Positions 1 through 64,000 of a DNA stretch of 64,000 nt are shown here, piece by piece. Position 1 is the first letter of the stretch; the number at the start of each line of letters is the position of its first letter. The stretch lies in assembly GCF_000204195.1 (NCBI RefSeq), contig NZ_AFBG01000018.1:372001-436000 (forward strand), given 5' to 3'. Both the position numbers and the translations under genes were made by a program. This stretch comes from Acidovorax radicis N35. GTDB taxonomy: Bacteria; Pseudomonadota; Gammaproteobacteria; Burkholderiales; Burkholderiaceae_C. The notes beneath the pieces were generated by a model. The model ran no database searches. It saw nothing but the letters and a program-made list of their open reading frames with translations, and was not told the DNA's origin.

Positions 1-282
1 GTACTCGGTGGCCAGGTCCTTCTTCAGCATGTCCGGCACGGTCTCGCCGGGGGTGAACTCCTTGGGGCGCATGTCGGGGCGGCCGCCCAGCATCAGGATG
101 CGGCGCAGCAAGGCGTCGGCGTGCTGGGTTTCTTCCTGCATCTCGTGGTCGAGGCGGGTGAAGAGCCTGGTGAAGCCCTGGTCTTCATAGATGCGCGAAT
201 GCGCGAAGTACTGGTCGCGCGCGGCCAGCTCGCCGCGCAGCAGATCCTTGAAATAGTCGATGACTTGGGGGTTTCCCTGCAT
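1..282 (-). CDS. bfr: Bacterioferritin, C-terminus cut by window edge
   Basis: Iron-storage 24-mer subunit that oxidises Fe(II) at a di-iron ferroxidase site in the cytoplasm. The 94 visible residues start at the ATG at 282, preceded by an AAGG ribosome site. Glu18, Glu51 and His54 match the family's ferroxidase ligands (motif EETQHAD), and Glu93 is near the cut edge. Position 52, the haem-ligating Met of E. coli Bfr, is Thr here, so this subunit probably does not bind haem itself. The rest of the gene lies outside the window. The family call is firm; the haem inference rests on one aligned position. Confidence 0.92.
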
Positions 283-530
283 GTGTTTTTCCTTGTTTTG
301 ATGCGGGGAGTATCGCGCCGACAGTGGCAATCGCCGGCGATTCCCCCGTGCTGTCGCTCTGTATGCGTACTGGGATCAGGCGCGTTCGCATTCAATGGGG
401 CTTGGCGCGATGCGGGCGCATTGGCGGCCGTGTGTCTTCGTGGGGCCGCGGCCGAGTGTCGCTTGTCCCGGTGGCGCGCAGGGCCGTGGTTCGCCAATGG
501 TCTTCGACGCGCGGGCACAATACCGCCCAA

Positions 531-1355
531 ATGCTGACGTACCCCCACATCGACCCCATCGCCCTGCAATTGGGCCCGCTGGCCATCCACTGGTATGGCC
601 TGACCTATCTCGCGGCTTTTGGCCTGTTCATGCTGCTGGGCATCCGGCGCCTGCGGCACGAGCCCTTTGCGTCCATCACCGGCGCGGGGGCCTGGTCGCG
701 CAAGGACGTGGAAGACATCCTCTTTCTCGGCGTGGCCGGTGTGGTGGTTGGCGGGCGCCTGGGCTACTGTCTGTTTTACAAGCCCGGCTACTACCTGAGC
801 CATCCGCTGGAGATTTTTGCGGTGTGGCAGGGTGGCATGGCATTCCATGGCGGGCTGCTCGGGGTGATCGTGGCCATGCTGTGGTTTGCGCATTCGCGCA
901 AGCGGCCGTGGCTGCAGGTGGCGGATTTCGTGGCGCCCTGCGTGCCCACCGGTCTCGCGGCCGGGCGCGTGGGCAATTTCATCAATGGCGAACTGTGGGG
1001 CCGCTTTGCCAGCCCGGACCTGCCCTGGGGCATGGTGTTCGCACACAGCGGCTCCATGCAGCCGCGCCATCCATCCCAGGTCTACCAGTTCCTGCTGGAA
1101 GGGTTGCTGCTGTTCATCCTGCTGTGGCTGTATGCGCGCAAGGAGCGCCGCCAGGGCCAAGTGGCTGCGGCCTTCCTGGTGGGCTATGGCGTGTTCCGAT
1201 TCATTGCCGAGTATTTCCGTGAGCCCGACAGCTTTCTGGGACTGCTGTCGCTGGGCATGAGCATGGGCCAGTGGCTGTGCCTGCCGATGATCGCCGCGGG
1301 TGTCCTGTTGTGGCTGTGGTCGCAGCGCCAGCCGGCGGGGGCGCAAAAAATCTAG
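531..1355 (+). CDS. lgt: Prolipoprotein diacylglyceryl transferase
   Basis: Inner-membrane enzyme that moves diacylglyceryl from phosphatidylglycerol to the lipobox cysteine of prolipoproteins. The 274-residue length fits the family. The N-terminal segment with IHWYGL, the central [14 protein letters not shown] signature and the C-terminal [10 protein letters not shown] are typical. I chose the ATG at 531 because the protein begins there with the usual [11 protein letters not shown] start, although the reading frame is open further upstream. No clear Shine-Dalgarno site precedes it. The gap of about 250 bases to bfr contains a perfect 14-base palindrome at 329-342 (AATCGCCGGCGATT) of unknown role. 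A dispersed repeat begins 2 bases after the stop. Confidence 0.96.
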
Positions 1356-1356
1356 T

Positions 1357-1412
1357 GAAAATGGCACCTGGCGCTTATTGAATATGCGTTGGCAGCTATT
1401 GAAAATATAGCG
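1357..1412 (+). repeat. Dispersed two-hairpin repeat, copy A
   Basis: First of six copies of a short element with the shape CTGGCGCTTA - spacer - GCG - spacer - AGCTAT - loop - ATAGC. The second hairpin is GCTAT (1395-1399) with ATAGC (1407-1411). It lies 2 bases after the lgt stop. The frame that is read in the coding copies (CTG GCG CTT ...) is open here too. Confidence 0.8.
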
Positions 1413-1835
1413 ATTTGTCGCAAAAGCTGCGACAGGTGCTCTGCGCTTGGGACCGGTGCGAGGTCCTTGGTGATGGAGTTCAGGTAGCGCGAGGCGCCGG
1501 GCAGCGGAAATCCGTGCGACGTTGTTGGGGCGTGCCGCTGGTGCCTGTGGCGTGAAACTGCGGCAGGAACATCTGGACGGCCTGGGCGAGGCCGTGCGAT
1601 TTGGACGCCACTGTGGCCGGATGACTTGCCCGCTGGGTGCTGCGGGGGAGGGGCTTTCCACGGGCGAGCCGCCATGGCGAGTTGAAGCTGAATGGCTCCG
1701 CAGAAAAGGCCGAAGAACGGCAAGTCGGGCCCGCCGAAGCCCGGCATTTGCCCACTACATGTTGCGCCACCGCCGCAAGACACAGGTTTTTACCCAATAG
1801 CCTCCAGATTCGCAGGCTTTTCTCTTGTTATTTTG
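1413..1835. other. Intergenic stretch with no supportable gene
   Basis: Between lgt and the GntR regulator there are only overlapping open frames of 60-140 codons. None of their translations resembles a family I recognise. Broken frames on the minus strand may be the worn remains of a gene, but I cannot show it. Base composition stays GC-rich until about 1800, where it turns AT-rich ahead of the regulator. Confidence 0.5.
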
Positions 1836-1884
1836 CGTAATTATGAGAAATTACGGATATGTGCAAACAAAGCAATTGTTTGCA
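1836..1884 (+). promoter_or_regulatory. Two inverted repeats upstream of the malonate regulator
   Basis: The first inverted repeat has arms CGTAATT (1836-1842) and AATTACG (1849-1855). The second has perfect 9-base arms TGCAAACAA (1862-1870) and TTGTTTGCA (1876-1884) around a 5-base spacer. Both sit in an AT-rich stretch about 80-130 bases before the GntR start. This is where an autoregulating GntR protein or its partner would bind. The operator role is inferred; the symmetry is seen directly. Confidence 0.5.
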
Positions 1885-1966
1885 GGCATTTGGATACTCG
1901 TTGGCAGCAAAAGCTGCAGGCCAATGGTCCGCCCGTGATTGATCACCCTGGAGTTTTACCCGCACC

Positions 1967-2635
1967 ATGCGCCCGGTTCCCAATTCATTGCACGACGAAG
2001 CGGCCTCGCGTTTGCGCGAGCAGATCTTTGCCGGTGCCTTGCCACCCGGGAGCTTTCTGGACGAGGCGGCCCTGTGCGAGCGGCTGGCGATTTCGCGCAC
2101 ACCGCTGCGCGAGGCGCTCAAGGTGCTGGTGGCAGAGGGCCTGTTGCGCCACGAGCCACGGCGGGGCTGCTTCGTGGCCGAGATCACCGAACGTGATCTG
2201 GACGACCTGTTTCCGGTGATCGCGCTGCTGGAGGGGCGTGCCGCCCATGAGGCCACGCGCAAGGCGGGCGCGGCGGATGTGGCTGCGCTCGATGTGCTGC
2301 ACCAGCGGCTGCAGCAGTTTGCGTCCGAAGGCCTCATCGCCGACTACTACGAAGCCAACTACGCCATCCATGAAGCCTTCATCACGCTGGCAGACAACCG
2401 CTGGCTGGCCCAGGTGATCGGCGATTTGCGAAAAATTCTGCGCCTGGCGCGGGCGCAGACGCTGCATGTGCCGGGCCGCCTCCAGCAAAGCCTGGCCGAG
2501 CACCTGGCCGTGTTCGCCGCGCTCAAGGCGCGCGACTGCGACGCCGCCGAAGAGGCCATGCGCAACCACTTGTTGCGCCAGCGCGATGCGCTGCGCGACG
2601 TAGCCCGCAACCAGCAATCGAGGCTGACACCATGA
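1967..2635 (+). CDS. GntR/FadR-family regulator of the malonate module
   Basis: A 222-residue DNA-binding repressor or activator of the FCD subfamily. A winged helix-turn-helix fills about residues 8-75 (ERLAISRTPLREALKVL is the classic recognition segment), followed by an all-helical FCD ligand domain. The start at 1967 gives the standard short N-terminal arm; the ribosome site is weak (GGAG about 12 bases upstream). The stop overlaps the start of malonyl-CoA decarboxylase, so the two are co-translated. By analogy with MatR of rhizobial mat operons it probably senses malonate or malonyl-CoA; that ligand is inferred from neighbours only. Inverted repeats at 1836-1884 are candidate operators. 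Confidence 0.88.
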   Translation: MRPVPNSLHDEAASRLREQIFAGALPPGSFLDEAALCERLAISRTPLREALKVLVAEGLLRHEPRRGCFVAEITERDLDDLFPVIALLEGRAAHEATRKAGAADVAALDVLHQRLQQFASEGLIADYYEANYAIHEAFITLADNRWLAQVIGDLRKILRLARAQTLHVPGRLQQSLAEHLAVFAALKARDCDAAEEAMRNHLLRQRDALRDVARNQQSRLTP

Positions 2636-4179
2636 TGAACAGTACCCCCGAATGGATCGCGCGCAGCGTGTCGCGCCTGCGCACCGCCGCGCCCGCTGCA
2701 GACAAGGCCGCAGAGAAATCAGCCGATAAGACGTCCGATAAAACGGGCGACAAGGCTGGCGACAAGGCGACCGACAGATCAGCCCGGGCCGGGCTCGACA
2801 AATCCGTGTCCGATGTGGTGGCCAAGGTGGCCGTGCCGCGTTCTACGCACGAGCGGCTGCAGGCCACGCTGCGGCGTGGGCAAGAGGCGTTGTCGCCCCG
2901 TGCGCTGCGCCGCCTGTTGACCGATCTGCAGGAGGTGGTGGCGCCCCAGGTCAGCGAACTCGAAGGCGGGCGCCGTGCCCAGGCCGTGGCCGAGTGGTAT
3001 GCCAAGGCCGAGCCTGAGGAGCGGCGCGACATGTGGCTCTTGATGTGCGAGCAATTTGCGCCGGACGCCACGCGCTTCAAATCGGCCCGCCAGCGTTACG
3101 AGGCCGCGGCCGGAACGGCCGAAGAGGGCCAGGCCGAGATCAGCCTGCGCCGCGCGCTGGTGTCGCCGCGCACGCGCTTGCTGCAGCGGTTTTCGGTGTC
3201 CCCCGAAGGCATGCGTTTCTTGCTCGACATGCGTGCCGAGTTGCTGCCCCTGCTCAAGGCCGACAAGCGCCTGCTGGCGCTGGATGCCGAGCTGGAGCAC
3301 CTGTTCTCGACCTGGTTCGACGTGGCGTTTCTGGAGCTGCGCCGCCTGTCGTGGGACTCGCCCGCTTCGCTGATCGAAAAGCTCATCAAGTACGAGGCCG
3401 TGCATGACATCCGCAGCTGGGCTGACCTGAAGAATCGGCTCGACAGCGACCGCCGCTGCTACGGCTTCTTTCACCCGCGCCTGCCCGACGAGCCGCTGAT
3501 CTTTGTGGAGGTGGCGCTGGTGGACAAGATCTCTTCCAGCATCACGCCTTTGCTGGACGAAGCGGCGGCGCCGGCTGACATCGGGCGCGCCACCACGGCG
3601 ATCTTCTATTCGATCAGCAACACCCAGACCGGCCTGCGCGGTGTGAGCTTTGGTGACTCACTCATCAAGCATGTGGTGGAGACCCTGACTTCCGAGTTTC
3701 CCCGGCTGCGTACCTTTGCCACGCTGTCGCCCATCCCTGGCTTTCGCTCCTGGCTGGGCAAGCATGCGGGTGCGATGCTGGAGCGCCTGGACGACAAGCG
3801 CCGTTCCGAACTGGGGCGCGCCGTGGGTTTTGAGCCTCCCCAGGCGACCCACCTGCTGGCAGCGCTCGACAAGGCCACCGAGCTGGATGCCAAGTCGCCC
3901 GTGCGCCAGATGCTAATGGAGTGCGCCGCGCGCTACCTGGGCCGTGAACTGCAGGAGGGCAAACCGGTGGACCCTGTGGCCCGGTTCCACCTGGGCAATG
4001 GCGCGCGGGTGGAGCGCCTGAACTGGGCGGGAGACCCGTCCAACAAAGGACTGAAACAATCGTATGGGTTGATGGTGAATTACCTGTACGACTTGAAGCG
4101 CATCGACAAGCACCGCAGCTTGCTCGCGCAGGGCAAGGTGCCGGTGTCGGGGGACATCGACAGCCTGTGCCGCGACTGA
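2632..4179 (+). CDS. matA: Malonyl-CoA decarboxylase
   Basis: Converts malonyl-CoA to acetyl-CoA and CO2 in the cytoplasm. The 515-residue protein has the family helical N-terminal domain and a GNAT-like C-terminal domain. The conserved SPIPGF segment and the catalytic-histidine motif FHLGNGARVERLNW are present, followed by GLMVNYLYDLKRID. The ATG at 2632 overlaps the GntR stop. Residues 24-49 form an unusual tetrapeptide repeat, seven (D/E)-K/R pairs spaced every four residues (codons 2701-2778), which I do not expect in the family core. With the ligase at 6337 it makes a malonate to acetyl-CoA route. Confidence 0.93.
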   Translation: MMNSTPEWIARSVSRLRTAAPAADKAAEKSADKTSDKTGDKAGDKATDRSARAGLDKSVSDVVAKVAVPRSTHERLQATLRRGQEALSPRALRRLLTDLQEVVAPQVSELEGGRRAQAVAEWYAKAEPEERRDMWLLMCEQFAPDATRFKSARQRYEAAAGTAEEGQAEISLRRALVSPRTRLLQRFSVSPEGMRFLLDMRAELLPLLKADKRLLALDAELEHLFSTWFDVAFLELRRLSWDSPASLIEKLIKYEAVHDIRSWADLKNRLDSDRRCYGFFHPRLPDEPLIFVEVALVDKISSSITPLLDEAAAPADIGRATTAIFYSISNTQTGLRGVSFGDSLIKHVVETLTSEFPRLRTFATLSPIPGFRSWLGKHAGAMLERLDDKRRSELGRAVGFEPPQATHLLAALDKATELDAKSPVRQMLMECAARYLGRELQEGKPVDPVARFHLGNGARVERLNWAGDPSNKGLKQSYGLMVNYLYDLKRIDKHRSLLAQGKVPVSGDIDSLCRD

Positions 4180-4326
4180 CCGCAGGCCCTGCTGCCGGGC
4201 GATGCCATCATCGTCATCATCGGCGCAGAAAATGGTGCGCCACATCGGGCAAGCAGCCGGTGTAAGTGGTGCTTGGCATGGTGGGGTCCTGCATTCCCTT
4301 TTTACAACGACGACAGGAGACAAGAA

Positions 4327-5328
4327 ATGAAAGACATGCGAATGCAGCGCCGAGACGTGCTGTTGGGGGCGGCCGCCACGGGCCTGGGGCTGGCCACGGG
4401 GGCCGGACCTGTGTGGGCGCAGGCATCGGCCTGGCCGACCAAGCCGGTGAATCTGGTGGTGCCGTTCCCTGCGGGCGGCGGCACCGACGCCTTTGCGCGC
4501 CCGCTGGCGGCGCAGTTCTCCAAGGTGACTGGCAAGACGCTCGTGATTGACAACCGGGGTGGCGCTGGCGGCACCGTGGGGGCCAGCTTTGCCTCCAAGG
4601 CCGCGCCGGATGGCTACACGCTTTTCATGGGGGCTGTGCACCACGCCATTGCGCCGTCGATGTATCCCAAGCTCGACTACGACATCGAGAAGGATTTCAT
4701 CCCGCTGTTCCTGCTGGCCAACGTGCCCCAGGTGGTGGTGGTCAACCCCAAGAACGTGCCGGTCAGCAACTTCCAGCAATTCATCGAATACGTGAAGCGC
4801 AACCCCGCCAAGCTCAACTATGGCTCGGCTGGTGCGGGCACGTCGCACCACCTGGCCGGTGAGCTTTTCAAGCAGCAGACCAACACCTTCATCACCCACA
4901 TCCCTTACCGGGGCGCGGGCCCCGCATTGCAAGACCTTATCGGTGGCAATGTGGACATGATGTTTGACGGCCTCGGCTCGTCGGCCACCCACATCAAGAG
5001 CGGCCGCATCAAGGCGCTCATGGTGTCTGGCCCCAAGCGCAACGCGGCCTTCCCGGACGTGCCTTGTGCCTCCGAGGTGGGCTTGCCCGACTACACCGTG
5101 ACCACCTGGTACGGCCTGTGGGCGCCCAAGGGCACACCCGCTGACGTGCAGGCGCGCATCGTGGATGAAGTGCGCAAGCTGGGGGGCGCAGAAGAGCTCA
5201 AAACCATCTGGGCCAACAACGGCGCCGAATACGGCGGCCTGACCCAGCCGCAGTTTGCCGCCATGGTCAGCAGCGAGGTCAAGCGCTGGGCGGCGGTGGT
5301 GAAGGCTTCTGGCGCAAAACTTGATTAA
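4327..5328 (+). CDS. Bug/TctC-type periplasmic solute-binding receptor
   Basis: Tripartite-tricarboxylate-type binding protein of 333 residues, a family greatly expanded in Burkholderiales. The N-terminus has a twin-arginine-like signal (QRRDVLLG, cleavage likely after VWA at residue 31). The body has the family landmarks PVNLVVPFPAGGGTD, VIDNRGGAGG, HIPYRGAGPALQDLIGG and the C-terminal SSEVKRW. I chose ATG 4327 because an AGGAGA site lies at 4315-4320. No TctA/TctB membrane subunits are near, so it must borrow a transporter or act as a sensor. Its place in the malonate module suggests malonate or a similar acid as ligand, which is inference. A GC-rich repeat follows the stop at once. Confidence 0.9.
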   Translation: MKDMRMQRRDVLLGAAATGLGLATGAGPVWAQASAWPTKPVNLVVPFPAGGGTDAFARPLAAQFSKVTGKTLVIDNRGGAGGTVGASFASKAAPDGYTLFMGAVHHAIAPSMYPKLDYDIEKDFIPLFLLANVPQVVVVNPKNVPVSNFQQFIEYVKRNPAKLNYGSAGAGTSHHLAGELFKQQTNTFITHIPYRGAGPALQDLIGGNVDMMFDGLGSSATHIKSGRIKALMVSGPKRNAAFPDVPCASEVGLPDYTVTTWYGLWAPKGTPADVQARIVDEVRKLGGAEELKTIWANNGAEYGGLTQPQFAAMVSSEVKRWAAVVKASGAKLD

Positions 5329-5412
5329 CCCCCTAAGGCACTTCGCGCCATCCCCCTGAGGGGGATGCCACCCGTGGCCTGGCAGAGCCAGTTCCACGGT
5401 GGCACTGGCGAT
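5329..5412 (+). repeat. GC-rich extragenic repeat, copy 1
   Basis: Starts directly after the Bug stop codon. It shares with 30377-30457 the blocks CGCGCC, a C-run/G-run hairpin (here ATCCCCC tga GGGGGAT, 5350-5366), GCCACCCGTGGCCTGGC and AGTTCCACGGTGGCACTGGC. It could work as an mRNA-end hairpin or attenuator between the receptor gene and echA. Confidence 0.8.
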
Positions 5413-5468
5413 GGCGTTGCGCCAGTTGTTGTGGGGCGTGGACTTTGCAATCGTGATGGACAACGAAT

Positions 5469-6272
5469 ATGTCGGGTGAAGTGTTGATGGATGCCGGTGA
5501 GCGTGGTGTGGTGCATGTCACCTTGCGCCATGCCGGGCGGCTGAACGCGATGTCGCGGGGCATGTGGCGGCAGCTGCGCGAGGTGTTTGAAGACATCCAG
5601 CGCCGCAGCGATGTCCGCTGTGTGCTCATGGCCGGCCAGGGCGATGCCTTCTGTGCGGGCGGGGACATTTCGGAATACCCGGGTTTTCGGTTTGACGCTA
5701 CTGCCTTGCGCGACTTTCATGAGAACGATGTCTGGGGCGGGCTGAACGCCATGCTTTTGTGCGACGTGCCCGTCGTGGCCCAGATCAGCGGTGCCTGCAT
5801 GGGCGCTGGGGTGGAGATTGCCAGCTGCTGCGACATCCGTGTTGCGGGCAGCGCCGCCCGATTTGGCGCCCCCATCGCCAAGCTCGGTTTCCCCATGGCC
5901 CCGCGCGAGGCGCAGCTGGTGGCCGGTGCCGTGGGCGACATGACGGCCCGGCAGATGCTGCTGGAAGCCGTCACCTTCAGCGCTGCCGACATGCTGGAGC
6001 GGGGTTTCTTAAGCCGGGTGGTGGCCGACGACAGGGTGGCCGCCGAGGCCTTGGGCAGCGCGCAGCGCATTGCAGCATTGGCACCCCAGGCGGCCCGCAT
6101 GAACAAACAAACATTTCGAGCATTAAAAGTGCCCCTGGCGCTTGATGGTAAAGCGCAGAATGCTATAAAAAATATAGCATTCGATCCGCTCAATCCCTAT
6201 GCATATGCGGACAGCGCCGAGCACCGAGAAGGCATCACCGCGTTTCTTGAAAAACGCGCTCCCGTGTTCTGA
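5469..6272 (+). CDS. Enoyl-CoA hydratase/isomerase-family protein
   Basis: Crotonase-fold protein of 267 residues. The oxyanion-hole segments are visible: AGQGDAFCAGGDISEYP near residue 60 and CMGAGVEIASCCDIRVAG near residue 107. Substrate cannot be told from the sequence; crotonase relatives hydrate, isomerise or hydrolyse acyl-CoAs. It sits between the Bug receptor and malonyl-CoA synthetase on the same strand, so an acyl-CoA role linked to malonate or a branched dicarboxylate is plausible. Residues about 217-238 are encoded by a dispersed repeat (6118-6182), with lower GC than the rest of the gene. The start at 5469 has no strong ribosome site. Confidence 0.87.
   Translation: MSGEVLMDAGERGVVHVTLRHAGRLNAMSRGMWRQLREVFEDIQRRSDVRCVLMAGQGDAFCAGGDISEYPGFRFDATALRDFHENDVWGGLNAMLLCDVPVVAQISGACMGAGVEIASCCDIRVAGSAARFGAPIAKLGFPMAPREAQLVAGAVGDMTARQMLLEAVTFSAADMLERGFLSRVVADDRVAAEALGSAQRIAALAPQAARMNKQTFRALKVPLALDGKAQNAIKNIAFDPLNPYAYADSAEHREGITAFLEKRAPVF
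6118..6182 (+). repeat. Dispersed two-hairpin repeat, copy B (inside echA-like gene)
   Basis: Carries GGCGCTT (6137-6143) with AAGCGC (6151-6156), then a perfect hairpin GAATGCTATA (6158-6167) - AAAAA - TATAGCATTC (6173-6182). It is read in frame as LALDGKAQNAIKNIAF. The frame relative to the element is the same as in copies C and E. Confidence 0.88.
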
Positions 6273-6336
6273 CGGGCCTTACCCACTTTTTTTGTTGATC
6301 TGACCTTTTGCAACTCTGCAACTTTGCACCACTGCC

Positions 6337-7911
6337 ATGAGCCAACACAACCTCTTCAGCGCCCTGCGCGCAGCCTTCCCTGCAGACCTGGACAGCACCG
6401 CCGTCGAAACGACGGCGCCCGATGGCGCTCCGCTGCTCTACACCTGGGCCGACCTGGACCACGCCAGCGCGCGCATCGCCAACCTGCTCACCGCGCTGAA
6501 ACTGCCTGAAGGCAGCCGCGTGGCCGTGCAGGTCGAGAAGTCGGTCGAAGCGATGCTGCTGTATCTCGCCACCTTGCGTGCGGGCTATGTGTTTTTGCCC
6601 CTCAACACGGCGTACCAGAGTGCCGAGATTGAATACTTCATCGGCAACGCCGAGCCTGCGGTGGTGGTGTGCAGCCCTGGCAACTTCGGCTGGGTGTCCA
6701 AGATAGCGTTCACGCTCGGCACTCAGCATGTATTCACCCTGGGCGACGACCGCACTGGCAGCCTGTTGGACCGCGCCGCGCACCATGGCGACACGCACAC
6801 GCCTGTGCAGCGCAAGGCGGACGACCTGGCCGCCATCCTGTACACCAGCGGCACCACCGGCCGCAGCAAGGGCGCGATGCTCACGCACGGCAACCTGCTG
6901 TCCAACGCGCAGGTGCTCAAGGAGTACTGGGGCTGGACGGCTACCGGAGGGCCTGACGGCCGTGGCGACGTGCTCATCCACGCATTGCCCATCTTCCACG
7001 TGCACGGCCTGTTCGTGGCCATCCACGGCGCGCTCATCAATGGCAGCAAGATGATCTGGTTCAGCAAGTTCGACCCCAAGGCCGTGCTCGCTGCCATGCC
7101 CCGCGCCACCGTCTTCATGGGCGTACCCACGCTCTATGTGCGCCTGCTGGCCGAGCCGGGGCTGAACAAAGAGGCCGCCAGGAACATGCGTTTGTTCGTC
7201 GCAGGCTCGGCGCCGCTGCTCATTGAGACCTTCAACGAATGGCAGCAGCGCACCGGCCACACCATCCTGGAGCGCTATGGCATGAGCGAGACCATCATGC
7301 TCACCTCCAACCCCTACGCGGCTGACAAGCGCCATGGCGGCCAGACCGAGCGGCGCGGCGCCACCGTGGGCTTCCCACTGCCCGGTGTGGGCCTGCGCGT
7401 GGTGGACGACGCCAACAAACCGCTGCCCGTGGGCGAGATCGGCGCCATCCAGGTCAAGGGGCCCAACGTCTTCAAGGGCTACTGGCGCATGCCCGAGAAG
7501 ACGGCCGAAGAGTTCACGCAAGACGGCTGGTTCAAGACCGGCGACGTGGGCAAGGTGGACGCGCGCGACTACGTGAGCATCGTGGGCCGCAGCAAGGACC
7601 TCATCATCAGCGGCGGCTACAACGTGTACCCGGCCGAGATCGAAGGCTACATCAACGACATGCCGGGCGTGGCCGAAAGTGCGCTAGTGGGCGTGCCACA
7701 CCCCGACTTTGGCGAAGTGGGCGTGGCTGTGGTCATTGCCAAGCCCGGCGCACAGCTCAACCCTGAGGCCATCGTGGCATCGCTCAAGTCGCAGCTCGCC
7801 AACTTCAAGATCCCGAAGAAGTGTTTTGTGGTGCCCGAACTGCCCCGCAACACCATGGGCAAGGTGCAGAAGAACCTGCTGCGCGAGCAACACAAGGGCC
7901 TGTTTGCCTGA
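6337..7911 (+). CDS. matB: Malonyl-CoA synthetase (malonate-CoA ligase)
   Basis: ANL-superfamily adenylating enzyme of 524 residues that makes malonyl-CoA from malonate, ATP and CoA. The phosphate-binding loop LYTSGTTGRSKGAML is near residue 167. The A5-type motif ERYGMSET, the hinge GRSKDLIISGGYNVYP and the C-terminal lysine motif NTMGKVQKN are all intact. Overall similarity to MatB and to the malonyl-CoA ligase ACSF3 is what I recall of the family. The start at 6337 gives a standard N-terminus; upstream bases hold no strong Shine-Dalgarno site. It closes the malonate module and is followed by an intrinsic terminator at 7951. A general medium-chain acyl-CoA ligase is the main alternative, made unlikely by the adjacent decarboxylase. 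Confidence 0.9.
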   Translation: MSQHNLFSALRAAFPADLDSTAVETTAPDGAPLLYTWADLDHASARIANLLTALKLPEGSRVAVQVEKSVEAMLLYLATLRAGYVFLPLNTAYQSAEIEYFIGNAEPAVVVCSPGNFGWVSKIAFTLGTQHVFTLGDDRTGSLLDRAAHHGDTHTPVQRKADDLAAILYTSGTTGRSKGAMLTHGNLLSNAQVLKEYWGWTATGGPDGRGDVLIHALPIFHVHGLFVAIHGALINGSKMIWFSKFDPKAVLAAMPRATVFMGVPTLYVRLLAEPGLNKEAARNMRLFVAGSAPLLIETFNEWQQRTGHTILERYGMSETIMLTSNPYAADKRHGGQTERRGATVGFPLPGVGLRVVDDANKPLPVGEIGAIQVKGPNVFKGYWRMPEKTAEEFTQDGWFKTGDVGKVDARDYVSIVGRSKDLIISGGYNVYPAEIEGYINDMPGVAESALVGVPHPDFGEVGVAVVIAKPGAQLNPEAIVASLKSQLANFKIPKKCFVVPELPRNTMGKVQKNLLREQHKGLFA

Positions 7912-7950
7912 GTGGTTTTAGTGGTTGCAACTCGACGCTGAATGAAAGAA

Positions 7951-7970
7951 GGGCCTGCAGGCCCTTTTTT
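7951..7970. terminator. Bidirectional intrinsic terminator after matB
   Basis: Perfect palindrome GGGCCTGCAGGCCC (7951-7964) followed by TTTTTT on the plus strand. On the minus strand the hairpin is followed by TTCTTTCATT. It can therefore end both matB and the convergent exporter gene, whose stop codon starts inside the T-run. Confidence 0.9.
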
Positions 7971-9466
7971 CATGCAAGCTGTTTGGCCGCCTCTTTGCCC
8001 GGAGGCACGGAGCGGGATTGGGCATCGCCCTGGGTCTGTTCCAGGGGCGTGCCTGGCAGCCACCGGCAGGCCAGCAGTCCCAGCAGCGCGACCGCCGCTG
8101 TAAATCCCCAAACCCACTGCAATGGGTGTGCCGCCGCGGCGCTGCTCACGGGCTGTTGAAGCGTCGAGGAGTGAAAAACGGTGCTGAACAGTCTGGTGAG
8201 CAGCGCCACACCCACAGCTCCGCCCAGGCTGCGCAGCATCACTGGTACGGCCGTGGCGATGCCTATGAGTTGCACCGGTGCTGTACGCTGAGACACCATG
8301 GTCACGATGGGAAACAGCAGACCAATGCCCGCACCAAGGGGCAGAAGACAGGCCGACAGTGCCAGTGGTTGGGTGGGTGTCAGTTCCATGGCCAGGGTCA
8401 GCAGCGCAAAGCCAGCGACCACGAGTACGCTTGCTGCTGTGCCGAGACCCCGCGCCGGAATGCGCGAGCGCAGCAGGCGACCGCTGGCAATGGCCGCGGC
8501 AGTCACTCCCGCCATCAATGGCAGCAAATGCCAGGCCGCCGTCGTAGGCGCCAGGTGCAGTGTGGTTTGCAGGTAGATGGGCATGAAAACGACCGCAACA
8601 TACAGCGCCAGACCCGTCACCAAGCTGATGGTGGCTGCTGCGGTATACATAGGCCGAGCAAACAAAGACAGGGGTACCAATGGATACTTGGCGTGCCGCT
8701 GCCGCAGCACAAAAGTGCTCGCGCTCAGTGCGCAAGCAATGCCCAACGTGCTGATAGACAGCCATGCAGGGAGTTGCAGGCGCTCGCGTTGTGTCATCAG
8801 CAAGGCGCTGCTCAGGGCGCCGGTGAGTAGCAGTGCACCGAGGTGGTCGATGGGCTTGCGTGGTTCTGGGAACGGATGGCGCAATGTGCTTGCCAGCACG
8901 GCAAATGCGGCCAGTGCGAGGGGCGCGTTGAGCCCGAACGCCCAGCGCCAGGAAAGGTGCTCGGTCAACCAACCGCCGGTGAGCGGCCCGAACATGGTTG
9001 CCACGCCATAGACCGCGCCCAAAAGCGCTTGATAGCGCCCCCGCTCCTGTGGCGGGGCCATGTCGGCCACAACGAGCATGGTCAGTGTCATCAGACCGCC
9101 GCCCCCAGCACCTTGAAGCGCCCTTGCCAGCACCAGTTGCAACATGCTTTGGCTGGCCGCGCAGGCCGTGGACCCGAGAAAGAACAGGGCGATGGCCAGC
9201 AGCAGCATGGTCTTTTTCCCGTGCACGTCGGCCATGCGGCCGTACAGTCCAATCACCACGGTGGCGGCGAGCAGGTATGCCGAGAACGTCCAGGCGGAGG
9301 GCAGGGTGCCCGGCAGGTCGCGTTGGATCAACGCAAGCGCAGTAGAGAGGATCGTTTGATCCAGCGCTGCCAAGACCAGCATGAGCATGAGCGCCACCAG
9401 GGATAGCGCGGTGGATCGGTAGGCTGGCGCAGAGAGGGAAGGGGTGGAGGAAGGCTGGTGTGACAT
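7970..9466 (-). CDS. DHA2-family (14-helix) MFS drug exporter
   Basis: Proton-driven inner-membrane exporter of 498 residues. Motif C-like and DHA2 hallmarks are visible: LVALMLMLVLAALDQTILSTA in helix 1, LYGRMADVHGKK (motif A loop), RALQGAGGGGLMTL and TGGWLTEHLSWRWAF. The frame is open far upstream of the ATG at 9466, but that ATG begins the usual short cytoplasmic arm. It is divergent from a LysR gene with only 68 bases between, so that regulator very probably controls it. Substrate is unknown; relatives export dyes, antibiotics and other drugs. The last codon overlaps the shared terminator. Confidence 0.9.
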   Translation of the reverse strand: MSHQPSSTPSLSAPAYRSTALSLVALMLMLVLAALDQTILSTALALIQRDLPGTLPSAWTFSAYLLAATVVIGLYGRMADVHGKKTMLLLAIALFFLGSTACAASQSMLQLVLARALQGAGGGGLMTLTMLVVADMAPPQERGRYQALLGAVYGVATMFGPLTGGWLTEHLSWRWAFGLNAPLALAAFAVLASTLRHPFPEPRKPIDHLGALLLTGALSSALLMTQRERLQLPAWLSISTLGIACALSASTFVLRQRHAKYPLVPLSLFARPMYTAAATISLVTGLALYVAVVFMPIYLQTTLHLAPTTAAWHLLPLMAGVTAAAIASGRLLRSRIPARGLGTAASVLVVAGFALLTLAMELTPTQPLALSACLLPLGAGIGLLFPIVTMVSQRTAPVQLIGIATAVPVMLRSLGGAVGVALLTRLFSTVFHSSTLQQPVSSAAAAHPLQWVWGFTAAVALLGLLACRWLPGTPLEQTQGDAQSRSVPPGKEAAKQLA

Positions 9467-9504
9467 GGGGCGGGAGTGTTCCCGTACACCAATGTTTTGT
9501 ACAG

Positions 9505-9530
9505 TGCAATGTATTGAATATACAGTTGCA
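9505..9530 (+). promoter_or_regulatory. Candidate LysR operator between exporter and regulator
   Basis: Nested symmetry: TGTAT-TGAAT-ATACA at 9510-9524, flanked by TGCAA (9505-9509) and TTGCA (9526-9530). It ends 4 bases before the LysR start codon. The position and the shape suit the recognition site of a LysR-type regulator acting on both divergent genes. Binding is inferred. Confidence 0.6.
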
Positions 9531-9534
9531 CAAA

Positions 9535-10473
9535 ATGAAACTTTACGACCTGAACCTGCTCGTGGCACTGGATGCGCTGCTTGCCACCGGCAGCGTGACT
9601 GCAGCAGCCGAGCGGGTGCATCTGAGTACGCCGGCCATGAGCCATGCGTTGGCGCGTATTCGCGAAGCGTTCGGTGATGAAATCTTGGTGCGGGCGGGGC
9701 GTAAGCTCGTGCCGACCCCGCGCGCCCTGGCGCTGGTCGAGCCAGTGCGCATGTTGCTGGCCCAGGCGCAGGCACTGCGTTCACCGGCAGACCGTGACGG
9801 CCTGCTGCAAGTGCGCAGGCATTTTGTGGTGCGAGCCCCCGAAGGCATTGCCGTCGTGTATGGCGCTGCCTTATCGCAGGCACTTGCGCAGGAGATGCCG
9901 CAGGCCAGCTTGCAGTTTCTGGCGGAGAGTCATAACGACCCCAGCGCTTTGAGAGAGGGGAGGGTGGACCTTGATGTGGGTATGTTCCGCAGCCGCGATC
10001 CAGAAACCGAGTGGGTAGAACTATCGCACCAGAAAGTGGTAGGCACGGCACGTATCGGCCATGCGCTGCTGGCCCAACCTGTCACTCCAATGCGCCTGGC
10101 GGCAGCGCGCCATGTGGGCGTAGCGCTACGCCCGGGCGAAACCAACCCGCTGGACGCAGCTCTGACTGCACTGGGCCTGCAACGTTTGGTGGCCTTGGTG
10201 GTGCCCAGCGCTTTTACGGCGTTGATTGCTGCGTCACGTTCAGACCTTGTCGCCTGTGTCCCGGAGCGCGTGGCACGTGCGATGGCACCCTCGCTCAAGC
10301 TGAATGTGTTTGTATTGCCTCTGCCGGTGGAATCCGACCCTATGCGCATGGCGTGGCATCCGCGCTATAGCGCCGATGCTGCACACCTCTGGTTGCGCGA
10401 CAACCTGATACGTGTGCTGGAGGACCCGATGCTCAAGGGCCCAACCGCGCGCGTTTCGCGCCGCCGCCTTTGA
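9535..10473 (+). CDS. LysR-family transcriptional regulator
   Basis: A 312-residue regulator. The N-terminal helix-turn-helix runs over about residues 5-63 (LYDLNLLVALDALLATGSVT ... LSTPAMSHALARIREAFGDE), followed by the periplasmic-binding-like effector domain. The start at ATG 9535 places the typical MKLYDLNLL at the N-terminus; longer frames upstream run through the operator and are not needed. It is transcribed away from the DHA2 exporter. The NodD/SyrM-like wording of the HTH (LVxLDALLxxxSVTxAAxRxxLSxPAMSxALxRxR) suggests response to an aromatic compound, but that is family lore, not evidence from this gene. Confidence 0.9.
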   Translation: MKLYDLNLLVALDALLATGSVTAAAERVHLSTPAMSHALARIREAFGDEILVRAGRKLVPTPRALALVEPVRMLLAQAQALRSPADRDGLLQVRRHFVVRAPEGIAVVYGAALSQALAQEMPQASLQFLAESHNDPSALREGRVDLDVGMFRSRDPETEWVELSHQKVVGTARIGHALLAQPVTPMRLAAARHVGVALRPGETNPLDAALTALGLQRLVALVVPSAFTALIAASRSDLVACVPERVARAMAPSLKLNVFVLPLPVESDPMRMAWHPRYSADAAHLWLRDNLIRVLEDPMLKGPTARVSRRRL

Positions 10474-10548
10474 CGACATGGCACCGATGTGGCTGCTTCC
10501 GACGCAGACCAAGCAACTGGAACATCAGTTTGAAAGAGCCTTGATCTC

Positions 10549-10992
10549 TCAGCGCAGGACTAGCACCGGAATGTGCGAATGCGTCAGCACATGCTGCGTT
10601 TCACTGCCCAGCAACAGGCGCTTGAGGCCCTTGCGGCCGTGGGAAGCCATCACGATCAGGTCGCACTTGTGCTTCTTGGCGGCCGAGATGATGGCTTCGG
10701 CCACGAGGTCGGATTTGGCGATGACGGCCTTGACTGTCACCCCCTGGGCGCCGCCCTGGGCTTTCACGCCATCGACCATGGCCTGGGCTGCGTCGCCCCA
10801 TTGCGATTCGATGCGTTTCACGTCATTCGTATCGACGGGCATGCCGCCTTCGAAGTAGCTGCGTGGGTAGCGTGGCACCACCTTGAGGGCTACCGCAGAT
10901 GCGCCGGTGAGGGCGGCCAGGGACAGCCCATGTTCCACGGCCTTGTCCGAGAGGGGTGAGCCGTCCGTTGCGATCAGGATGCGCTTGTACAT
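10549..10992 (-). CDS. Universal stress protein UspA family
   Basis: Cytoplasmic 147-residue single-domain stress protein. The N-terminal strand MYKRILIATDGSPLSDKA and the C-terminal ATP-binding pattern GLKRLLLGSETQHVLTHS followed by IPVLVLR point to the ATP-binding subclass. The start at 10992 is preceded by a clear GAGGAGA ribosome site; a slightly longer frame was rejected. An FNR box at 11047-11060 is centred 41.5 bases before a plausible start site near 11012, with TAAGCT as -10 (11025 to 11020). That is class II geometry for FNR activation, as known for anaerobic Usp proteins of Pseudomonas. Confidence 0.93.
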   Translation of the reverse strand: MYKRILIATDGSPLSDKAVEHGLSLAALTGASAVALKVVPRYPRSYFEGGMPVDTNDVKRIESQWGDAAQAMVDGVKAQGGAQGVTVKAVIAKSDLVAEAIISAAKKHKCDLIVMASHGRKGLKRLLLGSETQHVLTHSHIPVLVLR

Positions 10993-11046
10993 AAAAGATC
11001 TCCTCAAAGTGATGGAACGAGCTTAGGATGAATCATGTTCCGGGAC

Positions 11047-11060
11047 TTGATGCAGGTCAA
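11047..11060. promoter_or_regulatory. FNR/ANR box between uspA and ccoI
   Basis: TTGATGCAGGTCAA, one mismatch from the symmetric TTGAT-N4-ATCAA consensus. Spacing fits activation of uspA on the minus strand. For ccoI the centre lies about 41 bases before its start codon, so a role there is less clear. Confidence 0.75.
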
Positions 11061-11094
11061 TGTACGTGTCATGTCCGAACGATAGGCTTGAACC

Positions 11095-13578
11095 ATGTCA
11101 ATGTTTCGACCCGGTGCGCCGGCCCCATCCCCGGTGCATGCGCTTGGTGCTGTCCCTGGTGCGGAGCCCCCCGCGCAGGCCATGCTGCTGGATGATCCGC
11201 AGGAGTGGTCGGCGTTCGGTCGCCCCCTTGCGCCAGCAGACAAGGCACCCGCAGATCCTGCCACTTGCGCCTGGGACTCCCACGTGGTGCTGGAGGGGAT
11301 GCACTGCGCGGCCTGCGCGCTCACTATTGAGGATGCCCTGCGGAGGGTGCCTGGCGTATTGCAGGCAGACGTGAGTGCCGCCACGCGCCGCGCGCGTGTG
11401 GTGTGGCAACCCTCGCAGGTGCAGCCCTCGCAGTGGATGGAGGCCGTGCACAAGGCGGGCTACCGGGCCATGCCCGCCATGGATGCCTTTGTCCGCGAGC
11501 AGCGCCAGCGCGAGAGCCGCCGCGCCCTGTGGCGCTGGCTGGTGGCAGGCTTTTGCATGATGCAGGTGATGATGTATGCGTGGCCCGCGTATGTGGCGCA
11601 GCCCGGGGACTTGACGGGCGAGATGGAGCAACTGCTGCGCTGGGCCTCATGGGTCATCACGCTGCCCATGGTGGTGTTTTCGTGCGGCCCCTTTTTTGCC
11701 AGCGCGCTGCGCGACGTCAGGCAGCGCCGGGTGAGTATGGACTTGCCCGTGGCGCTGGGCATGGCCATCACCTTTGTCGTGAGCACTGCGGGCACCTTCG
11801 ACCCCGCGGGCATCTTTGGCAAGGAGGTGTACTACGACTCTTTGACCATGTTTGTCTTCTTCCTGCTTACCGGACGCTGGTTGGAGCTGCGCCTGCGCGA
11901 CCGCACGGCCGGTGCGCTGGAGGCTGTGATGAACCGCCTGCCCGACAGCGTGGAGCGGCGTGCGGCCGATGGCAGCTTTGTGCGCGTGGCCACGCGCCGC
12001 GTCGTGGTGGGTGACACCATTCGCGTGTTGCCGGGTGAGGCGTTTCCGGCCGATGGGCGCATCACCCTGGGCAACACCCATGCGGATGAATCCTTGCTGA
12101 CGGGTGAGTCCACCCCCGTGGCGCGCGCTGAGGGCAGCGTGGTCACGGCGGGCAGCTACAACCTGCAGGCGCCGGTGGAGGTGCATGTAGAAGGCACGGG
12201 CGGGCAGACCCGCTTTGCGCAGATCGTGGCGCTTATGGAAAGCGCGTCGTTGCAGAAGCCACGCCTTGCCCAATTGGCTGACCGCATTGCCCGCCCCTTT
12301 TTGCTGGCGGTGCTGGCGGCGGCGGGCTTGGCTGCGGTGTACTGGTGGCCGTCTGACCCAGGGCATGCGCTCATGGTGGCGGTGGCCGTGCTCATCGTCA
12401 CCTGCCCCTGTGCGCTGTCGCTGGCGACCCCGGTGGCGATGCTGACGGCCGCTGGCACGCTGGCACGCCACGGCGTGTTGGTGCGCAACCTGCAAGGGCT
12501 GGAGGCGCTGGCCCGCGTGGACACCGTGGTGTTCGACAAGACCGGGACGCTCACGCGGGACGGCATGGCGCTGCGGGCCGTGCGCACGGCCAGTGGGTGG
12601 ACCGCCGAGGAAACGCTGTTCCTGGCTGCTTCCCTGGCGCGCCACTCGATGCACCCGGCATCGCGCGCGGTGGCGGCGGCCGCTACGGCGAGTGATGGTC
12701 GCTGGGGGGTGGCTGGTTTGCAGGAGGAAGCGGGGTTGGGTTTGGTAGCCATGGTGTGCGACACCAGGAACGCAGTCCAGCCCGCGCGCAAGGTCCGACT
12801 CGGATCTGCGCACCACGCAGGCGTGGCGGCGGACGATGCCAGTACCGCGCTGCAGGTGGTGCTGTCGGAACAACATGCCGATGGCCCGGTGTCAGAGCTG
12901 GCCCGTTTCGACCTGGTGGAAGACCTGCGCCTTGAGGCGCCCGCCGTGGTGGCTGCGCTGGAGCAGGGTGGCGTGGCGGTGCAATTGCTGTCGGGCGACC
13001 GCATGGGCGCGGTGCAGCGTGTGGCGGCACAGGCAGGCATTGCGCAGGCGGCGGGCGAGTGCACGCCGCAGGGCAAGCTGGCTGCATTGCAGGCGCTGCA
13101 GGCTGCTGGCCACCAGGTGGCCATGGTGGGCGACGGTTTGAACGATGGCCCGGTGCTGGCCGGTGCGCACGTGTCCTTTGCGTTTGGCCGCGCAGTGCCG
13201 CTGGCGCAGTCGCAGGCCGATTTTGTGGTGCTGGGCGACAGCCTGGCTTTGGTGCCACAGACCGTGCTGCTGGCGCGCCGCACCTTGCGCGTGGTGCGCC
13301 AGAACCTGTGGTGGGCGGCGGGCTACAACGCGTTGTGCGTTCCGCTGGCGGTGTTGGGCTGGATGCCTGCCTGGCTGGCCGGGCTGGGCATGGCGCTGAG
13401 CTCATTGTTGGTGGTGCTCAATGCGGCACGTCTCGCACGTGACCTGCCTCCGCTGCCCGGGATGCAGGAGATGCCACGGAAGGAGGAGGGGGCTCTGTCT
13501 CCTTCCTCAGTCCTTTCTGCCAGCAGCGCATTGCAGCCGTCCCTGGATCTTTCGAAGACAACCCTGGAGCCTGTCTGA
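11095..13578 (+). CDS. ccoI: cbb3-oxidase copper-loading P1B-type ATPase CcoI
   Basis: Exports or delivers copper across the inner membrane for assembly of cbb3 cytochrome oxidase. The 827 residues contain an N-terminal metal-binding domain with GMHCAACALTIEDAL, eight expected helices, the transmembrane CPCALS motif, the phosphorylation motif DKTGTLT and the hinge GDGLNDGPVL. A short Pro/Ala-rich leader precedes the metal domain. Its stop overlaps ccoS by one base, and ccoN follows after 64 bases, the standard Burkholderiales order. Start ATG 11095 is the first in frame after the divergent promoter region; ATG codons slightly downstream are possible. Confidence 0.95.
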   Translation: MSMFRPGAPAPSPVHALGAVPGAEPPAQAMLLDDPQEWSAFGRPLAPADKAPADPATCAWDSHVVLEGMHCAACALTIEDALRRVPGVLQADVSAATRRARVVWQPSQVQPSQWMEAVHKAGYRAMPAMDAFVREQRQRESRRALWRWLVAGFCMMQVMMYAWPAYVAQPGDLTGEMEQLLRWASWVITLPMVVFSCGPFFASALRDVRQRRVSMDLPVALGMAITFVVSTAGTFDPAGIFGKEVYYDSLTMFVFFLLTGRWLELRLRDRTAGALEAVMNRLPDSVERRAADGSFVRVATRRVVVGDTIRVLPGEAFPADGRITLGNTHADESLLTGESTPVARAEGSVVTAGSYNLQAPVEVHVEGTGGQTRFAQIVALMESASLQKPRLAQLADRIARPFLLAVLAAAGLAAVYWWPSDPGHALMVAVAVLIVTCPCALSLATPVAMLTAAGTLARHGVLVRNLQGLEALARVDTVVFDKTGTLTRDGMALRAVRTASGWTAEETLFLAASLARHSMHPASRAVAAAATASDGRWGVAGLQEEAGLGLVAMVCDTRNAVQPARKVRLGSAHHAGVAADDASTALQVVLSEQHADGPVSELARFDLVEDLRLEAPAVVAALEQGGVAVQLLSGDRMGAVQRVAAQAGIAQAAGECTPQGKLAALQALQAAGHQVAMVGDGLNDGPVLAGAHVSFAFGRAVPLAQSQADFVVLGDSLALVPQTVLLARRTLRVVRQNLWWAAGYNALCVPLAVLGWMPAWLAGLGMALSSLLVVLNAARLARDLPPLPGMQEMPRKEEGALSPSSVLSASSALQPSLDLSKTTLEPV

Positions 13579-13715
13579 TGGACATCCTTTATCTCCTGAT
13601 TCCGCTGTCTGTGATGCTGGTTCTTTTGATTCTGGGAGGGCTGTGGTGGGCGGTGTACCACGGCCAGTTCGAGAGCGTGGAACAAGAGGGCGAGCGCATT
13701 CTCCGAGACGGTTGA
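13578..13715 (+). CDS. ccoS: cbb3 oxidase maturation protein CcoS
   Basis: A 45-residue single-helix membrane protein needed for haem and copper incorporation into cbb3 oxidase. It begins at the TGATG overlap with ccoI. Residues 3-27 form one hydrophobic helix ([19 protein letters not shown]), then comes the family segment [13 protein letters not shown] and a short acidic tail. Size and position next to ccoI match CcoS. The last codons overlap the FNR box that drives ccoN. Confidence 0.93.
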
Positions 13716-13725
13716 CTTGTGTCAA
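13712..13725 (+). promoter_or_regulatory. FNR/ANR box before ccoN
   Basis: TTGACTTGTGTCAA, a perfect inverted repeat TTGAC-N4-GTCAA. It lies 55 bases before the ccoN start, where FNR would switch on the oxidase operon at low oxygen. Confidence 0.85.
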
Positions 13726-13779
13726 TGCCCGATAGCCCCGACTGCAACAAACTCTTACTGCATTACAAAGAGGTGCCCG

Positions 13780-15219
13780 ATGGATTCTCCAAAAACAAGT
13801 GCTGCGCACTACAACGATACGGTGGTGCGGCAGTTTTCTATCATGGCCGTGGTTTGGGGGGTGGTTGGCATGCTGGTGGGCGTCATCATTGCCGCCCAAC
13901 TTGCCTGGCCTGAGCTCAACTTCGGCATTCCGTGGCTCAGCTATGGGCGCTTGCGCCCGCTGCACACCAACGCGGTGATCTTCGCGTTCGGCGGCTGCGC
14001 GCTGTTCGCCACCAGCTATTACGTCGTGCAGCGCACGAGCCAGGTCCGCCTGTTCGCCGGGCCGCTTGCGGCGTTCACGTTTTGGGGTTGGCAGCTGGTC
14101 ATCGTGGCCGCAGCCATCAGCCTGCCGCTGGGCTACACGTCCGGCAAGGAATACGCAGAACTTGAATGGCCCATCGACATCCTGATCACGCTGGTCTGGG
14201 TGTCCTACGCCATCGTGTTCTTTGGCACGATCGGCGTGCGCAAGGTCAAACATATCTACGTGGCCAATTGGTTCTTCGGCGCGTTCATCCTGGCCGTGGC
14301 TTTGCTGCATGTGGTCAACAGCGCTGCGATTCCTGCAGGCTTCATGAAGAGCTACTCGGCCTATGCCGGTGTGCAGGACGCCATGGTGCAGTGGTGGTAT
14401 GGGCACAATGCGGTGGGCTTTTTCCTGACCGCTGGTTTCCTCGGGATGATGTACTACTTCATCCCCAAGCAGGCAGGCCGTCCGGTGTACAGCTACCGCC
14501 TGTCCATCGTGCACTTCTGGGCGCTGATCTTCACGTACATGTGGGCCGGCCCCCATCACCTGCACTACACCGCGCTGCCCGACTGGACGCAATCGGTGGG
14601 CATGGTGTTCTCGCTGATCCTGCTGGCCCCCAGCTGGGGCGGGATGATCAACGGTGTGATGACGCTGTCGGGCGCCTGGCACAAGCTGCGCGACGACCCT
14701 ATCCTGCGCTTCCTGATCGTGTCGCTGTCGTTCTACGGCATGTCCACGTTCGAAGGTCCGATGATGTCCATCAAGACCGTCAACGCCCTCAGTCACTACA
14801 CGGACTGGACCGTGGGCCACGTGCACTCGGGTGCGCTGGGCTGGGTGGGCCTCATCTCCATGGGCTCGCTGTACTACCTGGTGCCCCGCCTGTTCGGCCG
14901 CGAAAAAATGCACTCCATCAAGGCAATCGAGCTGCACTTCTGGATGGCCACCATCGGCATCGTGCTGTACATCGCCGCGATGTGGATCGCTGGTGTGATG
15001 CAGGGCCTGATGTGGCGCGCCATCAACCCCGACGGCACGCTCACCTACACCTTTGTGGAAAGCGTGAAGGCGACCTATCCGTTCTATGTGATCCGTGTGG
15101 CCGGTGGTCTGCTGTACCTGGGCGGCATGGTAGTGATGGCCTGGAACGTGTGGGTGACTGCGATCTCCGGCCGTTCGGTCAAGGTGGCGATCCCTGCCGT
15201 GAATGCGGCCCACGCCTGA
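13780..15219 (+). CDS. ccoN: cbb3 cytochrome c oxidase subunit I
   Basis: Catalytic subunit with the high-spin haem b3-CuB oxygen-reducing centre in the inner membrane. The 479 residues form about 12 helices. Histidines at [46 protein letters not shown] and the paired haem-ligand region [14 protein letters not shown] are where the family has its haem and copper ligands. ATG 13780 follows an AAAGAGG site and gives the usual short N-terminus; the longer open frame upstream reads through the promoter. It heads the ccoNOQP operon. Confidence 0.97.
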
Positions 15220-15236
15220 GCCGAAGGAGATAACTC

Positions 15237-15869
15237 ATGTCTAACAACAACCCATCGAATTCGACCGGCTTCTCCCATGAAAAGGTGGAGACCAACAACT
15301 TCCTGATGATCGTGCTGATCCTGCTGGTGATCGCCATTGGTGGCCTCGTAGAGATCGTTCCGCTGTTCTTCCAGAAGTCTACGACTGAAGCGGTCAAGGG
15401 TGTCGAGCCCTACAACGCCATGCAACTGGTGGGCCGTGACATCTACATCCGTGAAGGTTGCTACAACTGCCACTCGCAGATGATCCGCCCCTTCCGCGCT
15501 GAAACGCTGCGCTACGGGCATTACTCGGTGGCGGGTGAGTTTGTGTATGACCACCCCTTCCAATGGGGCAGCAAGCGCACGGGCCCCGATCTGCACCGCG
15601 TAGGGGGCAAGTACAGCGATGAATGGCATCGCATCCACCTGAACAATCCGCGCGACGTGGTGCCCGAGTCGAACATGCCCGCCTACCCCTGGTTGGAAAA
15701 AAATGCCGTGGAACCCGCCAGTGTGGCCCCCCGCATGAAGGCCTTGCGCACGGTGGGGGTGCCTTACACCGACGAGCAGATCGCTGCATCTGCCGCCGAC
15801 GTCAAGGGCAAGACCGAGATGGAAGCGCTGATCGCGTATCTGCAAGTCATGGGCCGCGCGCTCAAGTAA
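15237..15869 (+). CDS. ccoO: cbb3 cytochrome c oxidase subunit II (mono-haem)
   Basis: Membrane-anchored c-type cytochrome of 210 residues that passes electrons to CcoN. One N-terminal helix ([19 protein letters not shown]) anchors the periplasmic domain. The single haem-attachment motif [12 protein letters not shown] is at about residue 77, and the methionine of SNMPAYPWL is the likely distal ligand. AAGGAGA precedes the start. It is 17 bases after ccoN. Confidence 0.97.
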
Positions 15870-15881
15870 AGGAGATTCGCC

Positions 15882-16019
15882 ATGGACATCACCACCATGC
15901 GCATCGTTGCCACGCTGGCATCGATGGCCTGCTTTGTCGGCATTTGGGTCTGGGCCTATCGGGGCCGCAACAAGGCCCGGTTTGACGAGGCCGCGCGGCT
16001 GCCCTTTGAACAAGATTGA
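15882..16019 (+). CDS. ccoQ: cbb3 oxidase small subunit CcoQ
   Basis: A 45-residue membrane peptide that stabilises the core complex. One helix (about residues 7-26, VATLASMACFVGIWVWAY) is followed by the family tail RGRNKARFDEAARLPF. AAGGAG precedes the start. It sits between ccoO and ccoP, as usual. Confidence 0.95.
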   Translation: MDITTMRIVATLASMACFVGIWVWAYRGRNKARFDEAARLPFEQD

Positions 16020-16042
16020 TCCCACCAGAACGAGAACACCCC

Positions 16043-16945
16043 ATGAGTGACTTCACCAGCAATTTCTGGTCGGTCTTTGTGACCACACTGACCCTGGTCG
16101 GCATCATCGCCTGCGGCATCCTGCTGTGGATGGCGGGCCGCAAGAAGGTGATGGCCACCGCCGACAACACCACTGGCCACGTCTGGGACGAGGACCTGGT
16201 CGAGATGAACAACCCCCTGCCGCGCTGGTGGGTGTGGTTGTTCGTCATCACCATCGTCTTCGGCTTTGGCTATTTGGCGGCCTACCCAGGTCTCGGCAGC
16301 TTTACCGGCAAGCTCAACTGGACGCAAAAGGGCGAATACGAAGCCGAGATGGCCAAAGCCAAGACCGAACTGGAGCCGCTGTATGCCCGCTTCACTTCGA
16401 TGAAGCCGGAAGACATTGCCAAGGACCCACAGGCACAGGCCATTGGCGAGCGCCTGTTCATGAACAACTGTGCGCAATGCCATGGCTCGGATGCCCGGGG
16501 TAGCAAGGGCTTCCCCAATCTGGCCGACGGCGATTGGCTTCATGGCGGCGTGCCCGAGAAGATCCGGGAAACGATCGAGAAAGGTCGCGTCGGCAACATG
16601 CCTCCCATGGCTGCGGCAGTGGGTTCCCCTGAAGATGTGCGCAATCTCTCACACTATGTGCTGAGTCTGTCTGGTAGCCCCCACGATTCGCTGCGTGCTT
16701 CGCTGGGCAAGTCCAAGTTCACGGCATGCGCAGCCTGCCACGGAATGGATGGCAAGGGCAATCAGGCACTGGGTGCCCCGAATCTCACAGATGACATCTG
16801 GCTGCATGGCTGGGGCGAGGCGGCCATTACTGCCATGGTCAACAACGGCAAGGTCAACCAGATGCCCGCTCAGGCGGACAAGCTCACAGAAGCTCAGATC
16901 GGTGTACTGTCGGCCTACGTCTGGGGCCTGTCGAACGGCAAGTAG
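16043..16945 (+). CDS. ccoP: cbb3 cytochrome c oxidase subunit III (di-haem)
   Basis: Di-haem c-type electron-entry subunit of 300 residues. The N-terminal helices and the FixP_N region (DNTTGHVWDEDLVEMNNPLPRW, a family landmark) precede two cytochrome c domains with CAQCHGSD and CAACHGMD. I start at ATG 16043 (MSDFTSNFW), the common CcoP beginning, and not at an alternative codon nine residues earlier that overlaps ccoQ. Confidence 0.96.
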   Translation: MSDFTSNFWSVFVTTLTLVGIIACGILLWMAGRKKVMATADNTTGHVWDEDLVEMNNPLPRWWVWLFVITIVFGFGYLAAYPGLGSFTGKLNWTQKGEYEAEMAKAKTELEPLYARFTSMKPEDIAKDPQAQAIGERLFMNNCAQCHGSDARGSKGFPNLADGDWLHGGVPEKIRETIEKGRVGNMPPMAAAVGSPEDVRNLSHYVLSLSGSPHDSLRASLGKSKFTACAACHGMDGKGNQALGAPNLTDDIWLHGWGEAAITAMVNNGKVNQMPAQADKLTEAQIGVLSAYVWGLSNGK

Positions 16946-17037
16946 GCGCCCTGCACGTTAAACCTTGGACGGTACTTTGGTGCCGCTCCAAGGATTGTTT
17001 GAACTGAGTACTTCGAAGCAAACGGATCGACACCACC

Positions 17038-18483
17038 ATGAAGCCACCCAGCGAGCCCGCTCGCAAGGTCATCCCGATTTCACCGATTGCATCCGATGGC
17101 TCGTCGCAGGGCGAGATTGTGTCTCTCTACGAGGCGCAAAAGAAAATCTATCCACGCTCCATCAGTGGCGTGTTTGCACGCTGGCGCTGGGGCATGGTGT
17201 TTCTCACGCAGCTCGTTTTTTACGGGCTGCCCTGGTTTGAATGGGGGCAGCGCCAGATGGTGCTGTTTGACCTGGGGGCTCGGCGGTTTTACATCTTCGG
17301 CCTGGTTCTGTACCCCCAGGATTTCATCTACCTCACGGGCCTGCTCATCATTTCTGCGCTGTCGCTGTTCCTGTTTACGGCGGTGGCGGGGCGGTTGTGG
17401 TGCGGATTTGCGTGCCCGCAAACGGTCTATACCGAAATGTTCATGTGGATCGAGCACAAGATCGAAGGTGATCGCAGTGCCCGACTACGGCTGGACAACG
17501 GCCCATGGACCTTCGAGAAAGTCCGCAAGAAGTTCTTCAAGCAGGTGATCTGGATCGCGGTGGCGCTGTGGACTGGGTTTACGTTCGTGGGCTATTTTGT
17601 GCCCATCCGTGAGCTTGGTGCGGAGTTGCTGGTGATGCAGGGGGGCTGGCAGATATTCTGGGTGCTGTTCTACGGCTTTGCCACGTATGGCAATGCGGGC
17701 TACATGCGCGAGCAGGTGTGCAAATACATGTGCCCCTATGCGCGCTTTCAGAGCGCCATGTTCGACAAGGACACGCTGATCGTCAGCTATGACGTGGAGC
17801 GGGGCGAACCGCGCGGCCCGCGAAACAAGAACATCGATCACAAGGCCAAAGGTCTGGGTGACTGTATTGACTGCACGCTGTGCGTGCAGGTATGTCCCGT
17901 GGGCATCGACATCCGCAAGGGGCTGCAGTATGAGTGCATTGGTTGCGGGTTGTGCGTGGATGCTTGCAACACGGTCATGGACAAGATGCACTACCCAAAG
18001 GGGCTTATCCGGTTTTCCACACAGAACGGCGTGGCGCAGCGGTGGAGCCAATCGCAGATCCTGCGCCGGGTACTCCGGCCGCGTGTGCTGATCTACAGCG
18101 CAGTGCTGGTAGCCCTGTGCGTGGGCATGATGGCGAGCCTTGTCACGCGCACGCCGCTCAAGGTCGATGTTGTGCGTGACCGCGCTGCGCTCTCTCGCAT
18201 CGTCGCCGGTGGCAAGCTGGAGAACATCTACCGCCTGCAGATCATGAATGCAACCGAAGGACCCCAACGCTATCGCATCGGTGCGCGTGGCCTTGAAGGG
18301 CTGGAAGTGGCGTCCGATGCTGAGGTGGAAATCGGAGCGGCGGAGTCCCGGTGGGTGGCTGTCCGACTGCAGATACCGTATGGTTCGGCGCCTTCAGGAT
18401 CGCACGTCGTGCAGTTCGACGTGCAGGCACTCGGCGGGGCCGCCCATGTGACTGAGAAATCCGTGTTTCTGGTGCCGCGGTAA
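17038..18483 (+). CDS. ccoG: Polyferredoxin CcoG (RdxA/FixG), cupric reductase of cbb3 assembly
   Basis: Membrane iron-sulfur protein of 481 residues, reported in the family to reduce Cu(II) for cbb3 oxidase. Several N-terminal helices carry the first cysteine motif CGFACPQTVYTE. Two ferredoxin-type [4Fe-4S] motifs follow: CIDCTLCVQVCPVGID and CIGCGLCVDACNTVMD. A C-terminal FixG-type immunoglobulin-like domain ends the protein. The 92-base gap after ccoP contains no clear terminator, so it is probably in the same unit. Confidence 0.95.
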   Translation: MKPPSEPARKVIPISPIASDGSSQGEIVSLYEAQKKIYPRSISGVFARWRWGMVFLTQLVFYGLPWFEWGQRQMVLFDLGARRFYIFGLVLYPQDFIYLTGLLIISALSLFLFTAVAGRLWCGFACPQTVYTEMFMWIEHKIEGDRSARLRLDNGPWTFEKVRKKFFKQVIWIAVALWTGFTFVGYFVPIRELGAELLVMQGGWQIFWVLFYGFATYGNAGYMREQVCKYMCPYARFQSAMFDKDTLIVSYDVERGEPRGPRNKNIDHKAKGLGDCIDCTLCVQVCPVGIDIRKGLQYECIGCGLCVDACNTVMDKMHYPKGLIRFSTQNGVAQRWSQSQILRRVLRPRVLIYSAVLVALCVGMMASLVTRTPLKVDVVRDRAALSRIVAGGKLENIYRLQIMNATEGPQRYRIGARGLEGLEVASDAEVEIGAAESRWVAVRLQIPYGSAPSGSHVVQFDVQALGGAAHVTEKSVFLVPR

Positions 18484-18554
18484 CGCGCGTGCACACTGGT
18501 GCAAGGTCTTCGCGGGCCTTGCTTTGACGAAAAATATTTTTGAGGAGTCATCAC

Positions 18555-18836
18555 ATGCCATCCAGTTCCGCCCTCGGCACTGCCCCTTCCGCTACGGCGC
18601 CATGGTGGAAGTTCGGCCATGTCTGGCTGATCATCGCTGGTCCTGTGATCGTGATCATTGCGGGTTTTGTCACCCTCTGGCTGGCGATTTCGCGCCCCGA
18701 CCCCGTGATCGCCGAGGACTATTACCGCCAGGGCATCGAGATCAACAAGACGCTGGAGACTCCACACAAGAGCCTGGCTCCCGCGATGAAAGGCCGCAAC
18801 CATGCGGCAACTCCGGTCCAGGACCAGCCCCGCTGA
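18555..18836 (+). CDS. fixH: FixH/CcoH-family oxidase assembly protein
   Basis: A 93-residue single-helix membrane protein linked to cbb3 oxidase assembly. The helix is FGHVWLIIAGPVIVIIAG and the family signature SRPDPVIAEDYYRQGIEINK follows. I start at ATG 18555 because a TGAGGAG ribosome site is 7 bases before it; an in-frame TTG five codons earlier overlaps that site. It lies directly after ccoG. Confidence 0.88.
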   Translation: MPSSSALGTAPSATAPWWKFGHVWLIIAGPVIVIIAGFVTLWLAISRPDPVIAEDYYRQGIEINKTLETPHKSLAPAMKGRNHAATPVQDQPR

Positions 18837-18888
18837 ACACCCCCTGGCCGTGCGGTTTGTCTGCCCGGCCTTACCAGGAGAAAAATCA

Positions 18889-19182
18889 ATGTGGACGCAA
18901 CGCCTGATGTGGATTGCATGGCCCGCCTTCTTGATGGCAGGCGTCATGGAGGTGCTGGTTTTTGCGATGGTGGATCCGCAGGACTTGCACTGGTTTGGGC
19001 AGCCGTTGGCGTTGTCGCGTCAGGGCGTCTACACGCTTGCTTTTTTCGCGTTCTGGATGATCACCATGGCGTCCAGCGCATTGACGACATTGTTGGCGAT
19101 GTCGCCCTTTGAACTCAACCGCTGCCCGGTCCCCGAAGGGGATCGCCCCGATGACTGTCGAAAGACTTCATCTTGCCCTTGA
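18889..19182 (+). CDS. Small two-helix membrane protein in the cbb3 cluster, function unknown
   Basis: A 97-residue protein with two predicted helices (MWIAWPAFLMAGVMEVLVFA and GVYTLAFFAFWMITMASSAL) and a short soluble tail with ELNRCPVPEGDRPDDCR. CAGGAG precedes the ATG at 18889. It follows fixH by 52 bases on the same strand. I recall similar short proteins after ccoG/fixH in other Burkholderiales but no assigned function. The two tail cysteines are worth noting in a copper-handling neighbourhood. Confidence 0.8.
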   Translation: MWTQRLMWIAWPAFLMAGVMEVLVFAMVDPQDLHWFGQPLALSRQGVYTLAFFAFWMITMASSALTTLLAMSPFELNRCPVPEGDRPDDCRKTSSCP

Positions 19183-19242
19183 TGGGCTGCGGTAGCTGGC
19201 CGGTAGATATGGAGAGAGGCCGCCGCCAACGCATCGCCTTGG

Positions 19243-19995
19243 TCAGTGGCAGGCCTGCTGGTTGTTCACGATGCGCTTGAGCGCATCGGTTTCCAGGATG
19301 CGCACATGGCGCTGCTTGACCTCGACAATACCTTCTTCCACAAACTTGGAAAATGTGCGGCTCACGGTTTCGAGCTTGAGCCCCAGGTAGCTGCCAATTT
19401 CCTCACGCGTCATGCGCAGTACGAGTTCGGACTGTGAAAACCCACGGGCATGCAAGCGTTGCACAAGGTTCAGCAGAAACGCTGCCAGGCGTTCCTCGGC
19501 GCGCATGCTGCCCAAGAGCAGCATCACCCCATGCTCACGCACGATCTCGCGGCTCATGATCTTGTGCACATGGTGTTGCAGCGCGGTGACCTCGCGGGAC
19601 AGTTCTTCGATGCGGTCAAAGGGCATGACGCAGACTTCTGCGTCTTCCAGGGCCACTGCGTCGCAGGTATGGTGATCGTTCACGATGCCATCCAGGCCGA
19701 TAATCTCGCCCGCCATCTGGAAACCAGTGACCTGGTCGCGCCCATCTTCGGTGGCTACACAGGTCTTGAAGAAGCCGGTGCGGATGGCATAGAGCGATGT
19801 GAAGGCTTCGCCGTTGCGAAACAGCGTTCCGCCCCGCTTGATCTTGCGGCGGACGGCAACGACTTCGTCAATGCGTTGCAGTTGGTCTTCGCTCAGGCCA
19901 ACCGGCATGCACAGCTCGCGCAGGTTGCAGTTAGAGCAGGCGACTTTGATGGTGAGCGGGTTCATAGGCACAGATGCTGGGTTAGGTTTGAGCAT
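19243..19995 (-). CDS. fnr: Oxygen-sensing transcription factor FNR
   Basis: A 250-residue CRP/FNR activator. Cys20, Cys23 and Cys29 fall at exactly the E. coli FNR numbers when the start is the ATG at 19995, and a fourth cysteine is in NDHHTCDA. These would bind the [4Fe-4S] cluster. The recognition helix LGLKLETVSRTFSKF has the E-x-x-S-R pattern for TTGAT boxes. A GAGG site 6 bases upstream also supports 19995. It converges on the cco genes and is divergent from hemN. Three boxes (11047, 13712, 20085) are its likely local targets. Confidence 0.96.
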   Translation of the reverse strand: MLKPNPASVPMNPLTIKVACSNCNLRELCMPVGLSEDQLQRIDEVVAVRRKIKRGGTLFRNGEAFTSLYAIRTGFFKTCVATEDGRDQVTGFQMAGEIIGLDGIVNDHHTCDAVALEDAEVCVMPFDRIEELSREVTALQHHVHKIMSREIVREHGVMLLLGSMRAEERLAAFLLNLVQRLHARGFSQSELVLRMTREEIGSYLGLKLETVSRTFSKFVEEGIVEVKQRHVRILETDALKRIVNNQQACH

Positions 19996-20084
19996 ATCGC
20001 CTCATCTGCCTGTAAGACAGGCTTGTGGGTACGGATGGGCGAATGACATGCATCAAATTGTCGCTGTTCGGCCCCGTGCATCAC

Positions 20085-20098
20085 TTGATTCAGGTCAA
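20085..20098 (+). promoter_or_regulatory. FNR/ANR box before hemN
   Basis: TTGATTCAGGTCAA, one mismatch from the symmetric consensus, centred about 60 bases before the hemN start codon. It sits in the fnr-hemN divergent region, so it may also feed back on fnr. Confidence 0.8.
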
Positions 20099-20151
20099 GG
20101 ACATGAGGAGCAGCTTACGGCACAGTCAAAGTGTACGCAAGGAATTTGCCC

Positions 20152-21534
20152 ATGACTGCTGTTTCGCCTGATCTTCTGCGCCGTTTCGACGTGCCAGGGC
20201 CCCGCTATACCTCTTATCCAACCGCCGACCGTTTCGTCGAGGCGTTTGGGCAGGACGACTATGCGCTTGCACTGGAGCAGCGCAGGCTGGGCTCCATGGC
20301 GAAGGCGTTGCCGTTGTCGCTGTATGTGCACATCCCCTTTTGCGAGTCGCTGTGTTACTACTGTGCATGCAACAAGATCATCACCAAACACCATGATCGG
20401 GCAGATACCTATCTGCGGTACCTGAGCCGCGAAATCGATCTGCACACAGCGCACTGCGGCACGGGGCAGGTGGTGAGCCAGCTGCACCTGGGTGGCGGTA
20501 CGCCTACTTTTTTGTCCGACGACGGCTTGCGTGAACTCATGGCCATGCTCAAGCGCAGCTTCTCACTCGCGCCGGGCGGAGAGTATTCGATTGAAGTAGA
20601 TCCGCGAACCGTCAATGCCGACCGCCTTGCCGTGCTCGCGGAACTGGGATTCAACCGACTGAGTTTTGGAGTGCAAGATTTTGATCCTGAGGTTCAAAAG
20701 GCTGTTCATCGCATACAGCCTGCCGAGCAAGTGTTTTCGCTGGTGGAGTCCGCACGTTCGCTGGGCTTTGAATCCATCAATGTGGACTTGATCTACGGCC
20801 TGCCGCGCCAGACGCCCGAGTCGTTTGATCGCACGCTGGCCCAAGTTGTGCAGCTGCGGCCTGACCGCATCGCCCTGTATGCCTATGCCCACCTGCCGGA
20901 GCGCTTCAAGCCCCAGCGCCGCATTGTTTCTGCCGAGTTGCCCACAGGGGCGGGCAAGGTGTCGATGCTGTCCCGCTCGCTGGCTGCCTTCATGGACGCT
21001 GGGTACGTGTATGTGGGCATGGACCACTTTGCGTTGCCGGCCGACGCATTGGCGGTTGCCAAGCGCCAGGGCCGTCTGCACCGCAACTTCCAGGGCTACA
21101 GCACACAGCCCGATTGCGATCTGATTGGCCTGGGCGTGTCGGCGATTGGCCGGGTGGGGGCGACCTACAGCCAGAACGCAAAAACTCTGGACGAGTACTA
21201 CGATTTTCTGGACCAGGGGCGCTTGCCAGTGGTGCGTGGGCTCGCCCTGACCCGCGATGACCTGGTACGCCGCGCCGTCATCATGGCGTTGATGTGCCAG
21301 GGCGAGTTGTTGTTTGAGCCCATGGAGCAGGCCTGGTTGATCGACTTTCGGGCTTACTTCTCTGCCGAGCTGGAGCAACTGGAAACCATGGCTGAGCAGG
21401 GACTCGTCGTGGTGAGACCCGACGGGGTCGAGGTGACGGCCATGGGCTGGTTCTTCGTGCGCGGCATCGCCATGGTTTTTGACCGTTACCTGCAGGCAGA
21501 TCGCAACCGAGCCCGTTTTTCGCGCATCATCTGA
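20152..21534 (+). CDS. hemN: Oxygen-independent coproporphyrinogen III dehydrogenase
   Basis: Radical-SAM enzyme of 460 residues that converts coproporphyrinogen III to protoporphyrinogen IX without oxygen, supplying haem for the oxidase at low oxygen. The cluster motif is CESLCYYCACNK near residue 64, followed by HLGGGTPTFL and the C-terminal HemN domain. The start at 20152 has AAGGAA upstream; a GTG seven codons earlier is less likely. An FNR box precedes it, matching known anaerobic control of hemN. Confidence 0.96.
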   Translation: MTAVSPDLLRRFDVPGPRYTSYPTADRFVEAFGQDDYALALEQRRLGSMAKALPLSLYVHIPFCESLCYYCACNKIITKHHDRADTYLRYLSREIDLHTAHCGTGQVVSQLHLGGGTPTFLSDDGLRELMAMLKRSFSLAPGGEYSIEVDPRTVNADRLAVLAELGFNRLSFGVQDFDPEVQKAVHRIQPAEQVFSLVESARSLGFESINVDLIYGLPRQTPESFDRTLAQVVQLRPDRIALYAYAHLPERFKPQRRIVSAELPTGAGKVSMLSRSLAAFMDAGYVYVGMDHFALPADALAVAKRQGRLHRNFQGYSTQPDCDLIGLGVSAIGRVGATYSQNAKTLDEYYDFLDQGRLPVVRGLALTRDDLVRRAVIMALMCQGELLFEPMEQAWLIDFRAYFSAELEQLETMAEQGLVVVRPDGVEVTAMGWFFVRGIAMVFDRYLQADRNRARFSRII

Positions 21535-21539
21535 CTCTC

Positions 21540-22298
21540 ATGATTGCAACGGTTGCCTCGACCGCCTTGCTGATGGGACTGGTTGGCGGGTCCCATTGCT
21601 TAGCCATGTGCTCCGCGCCCTGCGCAGCGTTGGTGGGGCAGGGAGAGTCGCGGAGTTTGCCCAAGACGGGTGGGAATTTGGAGGTACAGGCTTCCTCGCA
21701 GACGGTCCAAACTGTGCAATGGATGCCTCGGGGTGGTGTCATTCGGCGCACGGCTGCTTTCCATGTCGGTCGGCTGGCTGGGTATGCCGTGGCGGGCGGT
21801 TTGGCCGCGCTCGCCATGGACAGTCTGGCATGGTTGACCCAACAGACGGCGGCGCTGCGCCCGGCGTGGACCCTGGTCCATGTCGCGGTGATGGCCTGGG
21901 GGTTGATGATGATGGTCCAGGCCCGCCAGCCCCAATGGGTGGAGCAGGCGGGTCGCACTGTGTGGTCACATGTCAAGCCGCTTGTCAGCGCCCCTGGCGG
22001 GGTTCTCGCTGCAGGGGGACTCTGGGCGCTGATGCCCTGTGGATTGCTTTATTCGGCCCTGTTGGTAGCCGCCCTGAGCGGTGGACCCTTGGAAGGGGCG
22101 TTGACCATGGCGTTGTTTGGCCTGGGCAGCGGTGTGTGGCTGGTGGGCGGGCCGTGGGCATGGGCACGGCTGAAAACACGGATCAATACAGCGCGTGCGG
22201 ACTGGGGGACCCGTATCGCGGGGGGCTTACTCTGCGCAGTCGCCAGCTGGGCACTGTGGATGGACTTGGTCTACAAACCATCGCTGTGGTGCCGTTAG
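21540..22298 (+). CDS. TauE/DsbD-like transmembrane protein (UreH-like family)
   Basis: Inner-membrane protein of 252 residues with six or so predicted helices. It starts with the family pattern LLMGLVGGSHCLAMCSAPCAAL and repeats a GGLWALMPCGLLYSALLVAAL unit, each half holding a conserved cysteine as in DsbD-type membrane domains. It is 5 bases after hemN, so it is co-transcribed. Relatives sit next to ccoI/ccoN in many proteobacteria and have been linked to copper or thiol-electron transport for oxidase assembly. That role is inferred from context. Confidence 0.85.
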   Translation: MIATVASTALLMGLVGGSHCLAMCSAPCAALVGQGESRSLPKTGGNLEVQASSQTVQTVQWMPRGGVIRRTAAFHVGRLAGYAVAGGLAALAMDSLAWLTQQTAALRPAWTLVHVAVMAWGLMMMVQARQPQWVEQAGRTVWSHVKPLVSAPGGVLAAGGLWALMPCGLLYSALLVAALSGGPLEGALTMALFGLGSGVWLVGGPWAWARLKTRINTARADWGTRIAGGLLCAVASWALWMDLVYKPSLWCR

Positions 22299-22434
22299 CT
22301 TGTTTTCAACCGGAAGTTGCAGAGCAAAGGGGTTGACGAGTTCCTTTAAACCCATGTCTATACAAGGGTGATCTGGGGTGGGCTGCGCGGACGCAGCCAA
22401 GTGTTGCCGCGCCGCTGCGGTGCAGGCGCAGTCC

Positions 22435-22463
22435 TTCGACAAGGCCCCCGAACTGGCGATAAT
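22435..22463 (+). promoter_or_regulatory. Candidate sigma-70 promoter of the c-di-GMP gene pair
   Basis: TTCGAC (22435-22440) and GATAAT (22458-22463) are separated by 17 bases. The expected start near 22470 leaves a leader of about 44 bases to the GTG at 22514. This also argues against the longer open frame beginning at 22475. Confidence 0.5.
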
Positions 22464-22513
22464 CTATGTAACCATTGGTGGCATTGAAGTCGCCATGTTT
22501 CACACGCCCCGAA

Positions 22514-23812
22514 GTGAACTCTTCCATCCTCATCGACATCAGCCAACTGCGTGTCGGCATGTACATCCAGCTCGACTTGGGCTGGATGCATCATCCGTTC
22601 CCGGTGAGCAGTTTTCGCGTGGCGTCGGCGGAACAGATTGCCACCCTGCGTGAACTGGGGCTCACCGAGGTACGTTATCTCCCCAAGAAAAGTGATCCAG
22701 AACTGAGGGAACTTGTCCCCGCCGCCTGGAGCGTCCCGGAAATGAAGGCACCGTCCTTGAACGGACTGGATGCGGCAGGCTCCGCCGCGACCGTGGACCC
22801 GGAGGCGCTGCGCAGGCGTGAACTGCTGGAAGCCCAGAACCGGACTCTGGCAGTCTGTGACCAGCGATTTGGAGAGGCCACCCGCCAATACCAGGCGCTG
22901 GAGCGTGTGGTCTCCGAGCACCCCGACCAGGCGCGTGCCAAAGGCGATACGCTGGTGTCCGGATGTGTGGCCGAGCTCCTCGAAAACGGGGATTCCGTCA
23001 TCCGGCTGTTGTCAGAAGGTGTCGGCGAGCGCAATGCCCTGCATCCGATCAACGTGATGGTGATCTCTCTGTTGCTGGGCCGCGCACTGGGTATGAAAAG
23101 TGCCGAGCTGCACGACCTTGGCATCGCGGCGCTGATTCATGACCTGGGCAAGCTCAAGCTGCCACCGAATCTCAGGCAACCTACGCCCTCGATGATTCCG
23201 ATGGAGCGCACGCGCTACGAAACCCATGTGGGTGAGTCTGTGGCGCTGGCCACGCGCATGGGCTTGCCCGAAGCCGTGCTTACCGCCGTTGCCAGGCACC
23301 ATGAGATGGCCGATGGCAGCGGGTTTCCATTGCGGCTGTCAGGGCCCGACTTGGGGCGTGCGAGCCAGGTGCTTGCGTTGGTCAATCGGTATGACCGCAT
23401 GTGCAACCCTGCCAACGGAGTGGATGCGCTCACGCCCCACGAGGCGCTGTCAGTCATCTTTGCGCAGCTCAAGGCGCGGTTTGATTCTGTGGTCCTGGGT
23501 GCATTCATCCGCATGATGGGGGTGTACCCACCGGGCTCCATCGTCCAGCTGGTCAACGACCGTTATGCGATCGTCGCTTCAGTCAATTCTTCGCGCCCCC
23601 TGCGGCCCAAGGTCATTGTTCATGACTCCCGGGTCCCCAAGGATGAGGCGCCCATATTGGATCTGGAAACCGTGCCAGAGCTGGGCATCCGGCGCAGTCT
23701 CAAGCCCGCGCAATTGCCACGCGATGCCCTGGACTACCTTTCCCCCCGTCAGCGTATCTGCTACTTTTTCGAGCGCGCAGTCAGCCCCGGCCCCGAAGAG
23801 GCTGGTTCGTGA
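22514..23812 (+). CDS. HD-GYP domain protein, c-di-GMP phosphodiesterase
   Basis: A protein of about 432 residues. The N-terminal DUF3391 domain is recognisable from ILIDISQLRVGMYIQLDLGW, which normally begins within a few residues of the start; hence GTG 22514. The HD-GYP domain has HDLGKLKLP and RHHEMADGSGFPLRL (GFP in place of GYP). The residues needed for metal binding and c-di-GMP cleavage appear present. Its stop overlaps the GTG of the next gene, so synthesis of the two is coupled. The exact start is uncertain; the frame is open from 22475. Confidence 0.9.
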   Translation: MNSSILIDISQLRVGMYIQLDLGWMHHPFPVSSFRVASAEQIATLRELGLTEVRYLPKKSDPELRELVPAAWSVPEMKAPSLNGLDAAGSAATVDPEALRRRELLEAQNRTLAVCDQRFGEATRQYQALERVVSEHPDQARAKGDTLVSGCVAELLENGDSVIRLLSEGVGERNALHPINVMVISLLLGRALGMKSAELHDLGIAALIHDLGKLKLPPNLRQPTPSMIPMERTRYETHVGESVALATRMGLPEAVLTAVARHHEMADGSGFPLRLSGPDLGRASQVLALVNRYDRMCNPANGVDALTPHEALSVIFAQLKARFDSVVLGAFIRMMGVYPPGSIVQLVNDRYAIVASVNSSRPLRPKVIVHDSRVPKDEAPILDLETVPELGIRRSLKPAQLPRDALDYLSPRQRICYFFERAVSPGPEEAGS

Positions 23813-26253
23813 CCGTTGTGCAGTCCCACGGCTGGCTCGACGGTTTGCAGGAAGCTGTCTGGTTGGTCGATGAGGCCAGCCTGCTCATCCTTCATGCGAA
23901 TGCCGCAGCGCAGCGGCTGGTGGGTTTGCCTGCGGCCTCTATGGTTGGCACGCCAGTGCTGCGTCTGGCTTCCACACCACAGGATGTTGCGTTCTGGGGG
24001 GAGTCAGCGCAGGTGGTTGCAGACGGCATCCATTCCCACACCAGCCTTTTGCGCGCAGATGGAGCTCTGGTGCCGGTTGACCGGCGCGTGACACGCGTTC
24101 CGGGAGAAGGGGCTTCGGGCACCGTTTTCATGCTGACGATGCTGGACCGGAGTGTCCAGGATGCCACCGAGCGCGAGCTGGAAACTTTGTTGTCTGAACT
24201 GCGCGCGACGCTGGATTCCGCAGCCGATGGCATGCTCGTCTGCAGCCTTGATGGCCGGGTGCGGGCCTTCAACCAGCGGCTTGCGCAGTTGTGGAATATT
24301 CCCCGTGATTTGCTGGTGCAGCGCAACGATGCGGCGGTGTATGCGCACATGGCGGCCCAAGTGGAAGACGCACGTGCCTACTCGGAGCGCCTGGCGGCCA
24401 TTGCACGTGAGCCGATGCAGGAGAGTACAGACATACTGGTGTTGAAGAGTGGCCTGGTGCTGGAGTTGCGGACCGTGCCCCAGTTTGGCCAGGGGCTGCC
24501 CGTGGGGCGCGTGTATTCCTACCGGGACATTACTCGCCAGACGGAGATACAGGTCAGCCTCAGGCTCGCAGCCCGGGTGTTTGAGTCCAGTCTCGACGCC
24601 ATCTTCATCGCCGATAGCCATCACCGGGTCCTGCGCATGAACCCGGGTTGCGAGCGCCTAGTAGGGCCTTCTGCCAAATCGTTCGAAGGATGCATGGCCG
24701 CTTCTTTGTTCGGAGGGGGTTCGGATGCGGCTTTCATGGAGCAGGTGCTGCAGGGTTGGGCGGAGGATGGTTTCTGGGAGGGCGAGCTGTGGCTCCCCAG
24801 GGACAATGGCACCTATTGCGCGGTGCAGCTGTCATGGGTGGCGCTGCGCGACGATGAAGGGCGCCTGGTGCAGAGCATCGGCTTCATGCGTGACCTGACG
24901 CTGCAGCATGCGGCCCAGAAGCGCATCGAGGAGCTGGCCTACAGCGACGTGCTCACCGGCCTGCCCAACCGCCTGCTGTTGTCGCAGCGGGTGGACACGG
25001 CCATTCAGGGGGCGCGCCAGAGCGACACGGGTTTTGCGATCCTGTTCCTGGACCTCGACCGTTTCAAGATCATCAATGACTCCCTGGGCCATCCCTTTGG
25101 GGACCGTGTGCTGCAACTGGTCGCCGAGCGCCTGCAGGCCTGCCTGCGCCAGACGGATATGTTGTGCCGACTGGGCGGCGACGAGTTTGTCATCTACCTG
25201 CATGGTGGAGATGCCGTAGTGGCAGAGAGTGTGGCGCGCCGTATCCTGGAAGACATGCTCAACCCTTTCATGCTCGACAGCATGGGTTTCTCCATTCAGT
25301 GCAGCATTGGTATTGCGTTGTATCCGCAGGATGGTGCAACGCTGGACGACCTCATCAAGCAGGCCGATACGGCCATGTACCGGGTCAAGGAACGGGGGCG
25401 TGGCAGCTATGGCTTTTACCAGCCGCAGATGAACGCCAATCTGCTTTCCCGCATGCAGATGGAGCATGCGATGCGCCAGGCGCTGGGGTTGGACCGCATG
25501 GCGGTGCACTACCAGCCGCAGGTCAATATGGCCACCGGGCGCATCACGGGGGCGGAGGCCCTGATCCGCTGGACCGACCCCGAGTTCGGCGCCGTATCGC
25601 CGGGGCAGTTCATTCCCCTGGCGGAGGAGTCAGGCTACATTGTCACTCTGGGCGCGTGGGTCATGGAGCAGGCTGTGCGCGAGGCGGCGGTTTGGATGCA
25701 CAGTGGCATGCCGATCATGATCTCCGTGAACGTGTCGGCGCTGGAGTTCCGGCAGCCGGATTTCGTGGACCGTATCACCCGGCTGCTGGCCGTGCACCAG
25801 CTGCCGCCCACGTTGCTGGAGCTGGAGCTGACCGAAACCATCCTGCTGCAGGATGCGCAGGAAATGGAGCAGCGTCTGCGTGTCCTCGCCGGCCTTGGGA
25901 TTGGCTTGGCCATCGATGATTTTGGTACGGGATATTCCAGCCTCGCGTATCTCAAGAAGCTGCCGATCAGCAAGCTCAAGATCGACCAGTCGTTTGTGCG
26001 CGGCCTGCCCGACGATGATGGTGACCGGGCCATCGTGAGCGCCATCATCAGCATGGGGCGTGCCATGCACATTGAGGTGGTGGCAGAGGGGGTGGAAACA
26101 GAAACCCAACAGGCGGTGCTGCTGCAGATGCAGTGCGACCACTACCAGGGGTTTCTCTGTGCACCTGGCCTTCCCGCCCAAGAGTTTCGAGCCTTGCTCA
26201 GCAAACCATTGCCCTTGAAGGCGCAGGGCCGGCGCAGTCCAGTCCAGAACTGA
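23809..26253 (+). CDS. PAS-GGDEF-EAL c-di-GMP turnover protein
   Basis: An 814-residue signalling protein. Two or three PAS-like domains fill about residues 1-370. The GGDEF motif is intact at 456-460 with an RxxD inhibitory site (RQTD) five residues before it, and the EAL motif is at 583-585 (GAEALIRW), with the later DDFGTGYSSLAYL loop complete. So both synthesis and breakdown of c-di-GMP are chemically possible. No transmembrane helix is seen. The start is a GTG whose GTGA overlaps the HD-GYP stop. PAS domains beside an FNR/oxidase island suggest oxygen or redox input, which is inference. Confidence 0.92.
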   Translation: MTVVQSHGWLDGLQEAVWLVDEASLLILHANAAAQRLVGLPAASMVGTPVLRLASTPQDVAFWGESAQVVADGIHSHTSLLRADGALVPVDRRVTRVPGEGASGTVFMLTMLDRSVQDATERELETLLSELRATLDSAADGMLVCSLDGRVRAFNQRLAQLWNIPRDLLVQRNDAAVYAHMAAQVEDARAYSERLAAIAREPMQESTDILVLKSGLVLELRTVPQFGQGLPVGRVYSYRDITRQTEIQVSLRLAARVFESSLDAIFIADSHHRVLRMNPGCERLVGPSAKSFEGCMAASLFGGGSDAAFMEQVLQGWAEDGFWEGELWLPRDNGTYCAVQLSWVALRDDEGRLVQSIGFMRDLTLQHAAQKRIEELAYSDVLTGLPNRLLLSQRVDTAIQGARQSDTGFAILFLDLDRFKIINDSLGHPFGDRVLQLVAERLQACLRQTDMLCRLGGDEFVIYLHGGDAVVAESVARRILEDMLNPFMLDSMGFSIQCSIGIALYPQDGATLDDLIKQADTAMYRVKERGRGSYGFYQPQMNANLLSRMQMEHAMRQALGLDRMAVHYQPQVNMATGRITGAEALIRWTDPEFGAVSPGQFIPLAEESGYIVTLGAWVMEQAVREAAVWMHSGMPIMISVNVSALEFRQPDFVDRITRLLAVHQLPPTLLELELTETILLQDAQEMEQRLRVLAGLGIGLAIDDFGTGYSSLAYLKKLPISKLKIDQSFVRGLPDDDGDRAIVSAIISMGRAMHIEVVAEGVETETQQAVLLQMQCDHYQGFLCAPGLPAQEFRALLSKPLPLKAQGRRSPVQN

Positions 26254-26304
26254 GGCCATCCTGCTGCTGCGCCACCCCGGCTGCCCCGGGGGCGTTCGCA
26301 AGGC

Positions 26305-27120
26305 TTAAAACGCCGCGATGCCCTTCCAAAGCATGTAGGCCGCCAATCCGAACAACAAGGACGCAAACACGCGCTTGAGCTGCTTGACTGGCAGGCTGTG
26401 CGCGGCCTTGGCGCCCAATGGGGCGGTGAGGACGCTGCAGGTCGCGATCACTGCCAGCGCGGGCAGCCAGATGTAGCCCAGCGAAGCCGCAGGCAATCCG
26501 CTCACGTTCTGCCCGCCGATCACATAGCCCACCACATTCGCCAGCGCAATTGGAAACCCGAGCGCAGCGCTGGTGGCCACGGCATTGTGGATGGGCACGT
26601 TGCACCAGGTCATGAATGGCACGCTCACGAACCCGCCACCGGCACCTACCAGGCCCGACAGGAATCCGATCACGCCACCTGCAGCCACCTGGCCAGCCCC
26701 ACCGGGCATCTGGCGCGTGGGGGCGGGTTTTTTGTCCAGGAACATCTGTGTGGCGGAGAAGCTGACGAACAAGGCGAAGAAGATGGCCAGGAAGGAACCC
26801 TTGAGCAGGGCGAACACGCCCAGGCTGGCCACAAACCCGCCCAGCACGATGCCGGGTGCCAGGCGTTTCACGATGTCCCATCGCACCGCGCCACGCTGGT
26901 GGTGAGCCCGCACGCTGGAGATCGATGTGAACATGATGGTGGCCATCGATGTGGCAATCGCCATCTTCACTGCGAGATCGGGAGCCACCTTCTGCGCGCC
27001 CAGGATGTAGGTCAAGAAAGGCACCAGCAGCATGCCACCGCCAATGCCCAGCAGCCCTGCCAGAAAACCTGTAGCCAGACCAAGTACACCGAGTTCAACA
27101 ATCAGCAAGGGATCGAGCAT
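26305..27120 (-). CDS. TauE/SafE-family membrane transporter
   Basis: Inner-membrane permease of 271 residues with about eight helices. Both family repeats are clear: ATGFLAGLLGIGGGMLLVPF near the N-terminus and GFLSGLVGAGGGFVSVPFMT in the middle. Family members export sulfite or sulfoacetate or move other organic anions; the substrate here is unknown. It is convergent with the GGDEF-EAL gene and lies downstream of the 6S RNA gene on the same strand. Conserved placement next to 6S RNA is something I associate with this lineage. Confidence 0.9.
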   Translation of the reverse strand: MLDPLLIVELGVLGLATGFLAGLLGIGGGMLLVPFLTYILGAQKVAPDLAVKMAIATSMATIMFTSISSVRAHHQRGAVRWDIVKRLAPGIVLGGFVASLGVFALLKGSFLAIFFALFVSFSATQMFLDKKPAPTRQMPGGAGQVAAGGVIGFLSGLVGAGGGFVSVPFMTWCNVPIHNAVATSAALGFPIALANVVGYVIGGQNVSGLPAASLGYIWLPALAVIATCSVLTAPLGAKAAHSLPVKQLKRVFASLLFGLAAYMLWKGIAAF

Positions 27121-27224
27121 GGCGCACAGTCAGGCAAGGGTGGAACGAGGGCGGGGACGCGCGGAGAAATGCCCTGTCGGAGGTGCTGCAGCGTTTGGTT
27201 GCGGTGACAGGAGCATGCGGAATA

Positions 27225-27402
27225 AGGTGTCTGCGAATGCCACCGGACTCTCATCCTGAACCGGGGGTTCAGGTGGGCGAGGGCAGCCAAGCGTTGGGTT
27301 CATCTGACGCGAGATGATCACGCTCACCGGGCAATGTACCAAGCCCGAGCTCGTTGAGCATTGGTTCAAGGAAATATAAAGCCCGGCGGCTTCGCAGACA
27401 TC
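27225..27402 (-). ncRNA. ssrS: 6S RNA (RNA polymerase sigma-70 decoy)
   Basis: A stretch of about 178 bases between zapA and the TauE gene has 6S RNA structure. The ends pair perfectly over ten bases (TGTCTGCGAA at 27400-27391 with TTCGCAGACA at 27237-27228). Near the 3' end CACCTGAACC...GGTTCAGG corresponds to the CACCTTGAACC...GGTTCAAGG hairpin of E. coli 6S. A GGTGAGC segment matches the central arm. TACAAT, a good -10 box, lies at 27411-27406, just before the 5' end. Placement directly downstream of zapA is conserved in proteobacteria. End points are good to a few bases only. Confidence 0.85.
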
Positions 27403-27540
27403 GTCATTGTAGGCGCTGGCGCCTTGCACCGCAGATATGGGGGCATGTAAAGCCCGTAAGCTTTTGGGACGTGCAGCAAGGGGTCGGTTCTGCATGCGCC
27501 ACCGCCGACCTGGATGCGATGTCCGGCAGGCAGGGCCTTG

Positions 27541-27909
27541 TCAAAGAAGGCGACCGTCGTCGCCCAGTGCCTGGTCCAGCCGCTGCACCAGGCCATGAAG
27601 GCGCTGCTGGTCTTCGTCGGGCAAGAGGGTTTCCTGCTGACCCGTGCTACCGGTTGCGATGGCCGGGCTGGCTGCTTTGGCAGCGGCGCCTGCTGCCAAG
27701 TCGGCTGCCTCGCGGTCGGCGATCTCGAAGGCCAGATTCAAGGCCGCCAGCACGGCGATGCGTTCGCGGGCGCGGACCTTGCCCGCATCGCGGATGCGCG
27801 TCATGGCGGTATCGACGCGCTCCACGGCATCCAGCAGGCGGCTTTCGTGGCCCTCGGGGCAGGTCAGCAAGTAGCTTTGCTGCAGGATCTGCACCTCGAT
27901 TTGCTTCAT
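27541..27909 (-). CDS. zapA: Cell division protein ZapA
   Basis: A 122-residue FtsZ-bundling protein. The N-terminal domain begins MKQIEVQILQQSYLLTCPEG with the typical short strands, then EGHESRLLDAVERVDTAM, RARERIAVLAALNLAFEI and a C-terminal coiled-coil region. An Ala-rich linker near residues 72-90 is longer than in E. coli ZapA. The ATG at 27909 overlaps the stop of the ZapB-like gene. It is followed by the 6S RNA gene. Confidence 0.92.
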   Translation of the reverse strand: MKQIEVQILQQSYLLTCPEGHESRLLDAVERVDTAMTRIRDAGKVRARERIAVLAALNLAFEIADREAADLAAGAAAKAASPAIATGSTGQQETLLPDEDQQRLHGLVQRLDQALGDDGRLL

Positions 27910-28133
27910 TCGGCTTCCTTCGTGACGACGGGGGCTGCTGCGGGCAGGCGCTCCAGCAGTGCATCGACGCGGGCGCGCGCAGCACTGAGGCGTGATTTGA
28001 GGGAGTCCCGCTCCTGCGTCAGCGCAGCCACCTGGTCAGTCAGCAACGCGTTGGTGCGTTGCAGTTCTGCGTGGCGCAAAAGCAGGCGGTCAACGCGCTC
28101 GGCGATCTGGTCGGTGGGGGACGGTGTTGCCAT
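27906..28133 (-). CDS. ZapB-like coiled-coil protein (DUF904 type)
   Basis: A 75-residue, almost fully helical protein with heptad character (IAERVDRLLLRHAELQRTNA, then LLTDQVAALTQERDSLKSRL). Size and place directly upstream of zapA, with an ATGA overlap, match the short ZapB/DUF904 coiled-coil partner found in this position. The start at 28133 is preferred to the longer open frame, which would run into the cobalamin riboswitch region. Partnering with ZapA at the Z-ring is inferred. Confidence 0.82.
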   Translation of the reverse strand: MATPSPTDQIAERVDRLLLRHAELQRTNALLTDQVAALTQERDSLKSRLSAARARVDALLERLPAAAPVVTKEAE

Positions 28134-28187
28134 ACAGCCCTCGATTGTAGGGTTGCGGGTTGTAAACGGTCGTAAAATCCCGCTGTT

Positions 28188-28395
28188 GGTGCTCGCGGTG
28201 TGGTTCACATGCCGCAGTTCAACGGGAAGCAGGGAGGAGGCGCCAAACCTGGCGCGCCCAGCCTGCGCTGCCCCCGCAACGGTCAGCGGACGAATCATCC
28301 GATTCTCTCTCCATCCATAAGCCACTGTGTGCCTTGAACAAGCGCATGGGAAGGCATTGGGGGGTGTTCCGCCAGCCCGGATACCGGCCAACACG
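28188..28395 (+). promoter_or_regulatory. Cobalamin (AdoCbl) riboswitch
   Basis: The ordered conserved blocks are present: GGTTCACATGCCGCAGTTC (P2/P3 side), AACGGGAAGCAGGG, the B12-box region GCTGCCCCCGCAACGGT, AAGCCACTGTGTGCC, GCATGGGAAGGC, and the closing AGCCCGGATACCGGCC. A TAAAAT at 28173-28178 may be its -10 element. It leads into btuB and should lower expression of the locus when adenosylcobalamin is plentiful. It is the only cobalamin riboswitch I see. Confidence 0.95.
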
Positions 28396-28487
28396 GTGGC
28401 TGCGTGCGCCCGCTTGGGCGCTTCGCGGCTGTATCACCCATATGCTGGCGGGAGGCCGGCCCGGGTTGTTTGTTGACGATGATCCCC

Positions 28488-30371
28488 ATGAAAATCCGTA
28501 CCCTCCGTGCGCGCCCTGTGGCGTTGCTGCGCCTGCCTGTTCACCGTATTGCCGCAGTGACCCTGGCTGTCGGCACTGCCTGCACTGCCATGGCGCAAAC
28601 CGCCTCCGCAAACGGCGAACTGCTGGCCCAGAATCTGCGCACGCCGTCGCTTTCCGAAACTGTGGTGGCTGCCACGCGCACGCCCCAGCCGCTCGCTGAC
28701 CTAGTGGCCGACATCTCCATCGTGGACCGTGAAACGATCGAGAACAGTGGCGCCACCGGCCTGGCCGACCTGCTGGGCCGCCTGCCTGGCGTGGAGTTCT
28801 CGCGCAATGGTGGCCCGGGCACTACCACGGGTGTGTTCCTGCGCGGTGCCGAATCGCGCTTCACCGCGGTGTACATCGACGGGGTGCGCATCGATTCGCA
28901 GTCCACCGGCGGCGCGCCGTGGGAGAGCATTCCGCTGGGCCTCATCGACCGCATCGAAGTGCTGCGCGGCCCGGCTGGCGCCGTGTATGGCTCGGATGCC
29001 ATGGGTGGCGTGGTGCAGATTTTCACCAAGCGCGGCGAGAACGGCGTGGCGCCCTATGTGGGCGTGGGCATTGGCAACCACAACACCACCAAGGTGGAAG
29101 CCGGCATCAGCGGTGCCAGTGGCACCGTGGACTACGCGCTGGGCTTTGCGCGCGATGACAGCAAAGGCTTCAACGCCCGCACGCTGGCCACCCAGAACCC
29201 CGACCGCGACGGCTACCGCACCACGGCGGGCCATGCCCGCGTGGGCCTGCAGGTCGATGCGGCGCACCGGCTGGAAGGTACGCTGATGGTCAACGAATCC
29301 AACAGCGGCTATGACAGCGGGCTGGGCAAGGACGACCGCAACCTGCACACCATGCACGCCCTGGGCCTCAACTGGATCGCGCAGTGGAGCAGCGCCTACA
29401 AGACGCGCCTGTCCATCACCGACTCCCGCGATGAATACGAAACCCGCCCCTCGCCCTATCTGAGTGACACGCGCCTGCGCGGCTATTACTTCCAGAATGA
29501 ATGGCGCCAGGGCGCGCACCTGGTCACGGCCGCGCTGGAGCGCCGCGAAGACCGCCTGGAAAACGCTCCCATCGATGCCAAACGCTCGCAGGACGCGCTG
29601 GCCCTGGGCTATGGCTACAACGCTGCAGGTCACACCGTGCAGCTCAATCTGCGCCACGATTCCGACAGCGAGTTTGGCGGCAAGAGCACCGGCAGCGTGG
29701 CCTACGGCTATGCCATCACACCGCAGTGGCGCGCCACGGCGTCGGTGGGCACGGCCTTCCGCGCGCCCACGCTGTACCACCGCTTCAGCGAATACGGCGT
29801 GGCCACGCTGCGCCCCGAAAGCAGCCGCAATGCCGAAGTGGCGCTGCGCTACGCCCAGGGCAAGAGCACGTTCTCCACCACGCTGTTCCGCAATCGCGTG
29901 AGCAACCTGATCTCGTTCTCCGGCCCCGGCACCTGCCTGTCGGACTTTGGCTGCTACGCCAACACGGCCCGGGCCGAGTACAAGGGCGTGACGTTTGCCG
30001 GCTCGCACCGCGTGGGCGATGTGCAGTTGCATGGCTCCATCGATCTGCAACGCCCGCGTGATCTGGACACCGGCAAGCAGCTCGCGCGCCGCGCCAAGCA
30101 GCACGCCACCTTCGGCGCCGACACGCGCCTGGCGGGCTGGACCGTGGGCGCCGAAGTGCAGGCATCAGGCCGCCGCTTCGACACCGTGGCCAACACCAAC
30201 GTGTTGGGCGGCTACGCGCTGTTCAACCTCTACGCCAGCACCCGCATTGCGCGTGACTACACGCTGCTGGCCCGCATCGACAACCTGGCCGACAAGGACT
30301 ACCAGCTGGCCCGCACCTACGCCACCGCAGGCCGCACGGTGTACGTCGGTGTGAAGTGGGCGCCGCAATGA
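28488..30371 (+). CDS. btuB: TonB-dependent cobalamin outer-membrane receptor BtuB
   Basis: Outer-membrane 22-strand barrel importing cobalamin with TonB energy. The 627 residues carry a signal peptide ending near AMAQ, a TonB-box-like SETVVAATR, the plug landmarks GLADLLGRLPGVEF and DRIEVLRGPAGAVYGSDAMGG, and a barrel ending in an aromatic-containing strand (TVYVGVKWAPQ). ATG 28488 is chosen for a compact signal peptide; ATG 28479 is also in frame. The riboswitch directly upstream makes the cobalamin assignment strong. The stop runs into a GC-rich repeat. Confidence 0.94.
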   Translation: MKIRTLRARPVALLRLPVHRIAAVTLAVGTACTAMAQTASANGELLAQNLRTPSLSETVVAATRTPQPLADLVADISIVDRETIENSGATGLADLLGRLPGVEFSRNGGPGTTTGVFLRGAESRFTAVYIDGVRIDSQSTGGAPWESIPLGLIDRIEVLRGPAGAVYGSDAMGGVVQIFTKRGENGVAPYVGVGIGNHNTTKVEAGISGASGTVDYALGFARDDSKGFNARTLATQNPDRDGYRTTAGHARVGLQVDAAHRLEGTLMVNESNSGYDSGLGKDDRNLHTMHALGLNWIAQWSSAYKTRLSITDSRDEYETRPSPYLSDTRLRGYYFQNEWRQGAHLVTAALERREDRLENAPIDAKRSQDALALGYGYNAAGHTVQLNLRHDSDSEFGGKSTGSVAYGYAITPQWRATASVGTAFRAPTLYHRFSEYGVATLRPESSRNAEVALRYAQGKSTFSTTLFRNRVSNLISFSGPGTCLSDFGCYANTARAEYKGVTFAGSHRVGDVQLHGSIDLQRPRDLDTGKQLARRAKQHATFGADTRLAGWTVGAEVQASGRRFDTVANTNVLGGYALFNLYASTRIARDYTLLARIDNLADKDYQLARTYATAGRTVYVGVKWAPQ

Positions 30372-30376
30372 AGCCA

Positions 30377-30457
30377 CCCCTGAGGCGCTGCGCGCCTTCC
30401 CCCCACGGGGGGACGCCACCCGTGGCCTGGCGGAGCCAGTTCCACGGTGGCACTGGC
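30377..30457 (+). repeat. GC-rich extragenic repeat, copy 2
   Basis: Begins 5 bases after the btuB stop. Blocks CCCCTGAGGCGCTGCGCGCC, a C-run/ACG/G-run hairpin, GCCACCCGTGGCCTGGC and AGTTCCACGGTGGCACTGGC match copy 1. It separates the receptor gene from cbiA and may limit read-through. Confidence 0.85.
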
Positions 30458-30492
30458 TTCGCGCGTGCCAGTTTCATAGGCATGCCGGGCAT

Positions 30493-31872
30493 ATGTCCCA
30501 CAGGGTTGCTGAAATGACCAGGTGCCCCGCGCTGCTGATCGCAGCCCCGGCCTCCGGGCAGGGCAAGACCACCGTCACCGCCGCCCTGGCGCGCCTGCAT
30601 GCGCGCCAGGGGCGGCGGGTGCGGGTGTTCAAGTGTGGGCCGGATTTTCTGGACCCGCACTGGCACCAGCTGGCCAGCGGGGCGCCGGTGCACCAGCTCG
30701 ACCTCTGGATGAATGGCGAGGCGGACTGCGCGCAGCGTCTGCATGACGCGGCGCGCGAGTCGGACCTGGTCCTGGTCGAAGGGGTGATGGGGCTGTTTGA
30801 CGGCACCCCCAGCGCGGCCGACCTGGCCCGGCACTTTGGTGTGCCCGTGCTGGCGGTGGTCGATGCCTCGGCCATGGCAGGCACGTTTGGCGCGCTGGCT
30901 TTTGGCCTGCGCCACTATCGCCCGGGCCTGCCCTGGGCCGGCGTGCTGGCCAACCGCGTGGGCAGCACGCGCCACGCCGACATGCTGCAGGGGGGCTTGC
31001 ACGACGCCGACGACTGGATGGGGGCGCTGATGCGGGTGCAGTCCGGCACCGCGCCCGCTTCGGGCAAGGCCGGTTCGGCGCTGCTGCCCGAACGCCACCT
31101 GGGTCTGGTCGCGGCGCATGAGCTGCCCGACAGTCTGCAGCGGCTGGACGCCGCCGCCGATGCCCTGGCGGCGACGCCCCTGGGCCAGATGACGCTGGAG
31201 GACCTGCAGCGCTGGGCCGTGGAGTTTCCGGCTCCCTCAGTGGGAGCCGCCGTGCCGCCGCTGTTGGCAGGCCGCACCGTGGCCGTGGGGCGCGATGCGG
31301 CGTTCTGCTTCATCTATGCCGCCAATGTGGAGTGCCTCACGCAAATGGGTGCACGCGTGGAGTTCTTTTCGCCCCTGCACGACGCGGCGCTGCCCGACTG
31401 CGATGCCGTGTGGCTGCCCGGCGGCTACCCTGAGCTGCACACCGTGCAGATCGCCGCCAACACCGGCATGCAAGCCAGCCTGCGCGCCCATGGGGCCGCA
31501 GGCAAGCCCCTGTGGGCCGAGTGCGGCGGCATGATGGCGCTGTTTGAATCCATCACCCTGGCCGATGGCAGCACGGCCCCGCTGTGGGGGCTGCTGCCCG
31601 GCCGCGTGGTCATGCAAAAACGCCTGGCGGCGCTCGGGCCGCAGCAACTGACCGTGGCGGGGAACACCCTGCGCGGCCATACGTTCCATTACTCCACCAG
31701 CGACAGCAATGCGCCTGTGGTGGCCCGCACGGCCCGTCCGAACGAGGCGGTTGCACCGGATGCGGGTGAGGCGCTGTACCAGCAGGGCAGCCTCCACGCC
31801 AGTTATTTCCATGCGTGGTTCCCGTCCAGTCCTGAGGCGGTGGCGCATCTGCTGGGAGGCGTTTCGTCATGA
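30493..31872 (+). CDS. cbiA: Cobyrinate a,c-diamide synthase CbiA
   Basis: Cytoplasmic ATP- and glutamine-dependent amidase of 459 residues acting on cobyrinic (or hydrogenobyrinic) acid. The ATP-binding segment APASGQGKTTVTAAL and KCGPDFLDPHW near the N-terminus are typical. The C-terminal glutaminase has the nucleophile in LWAECGGMMAL and a late HASYFHAWF histidine. Two ATG codons fit (30493 and 30514); the second gives a start closer to relatives. It overlaps cobU by 4 bases. CobB of the aerobic pathway is the same family, so the symbol depends on the route used. Confidence 0.93.
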   Translation: MSHRVAEMTRCPALLIAAPASGQGKTTVTAALARLHARQGRRVRVFKCGPDFLDPHWHQLASGAPVHQLDLWMNGEADCAQRLHDAARESDLVLVEGVMGLFDGTPSAADLARHFGVPVLAVVDASAMAGTFGALAFGLRHYRPGLPWAGVLANRVGSTRHADMLQGGLHDADDWMGALMRVQSGTAPASGKAGSALLPERHLGLVAAHELPDSLQRLDAAADALAATPLGQMTLEDLQRWAVEFPAPSVGAAVPPLLAGRTVAVGRDAAFCFIYAANVECLTQMGARVEFFSPLHDAALPDCDAVWLPGGYPELHTVQIAANTGMQASLRAHGAAGKPLWAECGGMMALFESITLADGSTAPLWGLLPGRVVMQKRLAALGPQQLTVAGNTLRGHTFHYSTSDSNAPVVARTARPNEAVAPDAGEALYQQGSLHASYFHAWFPSSPEAVAHLLGGVSS

Positions 31873-32462
31873 CCCCCACCCCGCACCCCATCACCACTGA
31901 ACTCATTCTCGGTGGCCAGAAAAGCGGCAAGTCGCGCCGCGCCGAGCTGCTGGCGCGCGACTGGCTGGCGCAATCCAGCGACCACCGCGCGGTGTTGATT
32001 GCCACGGGGCAAGCCTGGGACGACGAAATGCGCGAGCGCATCGCCCGCCACCAGCGCGACCGCGCCGAGCGCGTGCCGGGTCTGCAGACGGTGGAAGAGC
32101 CGCACGACGTGGCCGCAGCCCTCACGCGGCTCAGCACGCCGCAGACCCTGCTGGTGGTGGACTGCCTCACGCTGTGGCTCACCCACTGGACCATGCCCAT
32201 GGGCGTGGAAACCATGAATTTTGAACAAAAACAGGCTCTGGCGCTTGATTGGCAAGCGCAAGCAGCTATGTTTTTGATAGCGGTTCGGAAATCCCCCGGC
32301 CCCGTTGTTCTGGTGGGCAACGAAATTGGCCTGGGGGTCATCCCGATGGGACGCGAGGTGCGCGCTTTCGTGGATGCGCTGGGCACGCTGAACCAGCAGG
32401 TGGCCCAGGTGTGCCCGCGCGTGACGCTGATGGCCGCCGGGCTGCCATTGACCTTGAAATGA
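31869..32462 (+). CDS. cobU: Adenosylcobinamide kinase / adenosylcobinamide-phosphate guanylyltransferase
   Basis: Bifunctional 197-residue enzyme that phosphorylates adenosylcobinamide and adds GMP in nucleotide-loop assembly. The P-loop is GGQKSGKS at residues 15-22. The family VVDCLTLWLTH and LVGNEIGLGVIPMGREVR segments follow. Residues about 117-138 (LALDWQAQAAMFLIA region) are encoded by a dispersed repeat, copy C, at 32219-32282. The ATG overlaps the cbiA stop. The repeat lies in the segment that varies in length within the family, so activity is probably kept. Confidence 0.94.
   Translation: MTPTPHPITTELILGGQKSGKSRRAELLARDWLAQSSDHRAVLIATGQAWDDEMRERIARHQRDRAERVPGLQTVEEPHDVAAALTRLSTPQTLLVVDCLTLWLTHWTMPMGVETMNFEQKQALALDWQAQAAMFLIAVRKSPGPVVLVGNEIGLGVIPMGREVRAFVDALGTLNQQVAQVCPRVTLMAAGLPLTLK
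32219..32282 (+). repeat. Dispersed two-hairpin repeat, copy C (inside cobU)
   Basis: GCGCTT (32241-32246) pairs with AAGCGC (32254-32259); GCTAT (32264-32268) pairs with ATAGC (32277-32281). Read as LALDWQAQAAMFLIA in the same element frame as copy B. GC content drops sharply against the flanks. Confidence 0.88.
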
Positions 32463-32466
32463 AACT

Positions 32467-33369
32467 ATGAAACCAACCCCCGTGCGCCGCATCCTGTGGG
32501 TCATCGCCATCCTGTTGTTGCTGGGCCTGCTCATGGCCGGGCTGGCGCGTGCGCAGCCGGTGCACATCAAGGACGACCGGGGCCGCGAGGTCTCGCTGCC
32601 CCGGCCGCCGCAGCGCATCGTGAGTCTGCTGCCCTCGTTGACGGAAAGCGTGTGCGAGCTGGAGCAATGCCACCGGCTGGTGGGGGTGGACCGCTATTCC
32701 AACTGGCCCGAGGCCGTGATCGGCAAGCTGCCCAAGGTGGGCGGTGGTATCGACCCGAGCATCGAGGCCATCGTGGCGCTCAAGCCGGACCTGGTGCTCA
32801 TGTCCGTCAGCTCGCGCGCCAGCGACCGGCTGGAAGCGCTGGGCCTCACGGTGGTGCAACTGGAGCCCAAGACCCATGCCGACGTGCGCCGCGTGCTGGG
32901 CACTGTCAGCGACCTGCTGGGCGTGCCCCGCGCGCAGGGCTCTGACCGCCTCTGGCGCGTGATCGATGCGGGCGTGCTCGCGGCGGCACAGTCCCTACCG
33001 CCCAAGGCCAAGAACGCGCGCGTGTACTTCGAGGTGAGTCGCGGGCCTTACGCGGCGGGCGAGGCGTCGTTCATCGGCGAATCGCTCACCCGGCTGGGGG
33101 TGCGCAACGTGGTGCCGGCGTCGCTCGGTCCGTTCCCGCGTCTGAACCCCGAGTTTGTGGTGCGCGCCAACCCCGACATCATCATGATCGGCAACCGCAG
33201 CATGCAGGCCATGGTGCCGTACCCCGGCTGGGCCACCATGCGCGCCATCCGTGACAACCGGCTGTGCGTGTTCGGCCCGGGTGATTCGGATGTGGTGGTG
33301 CGGCCTGGCCCGCGCATGGCCGAAGCCGCCCGCATCATGGCGCGCTGCCTGGTGGACAAGGCCCCATGA
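32467..33369 (+). CDS. btuF: Periplasmic corrinoid-binding protein BtuF
   Basis: Helical-backbone (FecB-type) binding protein of 300 residues serving the BtuCD importer. The N-terminus has an Arg-rich start and a hydrophobic stretch (WVIAILLLLGLLMAGLA) ending AxA, so it is exported or membrane-tethered. Family landmarks are RIVSLLPSLTESVCEL, IEAIVALKPDLVLM and a C-terminal RPGPRMAEAARIMA. It overlaps btuC by 4 bases. Iron-chelate binding proteins share the fold; the riboswitch-led context favours corrinoids. Confidence 0.9.
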   Translation: MKPTPVRRILWVIAILLLLGLLMAGLARAQPVHIKDDRGREVSLPRPPQRIVSLLPSLTESVCELEQCHRLVGVDRYSNWPEAVIGKLPKVGGGIDPSIEAIVALKPDLVLMSVSSRASDRLEALGLTVVQLEPKTHADVRRVLGTVSDLLGVPRAQGSDRLWRVIDAGVLAAAQSLPPKAKNARVYFEVSRGPYAAGEASFIGESLTRLGVRNVVPASLGPFPRLNPEFVVRANPDIIMIGNRSMQAMVPYPGWATMRAIRDNRLCVFGPGDSDVVVRPGPRMAEAARIMARCLVDKAP

Positions 33370-34400
33370 CCAGCGTCCCGATGGACCTGCCAACCGGTTC
33401 CGCCAGCCGCCGCGCGGCATGGTGTGCCGCCTGGCTACTGCTTGCGAGTGTGATCCTGGCCGTGTGTGGCGCCAGCGTGGGCAGCACGGGCTTTGACAGC
33501 GTGCTGCGCATGCACGGCGACCCCGTCGCCTGGCAGATCGTGTGGGACATCCGCCTGCCGCGCACGCTGGGTGCGTGGCTGGCGGGTGCGCTGCTGGGCC
33601 TGTCAGGCGCGGTGGCGCAGGGGCTGTTCCGCAACCCGCTGGCCGACCCGTACTTGCTGGGCAGCGCCTCGGGCGCCGCGCTGGGCGGGGCGGTGGCCAT
33701 GGCCATGTTCGGCGTGTCACCGGTGGCGGCGCAGTGGCTGGCGCGCATTGGCATCACGGGCATGGCTTTCCTGGGCGCGGCGGGGGCGGTGGTGCTCACG
33801 CTGCTGCTCGCCAAGGGCGTGCAGCACACGCTGCGCTTGTTGCTGGCGGGGGTGATTGTGGGCGTGGTGCTGGGTGCGCTGCGTGACCTGGTGGAACTGG
33901 CCTCGCCCGACATCCTGCAGGCCATGCAGGCCTTCACGCTGGGCAGCACGGCTTTTGTGGGCTGGGCGGCCTGCTTGCTCATGGCCGTGGCCTGGGCGCT
34001 GTGCTCGGTGGTTGCCTGGATGCTGGCGCGCGCTCTCGACGGCCTCACGCTGGGCGAGGCCACGGCCGCCAGCCTGGGCCTGCCGCTCATGCCCATGCGT
34101 GTCGGGCTGGTGGCTGCCATGGCGCTGGCCACGGGCACGGCGGTGGCGCAGACGGGGCTCATCGCCTTTGTGGGGCTGGCGGCCCCGCACCTGGTGCGTT
34201 CCATCGTGCGCGTGACACACGAACGGCACATCGTGCTCTCCAGCCTGATGGGCGCGGTGTTGCTCATGGCGGCCGACATCCTGGCGCGCTGGCTGCTGGC
34301 GCCGCAGGAGCTGCCCGTGGGCGTGCTCACGGCGGCCCTGGGCGGCACCTATCTGCTGTGGCTCATGCACCGGCGCACCTCGCAAGGAGGTGCGCTATGA
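33366..34400 (+). CDS. btuC: Corrinoid ABC transporter permease BtuC
   Basis: FecCD-family permease of 344 residues with about ten helices. The typical segments are VWDIRLPRTLGAWLAGALLG, GLFRNPLADPYLLGSASGAALG and GLIAFVGLAAPHLVRSIV; the last contains the loop that contacts the ATPase. The start overlaps btuF. The stop codon lies within a dispersed repeat (copy D), whose terminal hairpin also holds the btuD start. Confidence 0.93.
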   Translation: MTSVPMDLPTGSASRRAAWCAAWLLLASVILAVCGASVGSTGFDSVLRMHGDPVAWQIVWDIRLPRTLGAWLAGALLGLSGAVAQGLFRNPLADPYLLGSASGAALGGAVAMAMFGVSPVAAQWLARIGITGMAFLGAAGAVVLTLLLAKGVQHTLRLLLAGVIVGVVLGALRDLVELASPDILQAMQAFTLGSTAFVGWAACLLMAVAWALCSVVAWMLARALDGLTLGEATAASLGLPLMPMRVGLVAAMALATGTAVAQTGLIAFVGLAAPHLVRSIVRVTHERHIVLSSLMGAVLLMAADILARWLLAPQELPVGVLTAALGGTYLLWLMHRRTSQGGAL

Positions 34401-34437
34401 AATCAATAGCTATCAGTGCAAATGGAATAAGCGCCAG
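34393..34437 (-). repeat. Dispersed two-hairpin repeat, copy D (btuC/btuD junction)
   Basis: Reverse orientation. On the plus strand GCTAT (34395-34399) pairs with ATAGC (34406-34410), and the GCGCCAG end is at 34431-34437. The ATG of btuD (34397) and the TGA of btuC (34398-34400) fall in the first arm and loop of the hairpin. Confidence 0.75.
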
Positions 34438-35215
34438 CATCGGGAATCGCTCGATATTGCAGGGCATTGACCTGCAATTGCCCGCCGGACGCTGGACCAG
34501 CATCGTCGGCCCCAACGGCGCGGGCAAGTCCACCCTGCTCAAGGTGCTGGCGGGCCTGCTGCCACGTGTGGCGGTGCAGGGCGACGTGTTGTTGCTCGGC
34601 CGCCCGCTGGCGCAAATCCCGGCGCGTGAACGTGCCCGCCAGCTCGCCTGGCTGGGCCAGAACGAAGGCTCGGCCGACGACCTCACGAGCTACGACGTGG
34701 CCATGCTGGGCCGCCTGCCGCACCAGGCCTGGCTGGCGCCGCCGGGTGCCGCTGACCATGCGGCCGTGGAGCAGGCGCTGCGCACCACGCAGGCCTGGGA
34801 CTGGCGCCACCGCCCGCTGTCGCAGCTGTCGGGCGGCGAACGCCAGCGCGTGCTGCTGGCCCGCGCTCTGGCGGTGCAGGCGCAGGTGCTGCTGATGGAC
34901 GAGCCCCTGGCCAACCTGGACCCGCCGCACCAGACCGACTGGCTGCACACCATGCGTGCGCTGGTCGATGCGGGAGGCACGGTGGTCAGCGTGCTGCACG
35001 AGGTGTCGCTGGCGCTGCAGGCCGACGACATGGTGGTGATGGCACAGGGCCGCGTGCTGCACCAGGGCGCTTGTGATGCGCCCGATACCCACGCCGCGCT
35101 GGAAAGCGTGTTTGACCACCGCATCCACGTGCGGCATCTGGATGGCATGTGGATGGCGCTGCCCTCCCTGCAACGCAAGAACAACCACCAAGGAATGAAG
35201 GAAGTGCAAGCATGA
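34397..35215 (+). CDS. btuD: Corrinoid ABC transporter ATP-binding protein BtuD
   Basis: Cytoplasmic ATPase of 272 residues for BtuC. Walker A is GPNGAGKST near residue 40, the signature is LSGGERQRV, Walker B is VLLMDEPLANLDPPH, and the switch histidine is in VLHEVS. The ATGA start overlaps the btuC stop. Residues 1-14 (MKSIAISANGISAS) are encoded by repeat copy D, giving an N-terminus not expected from relatives. The stop overlaps the ExbB-like gene, so the chelatase-like trio is coupled to this importer. Confidence 0.93.
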   Translation: MKSIAISANGISASIGNRSILQGIDLQLPAGRWTSIVGPNGAGKSTLLKVLAGLLPRVAVQGDVLLLGRPLAQIPARERARQLAWLGQNEGSADDLTSYDVAMLGRLPHQAWLAPPGAADHAAVEQALRTTQAWDWRHRPLSQLSGGERQRVLLARALAVQAQVLLMDEPLANLDPPHQTDWLHTMRALVDAGGTVVSVLHEVSLALQADDMVVMAQGRVLHQGACDAPDTHAALESVFDHRIHVRHLDGMWMALPSLQRKNNHQGMKEVQA

Positions 35216-35679
35216 ACATCGAATCGGGTTTTTCGCAGGTTGCGCAGTCGTTGCTGTGGCCGGTGCTGGTGCTGGTGGGGCTGGCGTTTGTCTACGCGCT
35301 GTGGTCGGGCGGCGCCACGCTCATGGAGGCGTGGCAGCGCTGGCGCCAGCCGCAGTACCGCTCGCTGCGCGTGGCCCCTGGCTTGTCGATGGAAGAGCTG
35401 GAGCTGCAACTGGTGCGCCAGGTGGAGCCCGTGCGCCTGCTCAGCCGCCTGTCGCCCATGCTGGGGCTGATCGCCACGATGATCCCACTCGGCCCCGCGC
35501 TGCAGAGCGTGGCGGCGGGCAACGGCCAGCAGGCGCTCGCCGTTTTCAGCGGCGCCTTTGCGGGCGTGGTGCTGGCGCTGGCCGCCGCGTCGGTGGGCCT
35601 GGTGGTGTACTCGGTGCGCCGCCGCTGGCTGCTGGCCGAACTGCTGGTGGTGCGCAAGGAGCGCGGGGTGGCGCAATGA
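35212..35679 (+). CDS. MotA/TolQ/ExbB-family proton channel protein
   Basis: Inner-membrane protein of 155 residues with three predicted helices, one near the N-terminus (SLLWPVLVLVGLAFVYALW) and two after a cytoplasmic loop. The family core is LLSRLSPMLGLIATMIPLGPALQ followed by FSGAFAGVVLALAAASVGLVV. It is shorter than E. coli ExbB. The ATGA start overlaps btuD and the stop overlaps the DUF2149 gene. ExbB-type proteins turn proton flow into mechanical work with an ExbD partner. Here the partner is probably the DUF2149 protein, and the driven protein the exported CobN-like one; both pairings are inferred. Confidence 0.88.
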   Translation: MNIESGFSQVAQSLLWPVLVLVGLAFVYALWSGGATLMEAWQRWRQPQYRSLRVAPGLSMEELELQLVRQVEPVRLLSRLSPMLGLIATMIPLGPALQSVAAGNGQQALAVFSGAFAGVVLALAAASVGLVVYSVRRRWLLAELLVVRKERGVAQ

Positions 35680-36062
35680 GCTTGAAGCACCTGAATGTGC
35701 TGGCCGAGGACGACGACGATCCGATGCTGTCCGCCGTGAATCTGGTGGACGTGTTCCTTGTGCTGGTGGTGGCGCTGCTCACGGCCGTGGCCGTGCAAAC
35801 CCAGACCAGTGCGAATGAGAGCGTCACCATCATCCGCAACCCCGGCCAGCCCGACATGGAAGTGGTGGTGCGCGAGCAGGGCAAGGAAGTGCGCTTCAAG
35901 GGCGCTGGCAGCGCCGCGCAAGGGCAGGGCGTGCGCGCGGGCGTGGCCTACAAGCTGGAAGACGGCAATATCGTCTACATCCCTGAAACGGGCACTGCTC
36001 CTGCCGGCGCTTCGGCCGGTGGCGCGGGTGGCGCCGCCACGCCGGCACCCGCCAAGCCATGA
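35676..36062 (+). CDS. DUF2149 protein, probable ExbD-like partner
   Basis: A 128-residue protein with one N-terminal helix (about residues 23-42, LVDVFLVLVVALLTAVAVQT) just after a short acidic cytoplasmic arm (AEDDDDPMLSAVNLVD). The helix contains an aspartate at its edge, as ExbD/TolR proteins do. A small predicted periplasmic domain ends in a Gly/Ala/Pro-rich tail. The arrangement resembles ExbD. DUF2149 has no function I know of; I recall it near ExbB-like and CobN-like genes elsewhere. It overlaps both neighbours by 4 bases. Confidence 0.8.
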   Translation: MSLKHLNVLAEDDDDPMLSAVNLVDVFLVLVVALLTAVAVQTQTSANESVTIIRNPGQPDMEVVVREQGKEVRFKGAGSAAQGQGVRAGVAYKLEDGNIVYIPETGTAPAGASAGGAGGAATPAPAKP

Positions 36063-39000
36063 AGGCGCTGATCTTGCGTGCGGCACTGTGGTGCCTGCTG
36101 CTGGCTGCGCCGCTGGCGCACGCCGTCCAGGCGGAGAAGACCCAGGCTGCGGGCAGCGCCGATAAAACGGCGCCCGTGCTGCTGTGGCTTACCTCCGACA
36201 TCACCACGGCCACGCGCACGGCCATGGTGCAGCGCCTGGCCTCCGACGCGGGCCTGGGCTTTGTGCACATCGACTACCCCCTGGCCGGCCCGGCGGTACT
36301 GGACGCGGCCCAGGCCCAGAAGCTGGAGCGCGCGCTGGCAGGCGCCGTCATGGTGTGGGTGGATGCACCGCATGCCAGCGTGGAGGCGCGCTTGCGCCGC
36401 ATGGTCGGCGCGCAGCTCGATGCCCGTGCCGCACGCGCCCCGGGCCGCGTGGTTTGGGTGCCTGCGGGCACGCCTGCTGTGGAACTGTCCGCGCTGGAGG
36501 CTCCCGCCCGCATGGTGGCTTACCTGCAGGCGGGCGGCCCGCGCAACCTGAAGAACGCCGTCGCGCTGGCGCGCGCCACGGTGGCAGGTGTTGCGATGCC
36601 GACCTTGCCCGCGCCCGACATCCTTCCCCCCCGGGGCATCTACCACCCCGACGCACCCCGCCTGCTGCCCAACGCCGCCGCGCTGGAGGCTTGGCGCCAG
36701 GGCGAGCCCGCGCTGCGCAGCCTGCCCGCCGTGGCCGTGCTGGTGCACCGCCACCACTTCATCGACGGCAGCACGGAGTGGCTCGACGCCTGGCTGCGCA
36801 CCTTCCGCCAGCAAGGCCTATTCGCCTATGCCGCCTTTGGCCAGCAGGTCACGGCGCAGACCCTGTCCGAGGTGCTGGAGCTGCCCCCCGGAAGCGGCAC
36901 CGGCCCGGGCCGCCTGCATGCCTCGGCCCTGGTGCTGCACCAGCTCGTGCCACAGGCCGCCGCGCTGCAGCCGCTGCTGGCCCGCTGGGGCGTGCCCCTG
37001 CTGGGCACGCAGCCGTACCGCGCAGGCGATGCCGCTGCGTGGGAGGCGAGCGACACGGGCTTGTCGCTGTCCGATGTGCCGTTCTATCTGGCGCAGCCTG
37101 AGGCGGCGGGTGCCATCGACCCGGTCCTGGTCGCGGCCCACGGCGCCGAGGGCCGGGACTTTCGCCTCATCGAACGCCAGGCCCAGGCCGTGGCCGCCAA
37201 GGCGCGGCGCCTGATTGCGCTGCAGACGAAGCCTGCCGCCGACAAGCGTCTAGTGGCCATGGTCTACAACTACCCCCCGGGCGGCACCAACTTCGGCGCC
37301 TCGTTCCTCAACGTGCCGCGCAGCCTGGAGCAAGTCTCGGGCGGCCTGGCCCAGGCGGGCTACCGCACCGAGCGTGTGCCCGAGCAGGGCTGGATCGATG
37401 GGCTCAAGCCGCTGCTGGCCGCCTATTACCCCGGCGCCGATGTGCGCGCGCTGCTGCAAACCGGCCAGGCCGCCGCGCTGCCGCTGGCGCGCTACGAGCA
37501 GCACCTGGCCACGCTGCCGAAGGCCGTGCGCGAGCGCATGAACGCGCACTGGGGCGCGTCCGAAAAGAGTCGCTACCTGGTCGAGTGGCAGGGCGAAAAA
37601 GTGTTCGCCATCCCGCGCCTGCAGGTGGGCAAGCTCTCGGTATTGCCCCAGCCCCCGCGCGAAGAAACGCTGCGCCTGGGCCAGAACCCGTTCATGCACA
37701 AGTCCAAGGCGCCGCTGTCGCACCACTACCTGGCCGTGTACCTGTGGGCGCAGTTGGAGGCCGATGCCCTCATCCACTTCGGCACCCACGGCACGCAGGA
37801 ATGGGCCGGTGGCAAGGCGCGTGCGCTGGATGTGTACGACGACGCGCTGCTGCCCCTGGGCGACCTGCCCGTGGTCTACCCCTACATCGTGGACAACCTG
37901 GGCGAGGCGCTCACCGCCAAGCGCCGGGGCCGCGCCGTGCTGGTGAGCCACCGCACGCCCGTGTTCGCCCCGGCAGGCTTCGAGGCGCGCATGGCCCACA
38001 TGCACGAGGTGATGCACGAATGGGAAACGGTGGACGAAGGCCCCACACGCCGCGCGCTCGAAAAGCAGCTGGTGGCGCAGTTTGTGGAGCACCAGCTGCA
38101 CCGCGACCTGGGCTGGAGCGCCGCGCGCATTGCGGCCGACTTCAGTGGTTTCCTCGAAATCCTGCACCCCTACCTGGACCAACTCGCGCAAAGCTCGCAG
38201 CCCAAGGGCCTGGCCGTGTTCGGCCGCGTGCCCGCGCCCGAGCAGCGGCGCGAGACCATCCTGCAGGCGCTGCGCAAGCCGCTGATCGAGGCGCTGGGCG
38301 AGGACATCGACGAAGCCTTCCTGATCAAGCACGACGCGGTGCTGGCCGCACGGCCCGCGCGCTGGCTGGAAGTGGCGTTGACCGACGCGCAGGCCGCCAG
38401 CGTGTTGGACCTGCGCCCCGTGCTGCCAGCGCAGGCTGCAACGCCGGGTGCAGCGGGTGCATCCGACGTGGTGCGCGCCGAAGACCATGTGCCCAACCGC
38501 GCCGCGCGCAAACCCATCGACACGCCCGCGCTGCTGCAGCTGGCCCAGCGCGCGCAGGAGCTGGAGCGCCTGCTGGCCACCGAAGGCGAGATGCCCGGCC
38601 TGCTCGCGGGGCTGGGGGGCCGGTTTCTCACCGCTGCGTACGGCGGCGACCCCATCCGCAACCCCGAGAGCCTGCCCACAGGCCGCAACCTCACGGGGCT
38701 GGACCCGAGCCGCCTGCCCACGCGCCAGGCCTATGCCGTGGCGCAGACGCTGTTCAACGACTGGTTCAAGGACTACCAGGCGCGCCATGGCGGCCAGGCG
38801 CCGCAGCGCATGGCGCTGTCGCTGTGGGCGGGCGAAACGCTGCGCCACCAGGGCATCATGGAAGCGCAGGCGCTCGTGGCGCTGGGCATGCGCCCGGTGT
38901 GGGACGACTCGGGCCGCCCGGCGCGCGTGGAGACCATCGCCGCCGATGAACTCAAGCGCCCGCGCGTCGACGTGCTCATGAGCACCACCGGCTCGTACCG

Positions 39001-40282
39001 CGACCAGTTTCCCGCGCTGATGGCGCTGCTCGACCGCGCGGTGGCCCAGGCCGCCACGGCCGAGCCCGGCAATGTGATTGCGCGCAATACCGAGCAGATC
39101 GGCCAGGAGCTGCGCAAGCAAGGCGTGCCCCGCGCACAGGCAGAGCAACTGGCACGCGTGCGGTCGTTCGGCAATGCGGTGGGCGACTACGGCACTGGCC
39201 TGTCGGACGCGGTGCAAAGCGACGGCCTGCAAACCAACGATGCGCGCCTGGGCCAGATGTTCCTCGAGCGGATGAGCCAGCCTTATCTGGAGGGCGAGCC
39301 GGTGACGGGGGTTGCGGGCGGCACGGCGGCGAAGGCGCTGGGAGCGCACCTGCGCCGCACCGACGCAGCCATCCTGTCGCGCAGCTCGAACCTGTACGCC
39401 ATGGTCAGCTCGGACGACCCGTTTCAGTACCTGGGTGGCCTGTCGGCCGCAGCCCGTGTGGCCGGCCGGCCGCAGGGGCTGGAGCTGCATGTGGCCCAGC
39501 TGCAGGATGTAAGCGAGCCCACCACCGAAACTGCACAGCGCGCCATTGCGCTCGAGATGCAGTCGCGCTACCTGCACCCGGGCTGGCTCAAGGCGCAGAA
39601 GGCCGAGGGCTATTCGGGCACGCTGCAGGTGCTCAAGGCCGTGCAATTCGCCTGGGGCTGGCAGGCCGTGGCGCCCGACACGGTGCGCAGCGACCATTGG
39701 CAAAGCTTCTATGACGTGCTGGTGCGCGACAAGCACCAGCTGGGCCTGCCCGAGTGGCTCAAAGAGCATCCACAGGCCTATGCCCAGTCCCTGGAGCGCC
39801 TGGTGCAGGCACAGCGCCAGGGTTATTGGCAGGCCGACGCCGATACGCAAAAACAGCTCGCGCAGATGTACCAGGAGCTCACGCGCGCCGCGCCGCTGGC
39901 GGCCGAGCTGCCCAGTGTGCGCCGCTGGGTGGAGCAGGCCGCGCAGGGCGTCGCCCCTGCGTCTACCGGCATGGCCGTGGCCACGCCGCAGTCGCCTGCG
40001 GCCCCGGCGCCGCAGCCCGCACCGCCTGCTGCCGACCTGCCTGCACCGCCCGCCCAAGCGGAGGCCCCGTCCGCCGCACCCACTATGCCCGCCATGGGCG
40101 TGCTGCTGGAGCGCCAGCCCGAGCGCGAAGCCCTCGACACCGCCCAAGAGCCCAGCCCCGTGGAGCGCATGGCCGGCATCGTGGCCCTGCTGGTGATGGC
40201 CCTTGTGGTGCTTGCGGGCGCTGCGTGGCAGGCCCGCCGTCCGTCTTCACTGTCCGCAGCGCCCGGCCTGGCCCGCGCTTGA
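36059..40282 (+). CDS. Exported, membrane-anchored CobN-like protein
   Basis: A 1407-residue homologue of the large cobaltochelatase/magnesium-chelatase H subunit. CobN-type landmarks include [48 protein letters not shown] and [16 protein letters not shown]. Unlike cytoplasmic CobN it begins with a signal peptide ([17 protein letters not shown]). It ends with a Pro/Ala-rich linker (about 1320-1360), one helix (1371-1390, [20 protein letters not shown]) and a basic tail. The bulk should therefore face the periplasm. No CobS/CobT or ChlI/ChlD ATPase partner is in the window. Together with the ExbB-like and DUF2149 genes, translationally coupled upstream, it may handle corrinoids or cobalt in the periplasm using proton-motive force. 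Ordinary cobalt insertion cannot be excluded. Confidence 0.85.
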
Positions 40283-40310
40283 ATCGACCCTTCTTGAAAG
40301 CACCCACACC

Positions 40311-40880
40311 ATGCAGATCGAAACCCCACCCACCGAGAAGCGCTACGAAAAGCCCGAGGGCGAACGCCGCGGCATCGTCATCGTCAATACCGGCGACGGC
40401 AAGGGCAAGAGCACAGCGGCCTTTGGGCTGGCGCTGCGTGCCCACGGCCGGGGCAAGGCCGTCAAGATTTACCAGTTCATGAAGGTGCCCACGGCGCGTT
40501 TTGGCGAGCACCGCATGTTCGAGCAACTCGGCCTGCCCATCGAGGGCCTGGGCGATGGCTTCAGCTGGAAGAGCAGGGACCTGGAGCACTCGGCCCAGCT
40601 GGCGCGCGACGGCTGGGAGAAGGCGCGCGCTGCCATCCTGTCGGGCGAACATTTTCTGGTGGTGCTCGACGAGATCACCTATCCGCTGATCTACGGCTGG
40701 CTGCCGCTCGAAGGCGTGCTGCAGACGCTGCGCGACCGGCCCAAGGAGGTGCATGTGTGCCTCACCGGCCGCCGCTGCCCGCCAGAAATCATCGAGCTGG
40801 CCGACACGGTGACCGAGATGCAGATGGTCAAGCACGCGTTCAAGGCGGGCATTCCCGCGCAGCGCGGCATCGAGGACTGA
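40311..40880 (+). CDS. cobO: Cob(I)yrinic acid a,c-diamide adenosyltransferase
   Basis: ATP:corrinoid adenosyltransferase of the CobA/CobO type, 189 residues. The P-loop is [14 protein letters not shown] near residue 28, followed by [27 protein letters not shown] and [15 protein letters not shown]. The ATG at 40311 gives the usual short N-terminal arm; the open frame upstream overlaps the CobN-like gene and is not needed. It sits 28 bases after that gene. Confidence 0.95.
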
Positions 40881-40947
40881 GGTCCCGCCACCCTCGGCAG
40901 CCCTGGTGGGCCGCTGTTTCGTTTTCGGTTTTTTGTTCGTCCTTTTC

Positions 40948-43065
40948 ATGCGCAAACACCTCACTCCCCTGTCGCTGGCCGTGCTCGCCTGCACCACGCA
41001 GACCGCCATGGCCCAGGCCACCGCCGAGTTGCCAGCCGTCCACGTCACGGACACACAGTCCGCCCCCGGCAGCACGCTCTCGCTTGATGCGCCCAGCGCC
41101 ACGGGCTCGCGCCTGGGCCTCACTGCGCGGGAGACACCGGCCAGCGTCAGCAGCCTGGGTGCGGGCGACATCGCAGAGCGCAGCCTGACCCGCGCGCAGG
41201 ACGTGGCCGTGCGCATGCCTGGCGTCACCGAGGCGCCGGCCCCCGGCAACGGTGGCACCAGCCTGGTGGCACGCGGCTTTGCGGGCCACAACTCGGTGGC
41301 GCAGATGGTCGATGGCACGCGCCTCATCGTCGCTTCGGGCACCATCACCTACCCGTTCTCGACCTGGCCCATGGAGTCGGTCGAGGTGCTGCGCGGCCCG
41401 GCCTCGGTGCTCTATGGTGACGGCGCCATCGGCGCGGCCGTGAACTACGTGACCAAACGCCCGATCTTCGGTGCCCCGCAGCGCGAAGCGTTCTTGAGCG
41501 TGGGCTCCTTCGGCACGGTGCAGGGCGGCGTGGGCCTGCGCGGCCCCATCAATGACGTGCTGGCCTACTCGGTCTATCTCGATGCGGAAAAAAGCGACGG
41601 CTACCGCGCGCTGATGGACACGCAGCGCCACAACTACGCCCTGGCCCTGGCCGTGCGCGCCAGCCGCGACCTGAACATCACCCTGTCGCTCGACGGTGGC
41701 GTGAATGACGACGCGCGCTACTTCGGCACGCCGTTGCGCAATGGGGTGCTGGACGACCGCCTGCGCCGCACCAACTTCAACGTGGCCGACTCGGTGGTCA
41801 AGTACGACGATCGCATCCTGCGCGCCAAGGTCGACTGGCAGGCCGCCGCGGGCGTGCACCTGCGCAACGAGACCTACCACCTGACCACCGACCGCCACTG
41901 GCGCAACGCCGAAGCCTACAGCTTCAACGCCGCCGGCACGGCCGTGAACCGCAGCGACTACCTGGAGATCCTGCACGACCAGGAGCAGACCGGCAACCGC
42001 TTCGACGCCACGTTCGACGGCCACCTGGGTGGCATGAAGAACCGCTTCATCGTGGGCCTGGACTGGTACCGCACAGAGCTGGTGCACACCAACAACTCGC
42101 CCTATGGCGGCGCGAGCACGGTGGACCCTTTCAACTTCACGTCCGGGGGCTTTGTCAGCCCTGTGCCCACCATCCCTGGCCGGCGCTCCAGGCTGCAGGC
42201 CACGGCCCTGTTTGCTGAGAACGCCCTCGACATCACGCCCGAGTGGAAGCTGGTGGCGGGCCTGCGCAGCGACCGCATGGAGCTGGACAACACTGACCTG
42301 CGCACTGGCGTGAACCTGGTCAAGAAGTATTCACCCGTCACCGGCCGCCTGGGCGCCGTGTGGTCGCCCAGCGATGCGCTGTCGCTCTATGGCCAGTTCG
42401 GCACCGGTACCGATCCGCTGAGTGGCGCACTGTCGCTGCCCGGCGGCGGCAACACCCTCGATCTGACCCGGGGCCGCCAGGTGGAAGTGGGCGCCAAGGG
42501 CGCGGTGCCTGCAGTGCGCGGCGAGTGGACGGTGGCGCTGTACCAGATCGAAAAGCGCAACCTGCTCTCGCGCGATGCCAGCAACCCCAACATCACCCAG
42601 CAGATCGGCAGGCAATCGTCTACCGGCATCGAGCTGGCCTTTGCGGCCGAGCCCGTGCGCGGCTGGACCATCGACGCCAACGCGGCTTTCCTGCGGGCGC
42701 GCTACGACGATTTCAAGGAACTGGTCTCGGGCAGCGTGGTCTCGCGCGATGGCAACACGCCCACGGGCGTGCCCCAGCGCACGGCCAGTGTCTGGACGGC
42801 CTACCGTTTCCTGCCCCAATGGCAGGCTGGTTTTGGCGCACGCTATGTGGGAGAGCGCCAGGGCAACACCGCCAACACCGCTCAGCTGCCGTCGTATGTG
42901 GTGCTGGATGCTTCGCTGGTCTACGACTATTCGCGCAACCTCAAGCTCGGTCTGGCCGTGAAGAACCTGGCCGACCGTGACTATGCGCTGGCTGGCACGG
43001 CCAACGCGCGCTGGCTGCTGGGCGCGCCGCGCACCGTGCAGCTGACGGCGCGCGCCACGTTCTGA
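40948..43065 (+). CDS. TonB-dependent siderophore-type outer-membrane receptor
   Basis: A 705-residue outer-membrane barrel. A signal peptide (RKHLTPLSLAVLACTTQTAMA) leads to the plug with RETPASVSSLGAGDIAERS and MESVEVLRGPASVLYGDGAIGAAVNYVTKRP. The barrel ends in the terminal Phe (VQLTARATF). The plug wording is that of siderophore receptors (FhuE/FpvA class), not of BtuB. It starts 67 bases after cobO and is followed by a PepSY protein, a pairing common for iron-chelate uptake. Inside a cobalamin locus it may take a corrinoid, cobalt chelate or siderophore. The substrate is open. Confidence 0.9.
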   Translation: MRKHLTPLSLAVLACTTQTAMAQATAELPAVHVTDTQSAPGSTLSLDAPSATGSRLGLTARETPASVSSLGAGDIAERSLTRAQDVAVRMPGVTEAPAPGNGGTSLVARGFAGHNSVAQMVDGTRLIVASGTITYPFSTWPMESVEVLRGPASVLYGDGAIGAAVNYVTKRPIFGAPQREAFLSVGSFGTVQGGVGLRGPINDVLAYSVYLDAEKSDGYRALMDTQRHNYALALAVRASRDLNITLSLDGGVNDDARYFGTPLRNGVLDDRLRRTNFNVADSVVKYDDRILRAKVDWQAAAGVHLRNETYHLTTDRHWRNAEAYSFNAAGTAVNRSDYLEILHDQEQTGNRFDATFDGHLGGMKNRFIVGLDWYRTELVHTNNSPYGGASTVDPFNFTSGGFVSPVPTIPGRRSRLQATALFAENALDITPEWKLVAGLRSDRMELDNTDLRTGVNLVKKYSPVTGRLGAVWSPSDALSLYGQFGTGTDPLSGALSLPGGGNTLDLTRGRQVEVGAKGAVPAVRGEWTVALYQIEKRNLLSRDASNPNITQQIGRQSSTGIELAFAAEPVRGWTIDANAAFLRARYDDFKELVSGSVVSRDGNTPTGVPQRTASVWTAYRFLPQWQAGFGARYVGERQGNTANTAQLPSYVVLDASLVYDYSRNLKLGLAVKNLADRDYALAGTANARWLLGAPRTVQLTARATF

Positions 43066-43093
43066 TCTTGGTGAGTCGAGCGAGGAACGGCGC

Positions 43094-44641
43094 ATGGTGA
43101 AGAAGCTCGTCATCTTTGTGCACAAGTGGCTGGGCGTGGTGCTGGCGCTGTTCTTCCTCATGTGGTTCGTGAGCGGGGTGGTGCTGTATTTCGTGCCGTT
43201 CCCCAGCCTGACGCAGGCCGAGCGGCTGGCGGCCTTGCCGCCGCTTCAGCTGCCTGCCGATTGCTGCCTGGCCGCGCCCGATGCCGCTCAGCGCGCGGGC
43301 TTGCGCCCGACTGGTGGCGGCGAGGCGCGGCTGGGCATGCTGGGCGATGCGCCTGTGTGGCGCATGCTGGCGGCGTCAGAGGCGGGCGCGGCCCTGCGCT
43401 GGCACACGGTGGATGCCCGCACCGGGGCCGTGGTGCCACCACTCAGCGATGCGCAGGCCGCCACCGTGGCCGAGGCCTTCAGCGGGCGCCGTGCCATGGG
43501 CACCGAATGGGTGGAGCGGGACCAGTGGACGGTGCCCCAGGGCCTGGATGCGCACCGCCCCCTGGTCAAGGTGCTGCTCGACGGCGACGATGGCCTGGAG
43601 CTGTATGTGTCAACCGGCGCCGCTGAGGTGGTGCGCGACACGCGCCGCGCAGAACGCTTCTGGAACTGGCTGGGCGCCGTGCCGCACTGGATCTACCCCA
43701 CGGTGCTGCGGCAGTTCCCCAAGGCCTGGCACCACGTGGTGGTGTGGCTATCGATCCCTGGTGTGCTGTTGGCCGCCACGGGCATTGCGCTGGGTATCTG
43801 GCAGCTGTTCCTGAACCGGCGGCGCTGGATTCCCTATCAGAAGTTCTGGATGCGCTGGCACCACATCCTGGGCCTGGTGGCGGCGGTGTTCACGCTCACC
43901 TGGATGTTCTCGGGGCTGATGTCGATGAACCCCTTTGGCGTGTTTACCGGCCGCGCGGTCGACCCACAGGCGCGCACGCAATGGGCGGGGGAGGCTCCGC
44001 GCATGGTGCGCGGCCCGGCCGAGGCCGTGGCGCTGGCGGCGGCCGAGGGGCTGGTGCCGCTGGAGGTGGACACCTTGCGCATGGCCGGCCAGGCCTGGTA
44101 CCGGGTGCGGGGCCAGGGGGAGGGCGTGGTGCAACGCCTGGTGCGTGCCGACGGGCCCGAGGCCACCGTGGCGCAGGCCGTGCCCGATGCAGCGGTACTG
44201 GCTGCCCTGCAGGGCCTGCGCCCGGGCATGCCAGCGCCGAGCATTGAACAAGTCACCCAGTACGACGGCCTGTACTATGCGCGCCACCATGACGCATCCA
44301 CTTCCTTCCACCGTCCGCTGCCCGTCTGGCGTGCCCACTGGGCTGAGGACGAAGTGACGGTGTACGCCGACGCTGCCTCCGCCCGCATCGTGATGCGTGC
44401 CGACGCCTCCACGCCCTGGCAGCGGTTGCTCTACAACGGACTGCACAGCCTGGACTTCGCGCCGCTGCTGGCGCGCCCGGCATTGCGTACCGGGCTGATC
44501 GTGGGGCTGTCGCTGCTGGGGGTGGCGCTGTGCATCACCTCCTGTGTGGTGGCCTGGCGTGTACTGGTGCCGCGTCGGCGGCGGGCTGCACGGTCGTCAT
44601 CGGCCACCGTGCGGGCAGCGGAGGGCGCATGGACAGCCTGA
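43094..44641 (+). CDS. PepSY-associated transmembrane protein, probable chelate reductase
   Basis: Inner-membrane protein of 515 residues with about four helices (first KLVIFVHKWLGVVLALFFLMWF, later GVLLAATGIALGIWQL, ILGLVAAVFTLTWMFSGLMSM and a C-terminal pair) and periplasmic PepSY-type domains between. Histidines in the helices (VHKWLG, RWHHILGL) resemble haem or metal sites. Relatives such as FpvG and PiuB are linked to reduction of iron-siderophores in the periplasm. It is 28 bases after the receptor gene and its end overlaps cbiB by 13 bases, so it is co-expressed with cobalamin genes. Reduction of a corrinoid or chelate is inferred. Confidence 0.87.
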   Translation: MVKKLVIFVHKWLGVVLALFFLMWFVSGVVLYFVPFPSLTQAERLAALPPLQLPADCCLAAPDAAQRAGLRPTGGGEARLGMLGDAPVWRMLAASEAGAALRWHTVDARTGAVVPPLSDAQAATVAEAFSGRRAMGTEWVERDQWTVPQGLDAHRPLVKVLLDGDDGLELYVSTGAAEVVRDTRRAERFWNWLGAVPHWIYPTVLRQFPKAWHHVVVWLSIPGVLLAATGIALGIWQLFLNRRRWIPYQKFWMRWHHILGLVAAVFTLTWMFSGLMSMNPFGVFTGRAVDPQARTQWAGEAPRMVRGPAEAVALAAAEGLVPLEVDTLRMAGQAWYRVRGQGEGVVQRLVRADGPEATVAQAVPDAAVLAALQGLRPGMPAPSIEQVTQYDGLYYARHHDASTSFHRPLPVWRAHWAEDEVTVYADAASARIVMRADASTPWQRLLYNGLHSLDFAPLLARPALRTGLIVGLSLLGVALCITSCVVAWRVLVPRRRRAARSSSATVRAAEGAWTA

Positions 44642-45630
44642 GGTCCGTGCTTCTCCCCGGCACAGGTGCGGCGCTGTTCCACGTGCTCTTGTGGTGCCCG
44701 TTGCTGGCGCTGGCGGTGGATTGGTGGCTGGGCGAGCCGCCCGTGGCCTGGCACCCCGTGGTGTGGATGGGCAAGGCGCTGCAGTGGTGGGGTGACCGGC
44801 TGGCGCCCACGGCGCCTGTGGCCCGTGATATCAAGCTTTTTTGGCGCTCAGCGCTTATCTGGTGTGCGTTAGCAGCTATTGTTTTGATAGTTTCGTGGGT
44901 GGCGCAGCATCTGGTGCTGATGTTCCACGAGTTCCTGGCAGTGGCATTGCTGGCGTTGCTCCTCAAGCCGCTGCTGGCCTGGCGCATGTTGCACGACGAG
45001 GTGCTGGCGGTGGAGGTGGCACTGGGCCAGTCGCTGCCCGCCGGGCGCGCGCAGCTGGCCCGCTTGGTGAGCCGTGATGTGAGCGCGCTCACCGCCGTTC
45101 AGGTGCGCGAGTCGGCCATCGAGTCGCTGGCCGAGAACCTCAACGATTCGGTGGTGGCGCCGCTGTTCTGGTTTGCGCTGCTGGGTCTTCCGGGCGCCGC
45201 GCTGTACCGGTTTGCCAACACGGCCGATGCCATGTGGGGCTACCCCGGCATGCGCGGTGGACGCTATTGGCAATGGGCGGGCAAGTGGGCGGCGCGGGCG
45301 GACGATGTGTTGTCATGGGTACCCGCGCGCATCACGGCCTTGCTGCTGGCGGTGGTGGCCCAGGGCCTGCCGTTTTCAGCGCTGGCGCGACAGGCGCGCA
45401 AGACGCCATCCCCCAACAGCGGCTGGCCCATGGCGGCCATGGCACTGGCGTTGGGCGTGCGCCTGGCCAAGCCGGGTGTGTACACGCTGCACAGCAACGG
45501 CCGCCGGGCCGGGCCGCTCGATACGCGGCGCGCGGCGCGCCTGGGCACCCAGGTGGTTCTGGCCATGGTGCCGGTGGTGGTGGCCATCCAGCTCCTGGTG
45601 CTGGTGGCTTTTGCATGGGTGCACGCATGA
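44629..45630 (+). CDS. cbiB: Adenosylcobinamide-phosphate synthase CbiB
   Basis: Integral membrane enzyme of 333 residues that attaches aminopropanol phosphate (or its precursor) to cobyric acid. Family landmarks are DWWLGEPPVAWHPVVWMGK, ESAIESLAENLNDSVVAPLFW, NTADAMWGYPGMRGGRYWQWAG and PSPNSGWPMAAMALALGVRL. The ATG at 44629 is inside the end of the PepSY gene and starts the family N-terminus. Residues about 68-88 (ALIWCALAAIVLIV), which form a predicted helix, are encoded by dispersed repeat copy E. The stop overlaps the next gene by 4 bases. Confidence 0.94.
   Translation: MDSLRSVLLPGTGAALFHVLLWCPLLALAVDWWLGEPPVAWHPVVWMGKALQWWGDRLAPTAPVARDIKLFWRSALIWCALAAIVLIVSWVAQHLVLMFHEFLAVALLALLLKPLLAWRMLHDEVLAVEVALGQSLPAGRAQLARLVSRDVSALTAVQVRESAIESLAENLNDSVVAPLFWFALLGLPGAALYRFANTADAMWGYPGMRGGRYWQWAGKWAARADDVLSWVPARITALLLAVVAQGLPFSALARQARKTPSPNSGWPMAAMALALGVRLAKPGVYTLHSNGRRAGPLDTRRAARLGTQVVLAMVPVVVAIQLLVLVAFAWVHA
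44828..44891 (+). repeat. Dispersed two-hairpin repeat, copy E (inside cbiB)
   Basis: GCGCTTATC at 44851-44859, a partly matching GCGTTAGC, then GCTAT (44875-44879) with ATAG (44887-44890). Read as ALIWCALAAIVLI in the same element frame as copies B and C. Base composition falls well below the flanks. Confidence 0.82.
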
Positions 45631-46712
45631 CATCCCCGGTTTCTTTTCCCGTGTCGGTGCCTTTGCACGGTGGGCCGGACGCTGCAGGCATCCCAGTGTT
45701 TGATTTTTCGACCAACAGCAATGCGTGCGGGCCCTGCCCTGAGGCACTGCAGGCCGTGCAGGTGGCCGACGCCACGCGGTACCCCGACCCGGCTTATACC
45801 GCGCTGCGCGAGGCCCTGGGTGCATTCCACGGCGTGGCGCCGGGCCGCATCGTGGTGGCGGCCAGTGCCAGCGAGTTCATCCACCGCATCACCGCACTCG
45901 CCGCACAGCAGGGCGCGGTGCAGGTGGCCGTGCCGCCGCACAGCTATGGCGACTATGCCCAGGCCGCGCAGGTGCGTGGGCTGGATGTGGTGCGGGGAGG
46001 TGGTGCTGCAGGGGGGGTGCAATGGGCCTGTGAGCCGTCCAGCCCTTTGGGTCTGGAAGATCCCGCAGTACGCGGTTGGCGAGAAGGCGAAGAAGGTGAA
46101 GTTGTCAGTGCTTTGCGCGTGCTCGATTGCGCGTATGTGCCTCTGCGGCTTGACGCTGAAGGCTCGTGGACCGGTGCACCGTCGCCGCGCCTGCCGTCAG
46201 TCAGCTGGCAGCTCTGGACCCCCAACAAGGCCCTGGGGTTGACGGGCGTGCGTGCGGCCTATGCCGTCGCACCGGCAGGGGGTGAGGACGCAGTGCAGGC
46301 ATTGACGGCCCTGGCGCCTTCCTGGCCCGTGGGTGCCCATGGCGTAGCCTTGCTGCAGGCGTGGACAAGTCCAATGGTGCAGCAGTGGCTGGTGCACAGC
46401 CTGGGTACCCTGCGCGACTGGAAGGCACGCCAGCAGGCCCTGTGTACCGACCTTGGCTGGGCCGTGCAGGCAGGCAGCCTGGCCAACTATTTCTGCGCGC
46501 AGCCCGCCACAGCCACACTGCAGGGCGATCTGGCGGCGCTGCGCGCCAGTGGCATCAAGCTGCGGGATGCGACCTCGTTCGGGCTGCCCGGTACCGTGCG
46601 CCTGGGGGCGCTGCCACCTGATGCACAAGATGCGCTGCAGGCCGCATGGCAAGCGCTGCAGGGCCGTACCATCCCGAACAGAGTTTCAACCGGTTCAGGG
46701 GAGACCTCGTGA
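45627..46712 (+). CDS. cobD: Threonine-phosphate decarboxylase-like PLP enzyme (CobD/CobC)
   Basis: Fold-type I aminotransferase-like enzyme of 361 residues that makes aminopropanol phosphate, the linker added by CbiB. The substrate loop DFSTNSNACGPCPEAL, YPDPAYTALREALG and the PLP lysine segment WTPNKALGLTGVRAAY are visible. The start at 45627 overlaps the cbiB stop; the much longer open frame upstream lies over cbiB. Enzymes of this group are called CobD in Salmonella and CobC in aerobic-pathway bacteria. Confidence 0.9.
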   Translation: MTSPVSFPVSVPLHGGPDAAGIPVFDFSTNSNACGPCPEALQAVQVADATRYPDPAYTALREALGAFHGVAPGRIVVAASASEFIHRITALAAQQGAVQVAVPPHSYGDYAQAAQVRGLDVVRGGGAAGGVQWACEPSSPLGLEDPAVRGWREGEEGEVVSALRVLDCAYVPLRLDAEGSWTGAPSPRLPSVSWQLWTPNKALGLTGVRAAYAVAPAGGEDAVQALTALAPSWPVGAHGVALLQAWTSPMVQQWLVHSLGTLRDWKARQQALCTDLGWAVQAGSLANYFCAQPATATLQGDLAALRASGIKLRDATSFGLPGTVRLGALPPDAQDALQAAWQALQGRTIPNRVSTGSGETS

Positions 46713-47503
46713 GAACCATCACTGTCAACCGCTACGTCACGCCGCTGCGTGAAGGTGGCTCCATGCCTGCCATCGTCGAGGGCGACGACCTGGGCACCTA
46801 TGTGCTCAAGTTCCGTGGCGCAGGGCAGGGCGTGCGCGCGCTGCTGGCCGAAATCATCGCGGGCGGCATTGCCCACGCGCTGGGTCTGCCCGTGCCCGAG
46901 ATCGTGCTGGCGCAGCTCGACACAGCCCTGGCGCAAACTGAGCCCGACCCCGAGATTCAGGACCTGGTCCGCGCCAGCGGTGGCCGGAACGTGGGGCTGG
47001 ACTACCTCTCGGGCGCGCTCAACTTCGACCCTGCGGTGGATGTTGTGTCGGATGACTTTGCCTCGCGCCTCGTGTGGTTCGATGCGCTGGTGGGCAATGT
47101 GGACCGAACCGCACGCAACACCAACCTGCTGATGTGGCACCGCAAACCCTGGCTCATCGACCACGGCGCTGCGCTGACCTTTCACCATGCCTGGAACGGC
47201 GTGGTGGCCCAGCCTGCCAAACCCTTCGCCCCGATTGCCGACCATGTGCTGCTGGCCCAGGCCACGGCGTTGGCGCAGGTGGATGCCGAGCTGGCGGCGC
47301 GCCTTACACCCGAGGTGGTCACGGGCATCCTGGCAGAAGTGCCTGATGAGTTTCTGGCGTTGGCCGGGGCCGAGCATGCCGAAGGCCCGCTGTCGGCGCC
47401 CGCAAGCCACCGCCAGGCCTATGTGGACTACTTCTGCGCGCGCCTGGCCGGGCGTGAAACATGGGTGAATGCGGTGAAGGGAGCCGTCGATGCACGCGCC
47501 TGA
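46709..47503 (+). CDS. HipA-like kinase-domain protein
   Basis: A 264-residue protein of the HipA-like kinase family. Segments that fit are YVLKFRGAGQGVRALLAEII (nucleotide-binding lysine region), LVWFDALVGNVDRTARNTNLL (catalytic loop, D-x-x-x-x-N type) and PWLIDHGAALTFHH (metal-binding D). It is much shorter than E. coli HipA and has no HipB antitoxin beside it. The GTG start overlaps the preceding stop, with AGGGGAGA upstream, so it is part of the cobalamin transcript. Its target and link to cobalamin are unknown. It pairs with the DUF3037 gene downstream. Confidence 0.82.
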   Translation: MRTITVNRYVTPLREGGSMPAIVEGDDLGTYVLKFRGAGQGVRALLAEIIAGGIAHALGLPVPEIVLAQLDTALAQTEPDPEIQDLVRASGGRNVGLDYLSGALNFDPAVDVVSDDFASRLVWFDALVGNVDRTARNTNLLMWHRKPWLIDHGAALTFHHAWNGVVAQPAKPFAPIADHVLLAQATALAQVDAELAARLTPEVVTGILAEVPDEFLALAGAEHAEGPLSAPASHRQAYVDYFCARLAGRETWVNAVKGAVDARA

Positions 47504-47882
47504 GGTGTATGACTACGCCATCGTGCGCGTGGTGCCGCGCGTGGAGCGCGAGGAGTTCATCAACGCGGGGGTGATCCTCTCGTGCCAGCGCACCGGCTTT
47601 CTGCAGGCCGCCATCGCGCTCGACGAGGCGCGCCTGCTGGCCATGGACCCGCACGCCGATATCGACACCGTGCGCCGCCATCTGGCGGCCATTGTGGCCA
47701 TCTGCGCGGGTGATGAAGGCTGTGGCCCGATTGCGCGCCTGCCGTACCGCCAGCGCTTCCACTGGCTCACGGCCAAGCGCAGCGCCATCATCCAGACATC
47801 CCCCGTGCACACGGGCCGTTGCACCGATGCGGCGGCAGCACTCGATCACATCATGGACCGCATGGTCCGCCCACTGCCTTGA
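47490..47882 (+). CDS. DUF3037 protein
   Basis: A 130-residue protein beginning YDYAIVRVVPRVEREEFINAGVILSC, the DUF3037 hallmark, with a C-terminal segment RFHWLTAKRSAIIQTSPVHTG. No signal or membrane helix. Function is not known. It overlaps the HipA-like gene by 14 bases, and this two-gene pairing is, as I recall, found in other bacteria as well, which suggests the proteins act together. The end overlaps the likely TTG start of cobQ. Confidence 0.82.
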   Translation: MHAPEVYDYAIVRVVPRVEREEFINAGVILSCQRTGFLQAAIALDEARLLAMDPHADIDTVRRHLAAIVAICAGDEGCGPIARLPYRQRFHWLTAKRSAIIQTSPVHTGRCTDAAAALDHIMDRMVRPLP

Positions 47883-49399
47883 CTGAATACTCTGCTTCCA
47901 AACTGGCCCGCTGCGTGATGGTGCTGGGCACCACCAGCGGAGCTGGCAAAAGCTGGCTCACCACCGCGCTGTGCCGCTACTACAGCAACCTGGGCCTCAA
48001 GGTTGCGCCGTTCAAGGCGCAGAACATGAGCAACAACGCGCGCGTGGTATCGGGCCCGGGCGGCAGTCTGGGAGAGATCGGCAGCGCCCAGTATTTCCAG
48101 GCGCTTGCAGCCCGCGCCGAGCCCGAGGTGCGCATGAACCCGCTGCTGCTCAAGCCCGAGGCCGACACCCACAGCCAGGTCGTGCTGATGGGGCAGGTGA
48201 GTGCCGAGCTGACCGCCATGCCCTGGCGCGGCCGCAGCGAAAAGGTGTGGCCGCAGATTGCCGCTGCGCTGGATGCGCTGCGCGCTGAAAACGATGTGGT
48301 CGTGATCGAAGGGGCGGGCTCGCCCGCCGAGATCAATCTGCACGCGAGCGACATCGTGAACATGCGCGTGGCCCGCCATGCCGATGCGCGCTGCCTGCTC
48401 GTGACCGACATCGACCGGGGCGGCGCGTTCGCCCACCTGTACGGCACCTGGGCGCTTCTGCCCGAGGACGAGCGCGTGCTGATCCATGGCTTTGTGCTGA
48501 ATAAGTTTCGGGGCGATGCCAGCCTGCTGGCGCCTGCGCCGCAGATGCTGCAGGACCTCACCGGCGTGCCCACCGTGGCCACCATCCCCATGCAATGGCG
48601 CCATGGTCTGCCCGAAGAGGATGGCGTGTTTGACGACCGCACGCTGTCGGTGGGCGCGGTGCACACCACGGTGGCCGTGGTGGCCTACCCGCGCATCAGC
48701 AACCTCGACGAATTCCAGCCCCTCAAGAACGTGCCCGGCGTGCGCCTGCTGTGGGCGCGCAGCGCGGCCGACCTGGGGGGGCTGAAACCCTCCGACTGGG
48801 TGGTGCTGCCGGGCTCCAAATCCACCGCCGCCGACCTGGCCTGGCTGCGCGCGCAGGGGTTGGACCAGGCCATCGCCCACCACGCAGGGCAGGGCGGCAC
48901 GGTGCTGGGCGTGTGTGGTGGCCTGCAGATGCTGGGCGAGGCGCTCATCGACACGGCGGGCATCGACGGCAATGCGCCGGGCCTGGGCCTGTTGCCCCTG
49001 GTCACCACTTTCGAGGTCGCCAAGACCGTGCAGCGCACCCAGGCGCAGTTTGGTGGGGTGCAAGGGGCCTGGGCCGCGCTGGCGGGTGTGCCCGTCACCG
49101 GTTACGAAATCCACCACGGCCAGACGGCCCAGCACCCGGCCATGGCCGCCAAGGGTGATGTGGCGCGCGAGGTCATCCCCAGCATTGCGTGGCAAAACCC
49201 GGCTGGCAATGTGCTGGGCGTGTATCTGCATGGCCTGCTCGAAGACCCCGCCGCGTTGCAGGCCCTGTTTGGCCGTGCGGGCGCGGCGCCCGTGCCCACG
49301 CTCGATGTGGTGTTTGAAGGCCTGGCCCGCATGGCGGAAGCCAGCTTTGCCCCCGGTGCGCTGCAGGCGTTGATCGCGCCAGATCCGGCCACTGCCTGA
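47879..49399 (+). CDS. cobQ: Cobyric acid synthase
   Basis: Cytoplasmic glutamine-dependent amidase of about 506 residues that adds four amides to adenosylcobyrinate a,c-diamide. The ATP-binding start VMVLGTTSGAGKSW, FKAQNMSNNARVV and VVIEGAGSPAEINL are typical. The glutaminase domain carries the nucleophile in LGVCGGLQMLGEAL. Relatives begin a few residues before CVMVLGTTSG; the TTG at 47879 overlapping the previous stop gives 12 residues there. GTG 47915 or ATG 47918 are alternatives but would trim conserved residues. Confidence 0.93.
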   Translation: MTEYSASKLARCVMVLGTTSGAGKSWLTTALCRYYSNLGLKVAPFKAQNMSNNARVVSGPGGSLGEIGSAQYFQALAARAEPEVRMNPLLLKPEADTHSQVVLMGQVSAELTAMPWRGRSEKVWPQIAAALDALRAENDVVVIEGAGSPAEINLHASDIVNMRVARHADARCLLVTDIDRGGAFAHLYGTWALLPEDERVLIHGFVLNKFRGDASLLAPAPQMLQDLTGVPTVATIPMQWRHGLPEEDGVFDDRTLSVGAVHTTVAVVAYPRISNLDEFQPLKNVPGVRLLWARSAADLGGLKPSDWVVLPGSKSTAADLAWLRAQGLDQAIAHHAGQGGTVLGVCGGLQMLGEALIDTAGIDGNAPGLGLLPLVTTFEVAKTVQRTQAQFGGVQGAWAALAGVPVTGYEIHHGQTAQHPAMAAKGDVAREVIPSIAWQNPAGNVLGVYLHGLLEDPAALQALFGRAGAAPVPTLDVVFEGLARMAEASFAPGALQALIAPDPATA

Positions 49400-49462
49400 G
49401 CGCTGGTGCCTTCGGCCTTCAGTCCTTCCCGTTTCTTTTTTCTTTTCGCTATCTCACACACC

Positions 49463-50533
49463 ATGCAATCACTGGCCCAGTTCACCGTCCCCGCCATCGC
49501 TGACATCACCGATGCCCCCCTGACCGCCCGTTTGCAGCACCTGCTGGACAACAAGACCAAACCACTCGGTTCGCTGGGGCGGCTGGAAGCGCTGGCCCTG
49601 CGCATCGGCCAAGTGCTGGGCACTGAGGCCCCCGTGCTCACGCAACCGCAGATGCTGGTGTGTGCGGGCGACCACGGCCTGGCGGCCAAGGGTGTCTCGG
49701 CCTTCCCCAGCGACGTGACCTGGCAGATGGTGGAGAACTTTCTGGCCGGTGGTGCCGCAGTGAGCGTGCTGGCCCGCCAGCACGGGCTGCAGCTCACGGT
49801 GGTGGACTGTGGTGTGGCGCGCACCATTGCCGCGCGCGATACGGCACCCGGTGCACCGCGCCTGCTGGTGCGCAATGTGGCGCCAGGCACCCAGGATGCT
49901 TCGGTCGGCCCTGCCATGGCGCCTGAGCAATGTGCACAGGCCTTGCTCAACGGCATGGAGGTGGTGCGCGGCCTGCCGGGCAATGCTCTACTGCTGGGCG
50001 AGATGGGCATTGGCAACACCTCGGTGGCCTCGCTGTTGCTGGCGCGGTTGGCCGGGCTGCCCCTGGCCGAGGTGACCGGTGCCGGCACGGGCCTGGATGC
50101 GGCCGGTATCGAGCGCAAACGCGCCGTGCTGCAGCAGGCGCTGGACGCGAATGCCGACGCCACCACACCGCTGGCCGCATTGGCCGCGTTGGGCGGCTAT
50201 GAGGTGGCGACCTTGGTGGGCGCGGTGCTGCAGGCTGCCACGGAGCGCCGCGTGATTGTGGTGGACGGCTTCATCACCAGCGCCGCCGTGCTGGTGGCCA
50301 GCCGCTTGCAGCCTGCGGTGCTGCAGCGCTGCGTGTTTGCCCACCGCTCGGGCGAGCGGGGGCACACCCTGATGCTGGCACAGATGCAAGCCGAACCACT
50401 GCTGGACCTGGGGCTGCGTCTGGGTGAAGGCTCGGGTGCTGCGCTGGCTTGGCCGCTGCTGCAATCGGCCTGTGCGGTGCTGGCCGAGATGGCGAGTTTT
50501 GAATCGGCTGGTGTGGCCACTCAGACAGTCTGA
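49463..50533 (+). CDS. cobT: Nicotinate-nucleotide:dimethylbenzimidazole phosphoribosyltransferase
   Basis: Activates the lower-ligand base of cobalamin as alpha-ribazole phosphate. The 356 residues show the family start DNKTKPLGSLGRLEALALRI, VCAGDHGLAAKGVSAFPS, LLGEMGIGNTSVASLLLARL and the catalytic glutamate loop GLRLGEGSGAALAWPLL. The ATG at 49463 is chosen over an upstream codon whose extra residues look unlike the family. It is the last gene of the cobalamin run; cobS and a CobC-type phosphatase, often next, are absent here. The convergent diguanylate cyclase ends 23 bases away. Confidence 0.95.
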   Translation: MQSLAQFTVPAIADITDAPLTARLQHLLDNKTKPLGSLGRLEALALRIGQVLGTEAPVLTQPQMLVCAGDHGLAAKGVSAFPSDVTWQMVENFLAGGAAVSVLARQHGLQLTVVDCGVARTIAARDTAPGAPRLLVRNVAPGTQDASVGPAMAPEQCAQALLNGMEVVRGLPGNALLLGEMGIGNTSVASLLLARLAGLPLAEVTGAGTGLDAAGIERKRAVLQQALDANADATTPLAALAALGGYEVATLVGAVLQAATERRVIVVDGFITSAAVLVASRLQPAVLQRCVFAHRSGERGHTLMLAQMQAEPLLDLGLRLGEGSGAALAWPLLQSACAVLAEMASFESAGVATQTV

Positions 50534-50556
50534 CCCTACCGGGCATCGCCGCGCTT

Positions 50557-51687
50557 TCAGGCCACGCTGGTTTGGTTGCGGCCCTGTGCCTTGGCGCGGT
50601 ACAGCGCCGCATCGGCACGCGACAGCATGGCATCCAGCGTTTCGTGCGATCCCGTCCAGCTGGTGAGCCCAATGCTCACCTGGCAGTCCAGCGCATGTCC
50701 GGTGGCCAGCGTGGCGTGGATGCGCTGGGCTACGCCCATGGCAGCTGCCGTGTCCGCGCCTGGCAGCAGCACCAGAAACTCCTCACCCCCGTACCGCCCC
50801 AGCCGATCTGCGCGGCGCAGCACCTGACGGGTGCACTCTGCAAAGTGCACCAGCACGGCGTCACCGTGCTGGTGGCCTCGGGTGTCGTTCACGGCCTTGA
50901 AGTTGTCCAGGTCCACCATCATGAGGGACGGGCCATTGCCGTAGCGCTGCGCCCGCTCCAGCTCGTCCTCGCAGCGTTGCAGCAGGGCACGGCGGTTCAG
51001 CGTGTTGGTCAGGGAGTCGTGGGTGGCCAGGTGCTCAAGCTCGGTGCGCAGGCGGTCGGTGGCCATGAGCACCGCCCCGATGGACAGCATGAGCACTGTG
51101 ATCACATAGGCCCCGATATACAGCGTCTGGAACAGTGAGGGCTCCATCAGGTCTGCGCCGGCATTCCCGGTCACGATCGAGACCAGCCGCATGGCCAGCA
51201 CCACCATATGCAAGGCGAGCACCACCTCCACCAGCCGCACCGGAAAGTTGCGCCCTCCGTGGCGCAGCATGAAGCGCATCTGTGCGAAGTAGATCATCCC
51301 CATGACCACCGTGAAGAAACCGACCCGCAGCGCATAGTGGGGCACCCAGTAGGTGAGCACAATGAACACGAGGGTGGTGCCCACCATCAGCCAGTTCCAG
51401 TGGCGCCACGTGGTTGGCTGCCCCATGAAGCTTCGGGTGCCCATGTAGTAGGTCACCGTGCCCAACACCAACAACTGGTTAGCCAGCACCAGGCTGAGCC
51501 AGTCCGGGATGGCGCCACGCGCACCGAAGAGCACGGTGGACGCGAGCCACAGCAGCGGCGCTGCAGCCCAAGCACCCACGCCCCGGATCGACGGCGGGTA
51601 ATAGCGCCGCATGAAAAGCAGCACGATGGCCATGATGGCGGACATGAAGCCCGCCATGGCGATCATGGAGCGTGGGTCGAGGTTCAT
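50557..51687 (-). CDS. Membrane-bound diguanylate cyclase
   Basis: A 376-residue protein with about six N-terminal helices (residues 8-210) and a C-terminal GGDEF domain. The active motif is GGEEF, in RYGGEEFLVLLPG, with an RxxD inhibitory site (RRAD) five residues before it, so an active, feedback-inhibited c-di-GMP synthase is expected. The family start HDSLTNTLNRRALL precedes it. It is convergent with cobT and divergent from the ABC importer. The membrane sensor region has no family name I can assign. Confidence 0.9.
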   Translation of the reverse strand: MNLDPRSMIAMAGFMSAIMAIVLLFMRRYYPPSIRGVGAWAAAPLLWLASTVLFGARGAIPDWLSLVLANQLLVLGTVTYYMGTRSFMGQPTTWRHWNWLMVGTTLVFIVLTYWVPHYALRVGFFTVVMGMIYFAQMRFMLRHGGRNFPVRLVEVVLALHMVVLAMRLVSIVTGNAGADLMEPSLFQTLYIGAYVITVLMLSIGAVLMATDRLRTELEHLATHDSLTNTLNRRALLQRCEDELERAQRYGNGPSLMMVDLDNFKAVNDTRGHQHGDAVLVHFAECTRQVLRRADRLGRYGGEEFLVLLPGADTAAAMGVAQRIHATLATGHALDCQVSIGLTSWTGSHETLDAMLSRADAALYRAKAQGRNQTSVA

Positions 51688-51867
51688 GCGGCGGAAAAGG
51701 GGGTGGTGCGCCTACGTAAGAAATTGTTTCTTGGGCCCAAGGCCAGTATAGCCACGCACCTGCTCCCGCCGGTACGGTGATTTACTGCACCACAAAGACT
51801 GCTGTGCGGACCCTTGGGGTGCAGGCGCATCGTCCTGTTGGTGCAGTCGTGCACGGTACTGGTGCAT

Positions 51868-51902
51868 TTTGTGTGCAAATAGGCAAATACATTGTGTACA
51901 AA
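51868..51902 (+). promoter_or_regulatory. Paired candidate operators before the ABC importer
   Basis: TTTGTGTGCAAA (51868-51879) and ATTGTGTACAAA (51891-51902) are two similar half-symmetric sites 23 bases apart (start to start), within the 245-base gap before the importer. They suit binding by the FCD-type GntR regulator encoded at the end of the operon. No other strong signal is seen in this gap. Confidence 0.45.
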
Positions 51903-51932
51903 GTTGGCATAGGGTTTGCGTACATCCTCACC

Positions 51933-53033
51933 ATGCAAGCCCCAACCCCTGCGCAGACCCCTGCCGCCATCGAGATCATTGCGCTGACCAAACGCTATGC
52001 CCACGGCAAACCGGCGGTCGATGCCATCAACCTGCGCATTGCCAGCGGCAGCTACTGCTGCCTGCTGGGCCCCTCGGGCTGCGGCAAGAGCACCACGCTG
52101 CGCATGATCGCCGGGCACGAGTCGGTGACCAGCGGCGACATACTGCTCGAGAACCGCAACATCACCGACCTGCCCGCAGCCGCGCGCGGCACGGCCATGA
52201 TGTTCCAGAGCTTTGCGCTGTTCCCGCACCTCTCGGCGCTGGACAACGTGGCGTTCAGCCTCAAGATGAAGGGCGTGGCCAAGGCCGAGCGCCAGGCCAA
52301 GGCGCGCGACCTGCTCGAGCGCGTGGCCATGGGCCACCTGGCCGAGCGCAAGCCGGCCGAGCTGTCGGGCGGGCAGCAGCAGCGCGTGGCGCTGGCGCGC
52401 GCCCTGATCACCCAGCCGCGCGTGCTGCTGCTGGACGAACCCCTTTCGGCGCTCGACCCGTTCCTGCGCATCCAGATGCGCGCCGAGCTGCGCCGCTGGC
52501 AAAAAGAGCTGGGCCTGACCTTCATCCACGTGACCCACTCGCAGGAGGAGGCCATGGCCCTGGCCGACACCATGGTGGTGATGAACCACGGCGTGATCGA
52601 GCAGGTGGGATCGCCGCACGAGGTCTACAACCGCCCCGCCAGCGAATTCGTGGTGCGCTTCATGGGCGGCCACAACGTGATCGATGCGCCTGAAGGCAAG
52701 GTCGGCGTGCGCACCGACCACCTGCAGGTGCTGCCGCAGGGCGCGCCGCTGCCCTGGGGTGCCCAGCACATGCAGGCCGTGGTGACCGACGTGGAGTACC
52801 AGGGCACCTATGTGCTGCTGGGCCTGCAAAAGCAGGGCGTGGCGCTGTCGGCCAACGCCACGGCCGCCTATTCGGTGATGGTCTCCGAAGCCGCCTTTGC
52901 GGCCCAGCCGTATGCGGTGGGGCAGGGCGTGCAACTGCACTGGACGCCCGAGCAGGCCCACCCCCTCTACGCCCGTGCGGCGCCTGCGCCGGCACCCGTG
53001 GCGACGGCCACTGCGCAGGCCGTGCCGGCCTGA
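51933..53033 (+). CDS. ABC importer ATP-binding protein, PotA-like
   Basis: Cytoplasmic ATPase of 366 residues of the polyamine/opine/iron-type importer family. Walker A is GPSGCGKST, the Q-loop lies in MMFQSFALFPHLS, the signature is LSGGQQQRV, and Walker B is VLLLDEPLSALDPFLR. A C-terminal TOBE-like regulatory domain follows (GTYVLLGLQKQGVALS). The ATG at 51933 starts a short arm before IEIIALTKRYAHGK. It heads a four-gene importer operon. An Ala/Pro-rich tail ends the protein. Confidence 0.92.
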   Translation: MQAPTPAQTPAAIEIIALTKRYAHGKPAVDAINLRIASGSYCCLLGPSGCGKSTTLRMIAGHESVTSGDILLENRNITDLPAAARGTAMMFQSFALFPHLSALDNVAFSLKMKGVAKAERQAKARDLLERVAMGHLAERKPAELSGGQQQRVALARALITQPRVLLLDEPLSALDPFLRIQMRAELRRWQKELGLTFIHVTHSQEEAMALADTMVVMNHGVIEQVGSPHEVYNRPASEFVVRFMGGHNVIDAPEGKVGVRTDHLQVLPQGAPLPWGAQHMQAVVTDVEYQGTYVLLGLQKQGVALSANATAAYSVMVSEAAFAAQPYAVGQGVQLHWTPEQAHPLYARAAPAPAPVATATAQAVPA

Positions 53034-53109
53034 GCCCGTATTTATTTGTTGTCCGCTGTCTGTCTGTTCGTTTTCAACCCCTCCACTTTGCAAACCAAGG
53101 AGCTTTCCC

Positions 53110-54408
53110 ATGTCCGACGACTCTCGTGCTGATTCCCCCGCTGTTGCCGCATCCGACACCTCCGGCGGCGTGCAGCGCCGCTCGCTGCTCAAGGGCACGG
53201 CAGGCATCCTGGCCGCAGGCGTGTTCCCAGCCGTCCATTCGCAGGAGAAGATCGTGCTGCGCTACCTGGGCACGGCGGTGAACCAGGACAAGGCCATTGC
53301 CGAAAAATTCAAGGCCGACACCGGCATCGAGATCCAGTACGTGGCCGTGACCACGGACGACGTGACCAAGCGCGCCGTGACCGCGCCCAACAGTTTCGAT
53401 CTGATCGACACGGAGTACTTCTCGCTCAAGAAGATCGTGCCCACGGGCAACCTGAAAGGCATCGACACCAAGCGCATCAAGAACGCCGACAAGATCACCA
53501 CGCTGTTCACCAACGGCATGGTGGCCGGCAAGGCCGTGGGCGACCAGGGCACGGCGCCCAAGAAGGTGATCTACCTGGAGGGCGAAAAGTCCAAGAAGTT
53601 CGCGACCGCGCCCACGCAGTTCATGTCGCTGATTCCCACCGTATACAACGCCGACACGCTGGGCATCCGCCCCGACCTGATCAAGCGCCCCATCAACTCC
53701 TGGGCCGAGCTTTTGAACCCCGAGTTCAAGGGCAAGACCGCCATCCTGAACATCCCCTCCATCGGCATCATGGACGCCGCCATGGTGGTCGAGGCCATGG
53801 GCATCTACAAGTACCCCGACAAGGGCAACATGACCAAGAAGGAGATCGACCTCACGATCAAGACCCTGATCGAAGCCAAGAAGCAGGGCCAGTTCCGCGC
53901 GCTGTGGAAGGATTTCAACGAGTCGGTGAACCTGATGGCGTCGGGCGAAGTGGTGATCCAGTCGATGTGGAGCCCGGCCGTCACCGCCGTGCGCACCAAG
54001 GGCATCGCCTGCAACTTCCAGCCGCTGAAGGAAGGCTACCGCGCCTGGGCTGCAGGCTTCGGCCTGCCGGCCACATTGAGCGGCCGCAAGCTCGATGGCG
54101 CGTACGAGTTCATCAACTGGTTCCTCGACGGCTGGGCCGGTGCCTACCTGAACCGCCAGGGCTACTACAGCGCCGTGCTGGAAACCGCCAAGTCCAAGAT
54201 GGAAGCCTACGAGTGGGCCTACTGGATGGAAGGCAAGCCCGCCACGCAGGACATCAAGAGCCCCAATGGCGACGTGCTGGCCAAGACCGGCGCGGTTCGC
54301 GACGGCGGCAGCTACGAAGCGCGCATGGGCGGCATCGCCTGCTGGAACGCCTTGATGGACGAAAACAACTACATGGTCCAGAAATGGAATGAATTCGTCG
54401 CGGCGTAG
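53110..54408 (+). CDS. Periplasmic binding protein of the PotD/extracellular-1 type
   Basis: A 432-residue substrate-binding protein. The N-terminus has a twin-arginine signal (QRRSLLKGTAGILAAG, cleavage near VHS), then IVLRYLGTAVNQDKAIAEKF and the long two-lobe fold with NSWAELLNPEFKGKTAIL and ALWKDFNESVNLMASGEVV. AAGGAG precedes the ATG. The substrate cannot be read from sequence. Polyamine-type receptors also take other amines and acids, and the racemase-like gene downstream suggests a hydantoin or amino-acid relative. A large hairpin-bearing repeat follows the stop. Confidence 0.9.
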   Translation: MSDDSRADSPAVAASDTSGGVQRRSLLKGTAGILAAGVFPAVHSQEKIVLRYLGTAVNQDKAIAEKFKADTGIEIQYVAVTTDDVTKRAVTAPNSFDLIDTEYFSLKKIVPTGNLKGIDTKRIKNADKITTLFTNGMVAGKAVGDQGTAPKKVIYLEGEKSKKFATAPTQFMSLIPTVYNADTLGIRPDLIKRPINSWAELLNPEFKGKTAILNIPSIGIMDAAMVVEAMGIYKYPDKGNMTKKEIDLTIKTLIEAKKQGQFRALWKDFNESVNLMASGEVVIQSMWSPAVTAVRTKGIACNFQPLKEGYRAWAAGFGLPATLSGRKLDGAYEFINWFLDGWAGAYLNRQGYYSAVLETAKSKMEAYEWAYWMEGKPATQDIKSPNGDVLAKTGAVRDGGSYEARMGGIACWNALMDENNYMVQKWNEFVAA

Positions 54409-54415
54409 AGAGTTC

Positions 54416-54530
54416 ACCCCCTGAGGCGCTGCGCGCCTTCACCCCCCTCCCGAACCGCTGCGCGGTTCGGGAGGGGGACGCCCCCGGTGCGGCGGGGCGG
54501 CCCTTGCACGGGGGCACTGGCCTCTGGCAG
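54416..54530 (+). repeat. GC-rich extragenic repeat, copy 3, with strong hairpin
   Basis: Begins 8 bases after the binding-protein stop with CCCCTGAGGCGCTGCGCGCC as in copy 2. It carries a perfect 16-bp hairpin, CCCCCTCCCGAACCGC (54443-54458), loop TGC, and the complement to 54477. The distal half is more diverged (GGGGGCACTGGC). It lies between binding-protein and permease genes, where REP-type hairpins often set unequal expression. Confidence 0.82.
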
Positions 54531-54584
54531 CGCCAGTTTCAAGGATTGAGACGAAACGCCGAGCAGTGGATACCTGATACCGAT

Positions 54585-54596
54585 TGTTTGCAAACA
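54585..54596 (+). promoter_or_regulatory. Perfect palindrome just before the first permease gene
   Basis: TGTTTGCAAACA, fully symmetric, ends 2 bases before the ATG at 54599. It shares TTTG/CAAA arms with the sites at 51868. It could be an internal operator for the operon's GntR protein; chance is not excluded. Confidence 0.4.
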
Positions 54597-54598
54597 CC

Positions 54599-55513
54599 AT
54601 GAGCACCACCACAACACCGTCTCTGCCATCGAGCGCCGCCCCCGGGCGCGGCATTGCCGCCTGGTGGCAGGCCGCGCCGTTCACGCTGGTGTTCGCGCTG
54701 TTCTTCCTGGTTCCACTGGCGCTGATCGTGATGGTCAGCTTCTGGGACTTCAATGAGTACGAGCTGTTGCCCGGCTTCACGTTCAAGAACTACGTGTCGA
54801 TCTTCGCGGGCTGTGGTGATGCGTCAGACGGCCTGTGCGTCACGCTCAAGACCTACTACTCCACGCTCAAGTTCAGTTTTCTCGTGTGGCTGATCACGCT
54901 GGTGATCGGCTTCACCGTGGCCTATTTCCTGGCCTTTCATGTGCGCTCGTCGGGCATGCAGACGCTGCTGTTCGTGCTGTGCACCATCCCGTTCTGGACC
55001 TCCAACGTGATCCGCATGATCTCGTGGGTGCCGCTGCTGGGGCGCAACGGGTTGGTGAACCAGACCCTGGTGGGGGCCGGGCTGGTCGATCAGCCCATCG
55101 AATGGCTGCTGTTCTCGGACTTCTCGGTGGTGCTGGCCTTCGTGCACCTGTACACCATGTTCATGATCGTGCCCATCTTCAACAGCATGATGCGCATCGA
55201 CCGCAGCCTCATCGAGGCCGCCAGCGACAGCGGCGCCAGCGGCTGGCAGACGCTGTGGAACGTGATCGTGCCGCTGTCGCGCACCGGCATCATCATCGGG
55301 TCCATCTTCGTGATCACCATCGTCATGGGCGACTTCGTCACCATCGGCGTGATGGGCGGGCAGCAGATCGCCTCCATCGGCAAGATCATCCAGGTGCAGA
55401 CGTCGTACCTGCAGTTCCCACTGGCGGCGGCCAACGCGGTGATCCTGCTGGCGGTGGTGCTGATGATCATCTGGGGCCTCACTCGTCTGGTCGATATCCG
55501 AAAGGAGCTGTGA
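54599..55513 (+). CDS. ABC importer permease, PotB-like
   Basis: Inner-membrane subunit of 304 residues with six helices. The family binding-protein-dependent transport motif is visible in EAASDSGASGWQTLWNVIVPLS, which contacts the ATPase. The first helix is FTLVFALFFLVPLALIVMVSF. An unusual Cys-bearing loop (FAGCGDASDGLCVT) follows the first periplasmic segment. ATG 54599 is preferred to a TTG five codons earlier. The stop overlaps the second permease by one base. Confidence 0.92.
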   Translation: MSTTTTPSLPSSAAPGRGIAAWWQAAPFTLVFALFFLVPLALIVMVSFWDFNEYELLPGFTFKNYVSIFAGCGDASDGLCVTLKTYYSTLKFSFLVWLITLVIGFTVAYFLAFHVRSSGMQTLLFVLCTIPFWTSNVIRMISWVPLLGRNGLVNQTLVGAGLVDQPIEWLLFSDFSVVLAFVHLYTMFMIVPIFNSMMRIDRSLIEAASDSGASGWQTLWNVIVPLSRTGIIIGSIFVITIVMGDFVTIGVMGGQQIASIGKIIQVQTSYLQFPLAAANAVILLAVVLMIIWGLTRLVDIRKEL

Positions 55514-56406
55514 TGGCAAACCGCATCCGCGAATCCCGCCCCGCCAGCTTCTGGCTGCTGGCCATCGTGTTCAGCCTGTTCGTGCTGTTCATGTACGGGC
55601 CTATGTTCGTCATCTTCATCCTGAGCTTCCAGGGCCCCGAGGGCGGATTGACCTTCCCCATGCGCGGCGTGTCGCTGCACTGGTTCTACAAGCTGGCCGA
55701 GGGCCTGGGCGTGGTGGACATCGGCGCGGCGCTGTGGCGCTCGCTGGGCCTGGGCGTGGCGGTGATGCTGTGCACGGTGGTGCTGTCGGTGCTGGCGGGC
55801 CTGGCCTTTCGCAAGCGGCTGGCGGGCGGCAACACGCTGTTCTTCATCGTCGTGGCCAGCCTCATCATGCCGTCCATCATCGTCTCGTTGGGCATCGGGC
55901 TGGAGTTCCGGCTCATCGACAACGGCATCAAGGCGGCCCTCGAATGGCTGGGCATGGAAAGCACGCTCGAAGGCTACGGCACCTCGCTGGGCCTGTTCAC
56001 CTCGGCCCTGGGCGCGCACCTGACCTGGACGCTGCCGTTTGGCCTGCTCATCATGTTCGCGGTGTTCAACCGCTTCAACCCGGCGTACGAAGAGGCTGCG
56101 CGGGACCTGGGCGCCACACCCTGGCAGGGTTTTTCCCATGTGGTGCTGCCGCTGATCGCGCCCTCGGTCGTGGGCATCGGCATGTTCGGCTTCACGCTCA
56201 GTTGGGATGAGATCGCCCGCACCTCACAGGCCATCGGCGATGTGAACACGCTGCCGCTGGAGCTGCAGGGCCTGACCAGCACGGTGACCACGCCGTCGAT
56301 CTACGCGTTGGGCACGCTGACCACGGTGGTGTCGTTCATCGTCATGGGCATCACGCTGGCGCTGGTGTGGGCTTTGGGCCGCAGGCGCAAAGGTCGTTCG
56401 GGGTAA
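55513..56406 (+). CDS. ABC importer permease, PotC-like
   Basis: Second inner-membrane subunit, 297 residues, six helices. It has the cytoplasmic coupling motif EEAARDLGATPWQGFSHVVL and the typical PotC start FSLFVLFMYGPMFVIFILSF. A GGAG site lies just before the TGATG overlap with the first permease, so the two are made together. The GntR gene starts 13 bases downstream. Confidence 0.93.
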   Translation: MANRIRESRPASFWLLAIVFSLFVLFMYGPMFVIFILSFQGPEGGLTFPMRGVSLHWFYKLAEGLGVVDIGAALWRSLGLGVAVMLCTVVLSVLAGLAFRKRLAGGNTLFFIVVASLIMPSIIVSLGIGLEFRLIDNGIKAALEWLGMESTLEGYGTSLGLFTSALGAHLTWTLPFGLLIMFAVFNRFNPAYEEAARDLGATPWQGFSHVVLPLIAPSVVGIGMFGFTLSWDEIARTSQAIGDVNTLPLELQGLTSTVTTPSIYALGTLTTVVSFIVMGITLALVWALGRRRKGRSG

Positions 56407-56419
56407 AAACGGCACCCTT

Positions 56420-57181
56420 ATGACGACCACCATTCCCAAGCCCCGGCGCGCACGCGCTGCGGCCGCCGAACCGACCGCTCAGCCCGAGGCCCCAGGCCAG
56501 CTCAGCGACAACGATATGTACGACCGCATGGTGTCGGCCATCCTCGACCACCGGCTACCACCCGGCACCAAGCTGGTGGAGGACAAGCTGGCGGCGGCCT
56601 TTGGCGTGTCGCGCACGCGCGTACGGCCCGTGCTGGTGCGGCTGGCCAATGAGCAAGTGGTCACGCTCACGCCCAACCGTGGCGCATCCATTGCCCAGCC
56701 CACGCCGCAGGAGGCGCTGGAAGTGTTCGAGGCCCGCCGCCTGCTGGAGCCACGTTTGGTGGAGCTGTTCATCGCCAACGCCACCGATGCCGACATCGCC
56801 GCGCTGCGCACCTGCATCGACGACGAAGAGGCCGCCCGCGCCAGTGGCGACATGCGGCGTGCCATCCGCCTGTCGGGCGACTTTCACCTGCACATCGCGC
56901 AGGCCGCCGGGCACCAGACGCTCGGGCGCATCCTGCGCGAGCTGGTGTCGCGCACCTCGCTCATCCTCATGACCTACAGCCCGAGCCACGCGCAGACCCG
57001 CGAAGAGGCCACGGCCTGCGGCTGCCGCGAGCACCGCGCGCTGATCGACGCCATCCGCCTGCGCGACGCGCGCGAGGCGCCCCGCCTCATGCTGGCGCAT
57101 CTGGCGCGCATCGAAACGCAGCTGGAGTTCACCCCGCCGGCCAGCGATGTGCCCGATCTCGCGCAACTCCTGGGCGCGTGA
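56420..57181 (+). CDS. GntR/FCD-family regulator of the importer operon
   Basis: A 253-residue regulator. After a basic, Ala-rich arm (residues 1-30) comes the winged helix (KLVEDKLAAAFGVSRTRVRPVLVRL) and the FCD domain with its metal-site histidines (DFHLHIAQAAGH and REHRALIDAI). The recognition helix differs slightly from the usual SRTPVREAL. It lies last but one in the importer operon, 16 bases before the racemase. Likely operators are at 51868-51902. The ligand is unknown. Confidence 0.9.
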   Translation: MTTTIPKPRRARAAAAEPTAQPEAPGQLSDNDMYDRMVSAILDHRLPPGTKLVEDKLAAAFGVSRTRVRPVLVRLANEQVVTLTPNRGASIAQPTPQEALEVFEARRLLEPRLVELFIANATDADIAALRTCIDDEEAARASGDMRRAIRLSGDFHLHIAQAAGHQTLGRILRELVSRTSLILMTYSPSHAQTREEATACGCREHRALIDAIRLRDAREAPRLMLAHLARIETQLEFTPPASDVPDLAQLLGA

Positions 57182-57197
57182 ATCCCGACACCTCGCC

Positions 57198-57944
57198 ATG
57201 CGCCAGCTGCTCGTCATCAACCCCAACACCTCGGCCAGCGTCAGCGCCTTGCTCCAGCGGCATGTGCAGGCAGCCGCAGGCTCGCATGTGGCGGTGCGCA
57301 CGGCCACGGCGCGTTTTGGCGCCCCCTACATCGCCTGCGAGGCCAGCTACGCGGTGGCGGCGCATGCGGCGCTGGATGCCTGGGCGCATGACCTGGTGCA
57401 ACCCCAGCCCCGACCCGATGCCGTGCTGATCGGCTGCTTTGGCGACCCGGGCCTGATGGCCTTGCGTGAAAGTTGCCCTGTACCAGTGACCGGCCTGGCC
57501 GAGGCCTCCTTCATCGAAGCCGCGCGCCATGGGCGGTATGCCATCGTCACGGGAGGCGAGCGCTGGGGCCCCATGCTGCAGCGCCTCGCGCAGGCGCTGG
57601 GCCACGCGCATGGGCTCGCGGGCATCCACACGGTGGCCCCGACAGGCGCCCAGCTGGCGGCAGACCCAGAGGCCGCGCGCGCGTTGCTGACCCAGGCCTG
57701 CCGCGACGTGGTGCGGCAGATGGGCGTGCAGGCGGTGATTCTGGGCGGAGCGGGGCTGGCCGGCATGGCCGCTGCGGTGCAGCCCCAGGTGGCCGTGCCG
57801 GTGATCGATAGTGTGGTGGCCGGTGCCACCTGGGCCCTGCGGGCCCACCCCGTGCCGCCAGAGCGCAAAGTGCCCGGCTTCGATGTGGCATGGGCGGGGG
57901 TGTCGGGGGAGATGGCGGCCTTGGGCACAGCCGGGGTTGTTTGA
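57198..57944 (+). CDS. Asp/Glu/hydantoin racemase family protein
   Basis: A 248-residue protein of the aspartate/glutamate/hydantoin racemase fold. The N-terminal LLVINPNTSASVSALL is the hydantoin-racemase hallmark. The two expected cysteines are at IGCFGDPGL and in the C-terminal half the VILGGAGLAGM segment stands where the second cysteine is usual (VLGCAG type); here it is Gly, so racemase chemistry may be altered. Its position with an importer suggests it acts on the imported compound. The substrate is not known. Confidence 0.85.
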   Translation: MRQLLVINPNTSASVSALLQRHVQAAAGSHVAVRTATARFGAPYIACEASYAVAAHAALDAWAHDLVQPQPRPDAVLIGCFGDPGLMALRESCPVPVTGLAEASFIEAARHGRYAIVTGGERWGPMLQRLAQALGHAHGLAGIHTVAPTGAQLAADPEAARALLTQACRDVVRQMGVQAVILGGAGLAGMAAAVQPQVAVPVIDSVVAGATWALRAHPVPPERKVPGFDVAWAGVSGEMAALGTAGVV

Positions 57945-57997
57945 CACTGCTGGGCAGACCACCTGGTCTACGACGGCACTGGGAGGGCCGTTGGCTC

Positions 57998-58063
57998 TCA
58001 AGTTATACGTATTTTTGGCATCTGGCGCTTATCCAGTAAGCGTGAGTAGCTATAAAAATAGAA
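57998..58063 (+). repeat. Dispersed two-hairpin repeat, copy F
   Basis: Intergenic. GCGCTTA (58025-58031) pairs with TAAGCG (58037-58042); GCTAT (58049-58053) is followed by ATAG. It lies just downstream of nth on the minus strand. Unlike copies B, C and E the shared frame has a stop (CAG TAA). Confidence 0.82.
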
Positions 58064-58074
58064 GCAGCCTGCGT

Positions 58075-58713
58075 TCAAGGCGCCAGTGTCTTCGGCTGGT
58101 AGTCGCAATACTCACTCACCACACACTCCCAGCAGCGCGGCTTGCGTGCCTGGCACACATAGCGGCCCAGCAGGATGAGCCAGTGGTGCGAATCCACTGC
58201 GTAGGCTGCAGGCACGCGCTTCATCAGCTGCATCTCCACCGCCAGCGGGTTCTTGCCGGGCGCCAGGCCCGTGCGGTTGCTCACGCGAAAGATGTGTGTG
58301 TCCACCGCCATGGTAGGTTCGCCGAAGGCCACATTCAGCACCACATTGGCCGTCTTACGGCCCACGCCGGGCAGGGCTTCAAGTTCCTCCCGGGTGCGCG
58401 GAACTACGCCACCGTGCTGCTGCACCAGGATGCGGCAGGTTTCCATCAGATGCTTGGCCTTGCTTTTGTACAGGCCGATGGTTTTGATGTAGCCCTCCAG
58501 CCCGTCAATCCCCAGGTCCAGGATGGCCTGCGGCGTGCCCGCTACGGGGAAGAGTTTGCGTGTGGCCTTGTTCACGCCCACGTCGGTGGCTTGGGCCGAC
58601 AGCAGCACCGCGGCCAGCAGCTCGAACGCGGTGGTGTATTCCAGCTCCGTGTTGGGCATCGGGTTGGCCGCCTTCAGGGTGGCGAAGAAGGGTTCGATCT
58701 GCGCGGTCTTCAT
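58075..58713 (-). CDS. nth: Endonuclease III (DNA glycosylase/AP lyase)
   Basis: Base-excision repair enzyme of 212 residues removing oxidised pyrimidines. The helix-hairpin-helix LPGVGRKTANVVLNVAFG contains the catalytic lysine, and VDTHIFRVSNR has the catalytic aspartate. The C-terminal [4Fe-4S] cysteines are in CQARKPRCWECVVSEYC. The start at 58713 gives the standard N-terminus. It is convergent with the racemase gene across repeat copy F. Confidence 0.96.
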   Translation of the reverse strand: MKTAQIEPFFATLKAANPMPNTELEYTTAFELLAAVLLSAQATDVGVNKATRKLFPVAGTPQAILDLGIDGLEGYIKTIGLYKSKAKHLMETCRILVQQHGGVVPRTREELEALPGVGRKTANVVLNVAFGEPTMAVDTHIFRVSNRTGLAPGKNPLAVEMQLMKRVPAAYAVDSHHWLILLGRYVCQARKPRCWECVVSEYCDYQPKTLAP

Positions 58714-58829
58714 GGGAAACGTGGGTTGGGTGCGAGTGGTAGGTGCGGCATTGTCCCGTGCTGCCCTGCAGAATTCCCAGGAACTTGCGCGCGGCGGCTA
58801 GCGGCGGCGCGCCAGCTCAGCGTCTGCGG

Positions 58830-59306
58830 TCACGCCGTGCGCTGCACCGCCAGGCACAGCCAGCAGGGAAACGCGCCCGTGGCAGGGTTGACGGCGAAGT
58901 GCTCGTCATAGACCTCGATGGCGGGCCGTGGGGCAACCTCCCAGCCTGCGGGGATCTGCCCCGGGGCTACCATGCCCGCCCAGGCCGCACCGATCTCGGG
59001 CCCGGTGCCGACGAACTGCAAACAGGCGTAGTCGCCACCCGGAAAGTCCTGCACCAGGGCCTCGGTGCCCGTGCGCAGCCCGACGCCCACCTGCACGCAG
59101 GCGTCATAGCGGCATTGCTCGGGCGGCGTGCACGCGGGGTTGTCGTGGCTGATGCCGTAGTACTTGGGGCGTGGCTCGCTCAGGCCGCGATCACTGCACC
59201 ACTGGCCAAAGCGCTCCCAAAGCTGCGTGAGGGCCGGGCCGTAAGGGCCGGTCTGGCGCATGTAGGCGAGGCGCATGGCGGGCAACTGGCGGATTTCTAG
59301 GGGCAT
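58830..59306 (-). CDS. GyrI-like/AraC effector-binding-domain protein
   Basis: A stand-alone 158-residue GyrI-like domain. The start IRQLPAMRLAYMRQTGPYG and the central YYGISHDNP, GGDYACLQFVG and C-terminal segments match this small-molecule-binding fold, which is also found at the C-terminus of AraC regulators. No DNA-binding domain is attached. Several cysteines (PACTPPEQCRYDAC) are notable. It is divergent from the aminotransferase gene. Function is unknown beyond likely ligand binding. Confidence 0.85.
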   Translation of the reverse strand: MPLEIRQLPAMRLAYMRQTGPYGPALTQLWERFGQWCSDRGLSEPRPKYYGISHDNPACTPPEQCRYDACVQVGVGLRTGTEALVQDFPGGDYACLQFVGTGPEIGAAWAGMVAPGQIPAGWEVAPRPAIEVYDEHFAVNPATGAFPCWLCLAVQRTA

Positions 59307-59429
59307 GGTGGTTTGCCTGAGAAGGATTGAGGGACGGTGGGGGACAGGGCTACAAGTCTAAGCCGCAGGAAACCTGCACGCCAATTAGCGACAATGCGAA
59401 ATTCCTAGTCTGCCAACCACACCGCCGCC

Positions 59430-60620
59430 ATGCAATTTGCCGACCGCCTGAACAACGTAGAAACCTCCGCCATCCGTGAGCTCTTCAAACTGCTGGGCAA
59501 GCCCGGCATCATCAGCTTTGCGGGCGGCTTTCCGGACAGCGCCATGTTCGATGTGGAAGGCATCCGTGCCGCCAGCAACGCAGCGCTGGATGAGGAACCT
59601 GGCGGCGCGCTGCAATACGGAGCGACCGAGGGCTACAACCCGTTGCGCGAGCAACTTGCCGCCTTCATGGCCAGCAAGGGTGCGCAAGATGTGGCGGCCG
59701 ACAACCTGATCGTCACCACCGGCAGCCAGCAGGCGCTGGATCTTTTGGGCAAGACGCTCATCAGTCCCGGCGACAAGGTCATCGTGGAAGGCCCGACCTT
59801 CCTGGCCACCATCCAGTGTTTCCGCCTGTATGGCGCAGAACTGATCAGCGCCCCCATCGACGGCAACGGCGTGAAGACCGACGAGCTGGAAAAGCTCATC
59901 GTCGAGCACAAGCCCAAATTCGTCTACCTGATCCCCACCTTCGGCAACCCCAGTGGCGCCATGTTGAGCGCCCAGCGCCGCAAGGCCGTGCTGGAGATGG
60001 CCGTCAAGCACAACACCCTGATCGTCGAGGACGACCCCTACGGCGACCTGTACTTCGGTGACGCGCCACCCCCGAGCCTGCTCAACCTGTCGGCCAGCGT
60101 GCCCGGCAGCCGCGAGCTGCTGGTTCACTGCGGGTCCTTGAGCAAGGTGCTCTCGCCTGGCCTGCGCGTGGGCTGGATGATCGCCCCGGCCGAGCTGCTG
60201 GCCAAAGCCACCATGTGCAAGCAGTTCAGCGACGCGCACACCAGCACCTTTGCGCAGGCCACCGCCGCCCAGTACCTCAAGGCCGGCCGCATGCCGGCCA
60301 CGCTGGCCCATGTGCGCAAGGTGTACGGGGAACGCGCCCAGACCATGGGCGACGCGCTGCGCAAGGAGCTGGGCGATGCCGTCGACTTTGTGCAGCCCCA
60401 GGGCGGCCTCTTTGTGTGGGCGCGCCTGACCGGCGCAAGCGGCAAGGTGGCCGACGGCAACGTGCTGGCCAAGCGCGCGATTGAAAAGGGCGTGGCCTTC
60501 GTGCCCGGCACGCCGTTCTTCTGCGCCAACCCCGACCACGCCACCTTCCGCCTGTCGTTTGCCACGGCCGATGTGGACAAGATCCGCGAAGGCGTGGCGC
60601 GGCTGGGCCAGGCGATCTGA
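59430..60620 (+). CDS. PLP-dependent aminotransferase (2-aminoadipate/valine-pyruvate type)
   Basis: Fold-type I aminotransferase of 396 residues. It begins FADRLNNVETSAIRELFKLL and IISFAGGFPDSAMF, typical of the LysN/multiple-substrate group. The PLP-binding lysine is in GSLSKVLSPGLRVGW, with VEDDPYGDLYF and IPTFGNPSG loops before it. Members transaminate aromatic, branched or aminoadipate substrates; which one cannot be told. It is 7 bases upstream of slyX. Confidence 0.9.
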   Translation: MQFADRLNNVETSAIRELFKLLGKPGIISFAGGFPDSAMFDVEGIRAASNAALDEEPGGALQYGATEGYNPLREQLAAFMASKGAQDVAADNLIVTTGSQQALDLLGKTLISPGDKVIVEGPTFLATIQCFRLYGAELISAPIDGNGVKTDELEKLIVEHKPKFVYLIPTFGNPSGAMLSAQRRKAVLEMAVKHNTLIVEDDPYGDLYFGDAPPPSLLNLSASVPGSRELLVHCGSLSKVLSPGLRVGWMIAPAELLAKATMCKQFSDAHTSTFAQATAAQYLKAGRMPATLAHVRKVYGERAQTMGDALRKELGDAVDFVQPQGGLFVWARLTGASGKVADGNVLAKRAIEKGVAFVPGTPFFCANPDHATFRLSFATADVDKIREGVARLGQAI

Positions 60621-60627
60621 CGCATCA

Positions 60628-60855
60628 ATGTCTGATACAAACGATCTTGCCAACGTTCTCCAGCGCCTCGAAAGCCTGGAGATCAAGGCCAGCTTTACCG
60701 AAGACCTGCTGGACCAGCTCAACATGACGATCTACCAGCAGCAGCAACTGATCGACCGGTTGACGCACGAGGTCATCCAGCTGCGCCAGCAGGCGCCCGA
60801 AGGCGGCTCGAACGGCCCGCGCAATCTGCGCGACGAGCTACCGCCGCATTACTGA
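60628..60855 (+). CDS. slyX: SlyX-family coiled-coil protein
   Basis: A 75-residue protein with one long helix (LQRLESLEIKASFTEDLLDQ, then LNMTIYQQQQLIDRLTHEVI) and the SlyX C-terminal ending RDELPPHY. The function of SlyX is not established. The ATG at 60628 is 8 bases after the aminotransferase stop. Confidence 0.93.
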   Translation: MSDTNDLANVLQRLESLEIKASFTEDLLDQLNMTIYQQQQLIDRLTHEVIQLRQQAPEGGSNGPRNLRDELPPHY

Positions 60856-60869
60856 TCTGATTTTTCGAT

Positions 60870-61505
60870 CTAGGCCGTCACGGCCCGCCACGCCGCGTCC
60901 GCCAGCTCTGCGCGATACGTGGTGGGCGAGGGTAGGCCACCACCCAGACCTGAACGTTCGGACAGCCACGCCCTGCAATAACTCTGCACCGGCCCCATCA
61001 CCAGCGATGGCATCAGCTCGCAAGGCAGGTCGCGCAGCGCGCCCGACTGGCGGTGGGGCTCGAACCAGGCCACCAGTGCCTGGTTGCGGCGCCGTGCCGC
61101 CTCGGCCAGGTCGGGCGTGCGTTGGCCGGCCGCCACGGCGCCGCGCGCCTGGAACAGAAAACGCGCCCGCTCAGGCTGCGCCACCACCCAGTCCAGATAG
61201 CCCGTAACCAGGGCCTGTACGCCCGCTTCGACGCCCTGGGCGGCGTCCAGCTGTGCCTGCACGCTGCGTGACTGGTCGTGAAAGATGTCGAAGAACAGCG
61301 CGGCCACGATGCCGTCGCGGTTGCCAAAGTGGTGATAAATGCTGCCAACGCTGGCCCCACAGCGGGCGCGCACACCGTCGATGGAAACGGCATCCACACC
61401 ACCTTCGGCCGCGCAGGCGAGGGCGGCGTTCAGGATGTCCTGACGGCGGTCGGTGCTGGCTTCGGCGGGAACGGCGGAGGGGCTGGGGGTGATTCGGCTT
61501 GCCAT
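60870..61505 (-). CDS. TetR-family regulator of fadH
   Basis: A 211-residue repressor. The N-terminal helix-turn-helix is RRQDILNAALACAAEGGVDA ... ARCGASVGSIYHHFGNRDGI, and the C-terminal ligand domain is unassigned. It is divergent from fadH with 56 bases between, and two copies of TTCTAGAA lie in that gap. It probably represses fadH and itself, releasing on an acyl-CoA or similar ligand; that is inferred from layout. An Ala/Ser-rich arm precedes the DNA-binding domain. Confidence 0.9.
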   Translation of the reverse strand: MASRITPSPSAVPAEASTDRRQDILNAALACAAEGGVDAVSIDGVRARCGASVGSIYHHFGNRDGIVAALFFDIFHDQSRSVQAQLDAAQGVEAGVQALVTGYLDWVVAQPERARFLFQARGAVAAGQRTPDLAEAARRRNQALVAWFEPHRQSGALRDLPCELMPSLVMGPVQSYCRAWLSERSGLGGGLPSPTTYRAELADAAWRAVTA

Positions 61506-61514
61506 GGAACGGGA

Positions 61515-63667
<2,153 letters not shown>

Positions 63668-63676
63668 CAGGTAGGG

Positions 63677-64000
63677 CTACCTGGGCGTGTTGCGCTCCCG
63701 CACCAAGCGGATGTGCGCCATCAGGTTTGGGTAGAACATGCGCGAGCCGGGCGCCTGTAGGTCGCTGCCTAGGGCTTCCAATTCGTCGCATAGCTCCAGG
63801 ATGCGCGGGTTGCCCGCCGCCTCGGCGGTGGACAGAACGAACCGGTTGAACGGCTCGGTGTACAGGATCGATTCCGACAGCGGGCGCGTGCAGCGCACGG
63901 CATCGAGGCCCTGCGCTGTGGCCAGCTGGTCCAGCAGGGGGCCGAGCACGGTTTCGCAGCGCTGGGCGAGCAAGAGCACTGTCCTTGCAAGGCCCTGGGG
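63677..64000 (-). CDS. Unrecognised protein, N-terminus cut by window edge
   Basis: The last 107 residues of a minus-strand gene run from the window edge to a TAG at 63677. The visible part is mostly helical (TVLLLAQRCETVLGPLLDQL, FNRFVLSTAEAAGNPRILEL, LCDELEALGSDLQAPGSRMF) and ends HIRLVRERNTPR. I do not recognise the family. It is convergent with fadH, leaving 9 bases between the stops. The frame is open to the edge with codon use like its neighbours, so I take it as a real gene. Confidence 0.6.
   Translation of the reverse strand, partial: PQGLARTVLLLAQRCETVLGPLLDQLATAQGLDAVRCTRPLSESILYTEPFNRFVLSTAEAAGNPRILELCDELEALGSDLQAPGSRMFYPNLMAHIRLVRERNTPR

Follow-up and report, generated by a model that had tools for sequence, protein, structure and literature searches.

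The window analysed here is a 64,000-nt stretch of contig NZ_AFBG01000018.1 from Acidovorax radicis N35. It includes a cobalamin riboswitch aptamer heading a cluster of corrinoid genes, among which lie three genes (the trio) for a short ExbB-like protein, a DUF2149 protein and a CobN-like protein predicted to be exported. The features are as follows (window positions, strand):
28170-28406, +: cobalamin riboswitch aptamer RF00174 (78.5 bits, gathering threshold 31.5)
28404-30371, +: btuB-like gene for a TonB-dependent receptor (TIGR01779 TonB-B12, 405.5 bits, below the cut-off of 599.7); the frame opens at GTG and the true start is probably 28479 or 28488
30493-31872, +: cobB, cobyrinic acid a,c-diamide synthase (NF002204, 407.5 bits, cut-off 254)
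31869-32462, +: cobU/cobP (NF004469, 151.5 bits, slightly below the cut-off of 161)
32467-33369, +: btuF-like periplasmic binding protein (Peripla_BP_2, 7.8e-22)
33366-34400, +: btuC-like permease (assigned from open reading frame and position)
34397-35215, +: btuD-like ATPase (ABC_tran, 4.7e-31 on 34400-35215; start by inspection)
35212-35679, +: short ExbB-like protein, 155 aa (homologues pass MotA_ExbB)
35676-36062, +: DUF2149 protein, 128 aa, one helix with Asp25 (PF09919, 1.6e-23)
36059-40282, +: predicted exported CobN-like (BtuS/HmuS-type) protein, 1407 aa (PF02514, CobN-Mg_chel, 3.4e-255)
40311-40880, +: cobO/btuR, corrinoid adenosyltransferase (PF02572, 3.6e-60; NF004637 above cut-off; start by inspection)
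44530-45630, +: cbiB/cobD (PF03186, 1.4e-81 at contig 416701-417498, window 44701-45498)
47819-49399, +: cobQ, cobyric acid synthase (NF001989, 518.5 bits, cut-off 273)
49406-50533, +: cobT-type DMB phosphoribosyltransferase, distinct from the chelatase subunit CobT (TIGR03160, 412.8 bits, cut-off 319.3)

As an earlier note made from the sequence had stated, the ExbB-like, DUF2149 and CobN-like genes overlap by 4 bases at each junction (open reading frame positions); the btuD-like gene, ending at 35215, runs into the ExbB-like gene by 4 bases as well. The corrinoid context assigned to the trio also stands, with RF00174 now added to its surroundings; that sequence-only note had missed the riboswitch. 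The late B12 genes cobB, cobU, cobO, cbiB, cobQ and cobT (phosphoribosyltransferase) are all present in the genome, and a family search of the genome found no corrin-ring enzyme CbiC/CobH.

The CobN-like protein is the sole CobN-family protein of the genome. Hydropathy confirms the export-type ends proposed earlier, namely a hydrophobic N-terminus and, starting near residue 1371, a hydrophobic peak at the C-terminus. Its landmarks are:
36059-36124, +: signal-peptide-like N-terminus, about residues 1-22 (hydropathy)
36371-36373, +: His105, near HmuS heme ligand Met79 (39/40 in the clade; mapping uncertain by a few residues)
36938-36940, +: His294, beside the column of HmuS heme ligand His254 (42/42 in the clade; alignment uncertain there)
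37787-37789, +: His577, aligned with HmuS His538
37904-37906, +: Glu616, aligned with HmuS Glu577
39413-39427, +: D1119-D1120-P-F-Q1123, aligned with D-H-V-Y-E of HmuS
39956-40096, +: Pro/Ala-rich linker, about residues 1300-1346 (from sequence)
40091-40111, +: short motif AMGVLLE around the invariant Gly1347, ahead of the helix
40169-40228, +: C-terminal helix, about residues 1371-1390 (hydropathy)

Its automatic name, from NF004644 ('cobaltochelatase subunit CobN', 1476.9 bits, above the cut-off of 1248), would make it a classical CobN, the cobaltochelatase subunit used in de novo B12 synthesis. We rejected this highly improbable assignment on model score, on the lack of CobT and CbiC in the genome and on the export-type ends, which are at odds with a classical CobN. 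The classical CobN equivalog TIGR02257 gives 394.5 bits against a cut-off of 822.05 (the protein of locus L136 scores 1732.3), and NF004644 equally takes in the protein of locus L027 (1449.2 bits), a locus arranged like the Zur-regulated PA1922-25 genes. CobT_C had no match genome-wide, and the same search, as a control, was positive in 2 of 14 genomes; Mg_chelatase gave one strong match, in a 527-aa frame which we take to be ComM/YifB, and four weak ones at 21.8-31.2 bits. As far as these two genome-wide searches go, AAA+ chelatase partners are thus absent, as previously noted. The results suggest that NF004644 gives the name 'cobaltochelatase subunit CobN' to exported proteins, so that salvage-only genomes could pass for B12 producers.

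The earlier note, unaware of any comparable mechanism in the literature, was wrong on this point: HmuS and BtuS, as portrayed in PMC12583661 and PMC6460266, are of the same kind. HmuS of Bacteroides is described as a membrane-bound CobN-like heme dechelatase with a solved cryo-EM structure (PMC12583661), and its gene adjoins genes annotated MotA/TolQ/ExbB and DUF2149 (PMC10434189). BtuS1 and BtuS2 were described in 2018, and BtuS-type CobN-like proteins were predicted to be exported and anchored but, in that account, studied for heme iron only (PMC6460266). Operons resembling hmu behind cobalamin riboswitches were noted in 2023, with a cobalamin role suggested (PMC10100974). The HmuS/BtuS kind and the riboswitch before hmu-like operons are thus already known; what is new here is the riboswitch in all 17 scanned relatives, a second riboswitch-linked clade, ZrgA at some loci, an active site that combines D-D-Q with the retained HmuS His538, and the score below the classical CobN model. 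Within the open-licence literature we found no published description of the proteobacterial B12 module.

The closest likeness is to hmuYRSTUV of Bacteroides thetaiotaomicron and Porphyromonas gingivalis, which likewise encodes an exported, membrane-anchored CobN-family protein with ExbB-like and DUF2149 partners, whereas the Acidovorax module lacks HmuY and HmuT genes and has a cobalamin riboswitch. BtuS1 of Bacteroides fragilis, from Bacteroidota, is likened here by description, not by sequence: CobN-like proteins for which export and anchoring were predicted, and a riboswitch before an hmu-like operon (PMC10100974, PMC6460266). Pseudomonas aeruginosa PA1922-PA1925 also comprises receptor, CobN-like, ExbD-labelled and DUF2149 genes but, unlike the riboswitch-headed module, is a set of zinc-starvation genes. 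L027, whose CobN-like protein is 38% identical to that of the window and has the same D-D-Q site, showed no B12 genes and no riboswitch in its locus. Finally, the class-I chelatases CobNST and ChlHID share the CobN/ChlH fold family and the HxGxHG motif with the window protein; CobNST is cytoplasmic and driven by AAA+ ATPases, ChlHID is given as the same, and the window protein misses the classical CobN model.

The closest solved structure is HmuS (9d26, 2e-86). The catalytic His of HFG(T/A)HG (HmuS His538) is kept as His577, and both it and its Glu partner (Glu577) are kept in 42/42 clade rows. The HmuS motif LSLDHxxEFMGG is not kept, Asp and Gln aligning with His1209 and Glu1212, and the heme ligands Met79 and His254 are absent at their columns, with His105 and His294 close by where the alignment is uncertain. 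Membership of HmuS itself was ruled out on these two HmuS-specific features; the kinship stands. As aligned, the active-site signature therefore differs from that of HmuS. The D-D-Q replacing D-H-E is also found in some classical CobN and occurs in type A loci without a riboswitch, so the signature alone does not mean corrin or cobalt. Sister L142 lacks His294, and the HxGxHG motif is lost in L148.

These similarities bear on whether the protein could be a periplasmic dechelatase like HmuS that removes either the iron of heme or the cobalt of cobalt-tetrapyrroles. Besides the structural match and the retained His and Glu, its kin are under metal-starvation control (iron for HmuS, as stated in PMC10434189; Zur for PA1922-25), and a ZrgA neighbour could take up freed metal. 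Against this, the HmuS-specific residues are not kept as such, and control is by a B12 riboswitch rather than by iron. The corrin ring holds cobalt very firmly, which also speaks against stripping, and freed cobalt would be without obvious use because the genome has no corrin-ring marker. We consider a dechelatase improbable.

The partners are more difficult to place. The window ExbB-like protein matched no Pfam or NCBIfam family, but its homologues in L035 and L027 pass MotA_ExbB (39.1 and 27.5 bits, cut-off 22.9). Its structure model (pLDDT 89.2) retrieved only ExbB or TolQ in the first 30 Foldseek rows, the best E of 0.057 being by itself non-significant; a VIA search gave Z 10.2, which falls short of the score recommended for helical folds, with the unrelated CorA at 9.6 among the ExbB/TolQ rows; and hhalign of its profile with an ExbB covered 16 columns only (probability 2.7%). 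For DUF2149 as an ExbD, profiles showed no relation (hhalign 0.7%) and the structure model is weak (pLDDT 62.3). Asp25 never varies in two alignments of 16 and 10 rows, which have three rows in common; a pattern count of 72/89 was set aside because the 89 profile hits include overlapping shadow frames. The module resembles ExbB-ExbD-TonB and TolQ-TolR-TolA in helices that look ExbB/TolQ-like, in a one-helix partner with Asp in the helix and in the Pro-rich linker and single helix of its putative client. It differs in the shortness of the ExbB-like protein (155 aa), in a DUF2149 that is not alignable to ExbD and in a putative client anchored C-terminally.

The ExbB-like, DUF2149 and CobN-like genes form a conserved unit. 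Their co-occurrence, which the earlier note proposed to look for, is beyond chance: the pair adjoins the CobN-like gene in 38 of 45 named relatives, and in the remaining 7 (L079, L082, L090, L095, L098, L099, L104) the available sequence opens within that gene or right at its start. The pair also accompanies export-type ends on the CobN-like protein, found by hydropathy in 61/73 proteins that have the pair no more than 5 kb away and in 1/46 that do not (119 CobN-family ORFs of at least 1050 aa out of 129 profile hits, some genes counted twice as L109/L136, L131/L137 and L105/L135 overlap). Exceptions are L169, where the pair occurs but a CobN-like gene does not, and L135, whose export-type CobN-like protein has no pair within its available stretch.

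A role for the pair in energising TonB for BtuB, with the CobN-like protein a bystander or separate enzyme, would agree with the interpretation of HmuU/HmuV offered in PMC10100974 and with the TonB-dependent receptors near the trio in most loci. It is nevertheless unlikely: four ExbD matches lie elsewhere in the A. radicis genome, away from the trio, presence of the pair goes together with a C-terminal helix on the CobN-like protein, and no receptor gene was seen near a trio found alone on a plasmid or near the trios of three Rhodocyclales loci. We think it somewhat more probable that the pair is coupled to the CobN-like protein than to TonB.

A cobalamin riboswitch was found in all 17 of the 45 named betaproteobacterial loci that were scanned, and a gene of the ZrgA metal-binding family lies between riboswitch and trio in 3/3 loci tested. 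In Azonexus hydrophilus, riboswitch and trio occur with no cob genes nearby. The three Rhodocyclales loci combine trio, riboswitch and ZrgA with no Btu transporter genes around. They weigh against a proton-driven periplasmic receptor that would capture corrinoids and hand them from BtuB to BtuF, raising low-dose uptake with no metal chemistry, as does the invariant catalytic His-Glu pair, which binding alone need not require. The riboswitch, the position of the trio between the BtuB and BtuFCD genes and the clade-specific conserved His in the head and neck region, the part of HmuS in which PMC12583661 describes a bound heme that is not the substrate, would all fit such a receptor, and we regard it as possible though on the unlikely side.

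Placement in the BtuS/HmuS type with a periplasmic corrinoid role is held with considerable confidence, and the module appears, by analogy, to be the B12 counterpart of a machine known from bacteria that strip heme of its iron. The best reading overall, to which we give an even chance, is a channel-energised periplasmic relative of class-I chelatases for imported corrinoids, most likely acting at the metal. Corrinoids would enter the periplasm through BtuB and be bound by the CobN-like body; the ExbB/DUF2149 pair would draw on the proton gradient and, by way of the C-terminal helix and the linker, power conformational work, paralleling the AAA+ ring that serves CobN and ChlH in the cytoplasm. 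This work might serve to insert cobalt or exchange the metal where corrinoids are incomplete, lack a metal or carry the wrong one, a step that we propose tentatively, and the product would pass through BtuFCD to the late enzymes.

We favour this channel-energised chelatase relative because of the riboswitch in the window and its relatives, the trio's conservation and its occurrence alone on a plasmid, the distribution of export-type ends, the late genes without CobT or CbiC, ZrgA, the D-D-Q site, the second riboswitch clade and the ExbD matches elsewhere in the genome. The earlier proposal of a tetrapyrrole binder driven by a channel pair accordingly keeps its export-type ends, ExbB-type partner, lack of CobT and corrinoid context, and loses its claim to novelty. 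Against the favoured reading, an HmuS construct without membrane segments is reported to demetallate heme with NADH (PMC12583661), so that demetallation in vitro proceeds without the channel pair and coupling may not be needed here. The weak DUF2149 model and its missing profile relation, the 16-column ExbB match, the exceptions L169, L148, L135 and L142, the D-D-Q of type A loci and the presence of CbiC in G089 and G121 also count against it.

The well-known class-I chelatases are ATP-driven and cytoplasmic. A periplasmic branch exists, of which mainly the heme member has been characterised; PMC13227078 could not rule out an influence of HmuT/U/V on its activity. A periplasmic cobaltochelatase powered by the proton motive force, loading or exchanging cobalt outside the cytoplasm and brought under B12 control at least twice, is a rather unlikely extension. 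If true, bacteria without the corrin-ring pathway would import metal-free or wrongly metallated corrinoids via BtuB, the CobN-like/ExbB/DUF2149 machine would load or exchange cobalt, with the channel pair standing in for the AAA+ motor of CobNST and ZrgA-type proteins supplying metal in some lineages, and late enzymes would finish B12. Since the B12 branch forms a small unit, is linked to a riboswitch and occurs in environmental bacteria, three questions can now be put to the test: can a proton channel serve as the motor of a chelatase-type protein, how does the CobN-like protein act on corrinoids, and do B12 scavengers make use of corrinoids that lack a metal or carry the wrong one?

The second riboswitch-linked clade is separate from the first in the trees, which were built from 59 chosen rows (quick tree, its HmuS row coming from an Aureibacter plasmid) and 31 chosen rows (AU-test tree). 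An AU test, for a group named after the quick tree had been seen, rejected a single joint origin of the two B12 groups. A GxxLE-type pattern, defined after inspection of the tails and not seen in the type B or Aureibacter tails inspected, occurs in 35/73 CobN-family proteins with the pair in their locus and in 1/46 without it.

The three open reading frames with 4-base overlaps described in the earlier note are real, and ORF analysis confirmed their coordinates. They lie in a B12 gene cluster, with btuB-, cobB-, cobU-, btuF-, btuC- and btuD-like genes upstream, cobO downstream and cbiB, cobQ and the phosphoribosyltransferase gene cobT farther downstream of cobO:

28170-28406, cobalamin riboswitch (78.5 bits), immediately 5′ of btuB
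35212-35679, ExbB-like gene
35676-36062, DUF2149 gene
36059-40282, CobN-like gene (1407 aa)
40906-44641, between cobO and cbiB, genes for a siderophore-type TonB receptor and a PepSY_TM protein
46646-47882, two ORFs of 285 and 130 aa, 5′ of cobQ amid the cob genes

The closest named relatives are from Acidovorax (up to 96% identity). The receptor and PepSY_TM genes were both matched in 6 of 45 named loci (L060, L061, L062, L066, L077, L081) and in L149, and so seem to have been inserted in certain lineages.

These 45 loci come from a single-protein scan of named genomes. In 38 of them, ExbB-like and DUF2149 genes adjoin the CobN-like gene; in the remaining seven the available DNA starts within or at the start of the latter. 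Searches with DUF2149, own genome excluded, gave 15 matches in 229 genomes of the class and 22 in 300 of the order. ExbB-like and CobN-like genes occur at the same locus in 15/15 and 19/22 of these, respectively, although four of the 19 have fragments at contig ends and some genes lie at a distance of a few kb or on the opposite strand. The three order-level exceptions are L169 and two matches under the DUF2149 family cut-off (L171 and L172). L169 (G285, contig C1) has ExbB-like and DUF2149 matches and no CobN-like gene within 20 kb.

Of the 45 named loci, 40 have a match to at least one B12 gene (cobO, cobB, cobU or btuFC). The five with none are L085, L087, L088, L095 and L101; contig ends truncate two of these five, L095 and L101. 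In all three tested loci of this kind (L085, L087, L101), a gene of the ZrgA family, described as periplasmic zinc-binding proteins with His-rich stretches (PMC9820375), lies directly 5′ of the trio and is itself preceded by a cobalamin riboswitch. The trio also occurs on a plasmid of a Comamonadaceae bacterium, where a possibly incomplete gene table lists neither a B12 nor a receptor gene in the 23 kb covered.

Export-type ends accompany the channel genes. The comparison covered 119 CobN-family ORFs (1050 aa or longer). Hydrophobic stretches at both the N- and the C-terminus occur in 61 of the 73 that have ExbB or DUF2149 no more than 5 kb away versus 1 of the 46 that do not, and 38 of these 46 have neither stretch; the set contains duplicate entries and related rows, so that the counts are descriptive and carry no probability. 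A number of the misfits are ORFs that are cut short or extended too far. In the window protein, the client, a linker rich in Pro and Ala and a short motif of GxxLE type precede a single C-terminal helix. In L135 (12222-16211; G384, contig C92) a second CobN-family protein with export-type ends, and no ExbB/DUF2149 in the stretch examined, lies beside a classical-type CobN. L137, from the same bacterial family as the own genome, has an HVGKHG-type CobN-family protein whose neighbour is an AAA+ protein of chelatase type (TIGR02442 as best match, 382.6 bits, under cut-off). NF004644, the NCBIfam 'cobaltochelatase subunit CobN' (cut-off 1248), is exceeded by the window protein and L027, both with export-type ends, and gives 592.8, below cut-off, with the classical CobN L136; the model seems to represent an exported subfamily under a wrong name.

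For the ExbB-like protein, structure prediction gave a confident model with three helices (pLDDT 89.2); each of the top 30 Foldseek rows is an ExbB or a TolQ (best E 0.057). In VIA-align, TolQ gave Z 10.2, under the level advised for helical folds, and CorA 9.6. Homologues score above the MotA_ExbB cut-off. When its profile was compared with that of an ExbB, 16 columns only were aligned (2.7%), with the core SPMLGLIATM against SPLLGLLGTV. DUF2149, whose predicted model is weak (pLDDT 62.3), keeps one Asp in its sole helix in two alignments (16 and 10 rows, three common), and profile comparison revealed no relation to ExbD. The own genome contains four ExbD matches elsewhere, and TonB therefore need not depend on this pair.

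This kind of machine is already known and its B12 setting already hinted at, given the following reports. HmuS was described in 2025 as a membrane-bound, NADH-dependent heme dechelatase (PMC12583661). BtuS1 and BtuS2 of B. fragilis, predicted to be exported, influence heme-iron use (PMC6460266, which attributes the BtuS family to Rodionov 2003). Mesle 2023 noted cobalamin riboswitches 5′ of hmu-like operons and proposed a role connected with cobalamin (PMC10100974). Searches of the open-licence literature turned up no report of the proteobacterial B12 module, the ZrgA variant or the active-site signature. A full hmu-like operon (receptor, HmuY, CobN-like, hypothetical, ExbB-like, DUF2149) lies on the Aureibacter tunicatorum plasmid pAT2 (L174), with transposase genes upstream.

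The best solved match of the window protein is HmuS of Bacteroides thetaiotaomicron (PDB 9d26, 2e-86), on which residues were mapped. HmuS His538, whose change to Ala is reported to abolish heme demetallation (PMC12583661), and Glu577 correspond to His577 and Glu616. HmuS His1209/Glu1212 are replaced by Asp1120/Gln1123 in all 42 rows of the window clade (this protein and its betaproteobacterial relatives). Classical CobN rows there are mostly (N/D/G)-D-Q. Six proteins from type A loci (TonB-dependent receptor, CobN-like, ExbB-like, DUF2149) have D-H-E, as in HmuS, and type B proteins N-D-D with HxGRHS. The D-H-E signature in the proteobacterial proteins L028, L029, L147, L162, L166 and L167 makes them candidate heme dechelatases outside Bacteroidota. 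L148 (8919-12869; G704, contig C18), beside ExbB-like and DUF2149 matches, has lost the HxGxHG motif and is perhaps a binding-only member. In the HmuS head and neck a second heme is reported to be ligated by Met79 and His254 (PMC12583661). Near these columns the window clade conserves His105 (39/40) and His294 (42/42), in a region where 41 of 290 columns (41-330) are invariant; they may form an altered ligand pair. The sister protein, L142, keeps His105 and not His294.

The host most likely salvages corrinoids, since CbiC/CobH was not found in its genome (5.5 Mb, computed completeness 100%; search control positive in 7/14 known genomes) while late B12 genes are present. CbiC/CobH is required for the corrin ring by either route. 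Twelve genomes have the module in a B12 setting. CbiC is absent from ten of them (the own genome G000, G397, G867, G253, G299, G342, G072, G140, G155 and G202) and present in G089 and G121; CbiB was found in all ten genomes tested. G384 (L135) and G867 (L141) encode an HVGKHG-type CobN, and CbiC/CobH was found in neither; if such bacteria insert cobalt in the cytoplasm but do not make the ring, this would agree with their using metal-free corrinoids taken up from outside. The window protein is the only CobN-family member of the own genome, where a whole-genome family search gave no CobT_C match. Mg_chelatase matches there are four weak and one strong, the latter in a 527-aa frame which we take to be ComM/YifB.

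Cytoplasmic CobN requires CobS, CobT and ATP, perhaps for corrin distortion (PMC7689651), whereas its exported kin have the channel pair in their place. In the simplest common reading, the pair would perform the work of the AAA+ ring from the membrane; coupling to the CobN-like protein is rather probable, although HmuS, active in vitro without membrane segments, argues against a strict need. A periplasmic corrinoid role for the CobN-like protein is very likely. Metal insertion or exchange by the B12 member, a tentative proposal, would fit the CobN-like residues, the ZrgA neighbour, cobB and a salvage-only host. Nutritional removal of cobalt is a poor fit to a host in which no corrin-ring pathway is seen. 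Capture alone is a real rival.

The loci fall into three settings. None of eight scanned type A loci has a cobalamin riboswitch; within this type, the gene order in L027 matches that of P. aeruginosa PA1922-25, reported to be under Zur regulation (PMC9431628, PMC13083405, PMC10393844). One occurs in six of seven scanned type B loci (exception L031), immediately 5′ of the CobN-like gene in L036 and L037; all six have cobO and most btuB or cobB. All 17 scanned named loci of the window clade have one; in L142 none was seen in the scanned stretch, which ends at btuB. In trees, the window clade, L142 and L175 lie beside type A proteins and type B is separate; a single joint B12 clade was rejected (p-AU 9.15e-6). 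From these phylogenies, the link to B12 control arose, or was exchanged, at least twice.
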